64,000 nt of DNA from Sabellastarte sp. h YS-2021 (taxonomy: Eukaryota > Annelida > Polychaeta > Sabellida > Sabellidae): contig OZ024938.1 in assembly GCA_964017235.1 (NCBI GenBank), positions 11,337,454 to 11,401,453 of the forward strand. Direction: 5' to 3'. The notes beneath the pieces are model-generated. The model had not been told where the DNA came from. It saw only the letters and a program-made list of their open reading frames with translations, and did not search any database. Below, in pieces: positions 1 through 64,000 of the stretch (its first letter is position 1; every line of letters starts with the position of its first letter). The translations under genes and the position numbers were made by a program.

Positions 1-415
1 ACATCCTTGAAAATACTTGAAAAAAATTACTTCATTTTCAAGGCCTTGAAAGTCCTTGAATTTGGCCAAAATTGAATATAATCCTTGAAAAGTCCTTGAA
101 TTTGTTATTGTCCAACTTCTGCATCTGCATCATCTAGTTTTACGGCTATGGCAGACTCAGCAAAGCAAGTATGATCTAGTCTGAACAAAGTTTATGTTAA
201 AATATTATTAGATATGTTAACTAGCATTGTTGTAATGAGTTTATAAAATGTTAAAATCATGTGACAATAAAGAATTTTGTGGGAGGAAGGGACAGCCTGA
301 AGGGGAGGCAAAGGAGGCCGTGCTTTAAAATATATCCTTGAGAATTGTTGTTGTTGACCTTGGAAATCCTAGAAAAGACCTTGAATCCAGTTGTCAAAAA
401 TCTGTGGGAACCCTG
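1..415. mobile_element. hAT-type non-autonomous DNA transposon, left end outside window
   Basis: Seen: the stretch opens with repeated 'CCTTGAAAA / CCTTGAATTTG' motifs and closes with 'CTGTGGGAACCCTG' at 402-415. The reverse complement of that end is a CAGGG-type terminus, as in the hAT superfamily. Inverted 'TTGAATCC / CTTGAA' motifs near the right end mirror the left part. Its left terminus would fall just before base 1, so neither the full inverted repeat nor the 8 bp target duplication can be checked. It ends about 110 bases before the first GARS1 exon seen here. No coding capacity is visible. Confidence 0.45.
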
Positions 416-526
416 TTTAATAAGACACAGATATTCATTTAAGCAGTAGCCAACTACAAAAAAACTGTCAACAACTTCCATATTTTTAAGAAGTTGCTCA
501 TGTCCTATGTTCTTTGTCATCTATAG

Positions 527-668
527 GAGTAACAGGTCAGTATGACTTTGGCCCAATGGGTTGTGCTATGAAGTCAAATTTACTGTCTGCTTGGAGAAAG
601 CATTTTGTGCTGGAAGAACAGATGCTGGAAGTGGACTGTACCATGTTGACTCCGGAAAATGTCTTGAA
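527..668 (+). CDS. GARS1: GARS1 exon (first seen): start of class II catalytic core
   Basis: Encodes [12 protein letters not shown] through [14 protein letters not shown]. This corresponds to the conserved GlyRS block with YDYGPVG and CTMLTPE that forms the dimer interface and motif 1 region. It opens with two bases completing a split codon after 'CTATAG' and closes before donor GTACGT, leaving AA of a lysine codon that exon 2 completes. The upstream exons with the WHEP domain are outside the window. Confidence 0.95.
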
Positions 669-3600
669 GTACGTAGAGTTTGTTGGTGTACAAATGGCAT
701 GCTATCAATTTGGTAAAAAAAAACAGGAAATTCTGTAATCTGCTCACACGTATGAATGCAGGTCATTTTGGAGGTTAATATAAAGCCACACTGTATTTTG
801 AACAATTAGGTAAATTTTGAGAATTGTGATTATGTTGAAAACGCTTGAGATGGAGCAATTTCCAGCTCAGTTTGGTCTTGTTTTGATAGTTTATCTTCAT
901 AGATTCTCTCATAAGCATTATTTCTCCTATACCTGTACGTATCTTATACTCTGTGTTCTGGAAGATACCTTATCACTTGTAGTTTTCACCTATAACGTAT
1001 GCTTTTTCACCGTGTTTCCCCAGGCTGTGAGCTATGGGCATCTGATGCTATTTCTCAGCATAAACGATTTTTTTTTTAAATGCTAGAAGTTAAATCAGGA
1101 AAAGATAATTTAAATAAACTTCACTATCACAGATTAACGATAGAAAAGAAATGAAGTTTATTCTATGTCAAAGTAGTTGACATATATTTTTGAGAGTATT
1201 TGAAACTTCTTTGAAATGGACAAACTAAAGTCACTTTTCATTTGAAATTTGCAAATGTAGATTCTGTCAGAAAGTATTTTAAATGCATCTGAATGTATTT
1301 TGCATTTAACCCCATGTTTGTCAGTTGCCTATGAACTGATAGTATGTTGTATTCTTACTGATCAAACCCATATGTATAGAGTCCCCAGAGCTCCTCTAGC
1401 ATGAAAATTTGACCACAGTTTTTATTGTCATTACAACAAATCTATATTTCAGAGCTTCTGGCCATGTGGAGAGGTTTGCAGACTTTATGGTGAAAGATCT
1501 GAAGAGTGGCGAGTGTTTCCGTGCAGACCACCTCATTGAGGCAGCCTTTGAGAAAATGTGTGCTGATAAAAAAGTGTCCAGTGAGACCAAACAGAAGATC
1601 CAGAAACTCCTGCCAAAGGTATAGAGTAAGGAATCTAAAATTCGCCAGGAATCTAAAATTCGCCACCTCTAAAACCTTAGTTAATTTTATGAAGAAAATG
1701 ATGTTTTGTCTTAAAATTGGTATTTTTCAGTTCACAAAGCCTTACTTTACTGTACATTCAACAAATCTCACCTCAATTCATTTATTTTATTAGTATTTCC
1801 ACATGTGGCGAATTTCAGATATGTGGCGAATTTTAGATTTCTTACTCTAACTTTACACCTGTGCTGTGGATCCATTTATGTAATCTAATCGACTGCTTTG
1901 CTGGTGCAATATCTTCCCACAAGGGAACTCCCTGTGCTAAAATAACAGGAACTAAAAGTCATGGTCAAGAGATATTCTAGTTCAGTAATCCAGGGTTGTG
2001 GTGAGTATTACTACTGAAAGTAAATTTTGGAAACAAATATTTGATGTTTCAGCAATATTTGATGTTTCAGTACAGTATTTGTGACTTTGTAATACCAAAT
2101 CACCAATGTTTGGATTACCTCACACCCTTCTATAGGGATCATTAATGATTTTTGAACCTATTTTTTACCTACATATGGTCTTATGGATACTCGCTACAGT
2201 ACACAGTACCAGCTCCCCCATTGGAGCCATGGACGAATCAAGTGTAATGTTTGTTTGCATAATGTACTCTTACATTTATATGTACCGGATATTACACAAG
2301 GATGTGGCTTAGTGTCTCCTCAGTTTATATTTTCTAACATGTATGGGTGCTTTATGAATACCAAATACCCGTGAACAAGTATGAAAACATATGGTACAAA
2401 TTTGAGCCTTAAGGAAGGCTATGACTGCATATGAAATGGTACAGCCATTTGAAACCACTGTTTGGTGTAGAATTAGCGTGCTAGCTTCATACGGTATTTT
2501 TTGTTGTTGAATTCAAAGGTGCACAGTAGATTCTTTTCTTGGAATAGTTTTCCCCAAACTAATGAAAAAGAATACAATTCTTCCATGTTAGGTCAAGGAT
2601 ATTCATCTAGGGAGCCTTTTCTGACAGGGCAGTTACAGATATAGGAGGATAGGGTTTAGGGATGTGTCGGTAGGTCCGGTATCTCGGTATTGAGAGCATT
2701 TTACTGAAATACCGTAATGATATTTAACAACTGCCACTTCGCTTGTCAGCACATATAATGGAAGGAAGAGTTAAAATATTAGAAACATACCCCAAATCTG
2801 AAGAAATTATAAGCTTTTCTCCCCAACTTTCGTGCATTTGCAGACTTTATACAGTACTATCGATTACACAGAGCAGAACTGCCATGTTTAGGTTACGACA
2901 ATTTAACCTCAATTTCGCTTGTCAGTTCATATAACTGAAGGAAAACTTAAAATATTGGGAACAAACAAGAAATCTGAAGAAATTATAAGCTTTTATCTCA
3001 TATTTCGCACATCTGATCACTTTTATTGTGATTTCGTGAAGAAGAAAAGTCCATGTTTGTTTGGGGTGGACTAAAACACGGAATCCCGGAATCGGTACAG
3101 TTTTGCATTGGCGACCTCCCGATGTACATATTTTTCATACCGACCCATCCCTAATAGGGTTCATTTAATTTTTTTTTCAATTTTTATAAAAATTTATTTG
3201 TTATGTATATGTGTATTAGAGATGGTTCGGTAGGCCCGGTGTCTCGGTATCAAGAGCATTTTAATGAAATACCGTGACAATATTTTACAACCTCCACTTT
3301 GCCTGTCAACACATAATATGGAAGGGAGAGTTAAAATATTACAAACATACCCAAAATCTGAAGAAATAGTAAGCTTTTATTCCATATTTTCATGCATCTG
3401 TAGAATTTTACTGTATAGCAATTACATTGAGCAGAACTGCCATGTTTTGGTTACGACACATTACAACCGCAATCTTGCTTGTCAACTCATATAATTGAAG
3501 GAAAACTTAAAATATTGGAAATAAACAAGAAATCTGAAAAAAATTGCAAATGTTTATCCCTTATTTTGTGCATTTGGGGGAACTTTAGTTGAGAGGAAAT

Positions 3601-6600
3601 ATCCATCATGATGTTTGTTTGGGGTGTACTAAAATGCAAAGTCACAGAATCGGAACAGTTTTGCATTGGCGACCTCCGATGTACACATTTTTGAAACGGA
3701 CCCATCCCTGATATATATGTTGTATTTTAAACATACCTTTTGTTGAAAAAGACATCTATATGAGTGGCTGTTGTCACAGATTTTAGTCATGTGGCCTGTG
3801 CAGTATATGTTAAAAAGTCTGAATCTTCTGGAAAAGTGGACACAGAATGGGCACCAAAGTAATAGCAGAAACAAAATTTTGGTTTCGGACTACTCCAAAT
3901 AAACACCCCTAGTGACTAGGGACGTCATCGTGTACCGTGATATCATCATATCGCCGATGGTTCAAGTCCGCACACGATATCGAGCCCTGTCTTCATAACC
4001 CGATTTCCGGGGTTTAGTTACCATGTTAGTGAAAATCAAACACGCGGGTGTACATGAGCCTGAACTCGTAACTGGAAATGGATCTCAAGTTAAGATTCTT
4101 GTATATTGTACCTTTGATAAAGTAAAAAACTATGTTATTTATGAAATTTTACTGGTTTTAAAATGGTTTGAATTAAAAATATGAAGTTGAAATGTAGATA
4201 TTAACTTAGCGATAAATACCGTGATATCGCCCACTGTTTTGCTCACGGTATCGAGACAGCAAACTTCTAGACGATGACGTCCCTACTAGTGACTTGATGA
4301 ATAGTTGGCAGCAAAATAAGAAGTTTGCAAGAGGAACTCCTCACCACTTGCATTGCTTTGTATTTTCAGGTGGAGACACTGAGTCAGTCGGAGATAGATG
4401 AAGTGATTAGCGAGTTTGAACTCAGGTCTCCGACCACAGGGAGTGAGCTCAGCCCCGCACTGGAGTTTAACTTGATGTTCAGCACCTCTATAGGGCCCTC
4501 GGGACATTTGAAAGGGTATGTGTTATTGCCATTGTTGAAGTGAAATCTGTCCTTACACAGAGTCGCTTGTAGGACGCATTTCTTGCGGGATTGCTTATTA
4601 GTTCGCCTACAAACATGGATTTTCTTGAAGTCTCTGGTGACAAAATTATACAAGAACCGTGCTGTATACACGAGCACTTGATCCTTAAAATTTATATCGA
4701 ATTATCATGAAATTTGCCTCGCTCGGCAAGTGTCAAATGCTCGTTCGCATCCCTAACTTAGATACAGTAATCTAGTTAGGTGTTCGAAGGCCAAGATTAA
4801 TATAGTGCCAAAAAGACTTAATGTTAATTGTCATTCAAACACACCCAAGTTATGTTTTGAAAACAGTGGTGAGGTAAACTTCAAAAGTGTATACAGTCAT
4901 TTGAATCTTATCATAATGTCTCAACCAACAAAAATAAATCGATAGAGTATTATCGTTTTTTAGACTCAGTCGACTGGAAAATGGTTTACTCATTATCCTC
5001 TAAAATAATCAAAGAATCTTTTGTCCTATTCCTACAATTTAAAATTCTGCATAGAGTTGTTAAATGTAACTATAATTTAGCAAAATTGAATATGAAAGAA
5101 TCATCACAGTGTGACCAGTGTCAAAATATTGATAATCTTTAGCATTACGTTTACTATTTTGAACATAGTTATTCTTTCTGGCACCAGATTGAGATGTGGT
5201 TGTCTTCTTCACTTTTTGCCAGGATAAAATTTACGGTGCTGAAAACTCTTATGTGTCTTTTGAATTATGATTGTGAACTGTATTTAATTATCAATTACAT
5301 TGTACTCTTGGGGGAAATATGACATTTATATTTGCAAGAAGGATGTAAAACTGTCAAGTTTACATTTTTTGAATTCCTTGCTATGTTCTATCAAAGATAA
5401 ATTAAGCACTGAGCACCATATGTATGTATGAACCAAAACAAGTGTTATATGTACAAAGAAACATTTAAAAAGCTACTAAATGCATTATAAATGACAAGAC
5501 ATTTCTTTGTTCATTAATATGTTATTATCTACACACATTTATATATTGTGTTACTTGTATCTCACATTGTACCTTATAAGAAAAGAAATATAAACAAGGA
5601 ACCATTCAATTTAGATCAAATAACACTCGATGAGTTTTAGCCTGTAAATTTATTATGTCCACCCCCCTGGGGGGTGGATATATTATTTTTGCTTTTTTCG
5701 CCGTCCGATGTCCGATGTCCGGCGTCCGGCGTCCGATGTCCGGCGTCACGCATGGTTTCCGCTCATTTAAAGGAAAAGTATTAGAGCTATTGTCACCAAA
5801 TTTGGTATGCAGGCTTATTGGGTCAGTAGCTTGCTTGGGATTGCTTTTGGCTGTTGTACCTCTTTTGCTTACTGAGTAATACTTAAGTACAGCTATTTTC
5901 AGTACCCATTGGTTTCCGTGCATTTAAGCCAAAATAATTAAAGATATTTTACTACAATTTTGAATACAAGATTGTTATGTCCATAGCTCGCTTGGTATTG
6001 CATTTGGGACTGATAGCTTTGTCAGTACATGAGTAATAGCCATTTAGGTACTTCATTGTGTATTTTCAGTACTACTTTTGAGTAATTTGCTAATATCTCA
6101 GAAACCGTAAGAGATAGAGCGATTTCGTCGAAATTTTCGACCCACAGGGTATCTAAGGAATGTAATATTTGCAATTTTCAAAAAATTTTCCCCTCCCCAA
6201 AAATGGCGGCCATTTTGAATTTTCGAATTTTTGCCAAAAATGGCAAAACACAAATTTGCTTCTATCTCCTTAACCGTGTGAGATAGAGCGATTTCGTCGA
6301 AATTTTCGACCCACAGGGTATTTAAGGAATGCAATCTACAATTTTCCAAAAATTTTCCCCTCCCCAAAAATGGCGGCCATTTTGAATTTTCGAATTTTTG
6401 CCAAAAATGGCAAAACACTAATTTGCTTCTATCTCCTTAACCGTGCGAGATAGAGTGATTTCGTCGAAATTTTCGACCCACAGGGTATCTAAGGAATGCA
6501 ATCTTTGCAATTTTCCAAAAATTTTCCCCTCCCCAAAAATGGCGGCCATTTTGAATTTTCGCCAAAAATGGCAAAACACAAATTTGCTTCTATCTCCTTA

Positions 6601-9600
6601 ACCGTGCCAGATAGAGCGATTTCGTCAAAATTTTCGACCCACTGGGTATCTGAGCATTGTACTCTTGGTAATTTTTAAAAAATTTTCCCCTCCCCAAAAA
6701 TGGCGGCCATTTTGAATTTTCGAATTTTTGCCAAAAATGGCAAAACACTAATTTGCTTCTATCTCCTTAACCGTGCGAGATAGAGCGATTTCGTCGAAAT
6801 TTTCGACCCACAGGGTATCTAAGGAATGTAATATTTGCAATTTTCAAAAAATTTTCCCCTCCCCAAAAATGGCGGCCATTTTGAATTTTCGAATTTTTGC
6901 CAAAAATGGCAAAACACAAATTTGCTTCTATCTCCTTAACCGTGCGAGATAGAGCGATTTCGTCGAAATTTTCGACCCACAGGGTATCTAAGGAATGCAA
7001 TCTTTGCAATTTTCAAAAAATTTTCCCCTCCCCAAAAATGGCGGCCATTTTGAATTTTCGAATTTTTGCCAAAAATGGCAAAACACCAATTTGCTTCTAT
7101 CTCCTTAACCGTGCCAGATAGAGCGATTTCGTCAAAATTTTCGACCCACAGGGTATCTGAGCATTGTGCTCTTGGTAATTTTTCCAAAAATTTTCCCCTC
7201 CCCAAAAATGGCGGCCATTTTGAATTTTCGAATTTTTGCCAAAAATGGCAAAACACTAATTTGCTTCTATCTCCTTAACCGTGCGAGATAGAGCGATTTC
7301 GTCGAAATTTTCGACCCACAGGGTATCTAAGGAATGTAATCTTTGCAATTTTCCAAAAATTTTCCCCTCCCCAAAAATGGCGGCCATTTTGAATTTTCGA
7401 ATTTTTGCCAAAAATGGCAAAACACAAATTTCCTTCTATCTCCTTAACCGTGCGAGATAGAGCGATTTCGTCGAAATTTTCGACCCACAGGGTATCTAAG
7501 GAATGTAATCTTTGCAATTTTCCAAAAATTTTCCCCTCCCCAAAAATGGCGGCCATTTTGAATTTTCGAATTTTTGCCAAAAATGGCAAAACACAAATTT
7601 CCTTCTATCTCCTTAACCGTGCGAGATAGAGCGATTTCGTCGAAATTTTCGACCCACAGGGTATCTAAGGAATGTAATCTTTGCAATTTTCCAAAAATTT
7701 TCCCCTCCCCAAAAATGGCGGCCATTTTGAATTTTCGAATTTTTGCCAAAAATGGCAAAACACAAATTTCCTTCTATCTCCTTAACCGTGCCAGATAGAG
7801 TGATTTCGTCAAAATTTTCGACCCACAGGGTATCTAAGGAATGCAATCTTTGCAATTTTCAAAAAATTTTCCCGTCCCCTAAAATGGCGGCCATTTTGAA
7901 TTTTCGAATTTTTGCCAAAAATGGCAAAACACAAATTTGCTTCTATCTCCATAACCGTGCCAGATAGAGCGATTTCGTCAAAATTTTCGACCCACAGGGT
8001 ATCTGAGCATTGTGCTCTTGGTAATTTTAACAAAATTTTCCCCTCCCTAAAAATGGCGGCCATTTTGAATTTTCGAATTTTTGCCAAAAATGGCAAAACA
8101 CAAATTTGCTTCTATCTCCTTAACCGTGCGAGATAGAGCGATTTCGTCGAAATTTTCGACCCACAGGGTATCTAAGGAATGTAATATTTGCAATTTTCAA
8201 AAAATTTTCCCCTCCCCAAAAATGGCGGCCATTTTGAATTTTCGAATTTTTGCCAAAAATGGCAAAACACAAATTTGCTTCTATCTCCTTAACCGTGCGA
8301 GATAGAGCGATTTCGTCGAAATTTTCGACCCACAGGGTATCTAAGGAATGCAATCTTTGCAATTTTCAAAAAATTTTCCCCTCCCCAAAAATGGCGGCCA
8401 TTTTGAATTTTCGAATTTTTGCCAAAAATGGCAAAACACCAATTTGCTTCTATCTCCTTAACCGTGCCAGATAGAGCGATTTCGTCAAAATTTTCGACCC
8501 ACTGGGTATCTGAGCATTGTACTCTTGGTAATTTTTAAAAAATTTTCCCCTCCCCAAAAATGGCGGCCATTTTGAATTTTCGAATTTTTGCCAAAAATGG
8601 CAAAACACTAATTTGCTTCTATCTCCTTAACCGTGCGAGATAGAGCGATTTCGTCGAAATTTTCGACCCACAGGGTATCTAAGGAATGCAATCTTTGCAA
8701 TTTTCAAAAAATTTTCCCCTCCCCAAAAATGGCGGCCATTTTGAATTTTCGAATTTTTGCCAAAAATGGCAAAACACCAATTTGCTTCTATCTCCTTAAC
8801 CGTGCCAGATAGAGCGATTTCGTCAAAATTTTCGACCCACAGGGTATCTGAGCATTGTGCTCTTGGTAATTTTTCCAAAAATTTTCCCCTCCCCAAAAAT
8901 GGCGGCCATTTTGAATTTTCGAATTTTTGCCAAAAATGGCAAAACACTAATTTGCTTCTATCTCCTTAACCGTGCGAGATAGAGCGATTTCGTCGAAATT
9001 TTCGACCCACAGGGTATCTAAGGAATGTAATCTTTGCAATTTTCCAAAAATTTTCCCCTCCCCAAAAATGGCGGCCATTTTGAATTTTCGAATTTTTGCC
9101 AAAAATGGCAAAACACAAATTTCCTTCTATCTCCTTAACCGTGCGAGATAGAGCGATTTCGTCGAAATTTTCGACCCACAGGGTATCTAAGGAATGCAAT
9201 CTTTGCAATTTTCCAAAAATTTTCCCCTCCCCCAAAATGGCGGCCATTTTGAATTTTCGAATTTTTGCCAAAAATGGCAAAACACAAATTTCCTTCTATC
9301 TCCTTAACCGTGCCAGATAGAGTGATTTCGTCAAAATTTTCGACCCACAGGGTATCTGAGCATTGTACTCTTGGTAATTTTTAAAAAATTTTCCCCTCCC
9401 CAAAAATGGCGGCCATTTTGAATTTTCGAATTTTTGCCAAAAATGGCAAAACACTAATTTGCTTCTATCTCCTTAACCGTGCGAGATAGAGTGATTTCGT
9501 CGAAATTTTCGACCCACAGGGTATCTAAGGAATGCAATCTTTGCAATTTTCCAAAAATTTTCCCCTCCCCAAAAATGGCGGCCATTTTGAATTTTCGAAT

Positions 9601-12600
9601 TTTTCCCAAAAATGGCAAAACACAAATTTGCTTCTATCTCCTTAACCGTGCGAGATAGAGCGATTTCGTCGAAATTTTCGACCCACAGGGTATCTAAGGA
9701 ATGCAATCTTTGCAATTTTCCAAAAAATTTTCCCCTCCCCAAAAATGGCGGCCATTTTGAATTTTCGAATTTTTGCCAAAAATGGCAAAACACAAATTTG
9801 CTTCTATCTCCTTAACCGTGCGAGATAGAGCGATTTCGTCAAAATTTTCGACCCACAGGTATTTCAGCATTGTATTCTTGGCAATTTAAAAAAAAATTTC
9901 CCGTCCCCTAAAATGGCGGCCATTTTGAATTTTCAAATTTTTGTCAAAAATGGCAAAACACAAATTTGCTTCTATCTCCTTAACCATGCGAGATAGAGCG
10001 ATTTCGTCGAAATTTTCAACCCACGGGGTATCTAAGGAATGTAATCTTTGCAATTTTCAAAAAATTTTCCCCTCCCCAAAAATGGCAGCCATTTTGAATT
10101 TTCGAATTTTTGCCCAAAATGGAAAAACACAAACTGGCCTTAACCGTGCCAAATAGAGTTATTTCGTTGAAATTTTCGACCCATAGGGTATCTAGAAAAT
10201 GTACTCTTGGCAATTTTCAAAAAAATTTCCTTTTCCCAAAAATGGCGGCCATTTTGAATTTTCAAATTTTTGCCAAAAATAGAAAAACAGGAATTTGCTT
10301 CTATCTTCTTAACCATGCCAGATAGAGTGATTTCGTCAAAATTTTCAACCCAACCAATGCAAAAAGGCATGAAGCTGAAATAATTTACATCTACACTAAC
10401 AAATATTTAAGCATCATTGATATATTTTACAAATGAAACAGGGTCTTGTAAGACTACTGTACAATTTGGGCAAAAGGTTCATGGGTGGACATTACACATG
10501 ATAATGTGTGTTCTTCTATGCTATCCTGTTTCTATTCGCATCTACTATCAACAGGGCGGCCGATTTCTAGTTTAATTTCATTTCCTTTCGAACAACTCAA
10601 TGACAATATTTTCAAAGTATTCTCCAAGTGTGTCAGTTCTTTTTTTTTCATTTATCAATATTTACAGATTAAAAGATTTACATTTCTAATTCTGGGATCT
10701 TTTGAGAAATTTAGTTGTGTTTTATAGCCAGCTTGACTTAAATTTACTATCTGTGAAGTCTTGTATATACAACAGGTTTTAGTAACTGCGGGATCAGTAA
10801 CTGTAAGTTAAGATTCACTGTGTGAAAAGATTTTCAGTTGTAATCACCATAAAAAGTCAGTCTAGAGTTTGATATTGAATTTTTTTTAAAGTGGGGAGTG
10901 TGGAATGGATGTTGAAGTTACATTTCACTGCCTTAATTAATATACAAGTGATTTATCACTTGGGTTATCCTACAGACTGTGAACAATGTTTGCTACAGGT
11001 TTCTACGGCCGGAGACTGCTCAGGGAATATTTGTGAACTTCAAACGCCTCCTGGACTTCAACCAAGGAAGACTGCCTTTTGCTGCAGCACAGATAGGCAG
11101 TGCATTTAGAAATGAAATCTCACCTCGATCTGGTCTCATCAGAGTCAGGTAGATGTAATCCCGGCTATATTGGGCCTTATTGGCTTAAAGCTACATGTTT
11201 GTTTACTATGGTTTATTGAATAAATAATTAGTTTATTGAAGAAATAAAGCAAATGGTTGGATCCCATTATTTGTGTAAGTTTTAAGTTTGTAAATGAGGA
11301 GATTTTTGTACCATCATCTGTTATCGCCCATCGGCGCAAGTACCCGGGTACCCGCCCGTTGAAATCACTACCTACCTGTTCCCACTAAAAAGGGTATTTT
11401 GAGAACACTAGTTCATTCCAAGTTGTTATAAATCAGATAGCTGCACACTGGACAAAATTACATATTTGTGCATTTGGCAAGATTACTTTATGTCCGATGT
11501 TACATTCTCTGAGTGTGATTTTACAGTATTATCTCAGAAATGAAGGTAGAAATGTTTATATTTTGTACCTAATTTCCTCCTATGGATTGATCTATGTATA
11601 TATTCAGGCCTGATTAGTGATACAATGTAATTATGACCTGGGCTTCATCAAGTGTTACATTAAAGATAATCTAATGGTTGGTAAACATATATGTAGATTT
11701 ATTGCAGGGGATAATATACATGCATAAACATATATTTATTTATTGAAGGGCCTGCAAACTGTTTGTGATTTTTCAAGTTAGATTAATTCATAATGTTCAT
11801 CATTGGTTAAATTCCATTTGCAGGGTTGGAAATGATATACACAGTTTGACCTTGTAATTCCTATAAGATGCCTCTTGTGTCTTTTGAATGGCAGGTGTAA
11901 CTCCTCTGTTAGACTGCCCTTCTCTATCATTTAATTGACAGCTGTAACTCTAATATTAGATCCTGTTCTCTCTGTCATTCAATTTAAAGTTATAACTCAC
12001 CTGTTTGCTTCATCTGTCATTTGAAAACTGTAAATCACCAGTTAGAACTGCCCCCTCTATCTTTTGATACTTGCTGTTTGACTGCCTCTGTCATCTGATT
12101 AACAAGATGTCACTCATCAGTTGGACCTGTTAGTCTTAAGTAAAGAAAAAATTACCATTGAAAAGTTATATACAAGTGCCATCTTTCATTATATCCCCAG
12201 ACGAAAGTCGGGGATATATTGGATTCAGGTCCGTCGCGCCGCCGCCGCCGCCGCCGTAGAAATTTCCTTGTGGACGCGATAACTCAAAAACAAATTAATA
12301 TTTTTTTTTCAAACTTGGTACACATGTTAAGGGTGCCCAAAGGAAGATCCCTATTTTAAGGTGACCTTAAACTCCCAGTAAAAAAGAACTTATGGCCACC
12401 TTAAGGTCAGAAATTGGACTTTTGGCCACTTAGAGCCTTGTAGGTCACAAACTATGATGCTCAGCTGGCTGAAATTTTACCTGACAACACATTAATATGT
12501 TCTTAGTACATGTGCCGAAAATCACGACTTTAAGTTGAGGAGAAAATTGTGTTTGAGGCCCATAAATACCCCCACTTAGGGATTTTTTGCTATACTTTTC

Positions 12601-15600
12601 ATATATTTTGCCCTATAATTTGGAAGTGGTAATTCTGATGAGTCTCAAACTGCGCTAGGTATAACTTTGATATGTAATCCTTGTCTGTAGAAAATTTTAG
12701 GGCTGTAGGTTTACCCAAAGGGGTCGACTTAAGGTCTCAAAAGTGCCCACAGAGACCCAATTTATGCACTTTTTGCCACTTTCAAGCACTGTAGCTTTCA
12801 AACTATGTCTCTCATCTAAGTTAAATATCATCTGGGAATATATCTATGTGTTTTCTTATATGTGCCCCAACATTTAGGCCTTTAATAGACAGTTAACCTG
12901 TGTATCAGGACCATAAACACCCACCCGAGTGACCCTTATAAGACATTTTTCACATCTTTTTCCCTGTAACTTGGAAATGGTAAGTCTGAGAAGTTTCAAA
13001 CTGTATTAGATATATATTCTGTGTGTAATCTTAGTATGTAACAGATTTTAAGTCTGAAGCTTTAATTTTGAAGGTCAAATTGAGGTCTCTAAAAGGCTCC
13101 CAAAGACCCAATATTTGGACTTTTTGCTACTTTTAAGCCCTGTGACTGTCAAACTATGTGACTGATAGAGCTCAAATCCTATCTGGGAAGATATTAGTAT
13201 GTTATTTTTATATGTGCCAAAAATTAAGGCTTTAAGAAGACATTTAACCTGTGTATGAGACCATAAATCCCCACCCGAGTGACCATTTTTAGACATTTTT
13301 CACATATTTTTCCCTGTAACTTGGAAATGGTAAGTCTAAGAAGTTTCAAACTGTATTAGATGTATATTCTATGTGTAATCTTAGTATGTGACAAATTTTA
13401 AGTCTGAAGCTTTAATTTAAAGGCCACATTTAGGTCTCTAGAAGGCCCCATAAAGACCCAGTATTTGGACTTTTTGCCAATTTTAAGGTCTGTGACTGTT
13501 AAACTATGTGACTGATAGAGCTGAAATCTCATCTGGGAATACATTATTATGTTCTTTTTACATGTGCCAAAAATCAAGGCTTCAAGTAGACATTTAACCT
13601 GTGTATGAGGACCTTAAACACCCACCTGAGTGACACTTTTAAGACATTTTTCACATATTTTGCTCTGTAACTTGGAAATGGTAAGTCTGAGAAGTTTCAA
13701 ACTTTATTAGATACATATTCTATGTGTAATCTTAGTATGTAACAAATTTTAAGTCTGAAGCTTTAATTTGAAAGCCACATCGACTTTGGACTTTTTACCA
13801 CCTTTAAGCCCTGTGACTGTTAAACTATGTGATTGATGGAGCTGAAATCCCATCTGGGAATACATTATTATGTCCTTTTTACATGTGCCGAAAATCAAGG
13901 TTTTTAGTAGACATTTAACCTGTGTATGAGGGCCATAGACACTCGCCCAAGTGCCTTTTTTGACATTTTTTCCGTATTTTGCCCTGTTATTTGGAAATGC
14001 TTAGTGTGACAAGTCTTAAACTGTATTATATATAATTTTTGTTTGTTATGTATGTCCCCCAAAAAGTTTCAGATCTGTAGTTTAATTGCTAAGGTCTCTT
14101 TAACAATTGTAAAATGCCCACAGAAACCCAATTTATGGACATTATGCCACTTTAAAGCCCAGTAACTGTCAAACTATGTGGGTTATAGAGCTGAAATCTT
14201 TGAATTTTTCAAAGGAAATGCCTGTCTATTTAAATTTTGATTATTAATAATGTTATGGCTATCTTAGTCTTTTAAGAACTTATTTTTGTGTGTTATACCT
14301 CTGCTTGCTGAGTTTTTAACTTTTTAAAATGAAACTGGTTAAACATATTCAAGTAGACAAAATGGACACTTTAAGTGAGCTTTAAGTCCCAATATTAATG
14401 AAATTATATCCTTATGTAGTAAAACTAGGGGATTTTTAACCCTCAACTAGCCCAGTTTTATTCAACTTGCCTCAGTTAATTTTGACACAGCTCCTACAGT
14501 TATGAACTCATTTCAGTTGATAATCACATACTTAAAATTCTCAATTCTTTTTGTATTTGAGTACCCCTTTTATATAGATTGTTTGTTTACCATTTATCCC
14601 CACCTCTGGGACCTCCAGCTATATTGAGTGACACTAAATAAACAAAGGTATTTAATGATATCAGATGAGAAACAAAGAACTCAATGGGGTTGCAGATCTT
14701 GTGTAATAGTGAGAGAGGTGTGGAGAAGGGGAGAGGGGTGGGGGTGGGAGGTAGTGGGCTTCATTACATATAACACAAAGGGGAGTCAGAACTGAGATTG
14801 TGTCACATATTTAGGTTGCATATATATGGACCACATATATAGGTATAGAGGAAATGAATAACTGAAAACAATTTGCAAATTCTAAAAATAATATAATAAA
14901 ATAATAATATAAATAATTTTTTTTTAAATAATATTTTATTTGTGAACAAATATAGAAACAGATATGCGCTTTTGGGATTATGAATTTTAGAATGGACATT
15001 GAATCATCAATCATTTAAATACTTTGAAGGAAGATTGAAAAGTATGATGAGTTGAGTTAAAATAATATTTTATTTGTCAACAAATATAGAAACAGATATG
15101 CTCTTTTGGGATTATTATTTTAGAATGGACATTCAATCATCAATCATTTAAATACTTTGAAAATAGGTTTAGAGTTATCATTGCAGGAAGATTGAAAATA
15201 TAATTTGAGTTATGTATTCGGTGTCTGGGGATACACCATCTTCCTTGGGAAGATATAAACAGAGTAGATTGATGTGCTGAAGTTCATATAATAATGGGTA
15301 ATTATGTTTTAAAAAATTCCTGATCAAAACCTGTGGCGTGAGTGATGACCTGTCTGGGGATATGTTGGCGCCGAGTTGGCCCAATCTAGTTCTCTTTACA
15401 TTTCAGGGAGTTCACTATGGCTGAAATCGAGCATTTCTGTGATCCGTGTAACAAGAATCACCCCAAGTTTGACACTGTGAGAGATGTGCAGGTGACACTG
15501 TATTCTGCCTGTAACCAGATGGATGGAGAACTACCCAAGGCATGGACTATAGGGGAGGCGGTACAGCAGGTGAGTGACGGCTATCAGTCAAATGATAGAG

Positions 15601-18600
15601 AAGTCCAATAGGGTGAGTAACATCTTGTCAATCAACAGACAGGCCTGCAATTTATTGGAGGAATAAAAAAAAATTAATATTAAATATTTTTACCTCTGGT
15701 AGTATCAAAGGTTTGCTACTCGAAGTTGAGAAATTACAGATTGAAGAAAAAATCCAGAAATTTCTTCTAAAGTATCTGAAATGTCTAAGTACTGTTGAGG
15801 GTAAAGGTTTCAGGGATTTTATGAAAGCTTGTAAATCTATTTTTGTACTTCTGATTATTACAAATATGACAACATTACAGTAATGTATATTACAGTCAGT
15901 TTCTTTTAAACATAAGAACCTTTGTCAAAATGTTATTGTGTACTGGTACATATCTGGATTTTATTGGTAATTAAATATAACTTCCACTTGCAAACAAAAA
16001 GCGAATATCTAGTATTGGCCTTTCAGCCTTAGTTCATAGGTCACAATTATATTGAACAGGGTCTGATAGCCAACACGACACTGGGTTACTTTATGGGCAG
16101 AATCTATCAGTTCCTGGTAAAAGTTGGTGTGGACCCCAAGAAGCTGCGGTTCCGGCAACACATGGGGAACGAGATGGCACATTACGCCAAGGACTGCTGG
16201 GATGCAGAGTGCAAGACGACTTACGTGAGTATCAAAATTATACATAGAGGGTTGGAATTGTCAATTGGGTTTGTGATTTGGATCGAAAAACTATTCTATT
16301 TATCTCTTGTTAAGTAACTGCCTTAAATTTAGGGACATGTAGTATGTAAACAAAACAGAAAAAAAATGTTAAATATTTGTGAAAATAAGGAAAACTATGC
16401 TGAAAACCAAAGATTTGGCAAAGAAGTTTTACTGGTAATTAGCTTTTATCCATATCCTCCTGTATATCAGTTCTGTTAACAACTGGGTTTGTGGGGATTC
16501 CGCTTTAGCTTAGCTGGTTAAAGAGCTAGACTTGTGTTTATTTCTGTGTGTAATCAGAAGTCCGTGGGATCGACTCCCAACAGAACCAATCAATAATTTC
16601 TCTTTACCTTACACCATGTTATTCATGGAAATGCACGATATTTTCAATGCTTTACTGAACATGTGAAAAGAGAAACTTTTTCAAATTTTTAGTAGTGTTA
16701 TAGTGGATATTTGTTTAAAGTGTGTTAGTAGTGTTGTGCTATATATATCGTGGATTCACCAGGAGAAAAGAAAGGACAAAGGCGGGGGTCATGTGGCCAC
16801 GTTATGGCCGCCTTTGATTTGCACAAGAAATGCGCGGGTTGTCGCGATAAGGGCATTGGGGATGACCCTTGTGTTAAAGACAAACAGTGTAGTGTGTGCG
16901 ATTCCTTCTCTGATGAACAAAGGGAGTTGATTTCTACCCCATCTTATAGAATTAGAAAAGACCGTAAAGCAGGTATTTTAGTTTCCCCTAAAGAAGTTGA
17001 AGTCATTGCTTCCGTGGATTCTTCTGCTGAACCAACTTTTGCTGCCCCCCCTCAGAGTACCTCCCAACCTGCCACCTTTGTTACAGCAGAACAGTTTTCT
17101 TTGATGAACGATAAATGGGCAGAGCAATTTGCACGTGTAGAAGCCTTGTTGAGTAGAGGCAATGTTTTCTCCACCCCCAAAGTGGCGGTGAATCCTTCAA
17201 GTTCAAAAGCTGTGCCTTCTGATTCCCCCTTTATTGCCCCGGCTGCCCGGCCCACCGGTCCGGTGGAGACCCCGGCAGTGCAGGAGGCTGTTGTTAAATC
17301 TGGGGAGGATAAACCCAAGAAAACTAGAGACAAAAAACACAAGAAGTCAGTCAAAATATCTGATAAACCGGTTTCCTTGGATAAACCGGTCCCTGCCTTG
17401 GGCACCTCCGGTCCGGAGAGTGTAGCGCAGGCTACAGTACAGAAGAAAGCTCCTCCGGCATCTTCAGTCACCCTTACACCGGAAGATGACTAAGCTGGTC
17501 CTGCTGGTGACCTGTTTATGACTAAGTCTTCAACATCATCCTCAGGCTCTGCCTTCCCCGGTACCTTCAATCTTCCACCGGAACCGGACGACATTGATTT
17601 TGATGACCCTTTGGCCGGTTCTGATGTGTCGTCTGTTCACTCTGACTCTGACGAAGGTGAGATTTCCTCTGATACTCTGGAACATCCAGAACAAACCGAA
17701 GAGATGAACTACAGAGAAACTGTAAGGTCGGTTCGTTCCTTCATGGGGTGGACTCACATACCGGATTTTGAAAGTGACTTGAATGAGCCGGATAAATCCA
17801 ATAACCCTTGGAAGGGTAAGAATCCTAAAAGGCCTGCCCGTATTTCAGTGGAGATGCCCCCAGATGACTGGCTCTGCCAGAAGTTGGAGCGACTCAATAC
17901 AGTTGTGGCGGAAGGCTACCCTTCAAGGGCCCAAGACTCGGCCGGACTGAAAAAAGACCAGTTTGTGAAGATCCCCAAGTCACAGGCAAGATGGTACCAG
18001 ATGTATACCATTAAACAAGATGGCCCCCACAGACCGGGTAGAAAACTCTTCAGTTGGCATAATACCGAAGCGAAACTTAATTCCCAGTTTCCAAGGCTTA
18101 CTAAGGCTTCGGCCTATCCAGCTGCAGGCCCTCCTTTTAGGCCCATTTCCCAGGAATACCTCAGAAGGTGGGAGAAGTGCGCTAGAGAGAACTCATATAT
18201 CATTAACAATGCTGCAGGGTTCAACCGGTGCGCTAGTGAGTTGCAAGATAAAATGTCTAGTAATGTTGCCATGTTATGTTCCCGCATCAACAAGGGCAAA
18301 GCCCCCAAGGAAGTGTCTGGTGCCCTGAACGACCTCAAGGACCTTATGGCTTTTCACCAAAGTGTCTCTGTTGCCATGGGCACGGCTTTGCAACATCTCG
18401 CGGACAGTGTGTTTGTGCATCTTGCTAATCTTATCTTGATCCGACGTGATGCTTATCTAGAACATATGAAGCCTGGTGTCAAGCAAGATACATGGTTACA
18501 TCTTAGAAATGCTCCAATGTTTGGCTATGGCCTCTTTCCCGACGCAGTCATTGCCACTGCGGAACAGGATATCATCAAGCATGAGGCTTCCGGTACTGCT

Positions 18601-21600
18601 CTGAGACCCGGTCCGGGTGCTTCACAGCAGTCCGGTTGGAGAACAGCCAACAGATACCGGCCTTATGACAGAAGGGATCAAAGATCTGCGGGTACGGAAC
18701 AAGAACAACAACCATGGAGGCAATTTAGTAGGCCTAGAAATAGGGGATGTGGCAGGGGAAGAGGTTCTAACCCTCGTTTCTCTCGTTCCAAGGGATATAA
18801 AGGTTTTAAATGACAATTACAGCATGGTTCCTCCAATTCAGAAATCAGTAAATGTGTGGAGGACGTCAAAGTTAGTAAAGCAGACTGTACAACCAGTGGT
18901 TCAGGACAGTTTAAATGTTCAGACAGTAGTCAAAGTTCCTTCTTTAAACACTGTTCCAAAACATTCAAAACCTCTTGTATCTTGTCGTGTTGCAACTCAT
19001 GCTCAGTATGCAATTTCAAAAGGGCTTCCGCAAAAGAAAGGTATAAGACCCGTGGTGAAAAAGACAGAAATAAAACTTGTCAAAGGTGCTTCTTTTGTAA
19101 ATCATTGTCTTTCTGCCAAACCTGTTCCAAATGTCCCCAATGTCATCAAAGAGTTGGGTGTAGGGGGGAGACTACAGACCTTTTGGCCAAAGTGGCAAGA
19201 GCTAGGTGCAAACCCCAGGGTAGTCTCCATTTTGAAGGAGGGTTATGCCCTACGTTCAAAATGAGGCCCCCCTTGACACGGTTTCCTCTCATCACAAGTG
19301 GTTATGCAAATCCGGTAAGAAGCCGGGCTCTGTCAGAGGCCTTAGCTGCACTAAGAGAAAAGTTGGTAGTCGAAAAGGTGGTTGTACGGACCTCCCTGTC
19401 CTTTTACAACCGGTTGTTCTTGGTCCCAAAGCCCAACAAAAAGTGGAGACCCATTTTGGACCTCAGCCAGTTAAACCTTTATCTCCAAACAAACACATTC
19501 AAGATGGAAACACCGGAAACCATCAGGGTCTCCTTACAAAAAGGGGAATGGGTCACGTCCCTGGATTTCAGCGACGCTTACTTTCATATCCCCATCCATC
19601 CCAGATCCAGAAAATACCTCAGGTTCTTTTTGAACAGCAAGGCATATCAGTTCACAGCCCTTCCATTCGGGCTAGCCACGGCTCCGTTGGAATTTACCAA
19701 GGTGGTAAAGGAGGTGAAATTGTTGGCTCAGACAAGGGGTATAAGAATCCACCAGTACCTAGATGACTGGTTGCTCAGAGCCCCGTGCCCGGAAACCTGC
19801 CAACGAAATACCCAGACCCTCTTGGCCCTCTGCCGCGAATTAGGTTGGGTGGTCAACTTGGAGAAGTCAGAACTGGTACCCCAGCAAGTGTTCAATTTCG
19901 TAGGCTACCGGTTCGATCTCCTGACGGGACGGGTTCTACCCACGTCAGAGCGCTGGGAGACATTAAGGGCGAAACTTCTCTTTGTAAAGAACAGGGACTC
20001 CTGCACGGTCAGGCAGTTTATGTCCTCATAGGCCTCTTGACAGCCACAGAGAAGCAAGTCTGGTTGGGTCCCCTCCGCATGAGACCAATTCAGTGGCATC
20101 TCAAGCAGCATTGGCATGTACCGGAGGTCCTGGAAAAAGTGATTCCGGTTCCCCCGTCCCTGCACCCCCATCTGGATTGGTGGTTGGACGAAAAGAATGT
20201 GCTGCGAGGGCAACCTCTACATGCCCTGCGTCACACTCTACAAGTTTTTACAGACGCCTCAAACGAAGGTTGGGGCGCTCACTTAGGAGAGGCTATAGCA
20301 AAAGGCGTTTGGTCAGAACCAGAAAGTCACCTCCATATCAACTTTCTAGAGCAGAAACAGTCTTTCTGGCCCTCAAGAGTTTCGAGCATCTCTGCAGGGA
20401 TCAGGTTGTTCTTATAGCCACGGACAACACAACTGTGGTTGCCTACATCAACAAGCAAGGAGGTATGAGATCAGGCTCTCTCTGTGCCCTCCTGTGGAGA
20501 CTTCTGGCTTGATGCCATCCCAGAGGAATAGTCCTGAGGGCAAGGCACATTCCGGGTTGCCTGAATGTGATAGCGGACAAACTATCCAGGCACAGTCAGG
20601 TGATTCAGACAGAATGGTCCCTGTCCCTACAAGTGTTCAATCTCTTGTTCTCCAACTGGGACCTCCCATAGGTGGACCTCTTTGCAACCCGGTTCAACCA
20701 CAAACTTCCCCAGTTTGTGTCACCGGTTCCGGATCCGGCAGCCTGGGCTGTGGACGCCCTCAGCATACCATGGGGGAATCTGGATGTTTACGCTTTTCCT
20801 CCGGTCTCACTGCTCAATCAAGTGACGTCGAAGGTAATGGATCAGGGGTGCTTAAGGATGGTCCTAATTGCCCCAGGTTGGCCCAACATGCCTTGGTTTT
20901 GGGATCTGGTCAATCTGTCCGTGCAAATCCCCTTCCAGCTCCCACTCCGCAAGGATCTCGTGACTCAGCCTCTCAATGGCCTTCTTCACAAGAACCTAGC
21001 CAACTTAAATCTACATGCGTGGCTCCTAGAGCCTCCTGCATTCAAGAACAAGGGTTCACTGATGAAGTGGCAGCAAGAATTGAGGCTCCTCAGAGAAGCT
21101 CAACCAGAGCCGTTTATAAGTCAAAGTGGACCGTTTTTATCAAATGGTGTGACTCACATAAGGTGGACTTCCGGTCGCCCTCTGTGAGTCAGATCGCTGA
21201 TTTCCTGCTCTATCTATTCAAGGAAAGGAAACTCCAGCCTAGCACCATTGACGGTTACAGAACTGCTATTGCGGACATGGTGGGAAACCAGGAGGTGAAC
21301 ATCAGCAAAGATGAAAACTTAACTCGTCTATTGGACAGTTTTCATAGGGATAAGCCCAAGGGCAGACGAGGACTGCCTTCTTGGAATCTTTCCCTTGTTC
21401 TTCACCAGTTGACTAAACCTCCTTTTGAGCCAATGAGGAAAGCTTCTCTTAAGCATCTGACCTTTAAGACAGTTTTTCTTCTAGCTCTAGGTTCAAGCAA
21501 GTGTAGAAGTGAAATTCATGCTTGGCTATTCAAGAATATACGGCACCAAGAAAACTGGAGTCAGGTGTCGTTCTATCCTTCTCCCATGTTTCTTTCCAAG

Positions 21601-24600
21601 AATCAGTTGGCTAAAGAAGGCCCGGCATCTGTGGCTCCGGTAGTGATCCCGGCCTTGGCACCCTCCTTGGACAAAGAGCTTAAGGAGGATAGGTCCTTGT
21701 GTCCAGTCAGAGCCTTGCGTTACTATCTAGATAGAACCAAGGACCTCCGCAAAGGGAAGGATCTGGTTTTTGTGTCCTTCCGGAAGAGCTTTGAGAAAGA
21801 TATTGTTCCGGCCACTATCTCTTCTTGGATTAAACAAACAGTACTCTTGTGCTACCAAGTATCCGATGAGGATTCCCACAAGTTGCTTCAAGTCAAGGCA
21901 CATGATGTCAGGGCTTTTGCGGCTTCCAAGGCTTTTCAGGGAGGTGTGTCCTTGGAACAAATTCTCTCAGCCTATCATTGGAAAGCCCACAATACCTTCA
22001 CTCAGTTCTATCTGAAGGACCTAGCTTGGGCCGACTCGGACCTGTACCATCTGGGGCCCATTGTGGCTGCACAACAGGTCCATGCAGACAAATAAAGTCA
22101 TCCTTTGGTCCTTATTGTATAGTGTACATAATTTCATAAATAAGTTTTTCCCCTGGATTACCACGAGCCTAAGTGGTTCCAGGAAGTTATTAGGTTTTTC
22201 AGTTCCTGTTCTTCTTCCTCACTACGTGATGAACTCGTCTCTCCCCTTCCCTCTGTACCCTCGGTTGAGTTGGTACAAGGAAATTTCAACAAAAAAAAGG
22301 GGGGGGGGGGGGGGGGGGTGTTTTTCCTAAGGTCTGGTTTATTTAACCATGGCTGGAATCACCCCTTAGTCTCTAGAGTTCTCAGGAATTTCCCCTTTTT
22401 CTGCTACCCTCCTTCCACTGGGTAGTTATTCTGCATCTGTCCACTAGGTAAGATGTATTAACGCAATAAAATGGAAAATTTAATAGTAAATTAAATTTTT
22501 ATAAGTTAATACCTTACCTAGTGGACAAGGGGATTCCCACCCTACCTTCCCCGCTATTCTAGTTTAAGGGGAAATTCGTAGGTAGGCAACAAAAAGAGGA
22601 AGAGCGCATGCTCGCGCATGCGCAGTACACCAGCAGGTTGGCTATACAACCACCTGGCGAATGAACAGGACACTACCGGTCCCGGCCAGAGCCCAGCTCA
22701 GGACGTTTTTTTCTAACGTTTGGCGTGACCGGCAAGGCGCCGGACAAATGCATCTGTCCACTAGGTAAGGTATTAACTTATAAAAATTTAATTTACTATT
22801 AAATTTTCCAATTACTTTTGAAGAAATATGAAGTAGAAAGCTAAAATCATTAAAATGCATTGAAATGGGACCTATGAAAATTCATGATTTTTTTGTATCC
22901 AAAATATGATCCACGTCTTTCCCAAAAATTAGTAATTTCTTCCGTTCACCAGGTCCTACTCACAAATTTTTTATAAAGATCTGTTCATTAGTTCTGGAGT
23001 AATCTAAACACCAAAAACAGGCAGACAAATAGACAAAAAAGCACACAACAAACATAAATTCCTGGTAGAGGTAAAAATATTGGTTAAAAGCCACTTCTTG
23101 GTCAAAATTACTCAGGGTAAATTTTTGTGATGGACTGTCAAGAAATTGAAACAAACAAACAAAAAAAAAAACCAGAAATATATAAACATGACAAATACAC
23201 CACTTCCCTCTCAATTGTATTTATGTCAATTTCAAGACATAAATTTAATGAGAAGAAGTATATCACACGTATCACAAGCTAGGTTTTGTGACCTCACAAT
23301 GACAATTGCATTGTGACATCATTAAGTAATGACATCATCAGACAGCAAAATATTGATTTTTTTACTTATGCAATAAAGAAAATCAGATTTCTCTGTATAT
23401 GCCCAATTGATCTATTATTGTCCATCAAGTTGAACACTTTATCTTGGTTAAAGTTTTTTTTTGAACTGTAAAATTTTAGATGCTGTGTTTTTTTCTTTTC
23501 TTTTTAAAAGACCTTTAAAAAAATTGCTTAAAAAAGCCTAAAAACAAAAATTAAAAAAAAAAAAAATTTAGAATTGACTGGTATGGAACCCCAACCATGA
23601 GATTACAAGTTCTACACATTACACTCACAGCCACAGAGGATATCTGATGAGGTAAGAATTCATGAGGAGGAAATCCTATCATGATATTGATTTTTGAAGA
23701 CAAGTAGGTTTCACTGTATATACCCAATTAAAAATTTAAAAACCTGTCTCCTGACTTTAATTTTCAAACAAATTACACCAAATTTGGAAGATTCTGTCTG
23801 TACCCCATGAAATATCTACCCACCGAATTTGAGCTCGATTGATGGTACAGTTTTTGAGTTATAAGGGCAAAACGGTACACAGACAGACAGACAGACTGAC
23901 AGAAACAAACTGATTACAATAACCCTCTCCTATCGTCGAGCGTTAATTAGCTGTTAAAACTGCTAAGATTGTGACCAAAGAGTTGTTTGGAGACCAGGTT
24001 GGAGGGCGTTGATTGTGGGCACTAGTGGGCAAATTATTTGGCTGAATATAAAAAATTTTCAGTATCGTTTGATATTGGTCGCTAATATTTTCTACTAAAG
24101 AGTTTTTATCTTGGATTTTAAAAAAATTTTGTTTTGCAGATCTGGAATCTCCCCAACCGCTAACAGGTAGTGAAGTTTATCAAAACAGGACATGGAAGTT
24201 CAATCAATCAATCAGTTGTCCACGTGCTTAATCTCCGTATCAACGGATTCTAAGGCACACCATCCAATTCATAAGGCATAAGTCATAAGACATTAGACAT
24301 GTTCCGAGTCGTTCCCAGAGAGGTCGTCCGGTGTTCGGTAGTAAGAAGCTATGGTGGGAATGATTTCTGAAATAGGTAGGTTTTGAGTCGACTTTTGAAA
24401 CTGGAGAGATTTGGAGCACTGCGTATATCATATGGGAGATCATTCCATAACTTAGGGGCATCATATGAAAAACTATTGTTAAAATGGACCTTAGATTTAT
24501 GGATGGAAGCACAGTAAGAGGGAACCTGAAGGAACAAATTTTTGGGATTTGAACGTCTTGTATTCACAGCAGATTTGTACAAGGGGAGATATGGTGCAAA

Positions 24601-27600
24601 ATACTTAGGCTGGCCAGTGGTGAGGTACTTATAAACCAAAACTAGGGTTTTGAAAATAATACGTTGTCTAATGGGTAGCCAATGAAGTGTCCTAAGGGTG
24701 GATGTAATATGAGTGTACTTTGAAGCACCAGTGACAAACCGTGCAAGAGCATTTTGAACATATTGGAGCCTTGTAGCATTTCGGGATGACAAACTGCGAA
24801 AAAGAGAATTGCAGTAATCCAAACGGCTACTGACCAGAGCATTTGCAATCACCACTGATGTATCCACAGAAAGAAACCTTCTGATGCGATGAAGGTCCCT
24901 GAGGCTAATAAAACAGGATTTGATAACAGAATTTACATGATTGGTGAAACAGAACTTTGCGTCAAACAGAACACCCAGATTGCGTACAACATCTGCGGGA
25001 GAGAGGCAATTACCAAGGATATTGACAGGAAATGAGTCACTGAGCCATTTGTGTCTGTCTTTGGCACCGAAGACTATGAATTCTGTTTTATCAGGATTTA
25101 GCTTGAGTTTGTTTTCAGACATCCAGACCTGAATATCATTCAAACACGATTTAAGACGGTCAAAAGACTTGAGACTATCATCAGGGGATAAGTGAATGAA
25201 CAGCTGAGTGTTGTCCGCATAGAAGTGGTAATGGACTCCGGTATATTTTCTGATGACTTGACCAAGAGGTGTTGTGTAGAGGGAAAACAGAAGAGGACCT
25301 AAGACAGAACCTTGGGGGACTCCAAACTTCAATTTGAACAAATTCGAAAGACTGGAACCAATCTTGACTGACTGAAAACGATCCTGGAGGTAGGATCTAA
25401 ACCATTTTAGTGCCGATCCAGCAAAACCAAATCTAGACGACAAACAGGATAGGAGTGTGTCATGATCAATAGTGTCGAAAGCCGCGGACAGGTCGAGTAG
25501 CACAAGTGCTGTAGGCATGCCCTTGGGCAGAGATAAGTGAATCTCATTTTTAATGCACAACAAGGCAGTTTCTGTTGAGTGCCCCAACTTATAGGCTGAC
25601 TGGAAAGTGTTACCAAGATCATGAGAATCCATGTGAGATCTAATTTGGGCAGCCACAATTCGCTCAACCAATTTTGACAAGAAGCTAAGACCGGACACCG
25701 GTCGATAGCTCTTCAAGTCCTCTTTTGAAAGAGTGGACTTTTTTAGGAGGGGTGTGACAATAGCCTGTTTGAAAGGATTAGGGAAAATGCCATTTTTGAG
25801 GGACAAGTTAACCAGTTTAGTCAATGAAGGGAGAAGAATGTCAATACATTGTTTCACAATGTGAGTGGGGCATGGATCAAGGGAGCAAGTTTTTGAAGGA
25901 GATTCCTTGATAAACTTAAGGACTTCAGTATCAGTGACAACTTGAAAGGAACTGAAAGTCGGCGGCTCCTTGTCTGAGTGAAGAACCTGAGATCGGGTGT
26001 ATTTAAAGGTGTCTCGAATCTTTCTAATTTTATCAATGAAAAATGAACCAAATCTGTTTGCTAAAGACTTTTCATCCTCAAAGGATGGGAGGACAGTAGA
26101 ATTTGACCGACTCAATGTTCTATTTAGTGCATGCCATAACCTCTTACTATCACCACAATTTTCACTAACTAGATCACGGTAGAAACACCCCTTGTTTCTA
26201 TTTAGAATGTGGTTACATCTGTTTATCTGCCGTCGAAGACGGGAACGATTTACAGAGGATTTGTCTCTTCTCCAGGCGCGTTCATACTGCCTTCTCATGC
26301 ACCTTGCAGTTCTATACTCGTCAGTTATCCAGCTTGGGGCTGGTTTGATGAGCTGTTTAGTCTTCACTGGTGCATGAATATCTAGAAGGCCAGACAAACC
26401 AGACATGTACTGTTCATGCAATAAATCTATATCATCAGATGGTGAGCAAACAAACGGAATAGTCAGGAGGTCACTTCTGAATTTATCAATATTCAATTTA
26501 TGATACTGACGGAAGGTAACAACTTTCTGAATTGGTGTATCCAAAGATGGAAAGTCAACCACACAAGAGATAATTTTGTGATCACTAATGAAGTCTGAAC
26601 CTTTCACATCAGAAATTGCAGAGAAATCAGATGGAGTAATGCCCCTAATATCAATTAGCAAAATATTCAAAAAGTGAAACACAACCTAACAACACAGAGT
26701 AACTCCCGGTAGTGGGCGATAATACCCGCAATATCAACTAGTTCTGATAAAAAATACCTTAAATACTACAAAGAGATGAGATGAAAGTGTACAATTTTTT
26801 TAAGATTTGGGGTTTATTTCAAATATTTGCAGGGTAAGTTTCGAGTTCTACATAAAATGACAATATGTGATATATATATATGTGTACATTGATATCGGCA
26901 ACCCTGTCCCAAAATAATAGATATCACTAATATCGATAAACGATTTAGCCAACAGAGCTTTCAGATCTGAGGGTGTACTTACGGAAAATACTTAATAAGG
27001 TTTTTCAGTTGACTGAGTTTTCTTGAAATCAGTAAATGGAATGTCGTAGCTGTGCTGACTGGTCTGTTATGTACAATTCTCTGTGTTCTTAGGGCTGGAT
27101 GAAGTGTGTTGGCTGTACTGACAGGTCTGTTATGTACAATTCTCTGTGTTTTTAGGGCTGGGTGGAGTGTGTTGGCTGTGCTGACTGGTCTGTTACGTAC
27201 AATTCTATGTGTTTTAGGGCTGGGTGGAGTGTGTTGGCTGTGCTGACAGGTCTGCCTATGATCTCACACAGCACACTAAAGCCACCGGTGTAAAACTTGC
27301 TGCAGAAAAACGACTGCCTCAGCCTGTATCTTTTTTTAATTTGTGTTTTTCAATACTTTTAGCTGCCATAATTTAATTAACAAAAAAGCAATCGTATTAT
27401 TTGGATTTATTTTACAATGAGTTGCACTACTTTTGTATCAGGTGTATTTGATGACGTGTAATCCGGATAGCATATTGCTGTAATGTATGTTGCTCATTTC
27501 CAATGAGCAAAACTAAAAAAAAATAATTAAGATAATTATGGTACAGACAATGGAATATGATCAGTCTTTATGCAGCTTTTTTATTTTACATTTTCCATGT

Positions 27601-30600
27601 CACATTGAACTTCTGACATTTGTTAAATGTTTGTTCCAAATAGTGTATAATTAATGGTTTTGTTTAGTGTTCTCAATAAACCCGTTTTAGTAGGACCGGG
27701 TAGGTAGTGATTTCAACGGGCGGGTACCCGGGTACTCGCATCGATGGCCGATAATAGCTGAAACTACAAAAATCTACATATTTACAGACTTGAAACCTAC
27801 AGAAATAGTGGGATGCAACCATTTGCTTCATTTCTTGTCGGCCACTTTTTTGCATTCAAAACAATATTACACGGAAGAAATGTTAAATAAAAAAAGACTT
27901 CTGTACATTCAAAACACGGTTGTTTATATAAAAATGGAGTCACATGACCTATCACAAAAGCATTAGACTATTGCTCGAATGTAGTTTCGGAATTGAAACT
28001 TCATTTTTATTTCAGGTTGGTAAGTGAATTTTATTAACATAAAATTATTAACCAGTGTATGAAAATATTGTACTCTTATTTATTTAAGGAGTGCAGGTCA
28101 CTATATAGCCAATATACAGCATTTTATGGACTCGGAATTAAGTAACTGTGTTGATATACTGACGATTTTCAAAGGGATCCGGTATTATAAACAACCAAAA
28201 TAAAAGATAAATAAAATACTATAAATGGTGTACAAGGGTGAGAAAACAATATTCTTGTGTAATTTAATTGAACAGTTTTATTTTTAAGTGAATTAATGAA
28301 GTCGAGATGTGTCTGTACTCGGTCAGCCAATGTGGGCGATATTGACAGAATTAAAGCTTAGATTCGGGTACTCGGGTATGTGATTTCGGATTCGGGTAAA
28401 TATTCAGGGTTCGGGTACCCGGATATCCGGATACCCTTTTAGAGCACTAGTTTTGTTATTTTAGCTTTTTCAGGTAAACGTTTCAATTTGGCCTTGATTC
28501 TTTGCAAATATGTTTGATATGTACCCATTGCCATTGCCCTTTAGCTTTGATAGTTTGTCCTTGACTACGTGTGACCCAGAGAGAGGAGGATGTAGTTGAG
28601 CTGGTTGCCAAGAAGGGTGCGGTGAGCAAAGTGTACAAGGCAAAGTCCAAAGCTGTGCTGGAACAGCTTGCCTGTGTGAAGGAAGATGCCATTAAAGAGG
28701 TGGAGGAGGCTTTAGAGAAGAATGGGTAAGGAAAAGATTACTGTGGAAATCAGAGGTTTTGTTAAAGATTAGAAGAGGCTGTGGCTGAATATAAGTTTGT
28801 TATGGAGAGTGGAGAATGCTTTAGTAAAAGTTAGGGGCTGAATGGGTAAGTTATTGGAAGGGGCCTTTATGGAAAGGATGAAAGCTTCACTAAAGAATGC
28901 AAGGGAGAGGTTATTGTGGACAGGTGTGAAAGTTTTACTTATGCTGGAGGAAATATTGTACAGGAAAGGTGAAAGCTTTATTAAATAATGTGCAATGGAG
29001 AATGATTGGCTGTTGTTAACAGCTGAGGGATTATAAGACGTCGTGGTGAAAATCTGCAAAAGTTATACTGCAAGTGGATGCACTTTCCCAAAGAATGACC
29101 AAGTGGGAGGAATGGTCATTTGGTCATTTCAGATAATTAGAAAATTCTGTATACATACCATATCCTCAAAAAATTGTTTTCAGCTGATAACCTCAAGTTA
29201 TTACAGTAACTATTCAAATGTTGTTGGGGTTAGTGAAAGTAATTAATCTTTTTGGATTAAATTGGTATTCACAAAGTTAAGCAAATCTTTGGATTAAGTG
29301 CAGCAGATTAAGCTATATTTAATCCAAAAGTTAATCCATTTTCTTGGGTTAATTAAAGTTAATCCAAAAATTAGCTTAGTGTCTCTGTGAATACAAATCT
29401 AAATCCTAATCTAATTTTTAGATTAACTGAAGCTAATGTTTCTCTGATCTTTTGCTATTCCCTTTTGTGAATATGGTCCCCTGTGACATGTATAATGCTT
29501 TTCTTTTTATTCATTTTTCCCCCAGTGAATACATGATGACAGTGAATGGAGAGGAATTTCCTATCAAAGCAGACATGGTAGAAATCAAAAGATACAAGAA
29601 GACAGTTCATGGTATGTCACACTCTAATTGCAATCTGCCACTGTGGCCTAGTGGGTAACACACTCATCTAGGAACACAGAGGATGTGGGTTCGATCCTGG
29701 GTACAGGGAGATACATAGTGGCTCAGATGACCACTTAAATGGCTATCCTGTCTCATTGGGTCCCATACCCAGTGGCAGGCGAAAGAACATTGATAAATGG
29801 TCATCCCATATCCTCTGTCTTTCACTTAGGGGAAGGTCAGTCACTAGTGCTTGGGCTGTATTGTATTTGTATTTATACTCAGTGCAGTATCTGCGTGTAC
29901 TACAGGACTCAAAGTGCCATATGACCCATCCGACTGTACAAGTGCAGTCCAAGTCTCAAAATACTGACCTTCCCCTAACTAAAAGGCTGGCTCAAGTATG
30001 ACCATTTATCAATGTCCTTGAGGTTTTTTAGCCTGCCACTTGGAATGGGACCCAATGACAGAGGACTGCCATTTTTGAGTGGTCTTCCGAGCCACTATGT
30101 GTCCGCTTGTACCTAGGACTGAACCTAGGTCCTGTGTGTTCTTAGGTGAGTGTGTTAACCACTAGGCCACAGTCGCAGATACTTGTGCAGTCAGAATAGG
30201 TCAAATAGTGGTAAAAGAAGATATTGTGCAGAGTATAAATATACAATACAATTAGTGCTGTGAAATTACTTTGAATTTTGGGTTCAGTGTTTGATCCTCT
30301 GATATGCTTTTAAAACTGAATAAAGGGTATAGAAACCTAACTTTAAATCTTCTAGTGTCTATGTTTAAAATATTTTAAAAACCTAAAATCAGTTTTGGAT
30401 AGATTTCACCATATTCGCAGCAGAATGTTTTGGTGAAAATTGCATCTTTTATTGCGTTAATACATCCTATCCAATGGACAATAGCTTATCCGGTCGGCGC
30501 AGACCGGCCCGCCAAACGACAGAAAAAGTCATTCTGTATGCATGCATACTGGCCGGCCGGCCCTGGTGTGCACTCGCTAGGTGTCGCCTCTGTGTTGCTT

Positions 30601-33600
30601 CCTGGCCAGTGCCCGTGACGTCATAGCATCTTTTTTTGTTTGGCGCGTGGTGTTTGCACACGAAAATTTTCTGCTCTTAATATTTGTGGATTATAGCTAG
30701 GTTTTTCATTTTTTCTCAACTTATTTTAGTTTTATAACTTGTGGAGAGTGTATAGACTATAATGTCGTCACCTGGGCAAAAGAGAGGGGGCTGCGGTCAT
30801 CAGATGGCGTCCTTTTACTACAACTTTCTACGCCCTCTTACCGTCTCAAGAAGGAAAAAAGAGAGGCAAGGAAAATGGACGCTACACCCAGTAAAGACAG
30901 TTCTTTAGTTGAACCTTCATCCGTCTCTGTGATTGGACCTGTAGGGACTTCCAGCTCTTCTGCACCAGCTATTCCTGAAAAGAAGCCCAAGAAAGACAAG
31001 CCCTCCACTGCTTCTTCTTCTACAGGTAAAGCCAAGAAATCTACCAAATCGGTCGAAGATTCAAAGTACCTTGAACTTGACAAGAAATAGACCGACCGTT
31101 TTAATCGATTGGAGGCACTTCTCTTGGCCAAGTCTCTTCAGCCGGCTGATCAACCCGCCTTCTCCTCATCAGTCATAGTTCCCCCTGCTCACTCTCCTCC
31201 TGCTGCTATCTCCAAAGATTCCGAACCATTCTTTCAACCATTGTCTTCAGGGCGCACTGGCACAGACTCCTCTGTCCTAGTACATCAGTCAGCCAGCCAG
31301 CCCGGTTCGGAGAAGTCTTCATCTGAGCGCACTGGAAAAGACATCTCTGCTTCACAGCATCTGTCATCCAGCCAGCTTGTAACCGACCAACAACCTGTCC
31401 GACAGATTTCACCTGGGCGCACTGGCAAGGATTCCTCTGCCTCCAGGCATCAATCAGCCAGCCAGCCTTCAACCGACCGGCAGCGTCCGGTTACTCACAC
31501 TGGTACCGACCCTTCATCCATCAGACCTTCTTCAGATTCTAAGGCCCGGTCTGACCGGCCTAGATCTTTGGCCACCGACTCCGGCTCTCCAACTCTACAT
31601 CGACATCGTCGAAACAGCTCCTCTAGTGGCAGCTCAGCTTCAGATTCTGACTTCACCGACCGACCACCTGTGGACTTATACGCAGAAGAGGGAGAGTTAT
31701 CAGAGGATCAAGATTGCACGACCCATGAGCCCGACCAAGCTATCAGCGAGGAACAAACTTATAGAGAAACCATGAGTGGCATACGTTCCTATATGGGCTG
31801 GTCAAATATTCCTGAACTGGACAGTACTGCAACAGGATCCGATGATAACCCCTTTTCTGGGCCGAAGTCCTCTACCCCAGGGAAAGTGTCAGTGAATATG
31901 CCGACGGAGGATTGGCTGTGCAAGAAGATAAGCAAACTGAACGTTACTCTGGTTGAGGGTTACCCCTCCCGAAGTTCTGAAGCCGGTGGCTTGCTGATGG
32001 ACCAGTTCTTGAGACCTGCAAAGTCACAGTCCAAGTGGTACGGGCTGTCATCCGACCACAAAGCTGACCCTTCCGCAGTCTCGTCCTGGTATACGGACGC
32101 GTGCAAGTTGAACAGCACCTACAGCAGAATTGCTAGGCAGTCTGGTCTCACCACTTCTCATCCCACATCCAGGCGTATCTCTCAAGAGACTCTTAGGCGA
32201 TGGGAGAAATCAGCACGAGAGGCTACAATCATCTGTAACCAGGCTGCCAGTTTCAATCGTTGTCTTTTTAAAGTTCAACAAGACATACAGGAACAGTTCA
32301 AGACTGTACGCTCAGAGAATAAGGGCAAGAGTTCAACCAAGGTTTCCGCGGCTATGGATGAGATGCAACACCTCATGTACTTTAACTCCAGCATTTGCCA
32401 AGCTGCTGCAAAGACAATGGAGCACCTTACTGAATTTGTGTTTGTGTCCATGGGAAACCTGACGTTGGCTCGAAGGGACGCCTACCTCACCCACCTTAGA
32501 ACCGGGGTTAAACCAGACACTTTGGCCGGTTTAAGAACTGCTCCCATTCATATCAACACCCTCTTCCCGGACTCTCTCATCAAGAAAGCTGAAGAGGAAA
32601 TTGTACAGTATGAAAGCAAGGGTCAGTCGTCCTCTAGCAAGGGAAAGGGTCGGTACCATCCTTATGAGAGGCCGGAGAGGAAAGGTGACAAGAAATCATC
32701 GTCGTTTAAGAGTGACAAGCCCTCATGGAAAAACATTGGCAAAGGGCATCAGAGAAGGAATCGAGGGAAGTCTTCACACTACTCCTCGCGACCAGCCAAG
32801 GGCCAGCAGTCCTTTAAATGACAATCATTGTTTCAACAAGTTACAGGGAGGACTGCTGGCCGGGAGCCAGACTTTAACACCAGAACATTTTGTAAACTTA
32901 AATGTTGTAACTCGTGTTCCTACTGCACCCGGGCATTCACAAAGGAAAGGAGTAAGTCCCGGGTTGCCAGTCTGTCATTTACCAAAAGTTTGCAAATTAA
33001 AATATGTGAAAGGTGTTTCTTGTGTCACTCAATTGTGTTATGTAAATCCTGTAACAAATGTCAAACCTGCTGCCCAAAATCATCTTGTAGGGGCCAGGCT
33101 CCAACACTACTGGCAAATTTGGCTGGATCTGGGTGTCGGTCCAAAAGTGGTTCAAATCCTCAAAGAGGGTTATACCCTCCCCTTTCGGCACCGACCAAAA
33201 CTAGCAAGGTCTCCCACTGTCGTAAGCAGTTATGCAGATCCCCACAGGAACAGCTACCTGTTGGAGGCATTGCAGCAACTGCTCGACAAAAACGCTATAG
33301 AACTAGTTCAAAATCAAGCCTCACTGGGGTTTTTCAACAGGCTGTTTCTAGTACCAAAGCCCAACAACAAGTGGAGACCTATATTAGATCTGAGCAAGCT
33401 AAACCTCTTTCTGAAAACAGAAAAGTTCAAAATGGAAACTCCGGAAACCATCAGAACCTCCGTCCAACAGGGAGAATGGGTCACCTCCATCGACTTCAAG
33501 GACGCCTACTTCCATATCCCGGTACAGGAACAATCCAAGAAATACCTGAGATTTCATGTCCAGGGTCAGACATACCAATTCAAGGCATTACCTTTCGGTC

Positions 33601-36600
33601 TGTCCACAGCGCCCATGGAGTTCACTGTGGTAGTCAAGGAGGTGAAGCTGATGGCCACACAAAAGGGTATAAGAATCCACCAGTACCTAGACGACTGGTT
33701 GGTGAGAGCCCCTTCATATCGGTTATGTCTCCAACATACTCAGATTCTAGTAAAACTGTGCCAAGATTTAGGTTGGGTGGTGAATCTGGAAAAGTTGGAA
33801 CTGGAGCCCAAACAGGTTTTCAACTTCGTAGGTTACCAGTTCGACCTCATGGCCGGTCGGGTCAGACCCACACCGGACCGGTGGCAGAGTCTTCAGAGCA
33901 AGATATTGGAGCTGCTGTCCATACCGGCCTGCCCGGTCCGACAGTTCATGTCTCTGATAGGCCTACTCACTGCCACAGAAAAGCAGGTTCACCTCGGTCG
34001 GTTACATATGCGACCAATACAATGGCACCTCAAAAGAAACTGGAGGGTCCCGGAATCGCTAGAAAAGAGCATTCCCGTGCCCAGGTCCTTGCACCCACAT
34101 TTACGATGGTGGCTACAGGAAGACAATGTCCTCACAGGTCAGCCATTACACCCCATAAAACATGCTCTGCAAATTTTTACAGACGCATCAAAAGAAGGAT
34201 GGGGCGCTCACTTAAACGAGCATATTGCAAGAGGAACCTGGTCCCTACCAGAAAGCAAATTGCATATCAATTATCTCGAACTCAAAGCAGTCCTATTGGC
34301 TTTAAAAGAGTTCAGAGCCCTTTGCATAGACAAGATAGTTCTTGTCGCAACAGACAATACCACTGTGGTAGCCTACATAAACAAGGAGGGAGGGATGAAG
34401 TCGGGCCCGCTTTGCGCGCTTCTCTGGAGGATCTTGACCTGGTGTTCCAGCAATCAAGTCACCCTCAAAGCCCGACACATCCCAGGCCGTCTAAATGTGG
34501 TAGCAGACCAGCTATCCAGACTGGGCCAGACCATTCAAACAGAGTGGTCCCTCCTACCGGAGGTCTTTCATATGATATGCAAAAAGTGGCACCAGCCTCA
34601 AGTGGACTTATTTGCCACGAGATTCAACAGGAAGTTATCCCTGTTCGTGTCACCGGTTCCAGATCCCCTGGCCATGGCCATAGATGCCCTCAGTCTGCCT
34701 TGGGACGCGTATGCCTTCCCACCAACAGCCATTCTGGGCAAAGTGGTGGAGAAGTTGCAGAACACCCCATGCAAGAGAATGATTCTAATTGCCCCGGGGT
34801 GGCCGAACATGCCCTGGTTCTGGGACCTGGTAGCCATGTCCAGTCAAATCCCATTGAGCCTACCCTTCCTGCCCAACCTGCTAACACAACCATTCAATCA
34901 GATCCCTCACAGAAATCTGACGAATCTGAACCTCCATGCTTGGCTCCTAGAGCCGCAGCTATCAAAAAACAAGGGTTTTCTAAAGCAGTGGCGGAAAGGA
35001 TTGAGGCTCCTCAGAGAGGATCCACCCGATCAGTCTATGAAGCAAAGTGGACCATTTTTACAAAATGGTGCGACGCTCATCAGGTGGACTTCAGGGCACC
35101 CCCTGTAAAGTCAGTGGCCGACTTCCTATTATACCTGTTTCAGGACAGGAAGTTACAGCCCAGTACAATTGATGGATACCGGTCTGCTATTGCGGACAAG
35201 CTAGGAAACTCACCCTTAGACATGGGTAAAGACCAAAATCTCACTCGTCTCCTGGATAGTTTCCATAGAGACAGGCCCAAGGGAAGGCGGGGAATTCCTT
35301 CGTGGAACCTTTCACTGGTGTTACACCAGCTAACAAAACCCCCCTTCGAACCCATTAAAGAGGCATCTTTGAAGCATCTGACTTTCAAAACAGTTTTCCT
35401 CTTGGCCTTGGGTTCGGGAAAACGAAGGAGTGAGATTCATGCCTGGCAAAATAGAAACATCAGACACCAGTCGGATTGGTCCAAGGTGTCTCTATATCCA
35501 TCACCCAGCTTTCTCTCCAAGAACCAGCTGGCGAAAGAGGGTCCGGAGAGTGTGGCCCCAGTGGTTATACCAGCCCTGGCCCCTACTCTGGATAGATCCC
35601 TCAAGTCTGACAGGTCCCTCTGTCCGGTCAGAGCTTTACGCTACTATTTGGACAGGACCACAGACCTCAGGCAGAACAAAGAGTTAGTTTTTGTCTCCTT
35701 CAAGAAAGGTTTTGACAGAGATATCTCTCCTGCCACCATCTCCTCATGGATCAAGCAAACAGTGATCCTGTGTTATGAGCTCTCTGATCAGGAGTCCCAC
35801 CAACTACATCAGGTTAAAGCCCATGATGTTAGGGCCTTTGCTGCTTCCAAGGCTTTCCAGTCGGGAGTATCCTTGGAACAAATTTTGTCAGCCTGCCACT
35901 GGAAGTCACATAACACCTTCACACAATTCTACCTGAAGGATGTGGCTTGGGCCGACACAGAGCTCTTCCACCTAGGGCCGGTAGTGGCTGCTCAGCAGGT
36001 CCACAAATAGCCCGAACACGGGGAGATGTGTACATATGTATATAGTGTACAGATAATTAAGAGTTTTTGAACACAAAAAAAAAAAAAAAAAAAATGTGCT
36101 TTGCTTCCTTCGGGAGGTTTATTTCTTGGGTCTGGACTCATCCCTCTTCTTCCCTCCTTCAGAAGGGCCTGAAGAAAAACAAGGGGGGGGGAGAGGTGGG
36201 TCGGTTTGGGCCGTTGTACCGGCTTCTGTAGACCGGCCCTAGCCTTAGTAGTCCCCTGTTCTCAGGGTAGACCTGGGCAGTCGAGTTGTTAGTTCTTAAT
36301 CTGAGTCCATTGAGACCCCAATGACTTACCCGCCTACCAAGCGGTAGTTATTCAGCTATTGTCCATTGGATAGGATGTATTAACGCAATAAAATTGCAAA
36401 TTTAATAAGTAAATTAAATTTTTATAAGTTAATACCCTATCCAATGGACACACAAGACCCTCCCAACCGACCCCGCTTACATTCCTTGGGGATCCGGATC
36501 AGGCTTTAAGTGACCCGAAAAAAGATGCTATGACGTCACGGGCACTGGCCAGGAAGCAACACAGAGGCGACACCTAGCGAGTGCACACCAGGGCCGGGCG

Positions 36601-39600
36601 GCCAGTATGCATGCATACAGAATGACTTTTTCTGTCGTTTGGCGGGCCGGTCTGCGCCGACCGGATAAGCTATTGTCCATTGGATAGGGTATTAACTTAT
36701 AAAAATTTAATTTACTTATTAAATTTGCAATTTTGTAACTGTTTGAAATTTTTTAAAGTGTATAGTTTTTGCAAAGTCTGAGTTTCAAGTATTTTAACCA
36801 AACTTTATTTTTGGAATAGAGATCAAGCAAACTACCACTGTTCTACAAAAATAAAAAATGTCACTTTCAAAATCACTGAAATTCTTACTACATTGATGTT
36901 TACTGGACAAGATTATTAACTTGAGACTTTAGATCATCCGGATATCGTTTTAGTGGAAGAAATCATCCCATCTGTGATAGAGCCGTCGTTTGGTATTGGG
37001 CGCATCATGTACACAATATTTGAGCACAATTTCAAAATGCGGGAAGGAGATGAACAGAGAACGGTAAGTTGGCTTATTTCACCGTATTCTCAATAAAACA
37101 TAGAAGTTATTTGATGGGCAAACTAAAATAGTATCTCTTGTGATGTTTTGGTAATTTCTGAATGTTTTTCAGAATCCGAATGTTAGATATTTGAACGAAA
37201 CTATGTTTTTGGGGCAGTCAACATGCGAACTATTGAACTTGAAAAAACTTCTACTACTGTTGTTTGTATGTAAACACATTTAAACAATTTGAATCTATTT
37301 TGTGTGTTTAATTTTCTTATTTGATCTATTGTTATTTCGTGTACATGAGAACAAAAATTTTGCATTTATAAATTGCAAAGCCACGGTGCCAGAACGTTAA
37401 CACATCTCGCCTCCCACCTCTGAGATTGGCGTTCGAATCTCAAGTGGGAAAGCTGGTAGTTGCTTGCCGTTGGTTGGCAGTTTACAGTACAGAACCTTGA
37501 CCAACTGTATGTACTGGTTTCCTCTGCTCATAAAACTACCTATTGTGATGTGATCTATACAATGTGTTGAAAGCGACGTTAAAACCCAAATAACTAAATA
37601 AATGTAAATTGCAAATCAGGGGTTGGATGGAGGGAGTTGCACACACGTGTACCTACTGGTGGTGCTGTCGTTTGCGTCTACAAATACAGTTTTCTGGGTG
37701 TTCAAAAATAAATTATATCTGCTGTTTTGTTTGGTTTAGTATTTACACAACTACTGAAAATTGTAGATGTGTTTACATGAGACATAAGTCCATACGCACA
37801 AGAGAAGGCAAAATATTTTAAAGGTCATCATATTGAACCATTGTGAAGGTATTTTATTCAATATTTAATAATATCACCAACATTTATAATTTGTCAAGCA
37901 ATATAATGCATGCATTATGGAAAATAAAAAGGTTTTTCAATTACCGGTTCTCACAACTTGATAAGGCATGTTGCCATTTTAGTCCAGATCGAAACAACAT
38001 GTGGTATCCAGGCATTACATTAACAACACTGGTACATACACTTAGAATCTGCACAGATTAAGCATGATGAAAGTCTGATAAGATTAATTAGATTCACTAT
38101 GTATTTTATCTTTTTCATTTCAGTACATCTCTCTTCCGGCTCTGATCGCACCCTACAAGTGTTCAGTGCTTCCACTTAGTAACAAGCCAGAGTTCATGCC
38201 TTTTGTGAAAAGCCTCTGTGAGTATTTCCTTTAAAACAATTCTACAAGAAAATTGTCACTGGGGCAGGTCACCATCACAATGAGGACTTTGGTTGCCTCG
38301 AAATGATTCACAAACTTTGATCAGGATACAGACTTTTTACTTAGTTTAGTTTTTTGGTGTAATTTACTAGTGATTAGTTCATTGGTGAGTTGCTACCGCC
38401 ATATTTCCAACGTCGGATGAGAAGTTCACCCGTACAACTTTGGAAACATAGCTCTAAAATAAATTATATTTCTGCAAGGCCCACAATAAGTGACTATAAT
38501 GGAACAACTAGTGACTTTAATGTATTTTTGTCTTTTGCATAAAACTGCTTGCTCAGCACAGAAATAAATTACAAGTTTGGCTGACAGCATTGAGTGAAGT
38601 ATGGAATATAATGCCATGTTTGCTTTTCAGTTGGCTGCAACTAAAACATGGTTACCCGAATTCAGATCGGTTCTTTCCAGAAGGTTACCCGCCGGTGTTG
38701 TTTTTCCAACAAAGTCACGGCCTTAGTTGTTATCCTTAAATTCGAATGAACAGTTCAGACACTGCAGACACTGGTGCACTGCTGAGGGTCAACTCTGGAA
38801 ATCACCAAAGTCATTGAAACTCTACACAAAATTTACTAAACTGTGTGTAAAATGTTTTAGTGTTGACAATAATGTTGCTCAGTTTAAATTAGATTTTGGG
38901 CACTATCTGTCAATAACAAAGGACAAGGCAATCCCTTCACCAATTTTTACCAAATTTTCAGAATATGTTTATCAGGCAATATCCGACAAGAACGCTAGCC
39001 AATAGCAACACTTTTGCTTATTTTTTTCACTTGTTCTTCTGTGGGTCTTCTTCAGTCAATCCCCGGCGTGTTTCAGTGTATCTTTGTCCCAATTGGTACT
39101 AGAGCTTCTTACATTTCAGGCAACATCTGGTAGAGTGGGTGCTCTAGAGTCCAACCCATGCATGGACTTTACAAAAAAAATTTCCTTTACATTTAAAATG
39201 GTGTGCAACTTGCCAAATGTCTTTGGTACTCTCCGTTATACTTGCAGGCTGGGGTTCTCACCAGCTGAGGCGGGCTATATTTACAACTAGAAACAGATTC
39301 TTTTATTTTACAAACTATCTGTTAGTTCAACACTATCCTTCCAAGCATGTTTGGATAACAGAGATTTTTTGCAGTCACTATTCTCTTAGTACTTCCTGCA
39401 TCTTCTCTGTGTTTTTAGCACGTTATTTGAACCATGACTATTAAAAACCATCTTTAAAAGATCATTATGAAGAGCTTTGTCCTTTTAGCATCTTCGTTGA
39501 CAAACCTGGATGTCTCCCACCGAGTGGACAGCAGCACAGGGTCAATCGGCCGGCGATATGCACGCACTGACCAAATCGCTATTCCGTACGGCATCACGAT

Positions 39601-41274
39601 TGACTTTGACACACTAGAACAGCCTCACACTGCCACACTGAGAGAACGCGAGACCATGAAACAGATACGGGCACCGGTAAGTAACGAAACAGATATGTTG
39701 GCCAGTGAGACCATAAAACAGATACGGGCACCGGTAAGTAATGAAACAGATATGTTGGCCAGTGAGACCATAAAACAGATACGGGCACCGGTAAGTAACG
39801 AAACAGATATGTGGGCCAGTGAGACCATAAAACAGATACGGGCACCGGTAAGTAACGAAACAGATATGTGGGCCAGTGAGACCATAAAACAGATACGGGC
39901 ACCGGTAAGTAATGAAACAGATATGTTGGCCAGTGAGACCATAAAACAGATACGGGCACCGGTAAGTAACGAAACAGATATGTGGGCCAGTGAGACCATA
40001 AAACAGATACGGGCACCGGTAAGTAACGAAACAGATATGTGGGCCAGTGAGACCATAAAACAGATACGGGCACCGGTAAGTAATGAAACAGATATGTTGG
40101 CCAGTGAGACCATAAAACAGATACGGGCACCGGTAAGTAACGAAACAGATATGTGGGCCAGTGAGACCATAAAACAGATACGGGCACCGGTAAGTAACGA
40201 AACAGATATGTTGGCCAGTGAGACCATAAAACAGATACGGGCACCGGTAAGTAATGAAACAGATATGTTGGCCAGTGAGACCATAAAACAGATACGGGCA
40301 CCGGTAAGTAATGAAACAGATATGTGGGCCAGTGAGACCATAAAACAGATACGGGCACCGGTAAGTAACGAAACAGATATGTTGGCCAGTGAGACCATAA
40401 AACAGACACGGGCACCGGTAAGTAACAAAACAGATATGTTGGCCAGTGAGACCATAGAACAGATAAGAATGCTGGTAAGAGATATGATAATCCTGAAACA
40501 TATACGTGTGCCAGTGACATCCTGATATAGATACGTGTGTCGGTAAGTGATAACTTGAAACAGATACATGTGTTACTAAGTGATAGCTTGGAACAAATAA
40601 GAATGCTGGCAAGTGATACCATGAAACAGATAAGAATGGTGGTAAGAGATATGATAATCCTGAAATGTATATGTGTGCCAGTAAGTGATATCCTGAAACA
40701 GATAACTGTGCCTGTGAGATCCTGAAATAGATACGTGTGTCAGTAAGTGATAACATGAGACAGATACATGTGCTATTAAGTGAAACAGAATCATGTGCCA
40801 GTAAGTGAGATCCTGAAACAGACATGTGTGCCATTAAGTAATTACTTTTTTTAGTTTTCTTAACAAAATCTGTATTGATGGTAAGCATGCAAAATCATAA
40901 CTTTAAAGTTAAAACAATGACTGTTGTGGTTGGTTGTGAACAGTTTGGAATACTTGACCCATTTGTATACATTTTTTTTTTTTCAGTTTTTTTTTCAAAT
41001 GTGGGCTCTCCCTGTGGCTCGTACTTCTAGCAATTACTTTTTTCTGTTATTTATTACATATTTGGTCTCCAGATTTTTAGAAGCACTACTGTAGTGCACT
41101 ACTCTTGTTTGCTTCGCGGCTCACACACGCAGAACATAATAAATTTTTGCCTTGTTTTTTTAGCTGGAGAAATTGCCTCAGATTGTTGCAGACTTGGGGA
41201 ATGAGAAGTGTACCTGGCAGGATGTGCTGAATAATTACCCAGAATTCACCCAACAGGAAGCCACCAGTAAATAG
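527..41274 (+). CDS. GARS1: glycyl-tRNA synthetase (13 exons, N-terminus upstream of window)
   Basis: Attaches glycine to tRNA-Gly in cytosol and, in most animals, mitochondria. Exons: 527-668, 1453-1618, 4370-4515, 10999-11148, 15407-15569, 16060-16224, 27218-27325, 28580-28725, 29526-29611, 36954-37063, 38124-38217, 39489-39676, 41164-41274. Every junction is GT-AG and every phase matches the next, giving about 590 continuous residues that align without gaps to most of human GARS1 as I remember it. Class II motif 2 spans exons 4-5 ([15 protein letters not shown]). Motif 3 is in exon 10 ([16 protein letters not shown]). The anticodon-binding domain is in exons 11-13. Missing upstream: the WHEP domain, the start codon and the promoter. 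Introns are bloated by mobile elements, the largest (exon 6-7) being about 11 kb. Splice-junction duplications flank exons 7, 8 and 12. Confidence 0.97.
1453..1618 (+). CDS. GARS1: GARS1 exon 2
   Basis: Encodes [19 protein letters not shown] through KIQKLLPK. It matches the GlyRS segment '[22 protein letters not shown]'. The acceptor is 'TATATTTCAG'. The donor reads GTATAG, a weak hexamer, because a TA-flanked transposon inserted five bases into the intron (see 1624-1847). Confidence 0.95.
1624..1847. mobile_element. TA-flanked MITE (Tc1/mariner-like) inserted in the exon 2 splice donor
   Basis: Seen: terminal inverted repeats GAGTAAGGAATCTAAAATTC (left) and the complement of GAATTTTAGATTTCTTACTC (right), about 24 bases long. 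A second inner copy of the 'AAATTCGCCA' part lies at each end. TA dinucleotides flank it at 1622-1623 and 1848-1849. The 224 bp interior has no coding potential. A TA target duplication is typical of Tc1/mariner; the assignment rests on that and the repeats alone. Confidence 0.75.
2657..3153. mobile_element. hAT-type MITE, copy 1
   Basis: Inverted ends TAGGGATGTGTCGGTA and the complement of ACCGACCCATCCCTA (one mismatch). A perfect 8 bp target duplication ATAGGGTT lies at 2649-2656 and 3154-3161. Eight-base duplications and TAGGG termini are hallmarks of hAT elements. It is 497 bp, non-coding, and sits in the exon 2-3 intron. A sister copy follows at 3217. Confidence 0.85.
3217..3710. mobile_element. 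hAT-type MITE, copy 2
   Basis: Same family and orientation as the element at 2657-3153, with collinear interior blocks such as 'GAAATACCGTGA', 'AATATGGAAGGGAGAGTTAAAA' split across lines, and 'TTTTGCATTGGCGACCTCC'. Ends are diverged (TAGAGATGG.. / ..CCATCCCTG). The possible 8 bp duplication is imperfect (ATGTGTAT versus ATATATAT, 6 of 8), so this copy looks older. Confidence 0.75.
3917..4285. mobile_element. hAT-type MITE of a second family
   Basis: Perfect 15-base inverted ends TAGGGACGTCATCGT and a perfect 8 bp target duplication CTAGTGAC at 3909-3916 and 4286-4293. The interior is A/T-rich with inverted 'ACCGTGATATC' segments near both ends and no coding potential. It lies just 84 bases upstream of GARS1 exon 3. 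Confidence 0.88.
4370..4515 (+). CDS. GARS1: GARS1 exon 3
   Basis: Encodes [18 protein letters not shown] through [13 protein letters not shown](split). It matches the GlyRS segment before '[12 protein letters not shown]' (human ..[20 protein letters not shown]..). The acceptor is TATTTTCAG and the donor GTATGT. Confidence 0.95.
4930..5600 (+). mobile_element. degenerate L1-like LINE, 3' fragment
   Basis: Broken reading frames give '[13 protein letters not shown]', '[14 protein letters not shown]' and '[15 protein letters not shown]'. These resemble the C-terminal region of L1-type LINE proteins (WFQ-KIL, a CxxC..H zinc motif, then F-W). Several stops interrupt it. The 3' limit is a guess, near the A-rich stretch at 5578-5605. 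It resembles the LINE split at 43.5/50.5 kb in plan but not closely in sequence. Confidence 0.5.
5650..10493. mobile_element. hairpin-ended interspersed element containing the 169 bp satellite
   Basis: The left end carries a near-perfect palindrome TCCACCCCCC-T-GGGGGGTGGA (5660-5680), followed by ~420 bases of unique sequence with 'AAATTTGGTATGCAGG'-type text. The array of 169 bp units follows. At 10484-10493 the sequence GGGTGGACAT is the inverted match of ATGTCCACCC at the left end (about 5656). Proposed as one element whose core expanded as tandem units, like the core-repeat elements known in bivalves. No protein is encoded. The boundaries are inference from the short inverted match. Confidence 0.5.
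6095..10350. repeat. 169 bp satellite array, about 25 units, in GARS1 intron 3
   Basis: Unit length is 169 bp by direct spacing (for example 7405, 7574, 7743, 7912, 8081, 8250). Two variants alternate. Type A has 'GTGCGAGATAG', TTTCGTCGAAA and 'AAGGAATG'. Type B has 'GTGCCAGATAG', TTTCGTCAAAA and 'GAGCATTGT.CTCTTGG'. The order is roughly A A A B A A B A A A hybrid B A A B A B A A B A A B A plus decayed last units. Two blocks 1,691 bp (ten units) apart, 6940-7590 and 8631-9281, are nearly identical. Each unit holds AAAATGGC-G-GCCATTTT and TTTTGCCA-AAAA-TGGCAAAA dyads. The last two units and the first are the most diverged. Open frames of 60-106 codons here are by-products. Confidence 0.95.
10999..11148 (+). 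CDS. GARS1: GARS1 exon 4 (motif 2 region)
   Basis: Frame reads [G][21 protein letters not shown] through [21 protein letters not shown] and FRNE are diagnostic for GlyRS; the FRNE arginine of motif 2 contacts ATP. The acceptor is TTGCTACAG and the donor GTAGAT. Confidence 0.97.
11225..11410 (-). mobile_element. truncated hAT-type element, same family as 27665-28449
   Basis: In reverse orientation it repeats the left part of the element at 27665: TAGTGTTCTC terminus (11401-11410 complement), 'GGTAGGTAGTGATTTCAACG', 'GCGGGTACCCGGGTAC', then 'ACCATTTGCTT.ATTTCTT'. Only one terminus is present, so it is a truncated or deleted copy. Confidence 0.7.
11870..12130. repeat. degenerate ~60 bp tandem repeat
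   Basis: Four or five diverged copies of a unit of the form 'TCTGTCATTTGAA..ACTGTAACTC.CC.GTTAGACTGCCC.CTCTATC'. No gene is visible. The flanks 11411-11870 look like unique intron. Confidence 0.5.
12192..14230. repeat. hairpin-started interspersed element with ~350 bp internal repeats
   Basis: It begins with an inverted repeat ATATCCCC-AGACGAAAGT-CGGGGATAT, then a CCG microsatellite (12240-12257) and 'GATAACTCAAAAAC' text typical of a widespread invertebrate repeat class. The core is tandem: the landmark 'CACCCGAGTGAC' recurs at about 12572 (variant), 12922, 13272, 13623 and 13943 (variant), so the period is about 350 bp with about five copies. The right end is not clearly defined. Only short open frames occur. 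Confidence 0.7.
14928..15205. repeat. two-copy tandem repeat, about 130 bp unit
   Basis: A block starting 'AATAATATTTTATTTGT.AACAAATATAG' and ending 'ATTTAAATACTTTGAA' occurs twice in a row with few differences, in the intron before GARS1 exon 5. Between 14231 and 14927 I see only A/T-rich intron and a G/A-rich patch (14698-14760). Confidence 0.8.
15407..15569 (+). CDS. GARS1: GARS1 exon 5
   Basis: Encodes [R][21 protein letters not shown] through WTIGEAVQQ. '[11 protein letters not shown]' completes motif 2 of GlyRS. The acceptor is TACATTTCAG and the donor GTGAGT. Confidence 0.97.
16060..16224 (+). CDS. GARS1: GARS1 exon 6
   Basis: Encodes [19 protein letters not shown] through [21 protein letters not shown]. 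The 'RFRQHM.NEMAHYA.DCWDAE' block is diagnostic for eukaryotic GlyRS. The donor is GTGAGT. The following intron is about 11 kb because of a DIRS-like element and a LINE. Confidence 0.97.
16497..16590 (+). mobile_element. tRNA-derived SINE head or tRNA relic
   Basis: An A-box-like TAGCTTAGCTGG and a B-box-like GGATCGACTCC are spaced as in a tRNA with an enlarged anticodon/variable region. The acceptor ends pair poorly, so it is not a working tRNA gene. A SINE body is not recognisable before the DIRS-like element starts about 80 bases later. Confidence 0.4.
16750..18813 (+). pseudogene. Gag-like region of DIRS-like element A
   Basis: The N-terminus has a cysteine cluster of the form C-x2-C-R-x3-G-x-GDDPC-x6-C-x2-C followed by SFSDEQ. 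A Pro/Ser/Lys-rich linker and a conserved central block follow ('[16 protein letters not shown]', '[10 protein letters not shown]', '[10 protein letters not shown]'). The C-terminus is Arg/Gly-rich, as in nucleic-acid-binding Gag tails. Element C shares the cysteine cluster, and element B shares the central block. This is a fossil copy. Confidence 0.8.
18856..21000 (+). pseudogene. RT / RNase H / methyltransferase-like region of DIRS-like element A
   Basis: The RT blocks [44 protein letters not shown] and HQYLDDWL are visible. Further on come RNase H blocks ([25 protein letters not shown]) and the DIRS methyltransferase-like block ([35 protein letters not shown]). The family uses overlapping frames for this region and the recombinase. 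The copy is broken. Confidence 0.85.
21007..22095 (+). pseudogene. tyrosine recombinase region of DIRS-like element A
   Basis: Family-typical order of an N-terminal SAM-like core-binding part ('[17 protein letters not shown]', '[15 protein letters not shown]') and the catalytic part with 'RSEIHAW', '[15 protein letters not shown]' and '[16 protein letters not shown]'. In DIRS elements this enzyme, rather than an integrase, joins the circular DNA to the genome without target duplication. It is part of a broken element. Confidence 0.85.
22431..22810 (+). repeat. internal complementary region and right inverted terminal repeat of element A
   Basis: The internal complementary region (about 22431-22530) joins 'GTCCACTAGGTAAGATGTAT' to 'AATAAAATGG' to 'ATACCTTACCTAGTGGAC', the usual DIRS palindrome-like junction of terminal sequences. 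The right terminal repeat (about 22600-22810) ends 'ATTAAATTTTCCA'. It contains GCGCATGCGC at 22614-22623. A poly-G run (22291-22318) precedes the junction. Confidence 0.8.
22811..24190. other. intronic sequence with an unclassified interspersed repeat, no gene
   Basis: A/T-rich intron. From about 23640 to 23945 there is text typical of dispersed invertebrate repeats ('ACACCAAATTTGGAAGATTC', 'GTTTTTGAGTTATAAGGGC'), then an ACAG microsatellite at 23877-23900. No terminal repeats or coding region are recognised. Confidence 0.5.
24195..26690 (-). mobile_element. L2/CR1-like LINE, 5'-truncated
   Basis: One open frame (777 codons, 24349-26682) covers the end of the apurinic endonuclease ([12 protein letters not shown] with the catalytic SDH) and a full reverse transcriptase ([31 protein letters not shown]). 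The C-terminal region is present too ([33 protein letters not shown]), as in the L2/CR1 group. The 3' end, at 24195-24210 on the + strand, is a short CAATCAATCAATCA-type tail typical of this group. The 5' part is missing. It lies antisense in the GARS1 exon 6-7 intron. Confidence 0.9.
24349..26682 (-). CDS. LINE endonuclease (end) / reverse transcriptase, catalytic motif YADN
   Basis: The frame is open for 777 codons, but the catalytic box, normally FYADD, reads FYADN. The second aspartate codon is AAC at 25210-25212 (minus), one transition from GAC. That aspartate binds the catalytic metal, so the enzyme is predicted dead although the frame is otherwise unbroken. The start methionine is only the first in-frame ATG after the truncation, not a genuine start. 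Confidence 0.85.
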   Translation of the reverse strand: MFHFLNILLIDIRGITPSDFSAISDVKGSDFISDHKIISCVVDFPSLDTPIQKVVTFRQYHKLNIDKFRSDLLTIPFVCSPSDDIDLLHEQYMSGLSGLLDIHAPVKTKQLIKPAPSWITDEYRTARCMRRQYERAWRRDKSSVNRSRLRRQINRCNHILNRNKGCFYRDLVSENCGDSKRLWHALNRTLSRSNSTVLPSFEDEKSLANRFGSFFIDKIRKIRDTFKYTRSQVLHSDKEPPTFSSFQVVTDTEVLKFIKESPSKTCSLDPCPTHIVKQCIDILLPSLTKLVNLSLKNGIFPNPFKQAIVTPLLKKSTLSKEDLKSYRPVSGLSFLSKLVERIVAAQIRSHMDSHDLGNTFQSAYKLGHSTETALLCIKNEIHLSLPKGMPTALVLLDLSAAFDTIDHDTLLSCLSSRFGFAGSALKWFRSYLQDRFQSVKIGSSLSNLFKLKFGVPQGSVLGPLLFSLYTTPLGQVIRKYTGVHYHFYADNTQLFIHLSPDDSLKSFDRLKSCLNDIQVWMSENKLKLNPDKTEFIVFGAKDRHKWLSDSFPVNILGNCLSPADVVRNLGVLFDAKFCFTNHVNSVIKSCFISLRDLHRIRRFLSVDTSVVIANALVSSRLDYCNSLFRSLSSRNATRLQYVQNALARFVTGASKYTHITSTLRTLHWLPIRQRIIFKTLVLVYKYLTTGQPKYFAPYLPLYKSAVNTRRSNPKNLFLQVPSYCASIHKSKVHFNNSFSYDAPKLWNDLPYDIRSAPNLSSFKSRLKTYLFQKSFPP
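26691..27042. other. intron, nothing recognised
   Basis: A/T-rich intron sequence between the LINE and the duplicated acceptors of GARS1 exon 7. A short TA repeat lies at 26870-26881. Confidence 0.5.
27043..27217 (+). repeat. GARS1: tandem copies of the GARS1 exon 7 acceptor and exon start
   Basis: Two complete extra copies (27093-27155, 63 bp; 27156-27217, 62 bp) and one partial copy (27043-27092). Each consists of the first ~45 bases of exon 7 (GGCTGG.TG.AGTGTGTTGG..) followed by a 'TGTACAATTCT.TGTGTTTTAG' acceptor tract. Acceptor AGs lie at 27091-27092, 27154-27155 and 27216-27217. Only the last gives the conserved protein. Starting at 27093 reaches an in-frame TAG at the copy end, and starting at 27156 shifts the frame because the copy is 62 bp. 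Confidence 0.9.
27218..27325 (+). CDS. GARS1: GARS1 exon 7
   Basis: Encodes [24 protein letters not shown] through EKRLPQP. It matches human 'GWIE.VGCADRSCYDLS.HA.AT'. The start at 27218 is fixed by the phase of exon 6 and the conserved SYGW/TYGW join. The donor is GTATCT. Confidence 0.96.
27665..28449. mobile_element. hAT-type non-autonomous element
   Basis: Inverted ends TAGTGTTCT (left) and TAGTGCTCT (complement of right). A perfect 8 bp target duplication GTTTTGTT lies at 27657-27664 and 28450-28457. G/C-rich 'CGGGTACCCGGGTAC'-type subterminal repeats sit near both ends (27719-27735 and 28375-28433). It is 785 bp with no transposase frame. A truncated relative lies at 11225-11410. Confidence 0.88.
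28580..28725 (+). CDS. GARS1: GARS1 exon 8
   Basis: Encodes [21 protein letters not shown] through [10 protein letters not shown](split). It corresponds to human '[20 protein letters not shown]..' with the same length. The acceptor is GACCCAG and the donor GTAAGG. The phase matches exons 7 and 9. Confidence 0.94.
28690..29015 (+). repeat. GARS1: degenerate tandem copies of the GARS1 exon 8 3' end and donor
   Basis: Downstream of the exon the pattern 'GAGGCTTTAGAGAAGAATGG-GTAAGG..AAGATTACTGTGGA' recurs in decayed form. One copy has AATGG-GTAAGT at 28841-28850; another (about 28879-28921) has 'GAAAGCTTCACTAAAGAATG' then 'GAGAGGTTATTGTGGA'; two further weaker copies follow to about 29015. The 28846 donor is a full GTAAGT consensus, better than the real GTAAGG. 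Using it would read GGG-TAA, a stop. Confidence 0.6.
29261..29397. mobile_element. short foldback MITE-like repeat
   Basis: Inverted ends 'ATTGGTATTCACAAAG' (29261) and the complement of 'CTCTGTGAATACAAAT' (29384-29399). Between them lie repeated 'TTTGGATTAA / TTAATCCAAA' segments that also pair. This resembles the short 'GTATTCACAAAG' foldback elements common in animals. No target duplication is clear. Confidence 0.5.
29526..29611 (+). CDS. GARS1: GARS1 exon 9
   Basis: Encodes [G][28 protein letters not shown](split). It matches human 'GEF.IE..GK.F.L..DMI.VKRFQKTL'. The acceptor is TTCCCCCAG and the donor GTATGT. Confidence 0.94.
29635..29890 (+). mobile_element. tRNA-derived SINE, plus-orientation arm
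   Basis: An A box TGGCCTAGTGGG (29643-29654) and a B box GGTTCGATCC (29689-29698) mark a tRNA-like head. The body 'CATAGTGGCTCAGATGACCACT..ATTGGGTCCCATACCCAGTGGCAGGC..ATTGATAAATGGTCAT' follows. A second copy lies inverted at about 29915-30180. It starts 24 bases after exon 9. Confidence 0.8.
29915..30180 (-). mobile_element. tRNA-derived SINE, minus-orientation arm
   Basis: The reverse complement gives 'CTGTGGCCTAGTGGTTAACAC', an A box, 'CCTAGGTTCAGTCCTAGG' as the B-box region, then the same body as the + copy down to the 'GGGGAAGGTCAGT' block. The two arms are nose to nose and could fold into a hairpin of more than 200 bp in the GARS1 pre-mRNA. Confidence 0.8.
30447..30640 (+). repeat. left inverted terminal repeat of element B
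   Basis: Inverted match to about 36520-36734, including 'CCTATCCAATGGACAATAGC', 'GGTCGGCGCAGACCGG', 'GTATGCATGCATAC' and a perfect CRE palindrome TGACGTCA at 30616-30623 (right copy 36531-36538). In this family the terminal repeat is thought to carry the promoter. Confidence 0.9.
31109..32821 (+). CDS. Gag-like protein region of DIRS-like element B
   Basis: A Ser/Thr/Arg-rich N-terminal part contains several 'GRTG.DSS' repeats. The conserved DIRS Gag-like block follows ('[16 protein letters not shown]', '[10 protein letters not shown]', '[10 protein letters not shown]', '[15 protein letters not shown]'), then a Lys/Arg/Gly-rich tail for nucleic-acid binding. It is the same plan as in elements A and C. 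The upstream part of Gag is rearranged, so the true start is not visible. Confidence 0.75.
   Translation: MEALLLAKSLQPADQPAFSSSVIVPPAHSPPAAISKDSEPFFQPLSSGRTGTDSSVLVHQSASQPGSEKSSSERTGKDISASQHLSSSQLVTDQQPVRQISPGRTGKDSSASRHQSASQPSTDRQRPVTHTGTDPSSIRPSSDSKARSDRPRSLATDSGSPTLHRHRRNSSSSGSSASDSDFTDRPPVDLYAEEGELSEDQDCTTHEPDQAISEEQTYRETMSGIRSYMGWSNIPELDSTATGSDDNPFSGPKSSTPGKVSVNMPTEDWLCKKISKLNVTLVEGYPSRSSEAGGLLMDQFLRPAKSQSKWYGLSSDHKADPSAVSSWYTDACKLNSTYSRIARQSGLTTSHPTSRRISQETLRRWEKSAREATIICNQAASFNRCLFKVQQDIQEQFKTVRSENKGKSSTKVSAAMDEMQHLMYFNSSICQAAAKTMEHLTEFVFVSMGNLTLARRDAYLTHLRTGVKPDTLAGLRTAPIHINTLFPDSLIKKAEEEIVQYESKGQSSSSKGKGRYHPYERPERKGDKKSSSFKSDKPSWKNIGKGHQRRNRGKSSHYSSRPAKGQQSFK
32850..35108 (+). CDS. 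RT / RNase H / methyltransferase-like protein region of element B
   Basis: RT blocks [43 protein letters not shown] and HQYLDDWL; RNase H blocks [13 protein letters not shown] and [12 protein letters not shown]; methyltransferase-like block [20 protein letters not shown] with [15 protein letters not shown]. The frame is open throughout and overlaps Gag upstream and the recombinase frame downstream, as usual in DIRS elements. Confidence 0.88.
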   Translation, partial: GLLAGSQTLTPEHFVNLNVVTRVPTAPGHSQRKGVSPGLPVCHLPKVCKLKYVKGVSCVTQLCYVNPVTNVKPAAQNHLVGARLQHYWQIWLDLGVGPKVVQILKEGYTLPFRHRPKLARSPTVVSSYADPHRNSYLLEALQQLLDKNAIELVQNQASLGFFNRLFLVPKPNNKWRPILDLSKLNLFLKTEKFKMETPETIRTSVQQGEWVTSIDFKDAYFHIPVQEQSKKYLRFHVQGQTYQFKALPFGLSTAPMEFTVVVKEVKLMATQKGIRIHQYLDDWLVRAPSYRLCLQHTQILVKLCQDLGWVVNLEKLELEPKQVFNFVGYQFDLMAGRVRPTPDRWQSLQSKILELLSIPACPVRQFMSLIGLLTATEKQVHLGRLHMRPIQWHLKRNWRVPESLEKSIPVPRSLHPHLRWWLQEDNVLTGQPLHPIKHALQIFTDASKEGWGAHLNEHIARGTWSLPESKLHINYLELKAVLLALKEFRALCIDKIVLVATDNTTVVAYINKEGGMKSGPLCALLWRILTWCSSNQVTLKARHIPGRLNVVADQLSRLGQTIQTEWSLLPEVFHMICKKWHQPQVDLFATRFNRKLSLFVSPVPDPLAMAIDALSLPWDAYAFPPTAILGKVVEKLQNTPCKRMILIAPGWPNMPWFWDLVAMSSQIPLSLPFLPNLLTQPFNQIPHRNLTNLNLHAWLLEPQLSKNKGFLKQWRKGLRLLREDPPDQSMKQSGPFLQNGATLIRWTSGHPL
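34930..36010 (+). CDS. tyrosine recombinase region of element B
   Basis: About 360 residues: core-binding part ('[17 protein letters not shown]', '[15 protein letters not shown]') and catalytic part with [19 protein letters not shown] and [16 protein letters not shown]. These supply the R, H-x2-R, H/W and Y positions of tyrosine recombinases. The enclosing open frame begins at 32828, but the part before about 34930 is out of register with known domains. Confidence 0.88.
36354..36734 (+). repeat. internal complementary region and right inverted terminal repeat of element B
   Basis: 36354-36450 is the internal complementary region: complement of the left terminus up to 'GCAATAAAA', then complement of the right terminus from 'TTGCAAATTTAATAAG'. 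The right terminal repeat is at about 36520-36734. A poly-A run (36075-36094) lies between the last frame and this region. Confidence 0.9.
36954..37063 (+). CDS. GARS1: GARS1 exon 10 (motif 3)
   Basis: Encodes [V][51 protein letters not shown] is class II motif 3 of GlyRS, holding the ATP-binding arginine. The acceptor is TCGTTTTAG and the donor GTAAGT. Confidence 0.97.
37064..37379. other. intron, nothing recognised
   Basis: A/T-rich intron between exon 10 and the SINE at 37380. The next stretch, 37615-38123, is likewise plain intron. Confidence 0.5.
37380..37604 (+). mobile_element. tRNA-derived SINE with molluscan Meta-like tail
   Basis: Head with a decayed A box (GGTGCCAGAACGTTAACAC) and B box GCGTTCGAATCTC. 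The shared body is 'GGGAAAGCTGGTAGTTGCTT', 'CAGTTTACAGTACAGAACCTTGACC' in part, and 'GGTTTCCTCTGC.CATAAAA'. The tail is 'GCGACGTTAAAACCCAAATAA'-like. An 11 bp target duplication TAAATTGCAAA flanks it (37369-37379 and 37605-37615). The same family occurs at 60008. The tail recalls the conserved 3' domain of Meta-type SINEs in molluscs, by memory. Confidence 0.85.
38124..38217 (+). CDS. GARS1: GARS1 exon 11 (start of anticodon-binding domain)
   Basis: Encodes [31 protein letters not shown]. It matches human '[31 protein letters not shown]', the start of the HGTP anticodon-binding fold. The acceptor is CATTTCAG and the donor GTGAGT. Confidence 0.97.
38218..39488. other. GARS1 intron 11, nothing recognised
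   Basis: About 1.27 kb with no recognisable repeat, RNA or coding signal; the small open frames here show no family resemblance. Confidence 0.5.
39489..39676 (+). CDS. GARS1: GARS1 exon 12
   Basis: Encodes [S][17 protein letters not shown], then [31 protein letters not shown] and TMKQIRAP. It matches human '[41 protein letters not shown]'. Ending at 39676 and joining exon 13 gives [11 protein letters not shown], the same length as human [11 protein letters not shown], so the first donor (GTAAGTAA) is the ancestral one. The open frame runs on through the repeat array. Confidence 0.95.
39650..40447 (+). repeat. GARS1: 57 bp minisatellite built from the exon 12 end plus splice donor (14 copies)
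   Basis: Units begin at 39650 + 57k. Each has the last 27 exon bases ('GAGACCAT.AAACAGATACG' then GGCACCG), a donor GTAAGTAA, and a 24-base intron piece. Fourteen copies are nearly identical, varying mainly at C/T (GTAACG/GTAATG) and T/G (GTTGGCC/GTGGGCC). The period is 19 codons with no stop in the gene's frame, so using donor k adds k x 19 residues of the repeat [17 protein letters not shown](L/W)A. Long antisense frames here are by-products. Confidence 0.97.
40448..40850 (+). repeat. GARS1: older, diverged 33 bp copies of the exon 12 junction
   Basis: Beyond the 57 bp units about ten decayed units follow, mostly exactly 33 bases. Examples are 'GATACCATGAAACAGATAAG..GTAAGA' and 'GATAACATGAGACAGATACA..ATTAAGT'. 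The unit equals the 33-base junction GAGACCATG..CCG-GTAAGT itself. Many keep a donor-like (G/A)GTAAGT. Confidence 0.85.
41164..41274 (+). CDS. GARS1: GARS1 last exon
   Basis: Encodes [21 protein letters not shown] through [14 protein letters not shown] and TAG at 41272-41274. It matches human '[32 protein letters not shown]'. The acceptor is TTTTTTTAG. Confidence 0.96.
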   Translation: MEKLPQIVADLGNEKCTWQDVLNNYPEFTQQEATSK

Positions 41275-41805
41275 AAGCCAGGGTCACATACATAATAGGA
41301 AATACAGCTACAAGTTTATATGCTTGGCCAAAGCTATGAACACAAACTCTTGTATAACCATGCAAACTAAGTGGGAGTAAGATTGTATTCATGCTGCTTT
41401 GCATGTTAAGTTGGGACAACCTAAACACAATATTTTTGTAGTTGCACTGTGTAATTTAACATCTTCATGTGATAAAATCATCCAATCATCACAAGCCCAA
41501 CCTATAAATCATTTTTACAAACAAAAAATTGAAACTAACGGTGCTATAATGCGTTTTTTTTCATAGAATTTCTGCCCCAAATTAGCCCACACAACAAGTG
41601 AACTTAGAGTTTACAATGCTGTATTTTTATGCCAGATTTTATGATTGGTTACCTTCAGAATTTCTTCATGTGTCTGCTGATTTGAGACGGGTACCATATT
41701 CTCAAGCCAGGCAGATTACTAAACCGTGCTATATTATCTGTTGTTTCAGTATTGTATTGCACTACATCTTTGTACAAGTCAATAAACACATTTTATTTAT
41801 CTCCT
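41275..41805 (+). terminator. GARS1: GARS1 3' UTR with probable polyadenylation signal
   Basis: The first canonical AATAAA that looks suitable after the stop is at 41781-41786, followed by T-rich sequence (ATTTTATTTATC). Weaker variants occur earlier. The UTR length is inference. Confidence 0.5.
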
Positions 41806-43480
41806 ACCTGGATGTTTTATTTGTGCTGTTCAATTTCTTAACTGTTTTGGTAAATCTGGTGCCTCAGTACAGGTAATCAGACCATAATATAAGGCATTCC
41901 TATAAATTCTTCAGTGCGAAAAGGTTTGCTAAGTGCTAAATCAAATTGATGGGGGTCTTCATGTTGAGGCAGTCCTCTCTCAGACAAAATCCTATTTAAT
42001 TTCTCTTTTGGCGTATGTAGAGGTGTATTCTGTAAGAGCAAACAAACCCAACTGATTGCCGAGGCATTGCATGCCTGAATAGCTGTAAAATTTCTTCATA
42101 GACCTGTGGTATTAACTGCTTTCAGTAATAGCACTTGCAATGTGCAGTTTAAGACATTTACTGTAACATTATGTTTGACTGGAATGGGTGATTTGAAATG
42201 CCCTTTGACCTCCCAACTTTGAACTTTATTTGAAGAGACCTAATTCAAAGCTAGTCGTATCTATAGGTTGGGCATACACCAAGTGTAAACTAAAATAGAC
42301 ATCTAAAGTCTTCAACAAAACAAAAAACACATGGAATTTTAGTATAAGCTGGAGCCAAAGTCCTAAAACTTATTCATAATCATTCTTCTTTGAAGATTAT
42401 TAAGCGGCCCATCAGGGGTCCACTGCAGAATTGTGGTCTCCCTTGAATAACTTCTTGACCTTTCAATATTTCTTTCCTTCTTATCTTTCTCTAAAACTAT
42501 AAGGGCGGGAAAAATTCTGGGGCTACTTTGTGGAGACCTTAAGCTTTACTCAAGGTAACCTTAAGCATTCTTCAAAAACACTCGTGCATTTTGGAAAAAA
42601 CCACACACACCTGTGCTATAAAATTTATCAGGTACATTCTAGACCTAAATCCGCAGATCAATCGGACCATAGATACCTGAACGGGAGGCGTTTTCGTAAT
42701 TTTTTTAAAAATGGGTACTTATCTGTATCTCAAAAATGGTCAGGATTTCGATGTTTTGTTGGATAATTTATTCAGCTACTTTTTGATAATCTTTCACATG
42801 CCAAAGATTTAGCCCTGTATCTGCAATCTTAAGGTCACCTTAATGTCAAAAAAAGGGGTTTTAGCCATCCAGTTCACATAGTTTTTGACTTTTTTCAACC
42901 AAACTTGGCATATATATTAAGACTTGCCAAAGGATTATCCTGACTTTATGGTGACCTTAAACTGTTAATATAACTGGAGCTATTGCCCCCCCCCCCCCCC
43001 AAAAAAAAAAAAAAAAAAAAAAAGGTCATAAAATTGGAATGAAGCCGCCATCTGGCCCCTTTCTTTTTCCATATCGAAAATTAATATTGAAGGGACATTC
43101 TCAGTTTATGGTCACCGTCACCTTAAAGTCACAATATGAATGAAGTTATGGTCACCTTACAGTGAAAAAGGAAGTTTTCAGCCTATAGCTGTCTTATTGT
43201 TCAACTGACCTGAGCTAAACTTTATGCACTTATAAAGGATGACACCTTAAAGTCCCAATATAAATGGCCACCTTGCAGTGAAATGATGGAGTTTTTAATC
43301 TCCAGCTGTTGTATTGTTCAGCTGATCTCGGTTAAATTTTGCACACTTATTAAAGATGAAAATAGGGACATTCTTATTTTCTTTCCACCTTGGAGTTCCC
43401 ATACAAGCACAGTCATAGCCATCTTGAAGTAAAAATGAGGGTTTTCACTTACTGTTCAATGACGTCAGTTCAACTTGACA
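41806..43480. other. intergenic DNA with a diverged dispersed repeat, no gene
   Basis: From about 42500 the text repeats 'CACCTTAAAGTC', 'GTTATGGTCACCTTACAGTGAAA' and 'CTGTTGTATTGTTCAGCTGA' two or three times at roughly 110-130 base spacing (43140-43450), like a decayed relative of the 12-14 kb repeat. A poly-C/poly-A run lies at 42987-43023. I see no coding region. Confidence 0.5.
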
Positions 43481-43489
43481 CCTTGATTA

Positions 43490-44056
43490 ATTTTAAGGAA
43501 AAGACTAAAAAATATGGAGAAGACTAAAGTCATATGGATTGGCAGAAAACGTTACTCAAAAGAAAAATTAAATGTTAGTTCTAATCTGCAATGGGGCAGT
43601 CATGAATTTACAATGTTAGGGTTAAATTTTTCCATAAATTTAAAAGAAATTTCAAATATAAATTATACTAGAACACTGGAAAAAGTTAGAAATGAGATGG
43701 GAAAATGAAGGTACAGATATCTGACACTATTTGGCATGATCAGACTGATAAAACAATGTTTCTTTCAAAATTAACACACTTGTTTCTGAGTGTTCCTGCC
43801 CTACCTACTGTCCTACAAGAAATCAATAGTTTAATGTTTTCATTTTTATGGAATAACAAACCTGATAAAGTTAAAAGAAACAATATCTGTGGAGACTATC
43901 TCAATGGGGGCCTGAAAATGATATTCTTCACGAGGACGGGTCCGTAATTTCCCATAGAGAATTAAACAGCAAGTACAACTTTTCAAGCAACATATTTGAC
44001 TATCGGAGGACAAAACTCTGCACAAAAAAATTTATCAAAACATACCAGACAAACTT
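43490..44056 (+). mobile_element. L1-like LINE, RT C-terminal part (left of the DIRS insertion)
   Basis: Frames give 'KTKVIWIGRKRYSKEK', 'FTMLGLNFSINL', 'LTHLFLSVPALPTVLQEINS' and 'FLWNNKPDKVKR'. These match the end of the RT and thumb of L1-type LINEs (KTE.IWIG, ILG..F, LT..GKI, FLW). Frameshifts split it. The LINE continues on the other side of the DIRS-like element at 50451. Confidence 0.75.
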
Positions 44057-44417
44057 GAAAATTTTAATTACTTAAATGTAGCTTTTATAAGCTACAAGCT
44101 TACCATGTGGGACTTAATGCTGTTCTCGGGTTGCCACACCCGGGGCCAACGTCTTAGAAAAAAAGACCGTTCTTGTTAGCCACCGGATATACTGGTAGTT
44201 GTCGTCACGTGATACCTTCTGACCAATCGTCCTACTTTCTCGTTGAAATTTTTTTTTTTTTTTTAAACCTACCCCTCAGCTGTAAACAGCGGGGAGGCAG
44301 GGTGGGACTCTTCTAAGTCCCACATGGTAAGCTTGTAGCTTATAAAAGCTACATTTAAGTAATTAAAATTTTCAATTTTATTACGCTACAATAGCTTACC
44401 ATGTGGGACTTAATGCT
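44057..44417 (-). repeat. terminal repeat and internal complementary region of element C
   Basis: The terminal repeat starts GAAAATTTTAATTAC and includes 'GCTTACCATGTGGGACTTAA' and a TCACGTGA palindrome at 44205-44212 (mirror copy 50317-50324). The internal complementary region at 44314-44417 is the joined complement of both ends, meeting at 'TTTTC-AATTTTATTACGC'. Confidence 0.92.
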
Positions 44418-44841
44418 GAATTCAACCGCCCGGTGGCGGGATTACAGCTGAGACTGGAAGGTATGTCATTTTTTTCTAAGATTTTGAATTAATATTTATA
44501 GAATAGTGCCAGAAATACCAGTCTGAGTCCCATTTACAGTGCCCCGACCCCGAAGGCCGGGCCTGTAACGAGCCAAAAACCTAAGTAAAGGAGAGACAGT
44601 ACTAAAAACTGTCTAGATGTTTTATTGTAGGACGGAAGTGCAGCAATGCTCACTCCGAGGTCTGAGGGTCCAAAAGGGCCCTTCACGTATGACTGACCAA
44701 CCCAGTGGTTGGGCGTCTCATAAAAATTTTTACAAGCTGAATATGAGATTAATGACAACTAAATAAGTCCTTAATAGAAATTACTTGATAATTAAAGAAT
44801 AAAATGACCTTACCCGTAACATCTTGAAGGTAAAGGAATAC

Positions 44842-45990
44842 CTAGATCCTGGGAAAGACTCCTGAAGACTTGGTTGTAGCGGATGTGCCCCCCCCCCTTT
44901 TTTCTTTCCGAGGACAACTGGTCTGAGGGGAAGGATCTAGGACTTGTTGTGCAGCCACTACGGGTCCCAGGTACAAATTGTTGTCGGTGTCCGACCAAGT
45001 AAGGTCTTTTAGGTAAAAATTTGTAAATGTGTTGTGAGCTTTCCAGTGACAGGCTTGCATGATTTGGTCCACCGATACCCCACCGTAAAAGGCCTTAGAG
45101 GCCGCGAAGGCCCGGATGTCATGCGCTTTGACTTGGACCAAGTCCAAGGTTTGTTGATCTGCTTGTTTGTAACAAAGTAAAATGGTTTGTTTCAACCATG
45201 AAGAGAGAGTAGCGGGTCTGATGTCTGAGGTATGTCCTTTCTTAAAGGAGATGAAAAGGAGAGAACGAGACCCTCTCAGGTCTTTAGTTCGGTCCAAATA
45301 AAACCTCAGGGCCCGTACGGGACACAGGGTCCTGTCTTCTTTAAACTGTCTATCCACAATGGTAGTCAGAGCAGGGATAGTCACCGGAGACACACTTTGA
45401 GAACCTTCTCTTGCTAGTTGGTTTTTGGCTATGAAATCAGAAGAAGGGAACAAGGCAACCTTTTCCCATTGGCCTAAATTGGATACTTTGTTAGCGACCC
45501 AGGCATGGATTTCGCTGCGGCGCTTGCCGGAGGCCAAGGCTAGCAAGAAAGCAGTTTTTAAAGTGAGATGTTTGAGGTCTGAGTCTTTCATGGGCTCAAA
45601 AGGTGCTTTGGTGAGCTCGTTAAGGACAACAGAAAGGTTCCACTTGGGTAAGTTTCTGGAACTTTTAGGACGATCCCTGTGAAAACTGGAGAGTAACCTA
45701 TGAAGGTCTGCATTGTGTGCAATATGTTGGGCCGTTGGGCCCAAAGTGTCAACGATTGCAGTCCTGTAGCCATCAATGGTCGAGGGGCGCCTGTTTAGGT
45801 CTTGGTACAGGTACATGAAGAAATCTGAGATTTGTTTCACAGATGGAGTGGAGAAATCCACCGAATTTTCTCTGCACCATTTTTCAAATAGGGCCCACTT
45901 TGACTTGTAGATGGTCCTTGTTGATGACCGCTGAGGGGCAGCAATTCTCTCTGCCACCTCCACAGAGAAGCCTTGTTCTTGGAGTTGTCC
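44842..45990 (-). CDS. tyrosine recombinase region of element C
   Basis: Core-binding part ('STRTIYKSKWALFEKWC', '[15 protein letters not shown]') and catalytic part with [24 protein letters not shown] and [17 protein letters not shown], giving the R, H-x2-R, H/W and Y positions. The enclosing open frame begins at 47817, but only the last 380 or so residues are recombinase. Confidence 0.9.
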   Translation of the reverse strand, partial: GQLQEQGFSVEVAERIAAPQRSSTRTIYKSKWALFEKWCRENSVDFSTPSVKQISDFFMYLYQDLNRRPSTIDGYRTAIVDTLGPTAQHIAHNADLHRLLSSFHRDRPKSSRNLPKWNLSVVLNELTKAPFEPMKDSDLKHLTLKTAFLLALASGKRRSEIHAWVANKVSNLGQWEKVALFPSSDFIAKNQLAREGSQSVSPVTIPALTTIVDRQFKEDRTLCPVRALRFYLDRTKDLRGSRSLLFISFKKGHTSDIRPATLSSWLKQTILLCYKQADQQTLDLVQVKAHDIRAFAASKAFYGGVSVDQIMQACHWKAHNTFTNFYLKDLTWSDTDNNLYLGPVVAAQQVLDPSPQTSCPRKEKRGGGTSATTKSSGVFPRI

Positions 45991-48143
45991 GCTCCTAGAC
46001 ACCAGGCGTGGAGGTTCAGGTGCTGGGGGTTGTTGTGGAACACCAACTTGTGGGACTGTTTGAGTAGGGTTGTTGACACTGGGAGTTGCAGTGGGATCTC
46101 TGTTGAGAGCTGCACTAGGTCCCAAAACCAGGGCATCCCTGGCCAGCCTGGGGCTATTACGATGATCAGGCACTGGCATTGCCTGATCTTTTGGATCACC
46201 TTGTGAAGGAGAGCCGTAGGAGGGTACGCATATGCTGTGAGGTTGGTCCAGTTTATGTTCAGAGCATCTATGTCCCAGGCCTTTGGGTCTGGGATAGGAG
46301 ACACGTATAGAGGGAGCTTGTGGTTCAGGTGAGTGGCAAACAAGTCTACATGAGGGGTGAACCACTTCTGGCAGATCTGTTTGAAGACCTGTGGGTGCAG
46401 AGACCATTCGGTTGACTGCACTTGGTTGGACCTGGATAGCAGGTCGGCCATCACATTCAGGCACCCTGGAATGTGCCTGGCTTTCAATGTTATGTGATAG
46501 TGATGGCACCAGGTCATGATCTTCCACAGGAGAGCACACATCTCTGCCGAGTGTGTTCCTCCTTGTTTGTTGATGTAGGCTACCACTGTTGAGTTGTCCG
46601 TCGCAACCAACACTGTTTGATTCTGGCACTGGTCCTTGAAGTCTCGAAGGGCCAGGGAGACCGCCTTCAATTCTAGGACATTTATGTGAAGCCTTTTTTC
46701 CCGATCTGACCACAGACCTTTGGTAAAATTTTGGTCTAAGTGAGCGCCCCAGCCTTCGTTTGAGGCGTCGGTAAAGAGTTGGATACTGTGGTCTTTGGGA
46801 TGAAGGTCTGCACCTTTCATCACCTTGGAGGGATTTTGCCACCAATCTAGGTGGGCTGCAATGGCTTCTGTCCAGGGAAGGAGGTTGTCCAGCGACTGAG
46901 GATATCTCCAGTGCTCCTTGAGATGAAACTGAAAGGGCCTCATGTGAAGGCGTCCCTCCGGGACCATTTTCTCCGTTGAGGCTAGCAACCCAATTAGAGA
47001 CATCAAACATCTTGCAGTCAAAACACGTTTTGACTTGAGTCGTAGGATCAAATCCTGAAGTTTGAGCCATCTCTCTTGAGTGGGTTTTACAAGGGCTGAA
47101 TCGAGGTGGTATTCGTAGCCCACGAACGAAAACACCTGTGTAGGTTTCAGTTCTGATTTTTCCTGATTTATTATCCATCCCAAGGACTGAGTCAGTTCTA
47201 CTACTGCCTGAGTGTTCACTTGTGCTTCCTCCTGAGACTGGGACCTGATCAGCCAGTCGTCCAGGTATTGGTGAATTCTGAGTCCTCTTGAGAGGGCCAT
47301 TAGTTTCACTTCCTTTACGATCATTGTAAAGACCTGGGGGGCTGTGGCTAGTCCGAACGGGAGGGAGGTGAATTGGAACACCTGAGCCTTGTAGCAAAAC
47401 CTTAGGTATTTCCTTGAGTTTGGGTGGATGGGGATATGCAGGTAGGCGTCCGACAGATCTATCGACGATACCCACTCCCCTGGAATCAGGGAGGTCCTGA
47501 TGGACTCTGGAGTTTCCATTTTGAACTTTTCTACGTGTAGAAAAGTATTGAGCCTGCTTAAGTCTATGACTGGCCTCCACTTTTGGTGAGGCTTGGGTAC
47601 TAGGAACAGGCGACTGTAAAACCCGAGAGATTTTACATTGTCTACCCTTTCGATAGCGTTCTTTGACAGGAGAGACTGGATACAAGTAGCCAAGGCTTGG
47701 TCTTTTTGTTGGGCCTTGTACTCTGACAGAATCAGAGGAAATCTGATCAAGTTTGGCTTTGAACGGAATGGCAGAACGTAGCCATTGGTGATAATGTTTA
47801 ACACGTTTTGAGAACATTTGTTTGTGAGCCAGTCTCTCCTGAAAGAACGGAGGCGACCTCCTACTGGTGGACTGAGTGAGGCTTTGGAGGAGTCATTGGG
47901 GAGGGGGGTTTCCACGCCCCCTTCCTCTATTGTGGGGTCGAAAACGACCCCTGAAGCCTCTGAAGTTGGATTTTCCTCTTCCCGAAGGAAAGGACTGGTT
48001 ACTGCTTTGAGAGGTATTGCCCCCATAGGGGCGTTTCCTGTAGGAGCCTCTTTTCTTGTGGGGACCACGAAAGGGCTTATTCTGGTAGGGTGGAAAACCC
48101 TGAGAATCTTTTGAGGTGCCTTTTTTGAGAAGGAAGTCCTCAC
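45837..48143 (-). CDS. RT / RNase H / methyltransferase-like protein of element C
   Basis: 768 codons. RT spans about residues 140-300 ([52 protein letters not shown] at about 291-298). RNase H has [13 protein letters not shown] and ATDNSTVVAYIN. The methyltransferase-like block has VDLFATHLNHKLPLYVSPIP and VIAPGWPGMPWFWDL. It overlaps Gag upstream and the recombinase downstream. Expression presumably uses the read-through or overlapping-frame strategy known for DIRS. Confidence 0.9.
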   Translation of the reverse strand: MRTSFSKKAPQKILRVFHPTRISPFVVPTRKEAPTGNAPMGAIPLKAVTSPFLREEENPTSEASGVVFDPTIEEGGVETPLPNDSSKASLSPPVGGRLRSFRRDWLTNKCSQNVLNIITNGYVLPFRSKPNLIRFPLILSEYKAQQKDQALATCIQSLLSKNAIERVDNVKSLGFYSRLFLVPKPHQKWRPVIDLSRLNTFLHVEKFKMETPESIRTSLIPGEWVSSIDLSDAYLHIPIHPNSRKYLRFCYKAQVFQFTSLPFGLATAPQVFTMIVKEVKLMALSRGLRIHQYLDDWLIRSQSQEEAQVNTQAVVELTQSLGWIINQEKSELKPTQVFSFVGYEYHLDSALVKPTQERWLKLQDLILRLKSKRVLTARCLMSLIGLLASTEKMVPEGRLHMRPFQFHLKEHWRYPQSLDNLLPWTEAIAAHLDWWQNPSKVMKGADLHPKDHSIQLFTDASNEGWGAHLDQNFTKGLWSDREKRLHINVLELKAVSLALRDFKDQCQNQTVLVATDNSTVVAYINKQGGTHSAEMCALLWKIMTWCHHYHITLKARHIPGCLNVMADLLSRSNQVQSTEWSLHPQVFKQICQKWFTPHVDLFATHLNHKLPLYVSPIPDPKAWDIDALNINWTNLTAYAYPPTALLHKVIQKIRQCQCLIIVIAPGWPGMPWFWDLVQLSTEIPLQLPVSTTLLKQSHKLVFHNNPQHLNLHAWCLGADNSKNKASLWRWQRELLPLSGHQQGPSTSQSGPYLKNGAEKIRWISPLHL

Positions 48144-50058
48144 CTTCCTTCACTAATTGAGACTCGAACAAGGAGGCGTCCCAAAAGGACGAATTCCTGA
48201 GTTCTTGACGTCTCGTTTCTCCTAATTGAGGATGTAATAGAGTCATCTCGGCTTCGCGCCTAAGCAAGCCGGTATTAGCCATAGAGTATAATTCCCTCTG
48301 CAAAATATGGGCTAGAGATTTGCTGAGACAAGTGAGGGCCCTGTGTTGAACAAGTACTGTCTTGTTCCAAAAATCTAAGTAGTCAGCTACTTCCTCATAT
48401 CCGCGCTTTGCTGCTCTCTCAGGATCGGCACCTTTTTGAATCTGAGATTTAATCTTCTTGACCGTAGACTTGATGCTATGTTGGCATTTTTCCAATGAAG
48501 CATTGCAAGAAGAGGAGGTCTTGGCAAAAGCAGCGGTGAAGTTGAGGGTAGAGATATTTTGTCTAGCCTGAAGTTCTAGCTCCTTGAGGACTGGAAGGGG
48601 AACTCTGGCTACTGGGGGCCCAGACGGTCTAGGAGTAATACAGATCTTAGCAAAGTCTGTATTCAACTCCTGGATTTTGTCTTGAAAAGTTGGTTGTCCC
48701 ACCTTGTACCACTTTGAAGTTGAGGGAGGAGGCTTGACATATTTTCCCTCAGATAAGTTGGCAGCCTTAAAGTCATGTTGGAATTTATCAAAGGCGTCCT
48801 TGATAACTGAGCTAAGTGGAAGAATAGAGGAGGGACCTCTAGGTCTGAGCTCTTGACGGCCTTTTTCATCATCCAGACCCAACACCGAGGTGGAAGACCT
48901 GGGCATAGATTCCCTGGGGTCAGGGAGAGACAAAATACGCCTGAAGGTATCAACTTCCTCAGAGTATTGTGAGGGCATGTCAGACAAAGCTACTGCCCTA
49001 TAATAAGGGGGGTCTGGATCATGTTGTGGGAGGTCTTGATCAGAAGCAACTCCTGAGGGCTGAGCCCTAGAGGGCTTAGAAGACCTGTGCCTGGCTACAG
49101 GGGAGTGGTCCTCCTCTGAGGTAAAAGACACGTATCTAGACCTTGATTTATGTTTGCTCTTGTCAGAGTGCTTTTTGGGTCTAGAAGAAGGGATCCGAGG
49201 TTCATCGGAATCTTCATTTAGTTGGTCCGAGGCAGAGCTCGGGTCAACTGGCTGCCTATGGCTTTGCTTTTTGTGAGAGTACGAAACCTCTTCGGGATGA
49301 CCTTCAGAGGGGGCAACGTACTGATCCGAGGAAGGTTGAGTAGATACTAAACGGGGAGGAAGAGTTGGACCGTAGTCCACATCCATATCCTCGCTTGGAA
49401 TGTTAGTACCAGATCTCGGAGGGGGCAAATCCAGAGGGGCAGCAGAAGTACTGGACAAGCCAGGTTTTGAAGCAAGAGTCGAGGGCTGTGCCTCGACTTT
49501 CTGTTTTACAGTCAACTCCTCTCGGAGTGACCTAAAAGCTTCCAACATGGATGCCTGAAAGGAACCCATTTGCTGCTGTAAGTGTATATTTAAGGAATCA
49601 CCGAGTGATTTCTCTAAATTTGACTGGATTTTATTTTGCAAAGCAGTGCCAGGGGTGGGTGGGACGGTTTTTGCTGGCGTTTTCAAAGACAAGGAACTGA
49701 AGGCAAGAGGTTGTGGACGGGGGGGTGAAATAAAAAGGCTATCAGCCGCACACTCGAGGTCAGCATTAGACCCAGTGAAGGAATCCCCGTCGCCTTCACC
49801 CAAAAGATCTAGTTCATCTTTGGAACTAGTTGTCGCTTTCTGCTTTTTCAAATACCGTTTCCGGTTTTGAATTTTCTGAAGTTGCTCATCTGTAAAAGAC
49901 GTGCAAACTTCGCAAGGGGTTTCAAAGGTGACACAGGGGTCATCTCCCTTGCCAGCCTCCCTACAGGTAGGGCAGAAATTATGTGTATCAAAACTAAAGC
50001 AGAAATGGCGGCATTTCTGCGCTCTCGGTTTGTCTTTATTTGCTTGATGTGTAGACAT
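47893..50058 (-). CDS. Gag-like protein of element C
   Basis: The likely start is MSTHQANKDK at 50058. The N-terminal cysteine/histidine cluster is CRHFCFSFDTHNFCPTC, then REAGKGDDPC, then C-x2-C before TSFTDEQ. A charged linker and a helical middle follow ('DAFDKFQHDFKAA', 'ARQNISTLNFTAAFAKT'). The C-terminal Arg/Gly/Asn-rich tail suits nucleic-acid binding. It is the same plan as the Gag of element A, but strongly diverged. Confidence 0.82.
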   Translation of the reverse strand: MSTHQANKDKPRAQKCRHFCFSFDTHNFCPTCREAGKGDDPCVTFETPCEVCTSFTDEQLQKIQNRKRYLKKQKATTSSKDELDLLGEGDGDSFTGSNADLECAADSLFISPPRPQPLAFSSLSLKTPAKTVPPTPGTALQNKIQSNLEKSLGDSLNIHLQQQMGSFQASMLEAFRSLREELTVKQKVEAQPSTLASKPGLSSTSAAPLDLPPPRSGTNIPSEDMDVDYGPTLPPRLVSTQPSSDQYVAPSEGHPEEVSYSHKKQSHRQPVDPSSASDQLNEDSDEPRIPSSRPKKHSDKSKHKSRSRYVSFTSEEDHSPVARHRSSKPSRAQPSGVASDQDLPQHDPDPPYYRAVALSDMPSQYSEEVDTFRRILSLPDPRESMPRSSTSVLGLDDEKGRQELRPRGPSSILPLSSVIKDAFDKFQHDFKAANLSEGKYVKPPPSTSKWYKVGQPTFQDKIQELNTDFAKICITPRPSGPPVARVPLPVLKELELQARQNISTLNFTAAFAKTSSSCNASLEKCQHSIKSTVKKIKSQIQKGADPERAAKRGYEEVADYLDFWNKTVLVQHRALTCLSKSLAHILQRELYSMANTGLLRREAEMTLLHPQLGETRRQELRNSSFWDASLFESQLVKEGEDFLLKKGTSKDSQGFPPYQNKPFRGPHKKRGSYRKRPYGGNTSQSSNQSFPSGRGKSNFRGFRGRFRPHNRGRGRGNPPPQ

Positions 50059-50450
50059 TTTGTACGCAATAAAAGACGTAGAAAGAAATAGCCTGAACCG
50101 AGGAAAACTCAAAACACGCGACTGCAATAAAAATACTTATCCTGTGAAAATGAAACTTTAACAGAATAATCTATGATATATATTACAAGAAATATGCAAA
50201 TATTAGCCTCCAACAATAAGTAAAGTCTGAGAAATAAATGAAAATGTCTGTATATTTACAAACTGCTACCAGTCAATCGTGGCCAACGAGAAAGTAGGAC
50301 GATTGGTCAGAAGGTATCACGTGACGACAACTACCAGTATATCCGGTGGCTAACAAGAACGGTCTTTTTTTCTAAGACGTTGGCCCCGGGTGTGGCAACC
50401 CGAGAACAGCATTAAGTCCCACATGGTAAGCTATTGTAGCGTAATAAAAT

Positions 50451-51288
50451 CAAAATTTTTGTATCAAAGACCAAACATTTCTTTTCACTTAAAAGCTCTA
50501 TTTATTTCGAAGAGTGGTAGTAAAGATTTCTACAAAATATTGACCAATTTAGAAACACAAGAACCCAGCTGTAAGCGAGTATGGGAAAAAAAGCTCAACT
50601 TGGAGGCAAATGATGCTACTTGGAGGGCTCTTTTTGAGGGGAGTCTTAAAATAGTAACCGACAACTACTTAAGATGGTTCCAATACAAAATATTGTACAA
50701 TATCTTCGATACTAATGACTATCTCTTCAAAATCAAAGTAAGTGACACAAATTTATGTAGGCTGTGTAAGGAATACCCAGAAACAACTGTTCACTTATTT
50801 GTAAATGCCTTCAAGTAAATTAATAAGTCTGTGGAATAACATAGTACAACGGATTAAAAGTAGATTGCTCATTCAAATAGATTTAACCAACGCTAGAAAA
50901 ATACTAGGTTATGAACAGTATGATCAACATTTTTGGCCCTTAAATTTTCTGCTAGTAATGTCTAGACAATACATATTTTCATGTGCCAAAAACAACTATA
51001 AACCAAATATATATTTTCTCCAAAAAAATGTGAACATAAATTCAATGAACAAAAATTTCTTTCAATATTGAACCAATCCGAAGGAAATTTTAATTCAAAA
51101 TGGGAACTGTGGGAAAACCTTTTTGTATAAAAGTGTGCACTCTGACTCCAGGTATTTTTTCATTCTTTTTTAAAAATAGCAGTGATGACTTACACCTATG
51201 TTTGTAATATTATTTCATTTTGTAATAACTATCTTGTTTGATTATGATGTGTCAAAATCAGATGTACATGTTATATTCCTTATGACAA

Positions 51289-51320
<32 letters not shown>
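50451..51320 (+). mobile_element. L1-like LINE, C-terminal part and poly-A tail (right of the DIRS insertion)
   Basis: Frames give 'FYKILTNLETQEPSCKRVWEKKL', 'LRWFQYKILYNIFDTNDYLFKI' and 'CRLCKEYPETTVHLF', the typical L1-type C-terminus with its CxxC..H zinc motif. It ends at an A-run (51297-51318). Together with 43490-44056 it is one LINE copy cut in two by element C. Frames are decayed. Confidence 0.75.
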
Positions 51321-51321
<1 letters not shown>

Positions 51322-52139
51322 AGGAAAACTTCTAATGTCCTTTTTATTTAAAATTCCTGTATTTAAGAGACTTTGGCCAACTTAACATAATAAATATATA
51401 GTTTTTCCTCCCACGTCATTTATTTTAAGACTTTTTAAAACCACACCTGCCACATGTATAGTTACTTTAAACAAAATTTCTGTTATCTGGCAAAGCTAAC
51501 CTCCTAGTGTTTTTGAAGGTGTGGCATCTTCAAAGAGAAAAAATGAGGTATTTAGCATGCAGTGATGTGGTTATTAGTCGAATCTTTGATTCGAGTTATG
51601 TACTGGGTTGTGGCCGCGATTTTAAATCGCCTATTTAAGCCCTTAAATATCAAATTCTGGATAATATTTGTTCACATATCGGTACATTAAGGTGTATATT
51701 ATACACTCTGCCATTTTGAAGATTTTTAATGCTTTTATTAAGTTATATTTTATGAAGTAAAAAGCATGTCTGGCACTACGTCTGGCTTTCTATAAGGTCC
51801 CGTATGTCCTAGAACCTATTGTATTTCCATTGTGATTTTCGACTCAAACAAGTCTTTTTTAACCGTTTCGTCTGCTGGTTTCTAGACGTGAAACCCTAAT
51901 TAATTTATTTGTCTGCTGGTGTATCACGCACTCACTGTTAATGTAAAATTGTTGTCTGCGCATCTACCTATTTGTCAAACAAATAAACCGCAAAGAAATT
52001 AATGAATGAAGTGACGTCACGGTAGTACTATACATTTTTCGTTCAGCCAATCAGAATCGAGAACACCTCTGGCAGAGACAATGAAAATATTCAAACTCCG
52101 TAGTTCTACATTCAATCACTCGAAGGTGCTTTTGCATGT
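51321..52139. other. intergenic DNA, nothing recognised
   Basis: A/T-rich, no repeat boundary or coding signal that I can support. Confidence 0.5.
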
Positions 52140-52305
52140 CCTAGAAGTTTTCACGTCATTTCGACGAAATTCTTCATAATTTGTGCTTCCCTATTTTCGC
52201 TCATTGTGGCGTAGAAGTTATCACGTGATTTCGACGAAATACTTCATCACCAGTAAAATATAGCATAATCGTTGACTCCCTATTTTCGCTCATTGTAGAA
52301 ACAAC
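52140..52305. repeat. two-copy tandem repeat, about 75-95 bp
   Basis: The text 'GAAGTT.TCACGT.ATTTCGACGAAAT.CTTCAT' followed by 'TCCCTATTTTCGCTCATTGT' occurs twice. Confidence 0.65.
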
Positions 52306-52394
52306 ACATGAATATTTTATTTAAATACTTACAATTTGCTTCTGTAAAATATCCATATACAGTACTATATATCCACTCTTCTCATTTCAAAATC

Positions 52395-52700
52395 AAATTT
52401 CAAACTGCAAGTCCGTGAACAGGAAATATACTGGTACGTAGTTTTCGTCTTAAACCAGCCTTGTAAAATATTGCCGTAACTGCGCATGTTTGCTCATTAA
52501 TATTAATGAGGCAAGTCCGTGCACAGGAAATATGCTGGTAGTTTTCATCTTAAACCAGCCTTGTAAAATATTTTCAGGAAATCCCCTCAAAGAACTGCCG
52601 TGACTGCGCATATTTGCTCATTAATATTAATGAGGCAAGTCCGTGGACAGGAAATATCCTGGTGGTTTTCATCTTAAATCAGCCTTGTAAAACTGCGGAT
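52395..52700. repeat. three-copy tandem repeat, about 100-120 bp
   Basis: 'AAGTCCGTG.ACAGGAAATAT.CTGGT' then 'GTTTTC.TCTTAAA.CAGCC' and 'TGCTCATTAATATTAATGAG' recurs three times. The last piece contains the palindrome CTCATTAATATTAATGAG. Confidence 0.85.
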
Positions 52701-53814
52701 CTACAGACCCTTTATATTTGTAAACCTTTCACATCACGTCACTACAAATACCCATCTCGCTACACAAATCTGAAAAAAAATTCTTTGGAAGCGGTTTGCA
52801 AATGCGGGCGATAATATAGTTTATAGGCTTCAACACCCAGTGCTGTCCCTAAGATTCGACTCTGTGGTTGGGTGAAAGCCAGCCACTTACCCTTGTTAGT
52901 ATATTGCAGCTGATCAGTGTTCATATAATATAAATTCCCAATTTTAGTCACATTGAAAAATCTTACATGTGGATATGACTTTTCCTTTTTCGGAAAAAAA
53001 AGCTTTAATTAATTCAGCTTTTGCTTAGCAGCAGGAGTTGTTGATCTAGCTACTTATTCACATACACTATGTAAATTGGTCAAATGCATAGAACTGACTT
53101 CTTTCAGAAGATAAGATGACTGGAAAAAAACACTTTCTCATAAACAGTTGTTTTATGTTGGGCATATTTATCTTATAAAAATATTAAATAGCAATGAATT
53201 TTCAGAGGCATAAAATGCCTCAAAGATATACAACATATGAATGTCCCTATCTATAGCAAATTATAGTTTACTATAGTGTATCATTATAAATCTAGGATTA
53301 AACAACTCCTGGAAAAATTTACAATCCCAAATGTACGATCCCAAATTTACAGCAAAAATGATATATTCTTTTCAACAAATATACCACTCTACGAAACACA
53401 ACAAAGCTCACATTCTGCTTACAGTCTAATACTGCAACTGATACAGTTTTTAGATCATCCACTTTCCATTAGATACAAAACACAGTAAAGGTTACTTTCT
53501 TACAGTCTCATACCACAACTACTACAGCTTTATTAACTCAAGTCTCCATCCGGGCCCTGTTTTTGTTAGCAAAAACCTTTGTCAGCTGACTTGTCAGTCA
53601 TTTGACATTATGTTGTCACTCTGTGGCGTGAATGTCCGCGTGAACAACTTCTCCTCCAAAACTACAAGGCCCAGGGGCATGCTGTTTTTTTTTAAAGTTA
53701 CCTTAACTATCAAGGATGAAAAATTGTTTGAGGCATGCAAATCTGTCGGTTTGCTAGAGCCATTACAAGTGAGGTACCCCCACCAAAAGTGTGAAAATTT
53801 CAACACTTGATCAC
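52701..53814. other. intergenic DNA, no supported gene
   Basis: Mostly unique A/T-rich sequence. 53600-53815 has the look of a dispersed invertebrate repeat ('AACTTCTCCTCCAAAACTAC'), and its 66-codon frame is not convincing. Confidence 0.5.
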
Positions 53815-54165
53815 AATTTTCTCAATGACTATTGCAGAAATTTCTCTCATATGTTGCTGATATGTGCTAGACCAGAGGTAGATTCTCTTGTGTGACTATC
53901 AGTCCTGGATCTTTCTTAATTATTTTTTCATGAATTTTTAAAATAATTTTTTATGCATTAAAATTCATGAAATCATGCACTAAATCACTTATTTTCTCAT
54001 CGACTATTGCAGGGATTTCTCTCTGATCTTGCTTATATGTACTAGGCCACAAGTAGATTCCCTTGTGTGAGTATCAGCCCAGGATCTCTCTTTATTATTT
54101 TTTTATGCATTTTTAAAATAATTTTTAATGTATTAAAATTAATGAAATCATGCACAACTTGAAAA
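53815..54165. repeat. two-copy tandem repeat, about 182 bp
   Basis: 'TTGCAG..ATTTCTCTC.GAT.TTGCT.ATATGT.CTAG' through 'TTTTTAAAATAATTTTT.ATG.ATTAAAATT.ATGAAATCATGCAC' occurs twice in a row, just before the ~150 bp satellite. Confidence 0.75.
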
Positions 54166-55393
54166 GTATTGCATTTAGAGCATTTTGTAAAAATATGTTA
54201 TCCAGCTCCCTTTTTCTATAGCTACAACATGGTGAGTAAATTAGGAGTCTATCTCTATAGCTAAGGGAGTAATAGCTAGTTTCTGACTTTTCAGTACCTT
54301 CCATAATGAGTAATATCACTTATAACTTGAAAACTGTTGCATTTAGAGAATTTTGTATAAATATGTTATTCAGCTACTTCTGGGTCAGCTATAACACAGA
54401 AAAATTTCAGACACGTAGCTCATTGCATAGATGAGTAATAGCTACTTTGAGGTTATCAATGTTGAGTAAATCAGTTGTAACTTGAAAACTATTGTTTTTA
54501 CAGTACTTTCTTTAAATATTTTATTCACCTACTTTTCAGTCAGCTATAACATACTGCAATTGCAGATATTTAGTTTGTAGCATAGCTACTTTCAGGTTCT
54601 CACTGTTGAGTAACTCAGTTTTAACTGGAAACTATTGAATTTAGAGCATTTTGTTTAAATATATTATTCACCTACTTTAAGGTGAGCTATAACAGAAAAA
54701 TTGCAGACCTGTAGCTCATTGTATAGCTGAGCAATAGCTATTTCCAGGTTTTCACTGTTGAGTAAATCACTTATAACTTGAAAACTATTGCATTTAGAGA
54801 AGTTCCTTGAAATATGTTATTCAGCAACTTTTGGATCAGGTAAAACATAGTTAAGTTGCAGACCTGTAGCTCATAGCACAGCTGAGCAATAGCTACTTTG
54901 AGGTTCTCACTATTGAGTAAATCAGTTGTAACTTGAAAACTATTGCATTTAGAGAATTTTCTTTAAATATGTTATAAATCTACCTTTGGGTCAGCCATAA
55001 TATAGTAAAATTCCACATATGTAGCTAATTGCAAAGCTAAACAATAGCTACTTCCAGGTTCTCACTTTTGAGTAAATGAGTTGTAACTTGAAAACTATTG
55101 CATTTATAGTATTTTGTGTAAATGTGTTATTCATCTACTTTTCAGTCAGTTATAACATAATGAAATTATATATCTTTAGCTCATAACATAGCGGAGCAAT
55201 AGCTGCTTTCAGGTTGTCACAGTTGAGTAAATGAGTTGTAACTTTAAACTATTGCATTTAAAGTGTTCTTGTTAAATGTGTTGTTCACCTGTTTTGGGGT
55301 CAGCTATAACATAGTAAAGTTGCTCATTGCACACATGAGCAGTAGCTACGTTCAGGTTTTCAATGTTGAGTAAATTAATTGTAACTTGAAAAC
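54165..55393. repeat. ~150 bp satellite array, left part
   Basis: Unit: 'TTGTAACTTGAAAACTATTG..TTTAGAG.ATTTT', 'AAATATGTTATTCA.CTACTTTT', 'CAGCTATAACATA', 'TAGCTCATTGCA', 'AGCAATAGCTACTTTCAGG', 'GTTGAGTAAATCA'. The last landmark recurs near 54461, 54605, 54751, 54911, 55061, 55219 and 55362, so the period is about 145-160 bp with at least seven units. The array resumes at 56813 after an insertion. Confidence 0.9.
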
Positions 55394-55640
55394 TAAAATA
55401 GCATCAGAGATGCCCGTACCCCACAGCCTAGGGAAATATTTTCAACACCATGAGATACAGAAGTACTGTATCAGTACAAACTTCAGGATACTTTCAGAGC
55501 ACTGTCAGTTATATAAAGGTCCAAACAATGTTTAAATGGAGAAATAATGTTTAAAAGAAAGATCATGCATATAAAGATGAAGTATTAAAACAAGATAATT
55601 CAATAACAAGATGACAGCATTAATCAGCAAACTAAAATTC
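55394..55640 (+). repeat. dispersed ~245 bp segment, copy 1
   Basis: Close match to 61349-61600: 'AAATAG.ATCAGAGATGCCCG', 'GATACTTTCAGAGCA.TGTCA', 'AAGATGACAGC.TTAATCAG' in the same order and orientation. It begins exactly where the ~150 bp satellite is interrupted. Confidence 0.85.
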
Positions 55641-55869
55641 AACCCTCTTTATCTACATCTGCAAGGCCCGAATTATGGTTTAGATGGTTTGAATATTACC
55701 ATGCATACAGAAGTGGTAATACATTTAATGAATGCTTATGTGTGGTGTTGGAGCAAAATCTGTGGCTCACTTGATGAAATTCTATCTCTTACAATGTGAA
55801 GTTATGAAAGTAAAATTCTTAATAAATTCTAATATGACTTTAATAGTGCTTAATCTGCATCAAAAGAGA

Positions 55870-56812
55870 GACCCAAAGGTGCAACAAGATTTTATAGGTC
55901 AAGGTCACTACGACAAGGTCAAAGGTCAAATTAAGGTGACACCATGATAATACACACCTATAGCCCCTAACCACTGTCCAAGATATAGCCCGGACAAGAT
56001 TTTATAGGTCAAGGTCACTACGCCAAGGTCAAAGGTCAAATCAAGGTCAGATCATGACGTTGCACAACTACATCCCCTAACCAATGTCCCTACCAAGTAT
56101 CAACTTCCTACACCTTACGGTTTCCGAGATATAGCCCGGACAAGATTTTTGAACTGAAGGTCACTACGGCAAGGTCAAAGGTCAAATCCTGGTCAGACCA
56201 TGACATTGCACACCTACACATCCTAACCAATGTCCCTACCAAGTACCAACTTCCTACACCTTACGGTTTCCGAGATATAGCCCGGACAACATTTTATAGG
56301 TCAAGGTCACTACGGCAAGGTCAAAGGTCAAATCAAGGTCAGACCATGACATTGCACACCTACACCCCCTAACCAATATCCCTACCAAGTATCAACTTTC
56401 TACACCTTACGGTTTCTGAGATATAGCCCGGACAAGATTTTATAGGTCAAGGTCACTACGGCAAGGTCAAATCAAGGTCAGACCATGACGTTGCACAACT
56501 ACACCCCCTAACCAATGTCCCTACCAAGTATCAACTTCCTACACCTTACGGTTTCCGAGATATAGCCCGGACAATATTTTCAAACTCAAGGTCACTACGG
56601 CAAGGTCAAAGGTCAAATCAAGGTCAGACCATGACGTTGCACACCTACACCCCCTAACCAATGTCCCTACCAAGTATCAACTTCCTACACCTTACGGTTT
56701 CTGAGATACAGCCCGGACAAACTATTTCCCGACGCCCGCCCGCCCGCCCATCCGGACACCATGGGTGAAAACAATACCCCGACAGCCCTTAAGGGCTGCG
56801 GGGTAATAATAA
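55870..56812. repeat. 146 bp tandem repeat ending in a hairpin
   Basis: The landmark CCCGGACAA recurs at about 55989, 56135, 56281, 56427, 56567 and 56712, so the period is 146 bp with about six units. Unit: 'GGTCAAGGTCACTACGGCAA', 'ACCATGACGTTGCACA', 'CTAACCAATGTCCCTACCAA', 'CACCTTACGGTTTC.GAGATA'. It ends in CGCC repeats and a near-perfect palindrome TACCCCG-A-CAGCCCT / AGGGCTG-CGGGGTA (56775-56806). Confidence 0.9.
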
Positions 56813-57140
56813 TTGCACTTAGAGAATTTCCTTTAGATATGTTATTCAGCTACTTTTTGAACAGCTATAACAGAATAAAATTTCATACCTGTAGCTCATT
56901 GCGTTGATGAGCAAAACCTGCTTTGAAGTTCTCACTGTTGAGTAAATCAGTTGTATCTTGAAAACTAGTTCATTTACAGTATTTGGTTTAAATCTAACAT
57001 AGTATAATTGCAGACCTGTAGCTCAGTACAAAGCTGAGCAAAAGCTAATTGTAGATTATCACTGTTGATTAAATCACTTGTAACTTGAAAACTATTGCAT
57101 TTACAGTATGTTGTTGAAATATGTTTTCCACTTACTTTTT
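56813..57140. repeat. ~150 bp satellite array, right part
   Basis: Two further units of the array at 54165-55393 ('ATTGCACTTAGAGAATTTCC', 'GTTGAGTAAATCAGTTGT', 'GTTGATTAAATCACTTGTAA'). The array was split by the composite insertion 55394-56812. Confidence 0.8.
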
Positions 57141-57960
57141 ACACCTTAAGAGCTAACTTTACTTCTGAATACCATTTGCAGGGCACAACCTTTGTGACCT
57201 TGTTTCACTTCTACTCTGAAACTCAACACACAGTCATCTGACACAGAGCCCATTCACAGGCACTGATTGCTTGTTCTAGTTTTGTATTTATATTCAAAAA
57301 GCACAAAAAAATTAGGAAATGAGGACTGACATGTTGATTTTTCTCACACAAAAAGTAAAAGTGATATTAGTTTCCATTTTCTTTCATATAATTCAGTCAT
57401 TTTATTACACATCTGAAATATCACACAAAGCTGCAACACTCTTAAACAAACAAATACAAATAACATATTGAATTGTCAAATGGTTTACAAGTTACAAATA
57501 TGATCTCTCTGTGTCCGACTACTGCTCAGTATATACAAGCCTTAGTATAAAAACATTTGAACTTGATAGGAACAATGGAATTATAAATACAAGCTCAAAG
57601 TCTAACTGATCAATTTTGAGGAGTGGTTACAGAATCTTGGGTCTGGATTACCCCTCTTGGACCATACGTGTTTGAGAAGATGTTCCCATTGACTTGGGTT
57701 TTAAATAAAACATTCATATCAAAATGAAATCCTTGCAGCAGGATTCATAAAAGGTCTAGTCTTAATCTTGTGGGTTTTTTTTTTGTCCGAGATTCAACTG
57801 ACTGAAGTACAACAGTGTAATAACACTGTTTTTTCTTTACTCAAAAGAACTGGTCTTCATCTACAGCTTGGGTTTCTGAATGTTGTTTGGTTACTTTAGA
57901 TGACTCCATCAACAGATTGTAAGTTTTTGCCAATTATGTAGAGGTATTGGACTTTCATTT
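57141..57960. other. downstream flank of the CCDC148-like gene
   Basis: No repeat or coding region is recognised. TTTATT (complement AATAAA) near 57400 could serve the minus-strand gene as a distant polyadenylation signal. Confidence 0.35.
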
Positions 57961-58390
57961 TTACCTCCGCCAAGGAGGTTATGTTTTCACCTGGGACCAT
58001 CTGTCCGTCTGTTGGTGAACAAGATAACTCAAAAACTTATGGACGGATTTCAATGAAATTTAATTTCAGGATATGTCCGAAAAGGTAAAAGGAAGAAATG
58101 ATTAAATTTTTGGAGTGATCCGGATCACTATCTGGAGCTTCTGGATCCATGAAATGTAATTTTTAAAGCAGATAACTCAAAAAATTATGGATGCATTTTG
58201 ATGAAATTTTCAGGAAATGTCCTAAATGGGATGAGGAACAAGTGATTACATTTTGGGAGTGGTCTGGATCATCTGGATCCAGGCTTTTTTAAAGGAAGTT
58301 ATAGCCAGATACTTTCAGGGTGCATTTTGATGATAGTCCAGAAATTGAGCTCCCTTGGCGGAGGTCTGCGCTCTCCGAGTGCTCTTGTTT
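57961..58390. mobile_element. widespread animal interspersed repeat with CTCCGCCAAGGAG-type ends
   Basis: Starts 'CCTCCGCCAAGGAGGTTATG' and ends 'CCTTGGCGGAGGTCTGCGCT' with 'CTCCGAGTGCTC', an inverted pair (CTCCGCCAAGG / CCTTGGCGGAG). The interior has two similar halves with 'GATAACTCAAAAA.TTATGGA' and 'TTTTGATGAAATTTTCAGG'. Repeats with these ends occur in many animals, from memory. It lies within or just below the 3' UTR of the minus-strand gene. Confidence 0.7.
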
Positions 58391-58519
58391 TTCTCCTGTA
58401 ATGGTTTTCTTGTACATGACTCCATCTATGTTTTGGCATTTGTGAGATTGATCCTGTTACTTGAAGAGACTGGATGGTGTCAGATGTTTGAGAGTATAAA
58501 TGTTGCTGATTTTCCCCCT

Positions 58520-58657
58520 TTACTTAAAAAGACTGGACTCCATCTGAGGTTTTGGTTTGGGTGCTTGTGCTGCCACCATCTGGCGTGCGTACTCGTTATG
58601 CATCAGACCTGCGTTCCTCAGCTCAGACTCCAGCTTGTTCCGCGGGTCAGCTGTAAT
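58520..58657 (-). CDS. CCDC148: CCDC148-like last exon
   Basis: ITADPRNKLESELRNAGLMH through PKPQMESSLFK, stop TAA at 58522-58520. The acceptor is TCTGAACTTTCAG on the minus strand. Confidence 0.75.
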   Translation of the reverse strand: MTADPRNKLESELRNAGLMHNEYARQMVAAQAPKPKPQMESSLFK

Positions 58658-61333
58658 CTGAAAGTTCAGAGAAGTACATAGGTCAAAGCTCACAGTAAGT
58701 GTTGTACGTCAAAGGTCACACAGTTGCCTAGGTTACTGAACTATCTGAACGTTTTTCTAAAAAATCAATTAAAAGAAAGACAAAAGTGAAAGTACTGTGA
58801 AAGCTGAAACAAGTGCAGGTCAAAGGTCATACTAGTGCAGGTTTTAAAACTGTTTAAATTTCTGAAAAGTCAAATGAAGATCAAAGATGAACAAACCTGC
58901 AAAAGATGAACAAATGATTCAAAGATGAACAAACCAGAGTTTAACAGTAAAGAAATCAATGTAGATTGGAGATAAAAAAACATGAAGTTAATGGCCAGAC
59001 AAGTGCAGGTTTAAGATCTGATTTGTGATTAAACAAGGCCAAAAGGTGTTTTGGTCCCCAAGCATGAGCGCAAAGCCATCCGAGACATGAATAGTGCACT
59101 AGAATTTATGAAAGTCCGGGGACACAAAGAAATTCAAAATCAGACGCATCCCACAGCTAGTCTAGAACTCAGACGGTCACCCATCCAAGTACTAACGTAG
59201 CCCATTGCAGCTTAACTTCAGTGAGCAGATATGCTCTTCACGCTGTGCCACAATTGATGAAAGTCTGGAGACAAAAAAAAAAAAGTGATCTGTAGAAGTG
59301 CGAGCCTAAAAAGTCAAATAAGTGTATATCAAATATCAAACACTGCAAAGACTATGACACAGAAATGCCTGACTAATGCCTTGACTGGTTGGATATATAT
59401 TTAAATCATTCTATACTCTCTCTCTACTATTATTTATATTTATTTTTGGAGCTGATTTCTGGCTCCTCTTTTGCTGGATTAAAGCTTTTTAGCCCTGGGT
59501 GAATACTTACTATCATTCTTATTCTAAGAATACAAATTTTCTTAGAATACAGAGATTTTTTTTCAGAAAAGAATCAAGAATAAGAAAATTTCTATGAATA
59601 AGAATTTGTCTTTATTAATTTTAAAGTTCTATTCTGAGAAAATTCTTGTTCTAAGAAATAAGGATGTCAGTGAATTTAGACCCTGAACACCTAATTAAGC
59701 TATTTTCATATTAATGTTGAGCAGATCCATTAAACAGAGCACTTTTCCAGTAAGCATTAGAGTACCATAAACATTCTGAATTAGATGAGTTCACCAGTGG
59801 TCCACACATCTCACCTGTTTAGAGTTGAACCCAGGCACTTGATACAGAGGCTGCTGTATGTTGATGTACGCCTCATCACGTTTGTGTTTCTGTTTCACCG
59901 TCTCCGTGTCAGACCACAGCCGTAGCAGGTCCCCCTCCACGTGTGGCCGCACCTGATACACGATACAAAGCTGGGTTGGTCAATTTTACATCTAGACAGA
60001 AAATCGAGGGCCACAGTGGCGCAGTGGTAACACACTTGCCTCCCACATCTGAGGCTGGTGGTTCAAACCCTGAACCTTATGTGGGAAAGTTGGTAGTTGC
60101 TTACCGATGGTCGGCAGTTTACAGTACAGAACCTTGACCGACTGTACCTACTGGTTTCCTCTGCCCATAAAACTACCCATCTTGATATGACCCAAATCAA
60201 AAAAAAAAAAAAAATAGAAACCACAAAAACTTGTCCCATATTTACAAAATCACAGATCACTACTGATAGAAAACAAGAATGAGCAAGTATTTGTAAAGCA
60301 CTGAATTAATGTAGACATCCTCTAAGACGTCAAAGTCTGAATGGATAAAGTGAGATAGTGTGAAACAGTTCATCTCTAAGGTAGTGTCCACTAGGAGTGA
60401 AGAATATGGAGGCAGATAGGTTAATGTAAATCAGTGAGTCAACTGTTATTTAAACCCAGTTGCACCACCCTGGGTTTTGATGGCTTCAAGGTATACTGAG
60501 TCAGGTCAGTCAACTTTACACAGTATCTATCATATTGTCACAATTGAACTTCTGTATCATTATGGGCGTATCTTCCAAGCTGTGTATTGGACACATATGG
60601 AGTAAGAAATGAGAAATTTACTATTGAGAAGGTCCCTTGCTATTTCCTTGTGCCCCATTCAACCTCCAATTACCTCCACTCACCTCAAGTTGCGGTCGCA
60701 CAAACATATTACACTGAAACACGACTGAGTTATATAAACTGCACACCTTCAGTTACCGTATGACAAATTCTTCTGTGCATTGTCACGGTTTCAAATCAAG
60801 TTCCATTTTAAAATTTGGCGTTTTGCCATTGTGTCACATGTTTGTATATGGACGGCAGACAGTAGTTAAATGGCTGGGGTGTTTGGGCCACTGCCTACTA
60901 TCGCCTGTAGTGATAACAGGGTATTAAGAAACTTTTTAGATATTTGCGTGTAATTTTTAGACCTCTGACACAAAATTTGATTTTTTTCTTATTTTTAAAG
61001 TATGCCTGCAGTAGTGAATCTCATATTCTGTGGCATATTATTAATTTCTTACAAGTATTGTAGCTTCATGTTTGAGATCACGCATCTAACACCTGTATAC
61101 TTTCACACCCCCGTTTTATAGACCCATGTATTTTCACACTTGTGTATGATTAAACGTACCTGTGTATGATTAAACACACCTGTGTATGATTAATCACACC
61201 TGTGTATCATCTCACCTGCTCTCTCAATGCTTCCAGCACTCTGTCTCTTTCTGCTTCTGCCTCCAGTTTTTCCTCCTTTTTCAGCTTCTGAAGTTCCAGC
61301 TTCTTGTTGTACTCCTCTTCCCTGAACTTTACC
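58520..61333 (-). CDS. CCDC148: coiled-coil protein C-terminus, probably CCDC148 (3 exons seen)
   Basis: Exons, minus strand: 61333-61216, 59952-59815, 58657-58520. All junctions are GT-AG, and the phases fit (one leading base, then 39, 46 and 46 codons including stop). The product is a charged helix (EEEYNKKLELQKLKKEEK..), then 'VRPHVEGDLLRLWSDTE', 'INIQQPLYQVPGFNSKQ', 'ITADPRNKLESELRNAG', 'LMHNEYARQMV' and ends MESSLFK. This plan ('QKPLF..NTYN..QIISDPR..LALREAGLH.T.YAKE', ending MEST.F) is how I remember the CCDC148 C-terminus. The exons are certain; the family name is less so. CCDC148 function is not well known. Confidence 0.62.
59155..59255 (-). mobile_element. 5S rRNA-derived SINE head or 5S relic
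   Basis: The reverse complement reads 'CACTGAAGTTAAGCTGCAAT', 'GGGCTACGTTAGTACTTGG' and 'ATGGGTGACCGTCTG'. It aligns with 5S rRNA positions around its internal promoter (GGAAGCTAAGCAGGGTCGGG, CTGGTTAGTACTTGG, ATGGGAGACCGCCTG). The 5' third of 5S is only weakly kept. Unique sequence follows ('AGTTCTAGACTAGCTGTGGG'), as in SINE3-type elements. It lies in a CCDC148-like intron. Confidence 0.7.
59815..59952 (-). CDS. CCDC148: CCDC148-like penultimate exon
   Basis: VRPHVEGDLLRLWSDTETV through QPLYQVPGFNSKQ, exactly 46 codons. The acceptor ends ATCAG and the donor is GTGAGA on the minus strand. Confidence 0.75.
60008..60210 (+). mobile_element. tRNA-derived SINE, same family as 37380-37604
   Basis: A box GTGGCGCAGTGG, B box GGTTCAAACCC, and the shared body 'GGGAAAGTTGGTAGTTGCTT', 'CGGCAGTTTACAGTACAGAA', 'GGTTTCCTCTGCCCATAAAA'. 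It is better preserved in the tRNA-like head than the 37.4 kb copy and ends in an A-run (60199-60215). It lies in an intron of the CCDC148-like gene. Confidence 0.82.
60216..61215. other. intron of the CCDC148-like gene, no further gene
   Basis: Unique-looking intron. A short direct repeat ('CCTGTGTATGATTAA.CACA', three or four copies) lies at 61138-61210 just beside the exon. Confidence 0.55.
61216..61333 (-). CDS. CCDC148: CCDC148-like exon (coiled coil)
   Basis: [G]VKFREEEYNKKLELQKLKKEEKL through RDRVLEALREQ, a strongly charged helix suited to a coiled coil. The acceptor is TTTACAG and the donor GTGAGA on the minus strand. Confidence 0.72.
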
Positions 61334-61348
61334 CTGTAAACAAAAACA

Positions 61349-61605
61349 AAAAAATAGAATCAGAGATGCCCGTACTGAAAAGCCTGTGGAAATAGTGTTC
61401 AACTCCATGAGATATAGAAGTAGTGAAACAGTACAAAGATTTGGATACTTTCAGAGCAGTGTCAGTTATTATAAAGGCCCTAATGATGTTTAGGTAGAGA
61501 AAATAACATCTAAGAGAAAGAAAATGTTTATAAAGATAAAGTATTAAAACAAAACAACTCAATAGCAAGATGACAGCTTTAATCAGTAAACTAAAATTAT
61601 GAAGC
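61349..61605 (+). repeat. dispersed ~245 bp segment, copy 2
   Basis: Same segment as 55394-55640, beginning 'AAATAGAATCAGAGATGCCC' 16 bases upstream (in gene direction) of the CCDC148-like exon acceptor and ending near 'TCAGTAAACTAAAATTA'. The element's nature is unknown; no inverted ends are seen. Confidence 0.85.
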
Positions 61606-62374
61606 TGTAAAATTTATTTACTGGTGAATAGCTATCAATGCAAATAGCACAATTTGGAAAATTTAATGGTTAAATTAAATTTTTATTAGTTAATATCTTA
61701 CCTAGTGGACCAGTGCATTTGTCCGGCGCGCAGCCGGTCCCGCCAAACGTTAGACAAAAACGTCCTGAGCTGGGCTCTGGCCGGGACCGGTAGTGTACTC
61801 CTCATTCGCCAGGTGTCGTGACTGCACCCAGCTCCCCTACTGCGCGTGCGCGCGCATGCGTACTTCCTCTTTTTGTGGCCTACCTAAGAATGTCCCCCTT
61901 TGAGCTATTGCGGGGCAGGTAGGGTGGGACTCTCTTGGTCCACTAGGTAAGATATTAACTAATAAAAATTTAATTTAACCATTAAATTTTCCATTTTATT
62001 GCGTTAATATATCTTACCTAGTGGACCAGTGCAGAATAACTACCCAGTGGTTGGAGGGTAGCTATGGACAAAGGGGAGACTGAGACTCTAAGATCTACAT
62101 ATATACTCCGTAAATCCAGAGGAAATCACCCGGGAAGGGTTTCTAACTACCCTGGATAGGTACAGTCTCTCTCCCCCCCCCCCCTTTTGTTTTGTAGCTG
62201 ACGAGTTCCCGAGGAAGTGAAGAAGGGGAATTGAAGATTAAGATGGTCCCCCATCTTCTTGCAACGCAAGACAGACTGCAGGGACGTTGTTTTTTTTTTT
62301 TTTTTTTTTTTTATTATGTACATGTATGAATACATATATACATCACTATACACTATATACATGGGAGCCTCTAC

Positions 62375-63420
62375 TTAGTCCCTAATTTGTTGGGCAGCTA
62401 CCACAGGACCCAAATGGTACACATCCGAGTCTGCCCATGCCAAGTCCTTCAAGTAAAATTGGGTGAAGGTGTTATGAGATTTCCAGTGACAGGCTGCCAA
62501 AATCTGGTCTAAGGGAACACCCCCCTGAAAGGCTTTGGACGCCGCGAACGCGCGAACGTCATGAGCCCGAACCTGATGCAACTGTTGAGCCTGTTGGTCT
62601 GACATCTGGTAACAAAGGACTATGGTTTGTTTGATCCAGGAGGAAACGGTAGCAGGGACAATATCCTTCTGGAAACTCTTCCTAAAGGAAACAAAAACCA
62701 ATTCCTTGCCTGAACGGAGATCTTTGGTTTTGTCCAAGTAATAACGTAGTGCCCGGACCGGGCACAGACTCCTATCCTCCTTGAGGGATTTGTCCAATGA
62801 AGGAGCCAAGGCTGGAATGATAACAGGGGCCACGCAAGCGGGACCCTCTTTAGCCAGGTGGTTCTTAGAGATGAAACTAGGAGAAGGCGATAATGAAACA
62901 TTCGACCAATCGTCTTGGTGCCTAATGTTCCTGTGGACCCAAGCATGAATTTCACTCCTCCGTTTCCCAGAGCCCAAGGCTAGAAGGAAGACAGTCTTAA
63001 AGGTGAGGTACTTCAGCGAAGCCTTCCTGAGAGGTTCAAAAGGAGGTTGTGTAAGTTGGTGAAGGACCAAAGACAAATTCCACGTAGGAACCCCATGCCT
63101 GCCTTTTGGTTTGTCCCTATGAAAACTGTCCAACAACCTGGACAAGTTTTCATCCTTGCTGATGTTAATTCTGGAATTCCCCACTTTGTCGGCTATGGCA
63201 GTCCTATAGCCTTCTATGGTACTAGGTTGAAGATGTTTCTCCTGAAAAAGGGAAAGGAGAAAATCCGCAATTTGCTCTATAGAGGGAGTCCTGAAGTCCA
63301 CCTGATTCTTTTCACACCATCTGACAAAAACGGACCACTTTGATTCATAAATGGCTCTGGTAGAGCGTCTTTGAGGAGCCTCAATTCTTGTTGCCACTTC
63401 TGCCGAGAACCCGGCCTGCT
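62375..63420 (-). CDS. tyrosine recombinase region of element D
   Basis: 'STRAIYESKWSVFVRWCEKN', '[15 protein letters not shown]', then [22 protein letters not shown] and [17 protein letters not shown], ending [11 protein letters not shown]. All four classes of recombinase active-site positions are present. A T-run/A-run and poly-C tract (62172-62185, 62289-62312) lie between it and the internal complementary region. Confidence 0.88.
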
Positions 63421-64000
63421 GGATGGCAGAGGCTCTAGGAGCCACGCATGAAGGTTCAGATTGGGCAGGTCCCGGTGAGGACACTGATTGAACGGTTGAG
63501 TGATCAATTTCGACACCTGAGGGAGCAGGAGGGGAACTTGAGCTGACATGTTGACCAGGTCCCAAAACCAAGGCATGTTGGGCCAACCTGGTGCAATCAG
63601 AATGAGACGACGGAATCCGTGGTCCAAGAGTTTCGTTACCACCTGATGAAGAAGGGCCGTCGGTGGAAAGGCATAAGCGTCCAGGTCCTCCCAAGGGAGA
63701 CTTAAGGCGTCCACTCCCCACGCTGATTGGTCTGGAACCGGGGATACAAACCGGGGAAGTTTGTGATTGAACCGGGTGGCAAACAGGTCCACAGACGGGC
63801 GGTGCCAACGCCGGCATATTTGAGCAAACACCTCCGGGAGGAGGGACCATTCTGTTTGGATCACCTGATTGAGTCGGGACAGCTTGTCGGCTATGACGTT
63901 CAGGTGACCCGGAATATGCCTGGCCCTCAAGACAATCTGCCTTTGATTGCACCAAAGCATCAGTCTCCAAAGGAGGGCACAGAGTGAGCCTGATTTCATA
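63277..64000 (-). CDS. end of the RNase H / methyltransferase-like region of element D (partial)
   Basis: '[15 protein letters not shown]', '[19 protein letters not shown]' and the methyltransferase-like [20 protein letters not shown] with [15 protein letters not shown]. It overlaps the recombinase frame. The RT lies outside the window. Confidence 0.85.
   Translation of the reverse strand, partial: MKSGSLCALLWRLMLWCNQRQIVLRARHIPGHLNVIADKLSRLNQVIQTEWSLLPEVFAQICRRWHRPSVDLFATRFNHKLPRFVSPVPDQSAWGVDALSLPWEDLDAYAFPPTALLHQVVTKLLDHGFRRLILIAPGWPNMPWFWDLVNMSAQVPLLLPQVSKLITQPFNQCPHRDLPNLNLHAWLLEPLPSSRPGSRQKWQQELRLLKDALPEPFMNQSGPFLSDGVKRIRWTSGLPL

What the first reader, a model, noticed from the sequence alone, without database searches (positions are those of the whole stretch)
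39650..40447. Array of 14 identical splice donors that would extend GlyRS in 19-residue steps
Seen: the last 27 bases of GARS1 exon 12, its donor GTAAGTAA and 24 intron bases are repeated 14 times at exactly 57 bp, open in the gene's frame, with the exon ending in phase 0. Use of donor k would add k x 19 residues next to the anticodon-binding domain without breaking the frame. Known: tandem donors compete by position and U1 binding. Inference: either a natural generator of isoforms, or a case where the first donor always wins.
Basis: partly seen in the sequence, partly recalled or inferred. Interest (0 to 1): 0.9.

Follow-up and report, generated by a model that had tools for sequence, protein, structure and literature searches.

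The report
Repeated splice donor in annelid GlyRS
In an annelid worm's glycyl-tRNA synthetase gene, the end of one exon and its splice signal stand 14 times in tandem, all in frame, much like a repeat known in a human gene; it probably does little, but it is a clean natural test of how cells choose between identical splice sites.

Summary
Window 39650-40447 holds 14 copies of a 57-bp unit: the last 27 bases of a GlyRS exon plus 30 intron bases. The 14 donors are identical over 11 bases, and the gene frame stays open to a stop at 40523. A search of the 1.79-Gb source genome finds the module (up to 3 mismatches) 14 times, all here.

The tools add four things. (1) The unit is very likely a dimer of two junction-derived modules; 12 older, decayed ones follow downstream, so amplification happened more than once. 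(2) The same gene carries a second junction array, of three acceptors, whose upstream sites break the frame. (3) The junction lies inside the anticodon-binding domain; 120 of 120 relatives compared have no insert there. (4) An open in-frame unit has a chance of about 0.15, and only 1 of 5 unit variants is synonymous.

Best reading: a junction-spanning minisatellite, like the human CBS 31-bp exon 13/intron 13 VNTR, with the first donor making the working enzyme and later donors rare or silent. No RNA evidence was reachable. A paper seen says that the intron-proximal of two comparable donors is favoured, so use of later donors stays open.
The parts
39489..39676 (+). GlyRS exon 12 of the window (188 bp, ends in phase 0); its last 27 bases are the exon part of unit 1
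39650..40447 (+). young array: 14 units of 57 bp, each with donor CCG|GTAAGTAA; open in the gene frame
40448..40845 (+). older field of 12 decayed junction modules, commonest spacing 33 bp, several keeping GTAAG
40523..40525 (+). first in-frame stop after the array
41164..41274 (+). GlyRS exon 13 of the window, last coding exon, starts in phase 0
27049..27254 (+). second junction array of the same gene: about 3.3 copies of a 62-63 bp unit carrying a 3' splice site; exon starts 27093, 27156 and 27218, of which only 27218 keeps the frame
27218..27325 (+). GlyRS exon 7 of the window, read from the last acceptor of that array

Best explanation
This is a minisatellite that spans an exon-intron junction. 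Tandem duplication of the end of GlyRS exon 12 with its donor happened at least twice: an older round left about 12 decayed modules, then a 57-bp dimer of two modules spread to 14 copies, partly in blocks of three units. (Shown: the copies, their kinship, the block pattern. Inferred: unequal exchange or slippage as the cause.) The working enzyme is most likely made from the first donor (39676), because it gives the conserved protein and a 188-nt exon; later donors are silent or used at a low level, and when used add 19 residues each in frame, so they do little harm. (Inferred; no RNA seen.) Copy number probably differs between individuals. (Inferred.)
For: 14 near-identical units with indel-free period and the module found nowhere else in the genome search. 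Both halves of the 57-bp unit match the consensus of the older modules without gaps, 0 of 5000 shuffles each. Pattern TT,CG,CG repeated at units 2-4 and 5-7 points to block duplication. Exon origin: the exon end encodes the conserved MKQIR segment. First-donor product aligns to human GlyRS without a gap at the junction, and 120 of 120 listed relatives, many from short contigs of transcript size, have no extra residue there. No coding constraint among copies. A second, frame-breaking junction array in the same gene.
Against: The intron-proximal donor is said to be favoured when two are comparable (PMC6002489 passages), which would favour late donors. All 14 donors pair equally well with U1 in the computed duplex, -10.9 kcal/mol, and the first four units fold no better than shuffles, so nothing in the sequence marks the first donor. 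The module period of both rounds (33 and 57) is a multiple of 3 and open, which could reflect past coding use. The closest relative in the protein set is only 76% identical, so relatives say little about this species. The direct comparison of the two halves of the unit is weaker: 26 of 5000 shuffles reach it.
Confidence: 0.62

Rival explanations
1. Graded isoforms: several donors are used, giving a nested set of GlyRS proteins longer by 19, 38 ... up to 247 residues between the last strand and a helix of the anticodon-binding domain.
For: Identical donors, exact 57-bp register, open frame, insertion point in the short stretch between strand and helix, no RNA structure that hides donors in the first four units.
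Against: No insert in 120 of 120 relatives; no protein matched the repeat region among 8000 scored candidates, though this species' own GlyRS is not in the set (best 76%); no coding constraint between copies.
Confidence: 0.15
2. The last strong donor (40417), or the last few, is the main site because intron-proximal donors win; the normal GlyRS of this species then carries about 247 extra residues.
For: Intron-proximal preference between comparable donors (PMC6002489 passages); shorter intron (746 against 1487 nt).
Against: The exon would be 929 nt and an essential enzyme would carry a large repeat inside a conserved domain; no relative does.
Confidence: 0.1
3. Use of later donors lowers the amount of working GlyRS, so copy number tunes expression, as reported for the human CBS repeat.
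For: A review seen in passages says that more CBS repeat units go with lower CBS activity (PMC5188458). Older donors beyond 40523 would give a truncated protein.
Against: No expression or population data here; the 14 young donors all keep the frame.
Confidence: 0.09
4. Assembly artefact: the array is misassembled or its length is wrong.
For: Tandem arrays are often compressed or expanded in assemblies (general knowledge); raw reads could not be seen.
Against: Units carry distinct variants in a structured order; the contig is 74.8 Mb long; only one place matches; decayed modules next to it support a true local history.
Confidence: 0.04

Closest known systems
Human CBS 31-bp VNTR at the exon 13-intron 13 boundary, c.1444_1467+7(16_21)
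   Same: A tandem repeat whose unit is exon end plus intron start (24 + 7 bases as I read the notation), 16 to 21 copies, so the donor is repeated; unit length constant with single-base variants between units (PMC2630376 passages; PMC5188458 and PMC1395315 passages).
   Different: 31 is not a multiple of 3, so later donors would shift the frame; here 57 = 19 codons, open. Human gene and polymorphism known; here one assembly. Whether later CBS donors are used I could not read (Lievers 2001 not held).
Human CBS 844_845ins68
   Same: Duplicated intron 7/exon 8 junction in an enzyme gene, where one of the duplicated sites is strongly preferred and the normal mRNA is restored (PMC2630376 passages). 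It resembles the acceptor array at 27049-27254.
   Different: One duplication, not an array of 14; junction of the other kind than the exon 12 donor array.
Competing upstream and downstream donors (for example ESR1 exon 1)
   Same: Comparable donors 33 nt apart in one exon; U1 can bind both (PMC6002489 passages).
   Different: Two donors, not 14 identical ones; not a tandem duplication.
TERT intron 6 38-bp VNTR
   Same: Tandem repeat whose number affects splicing (PMC3948165, start of abstract in search listing).

Membership tests
Junction-spanning minisatellite (CBS 31-bp type) | repeat unit contains exon end, donor and intron start | tested here: met
Junction-spanning minisatellite (CBS 31-bp type) | more than a few head-to-tail copies of constant length | tested here: met
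   14 units of 57 bp, 0% indels
Junction-spanning minisatellite (CBS 31-bp type) | copy number varies between individuals | not testable with these tools
   one assembly; one place in the genome search
Junction-spanning minisatellite (CBS 31-bp type) | effect of copy number on splicing or enzyme activity | not testable with these tools
   no RNA or activity data
Alternative 5' splice site (isoform generator) | RNA reads or proteins using more than one donor | tested here: inconclusive
   no protein match to the repeat region among 8000 scored candidates, but this species' GlyRS is not in the set
Alternative 5' splice site (isoform generator) | each donor keeps the reading frame | tested here: met
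   14 of 14 strong donors
Alternative 5' splice site (isoform generator) | conserved insert or site in relatives | tested here: not met
   0 of 120 listed relatives have an insert; their genomic DNA was not seen
GlyRS (GARS1) | class II core and anticodon-binding domain, end-to-end match | tested here: met
   PF00587 and PF03129; human GlyRS structures matched over query residues 1-588 of 590
Duplicated acceptor (CBS 844ins68 type), for 27049-27254 | duplicated intron end and exon start, one site giving the normal frame | tested here: met
   three acceptors, spacing 63 and 62; reads from the first two run into stops

The most novel reading that the evidence does not exclude
A housekeeping enzyme gene has turned a repeated splice junction into a length dial: the cell draws from 14 identical donors, so one gene makes a ladder of GlyRS proteins with 0 to 13 copies of a 19-residue insert inside the anticodon-binding domain, and the ladder's range differs between individuals with array length.
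Probability: 0.12. Interest if true: 0.85.

Novelty: new variant of a known kind. Interest (0 to 1): 0.5.

Why it matters
How the splicing machinery picks one of several equal donors is described as not known for two comparable sites (PMC6002489 passages). Here nature has set up 14 equal sites at equal spacing, with near-identical flanks and no change of frame, in a gene that must be expressed, so use of each position can be read directly from ordinary RNA-seq without confounding by site strength or by decay of frame-shifted mRNA. The acceptor array of the same gene gives the mirror-image case, with a frame penalty. The locus also shows a route by which intron sequence could become coding in 19-residue steps.

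Tried and rejected
Rejected: 'next to the anticodon-binding domain' (PF03129 covers residues 472-563 of the spliced protein and the junction is after 554). Rejected: that 14 open copies are 14 pieces of evidence; the copies descend from few events, and one open 3n unit has a chance of about 0.15. Rejected: that each unit is one junction module (but the direct half-against-half test is weak, 26 of 5000 shuffles). Rejected: mollusc origin, my first guess from the named hits; the tree and COX1 point to an annelid. Rejected: RNA structure hiding the donors (first four units fold no better than shuffles, 182 of 200 at least as stable). The Pfam hit of the extended protein to PF08102 (scorpion antimicrobial peptide) has no stretch passing on its own and is taken as chance.

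Led nowhere: search of the repeat region against proteins; paper searches for repeated donors gave no further case in their listings, which are capped at 12-20 rows, and the library lacks most subscription papers. Three papers asked for by id were not held. A search of the source genome for processed GlyRS copies, which could show the spliced form, did not complete (14 tries).

Full report
WHAT IS THERE. Window 39650-40447 holds 14 units of 57 bp without indels. Each has 27 bases like the end of a GlyRS exon, then a donor GTAAGTAA and 22 more intron bases. The donors are identical from -3 to +8 in 14 of 14. The gene frame is open across 816 bases of the array, while the other two frames have 30 and 33 stops; the first stop is at 40523. 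Read through, each unit gives [19 protein letters not shown] or the L/W variant.

THE GENE. I placed 13 exons of GlyRS in the window, each with AG before it and, for 12 of them, GT after it. The joined protein (590 residues, 5' part missing) matches human GlyRS structures over residues 1-588 and carries PF00587 and PF03129. The exon 12/13 junction follows residue 554, inside PF03129 (472-563). In an AlphaFold2 model of the nearest relative, P0001, the equivalent point is the end of a strand (705-709), three residues before a helix (713-721); the model is poor overall (mean pLDDT 63.5) but blocks of 10 residues from 681 to 730 score 88-94. An insert would therefore sit in a strand-helix turn of the domain.

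SOURCE. The window lies in a genome of 1,785,957,881 bases in 647 contigs. In a tree of 39 GlyRS proteins that I chose from the 120 listed hits plus the window, the window pairs with an unnamed contig protein (98/95) inside an 8-row group with the leech Helobdella (100/99). The 21 best COX1 hits carry annelid names as far as the listing shows them, the best being 78% identical. So it is an annelid whose own proteins seem not to be in that set.

UNIQUENESS. The 26-base module with up to 3 mismatches occurs 14 times in the genome search, 14 forward and 0 reverse, all in this array; the reversed control gives 0. The tool warns that such counts can be lower bounds. The 1211-bp stretch has one match, so no second haplotype or copy was seen.

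HISTORY OF THE ARRAY. Downstream, 40448-40845 holds 12 decayed modules that I picked by motif, with starts 25 to 39 bp apart and 33 commonest. Their consensus matches the first half of the unit over 27 ungapped bases, the second half over 24, and the exon end over 26, each with 0 of 5000 shuffles as good. One of the 12 was out of register by one base in that consensus. A direct comparison of the two halves is weaker (26 of 5000 shuffles). The unit is thus most likely two modules, the second with its donor decayed to GTGAGA. The variants at positions 36 and 50 run CT,TT,CG,CG,TT,CG,CG,TT,CG,CT,TT,TG,CT,CT, which suggests block duplication of three units. Tandem Repeats Finder also reports a 167-bp period in the older field. 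The junction was therefore amplified in at least two rounds.

A SECOND ARRAY. At 27049-27254 the same gene has about 3.3 copies of a unit with a 3' splice site. Exons could start at 27093, 27156 or 27218. The spacing is 63 and 62, and reads from the first two run into stops after 20 and 45 codons; only 27218 gives the [12 protein letters not shown] segment in frame that matches human GlyRS. So junction duplications survive in this gene even where extra sites would be harmful if used.

IS THE FRAME A SIGN OF FUNCTION? With the donor fixed, 9157 of 20000 shuffles of the remaining 24 intron bases are open; with the 1/3 chance of a length divisible by 3 this is about 0.15 (with all 30 bases shuffled 7413 of 20000, about 0.12). 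The older 33-bp consensus is also 3n and open, a mild point for past coding tolerance. Among the 14 units, 1 variant type is synonymous and 4 are not. Of the 120 listed relatives, 120 have no length difference over the 15 residues around the junction.

WHICH DONOR? In a computed duplex with the U1 5' end (recalled), the array donors score -10.9 kcal/mol, second among the 12 donors of the gene in the window (best -13.0), and 9 of 11 matches, the highest. No other donor-like site in 39489-41163 reaches 8 of 11 except one at 40880. The first four units do not fold better than shuffles. Sequence therefore does not single out the first donor. For it speak the conserved protein and the short exon (188 against 929 nt at k = 13; intron 1487 against 746 nt); exon-size limits are general knowledge. 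Against it speaks the statement that the intron-proximal of two comparable donors is favoured (PMC6002489, passages). I give 0.62 to the first donor being the main one with the rest rare or silent.

CLOSEST KNOWN. The human CBS 31-bp VNTR spans the exon 13-intron 13 boundary with 16 to 21 units (PMC2630376, passages; PMC1395315, passages), and more units were reported to go with lower CBS activity (PMC5188458, passages). The original paper was not held. The present array is of that kind but in frame, longer, in a different gene and phylum, and with a companion acceptor array. I found no other report of repeated donors in searches, which cover only open-licence papers and were seen as listings.

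VERDICT. Real, well built, and useful as a natural experiment; most likely a selectively near-neutral minisatellite rather than an evolved isoform machine.

Noticed in passing
27049-27254: Tandem array of three near-identical 3' splice sites in the same GlyRS gene, spacing 63 and 62 bp; only the last acceptor keeps the frame.
   Followed up: yes
40448-40845: Older, decayed junction modules; some keep GTAAG, and the 33-bp consensus reads open as LKQIRVPVSDI.
   Followed up: partly
16732-22092 and 30701-36007: Two stretches of long open frames in introns that look like a retroelement with reverse transcriptase and tyrosine recombinase (recalled motifs, no family search run).
   Followed up: no
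6084-10352: A 169-bp tandem repeat of about 25 copies inside a GlyRS intron.
   Followed up: no
L003 1420-3036: Mitochondrial COX1 of the source genome has a serine-rich C-terminal extension and at most 78% identity to listed proteins.
   Followed up: no
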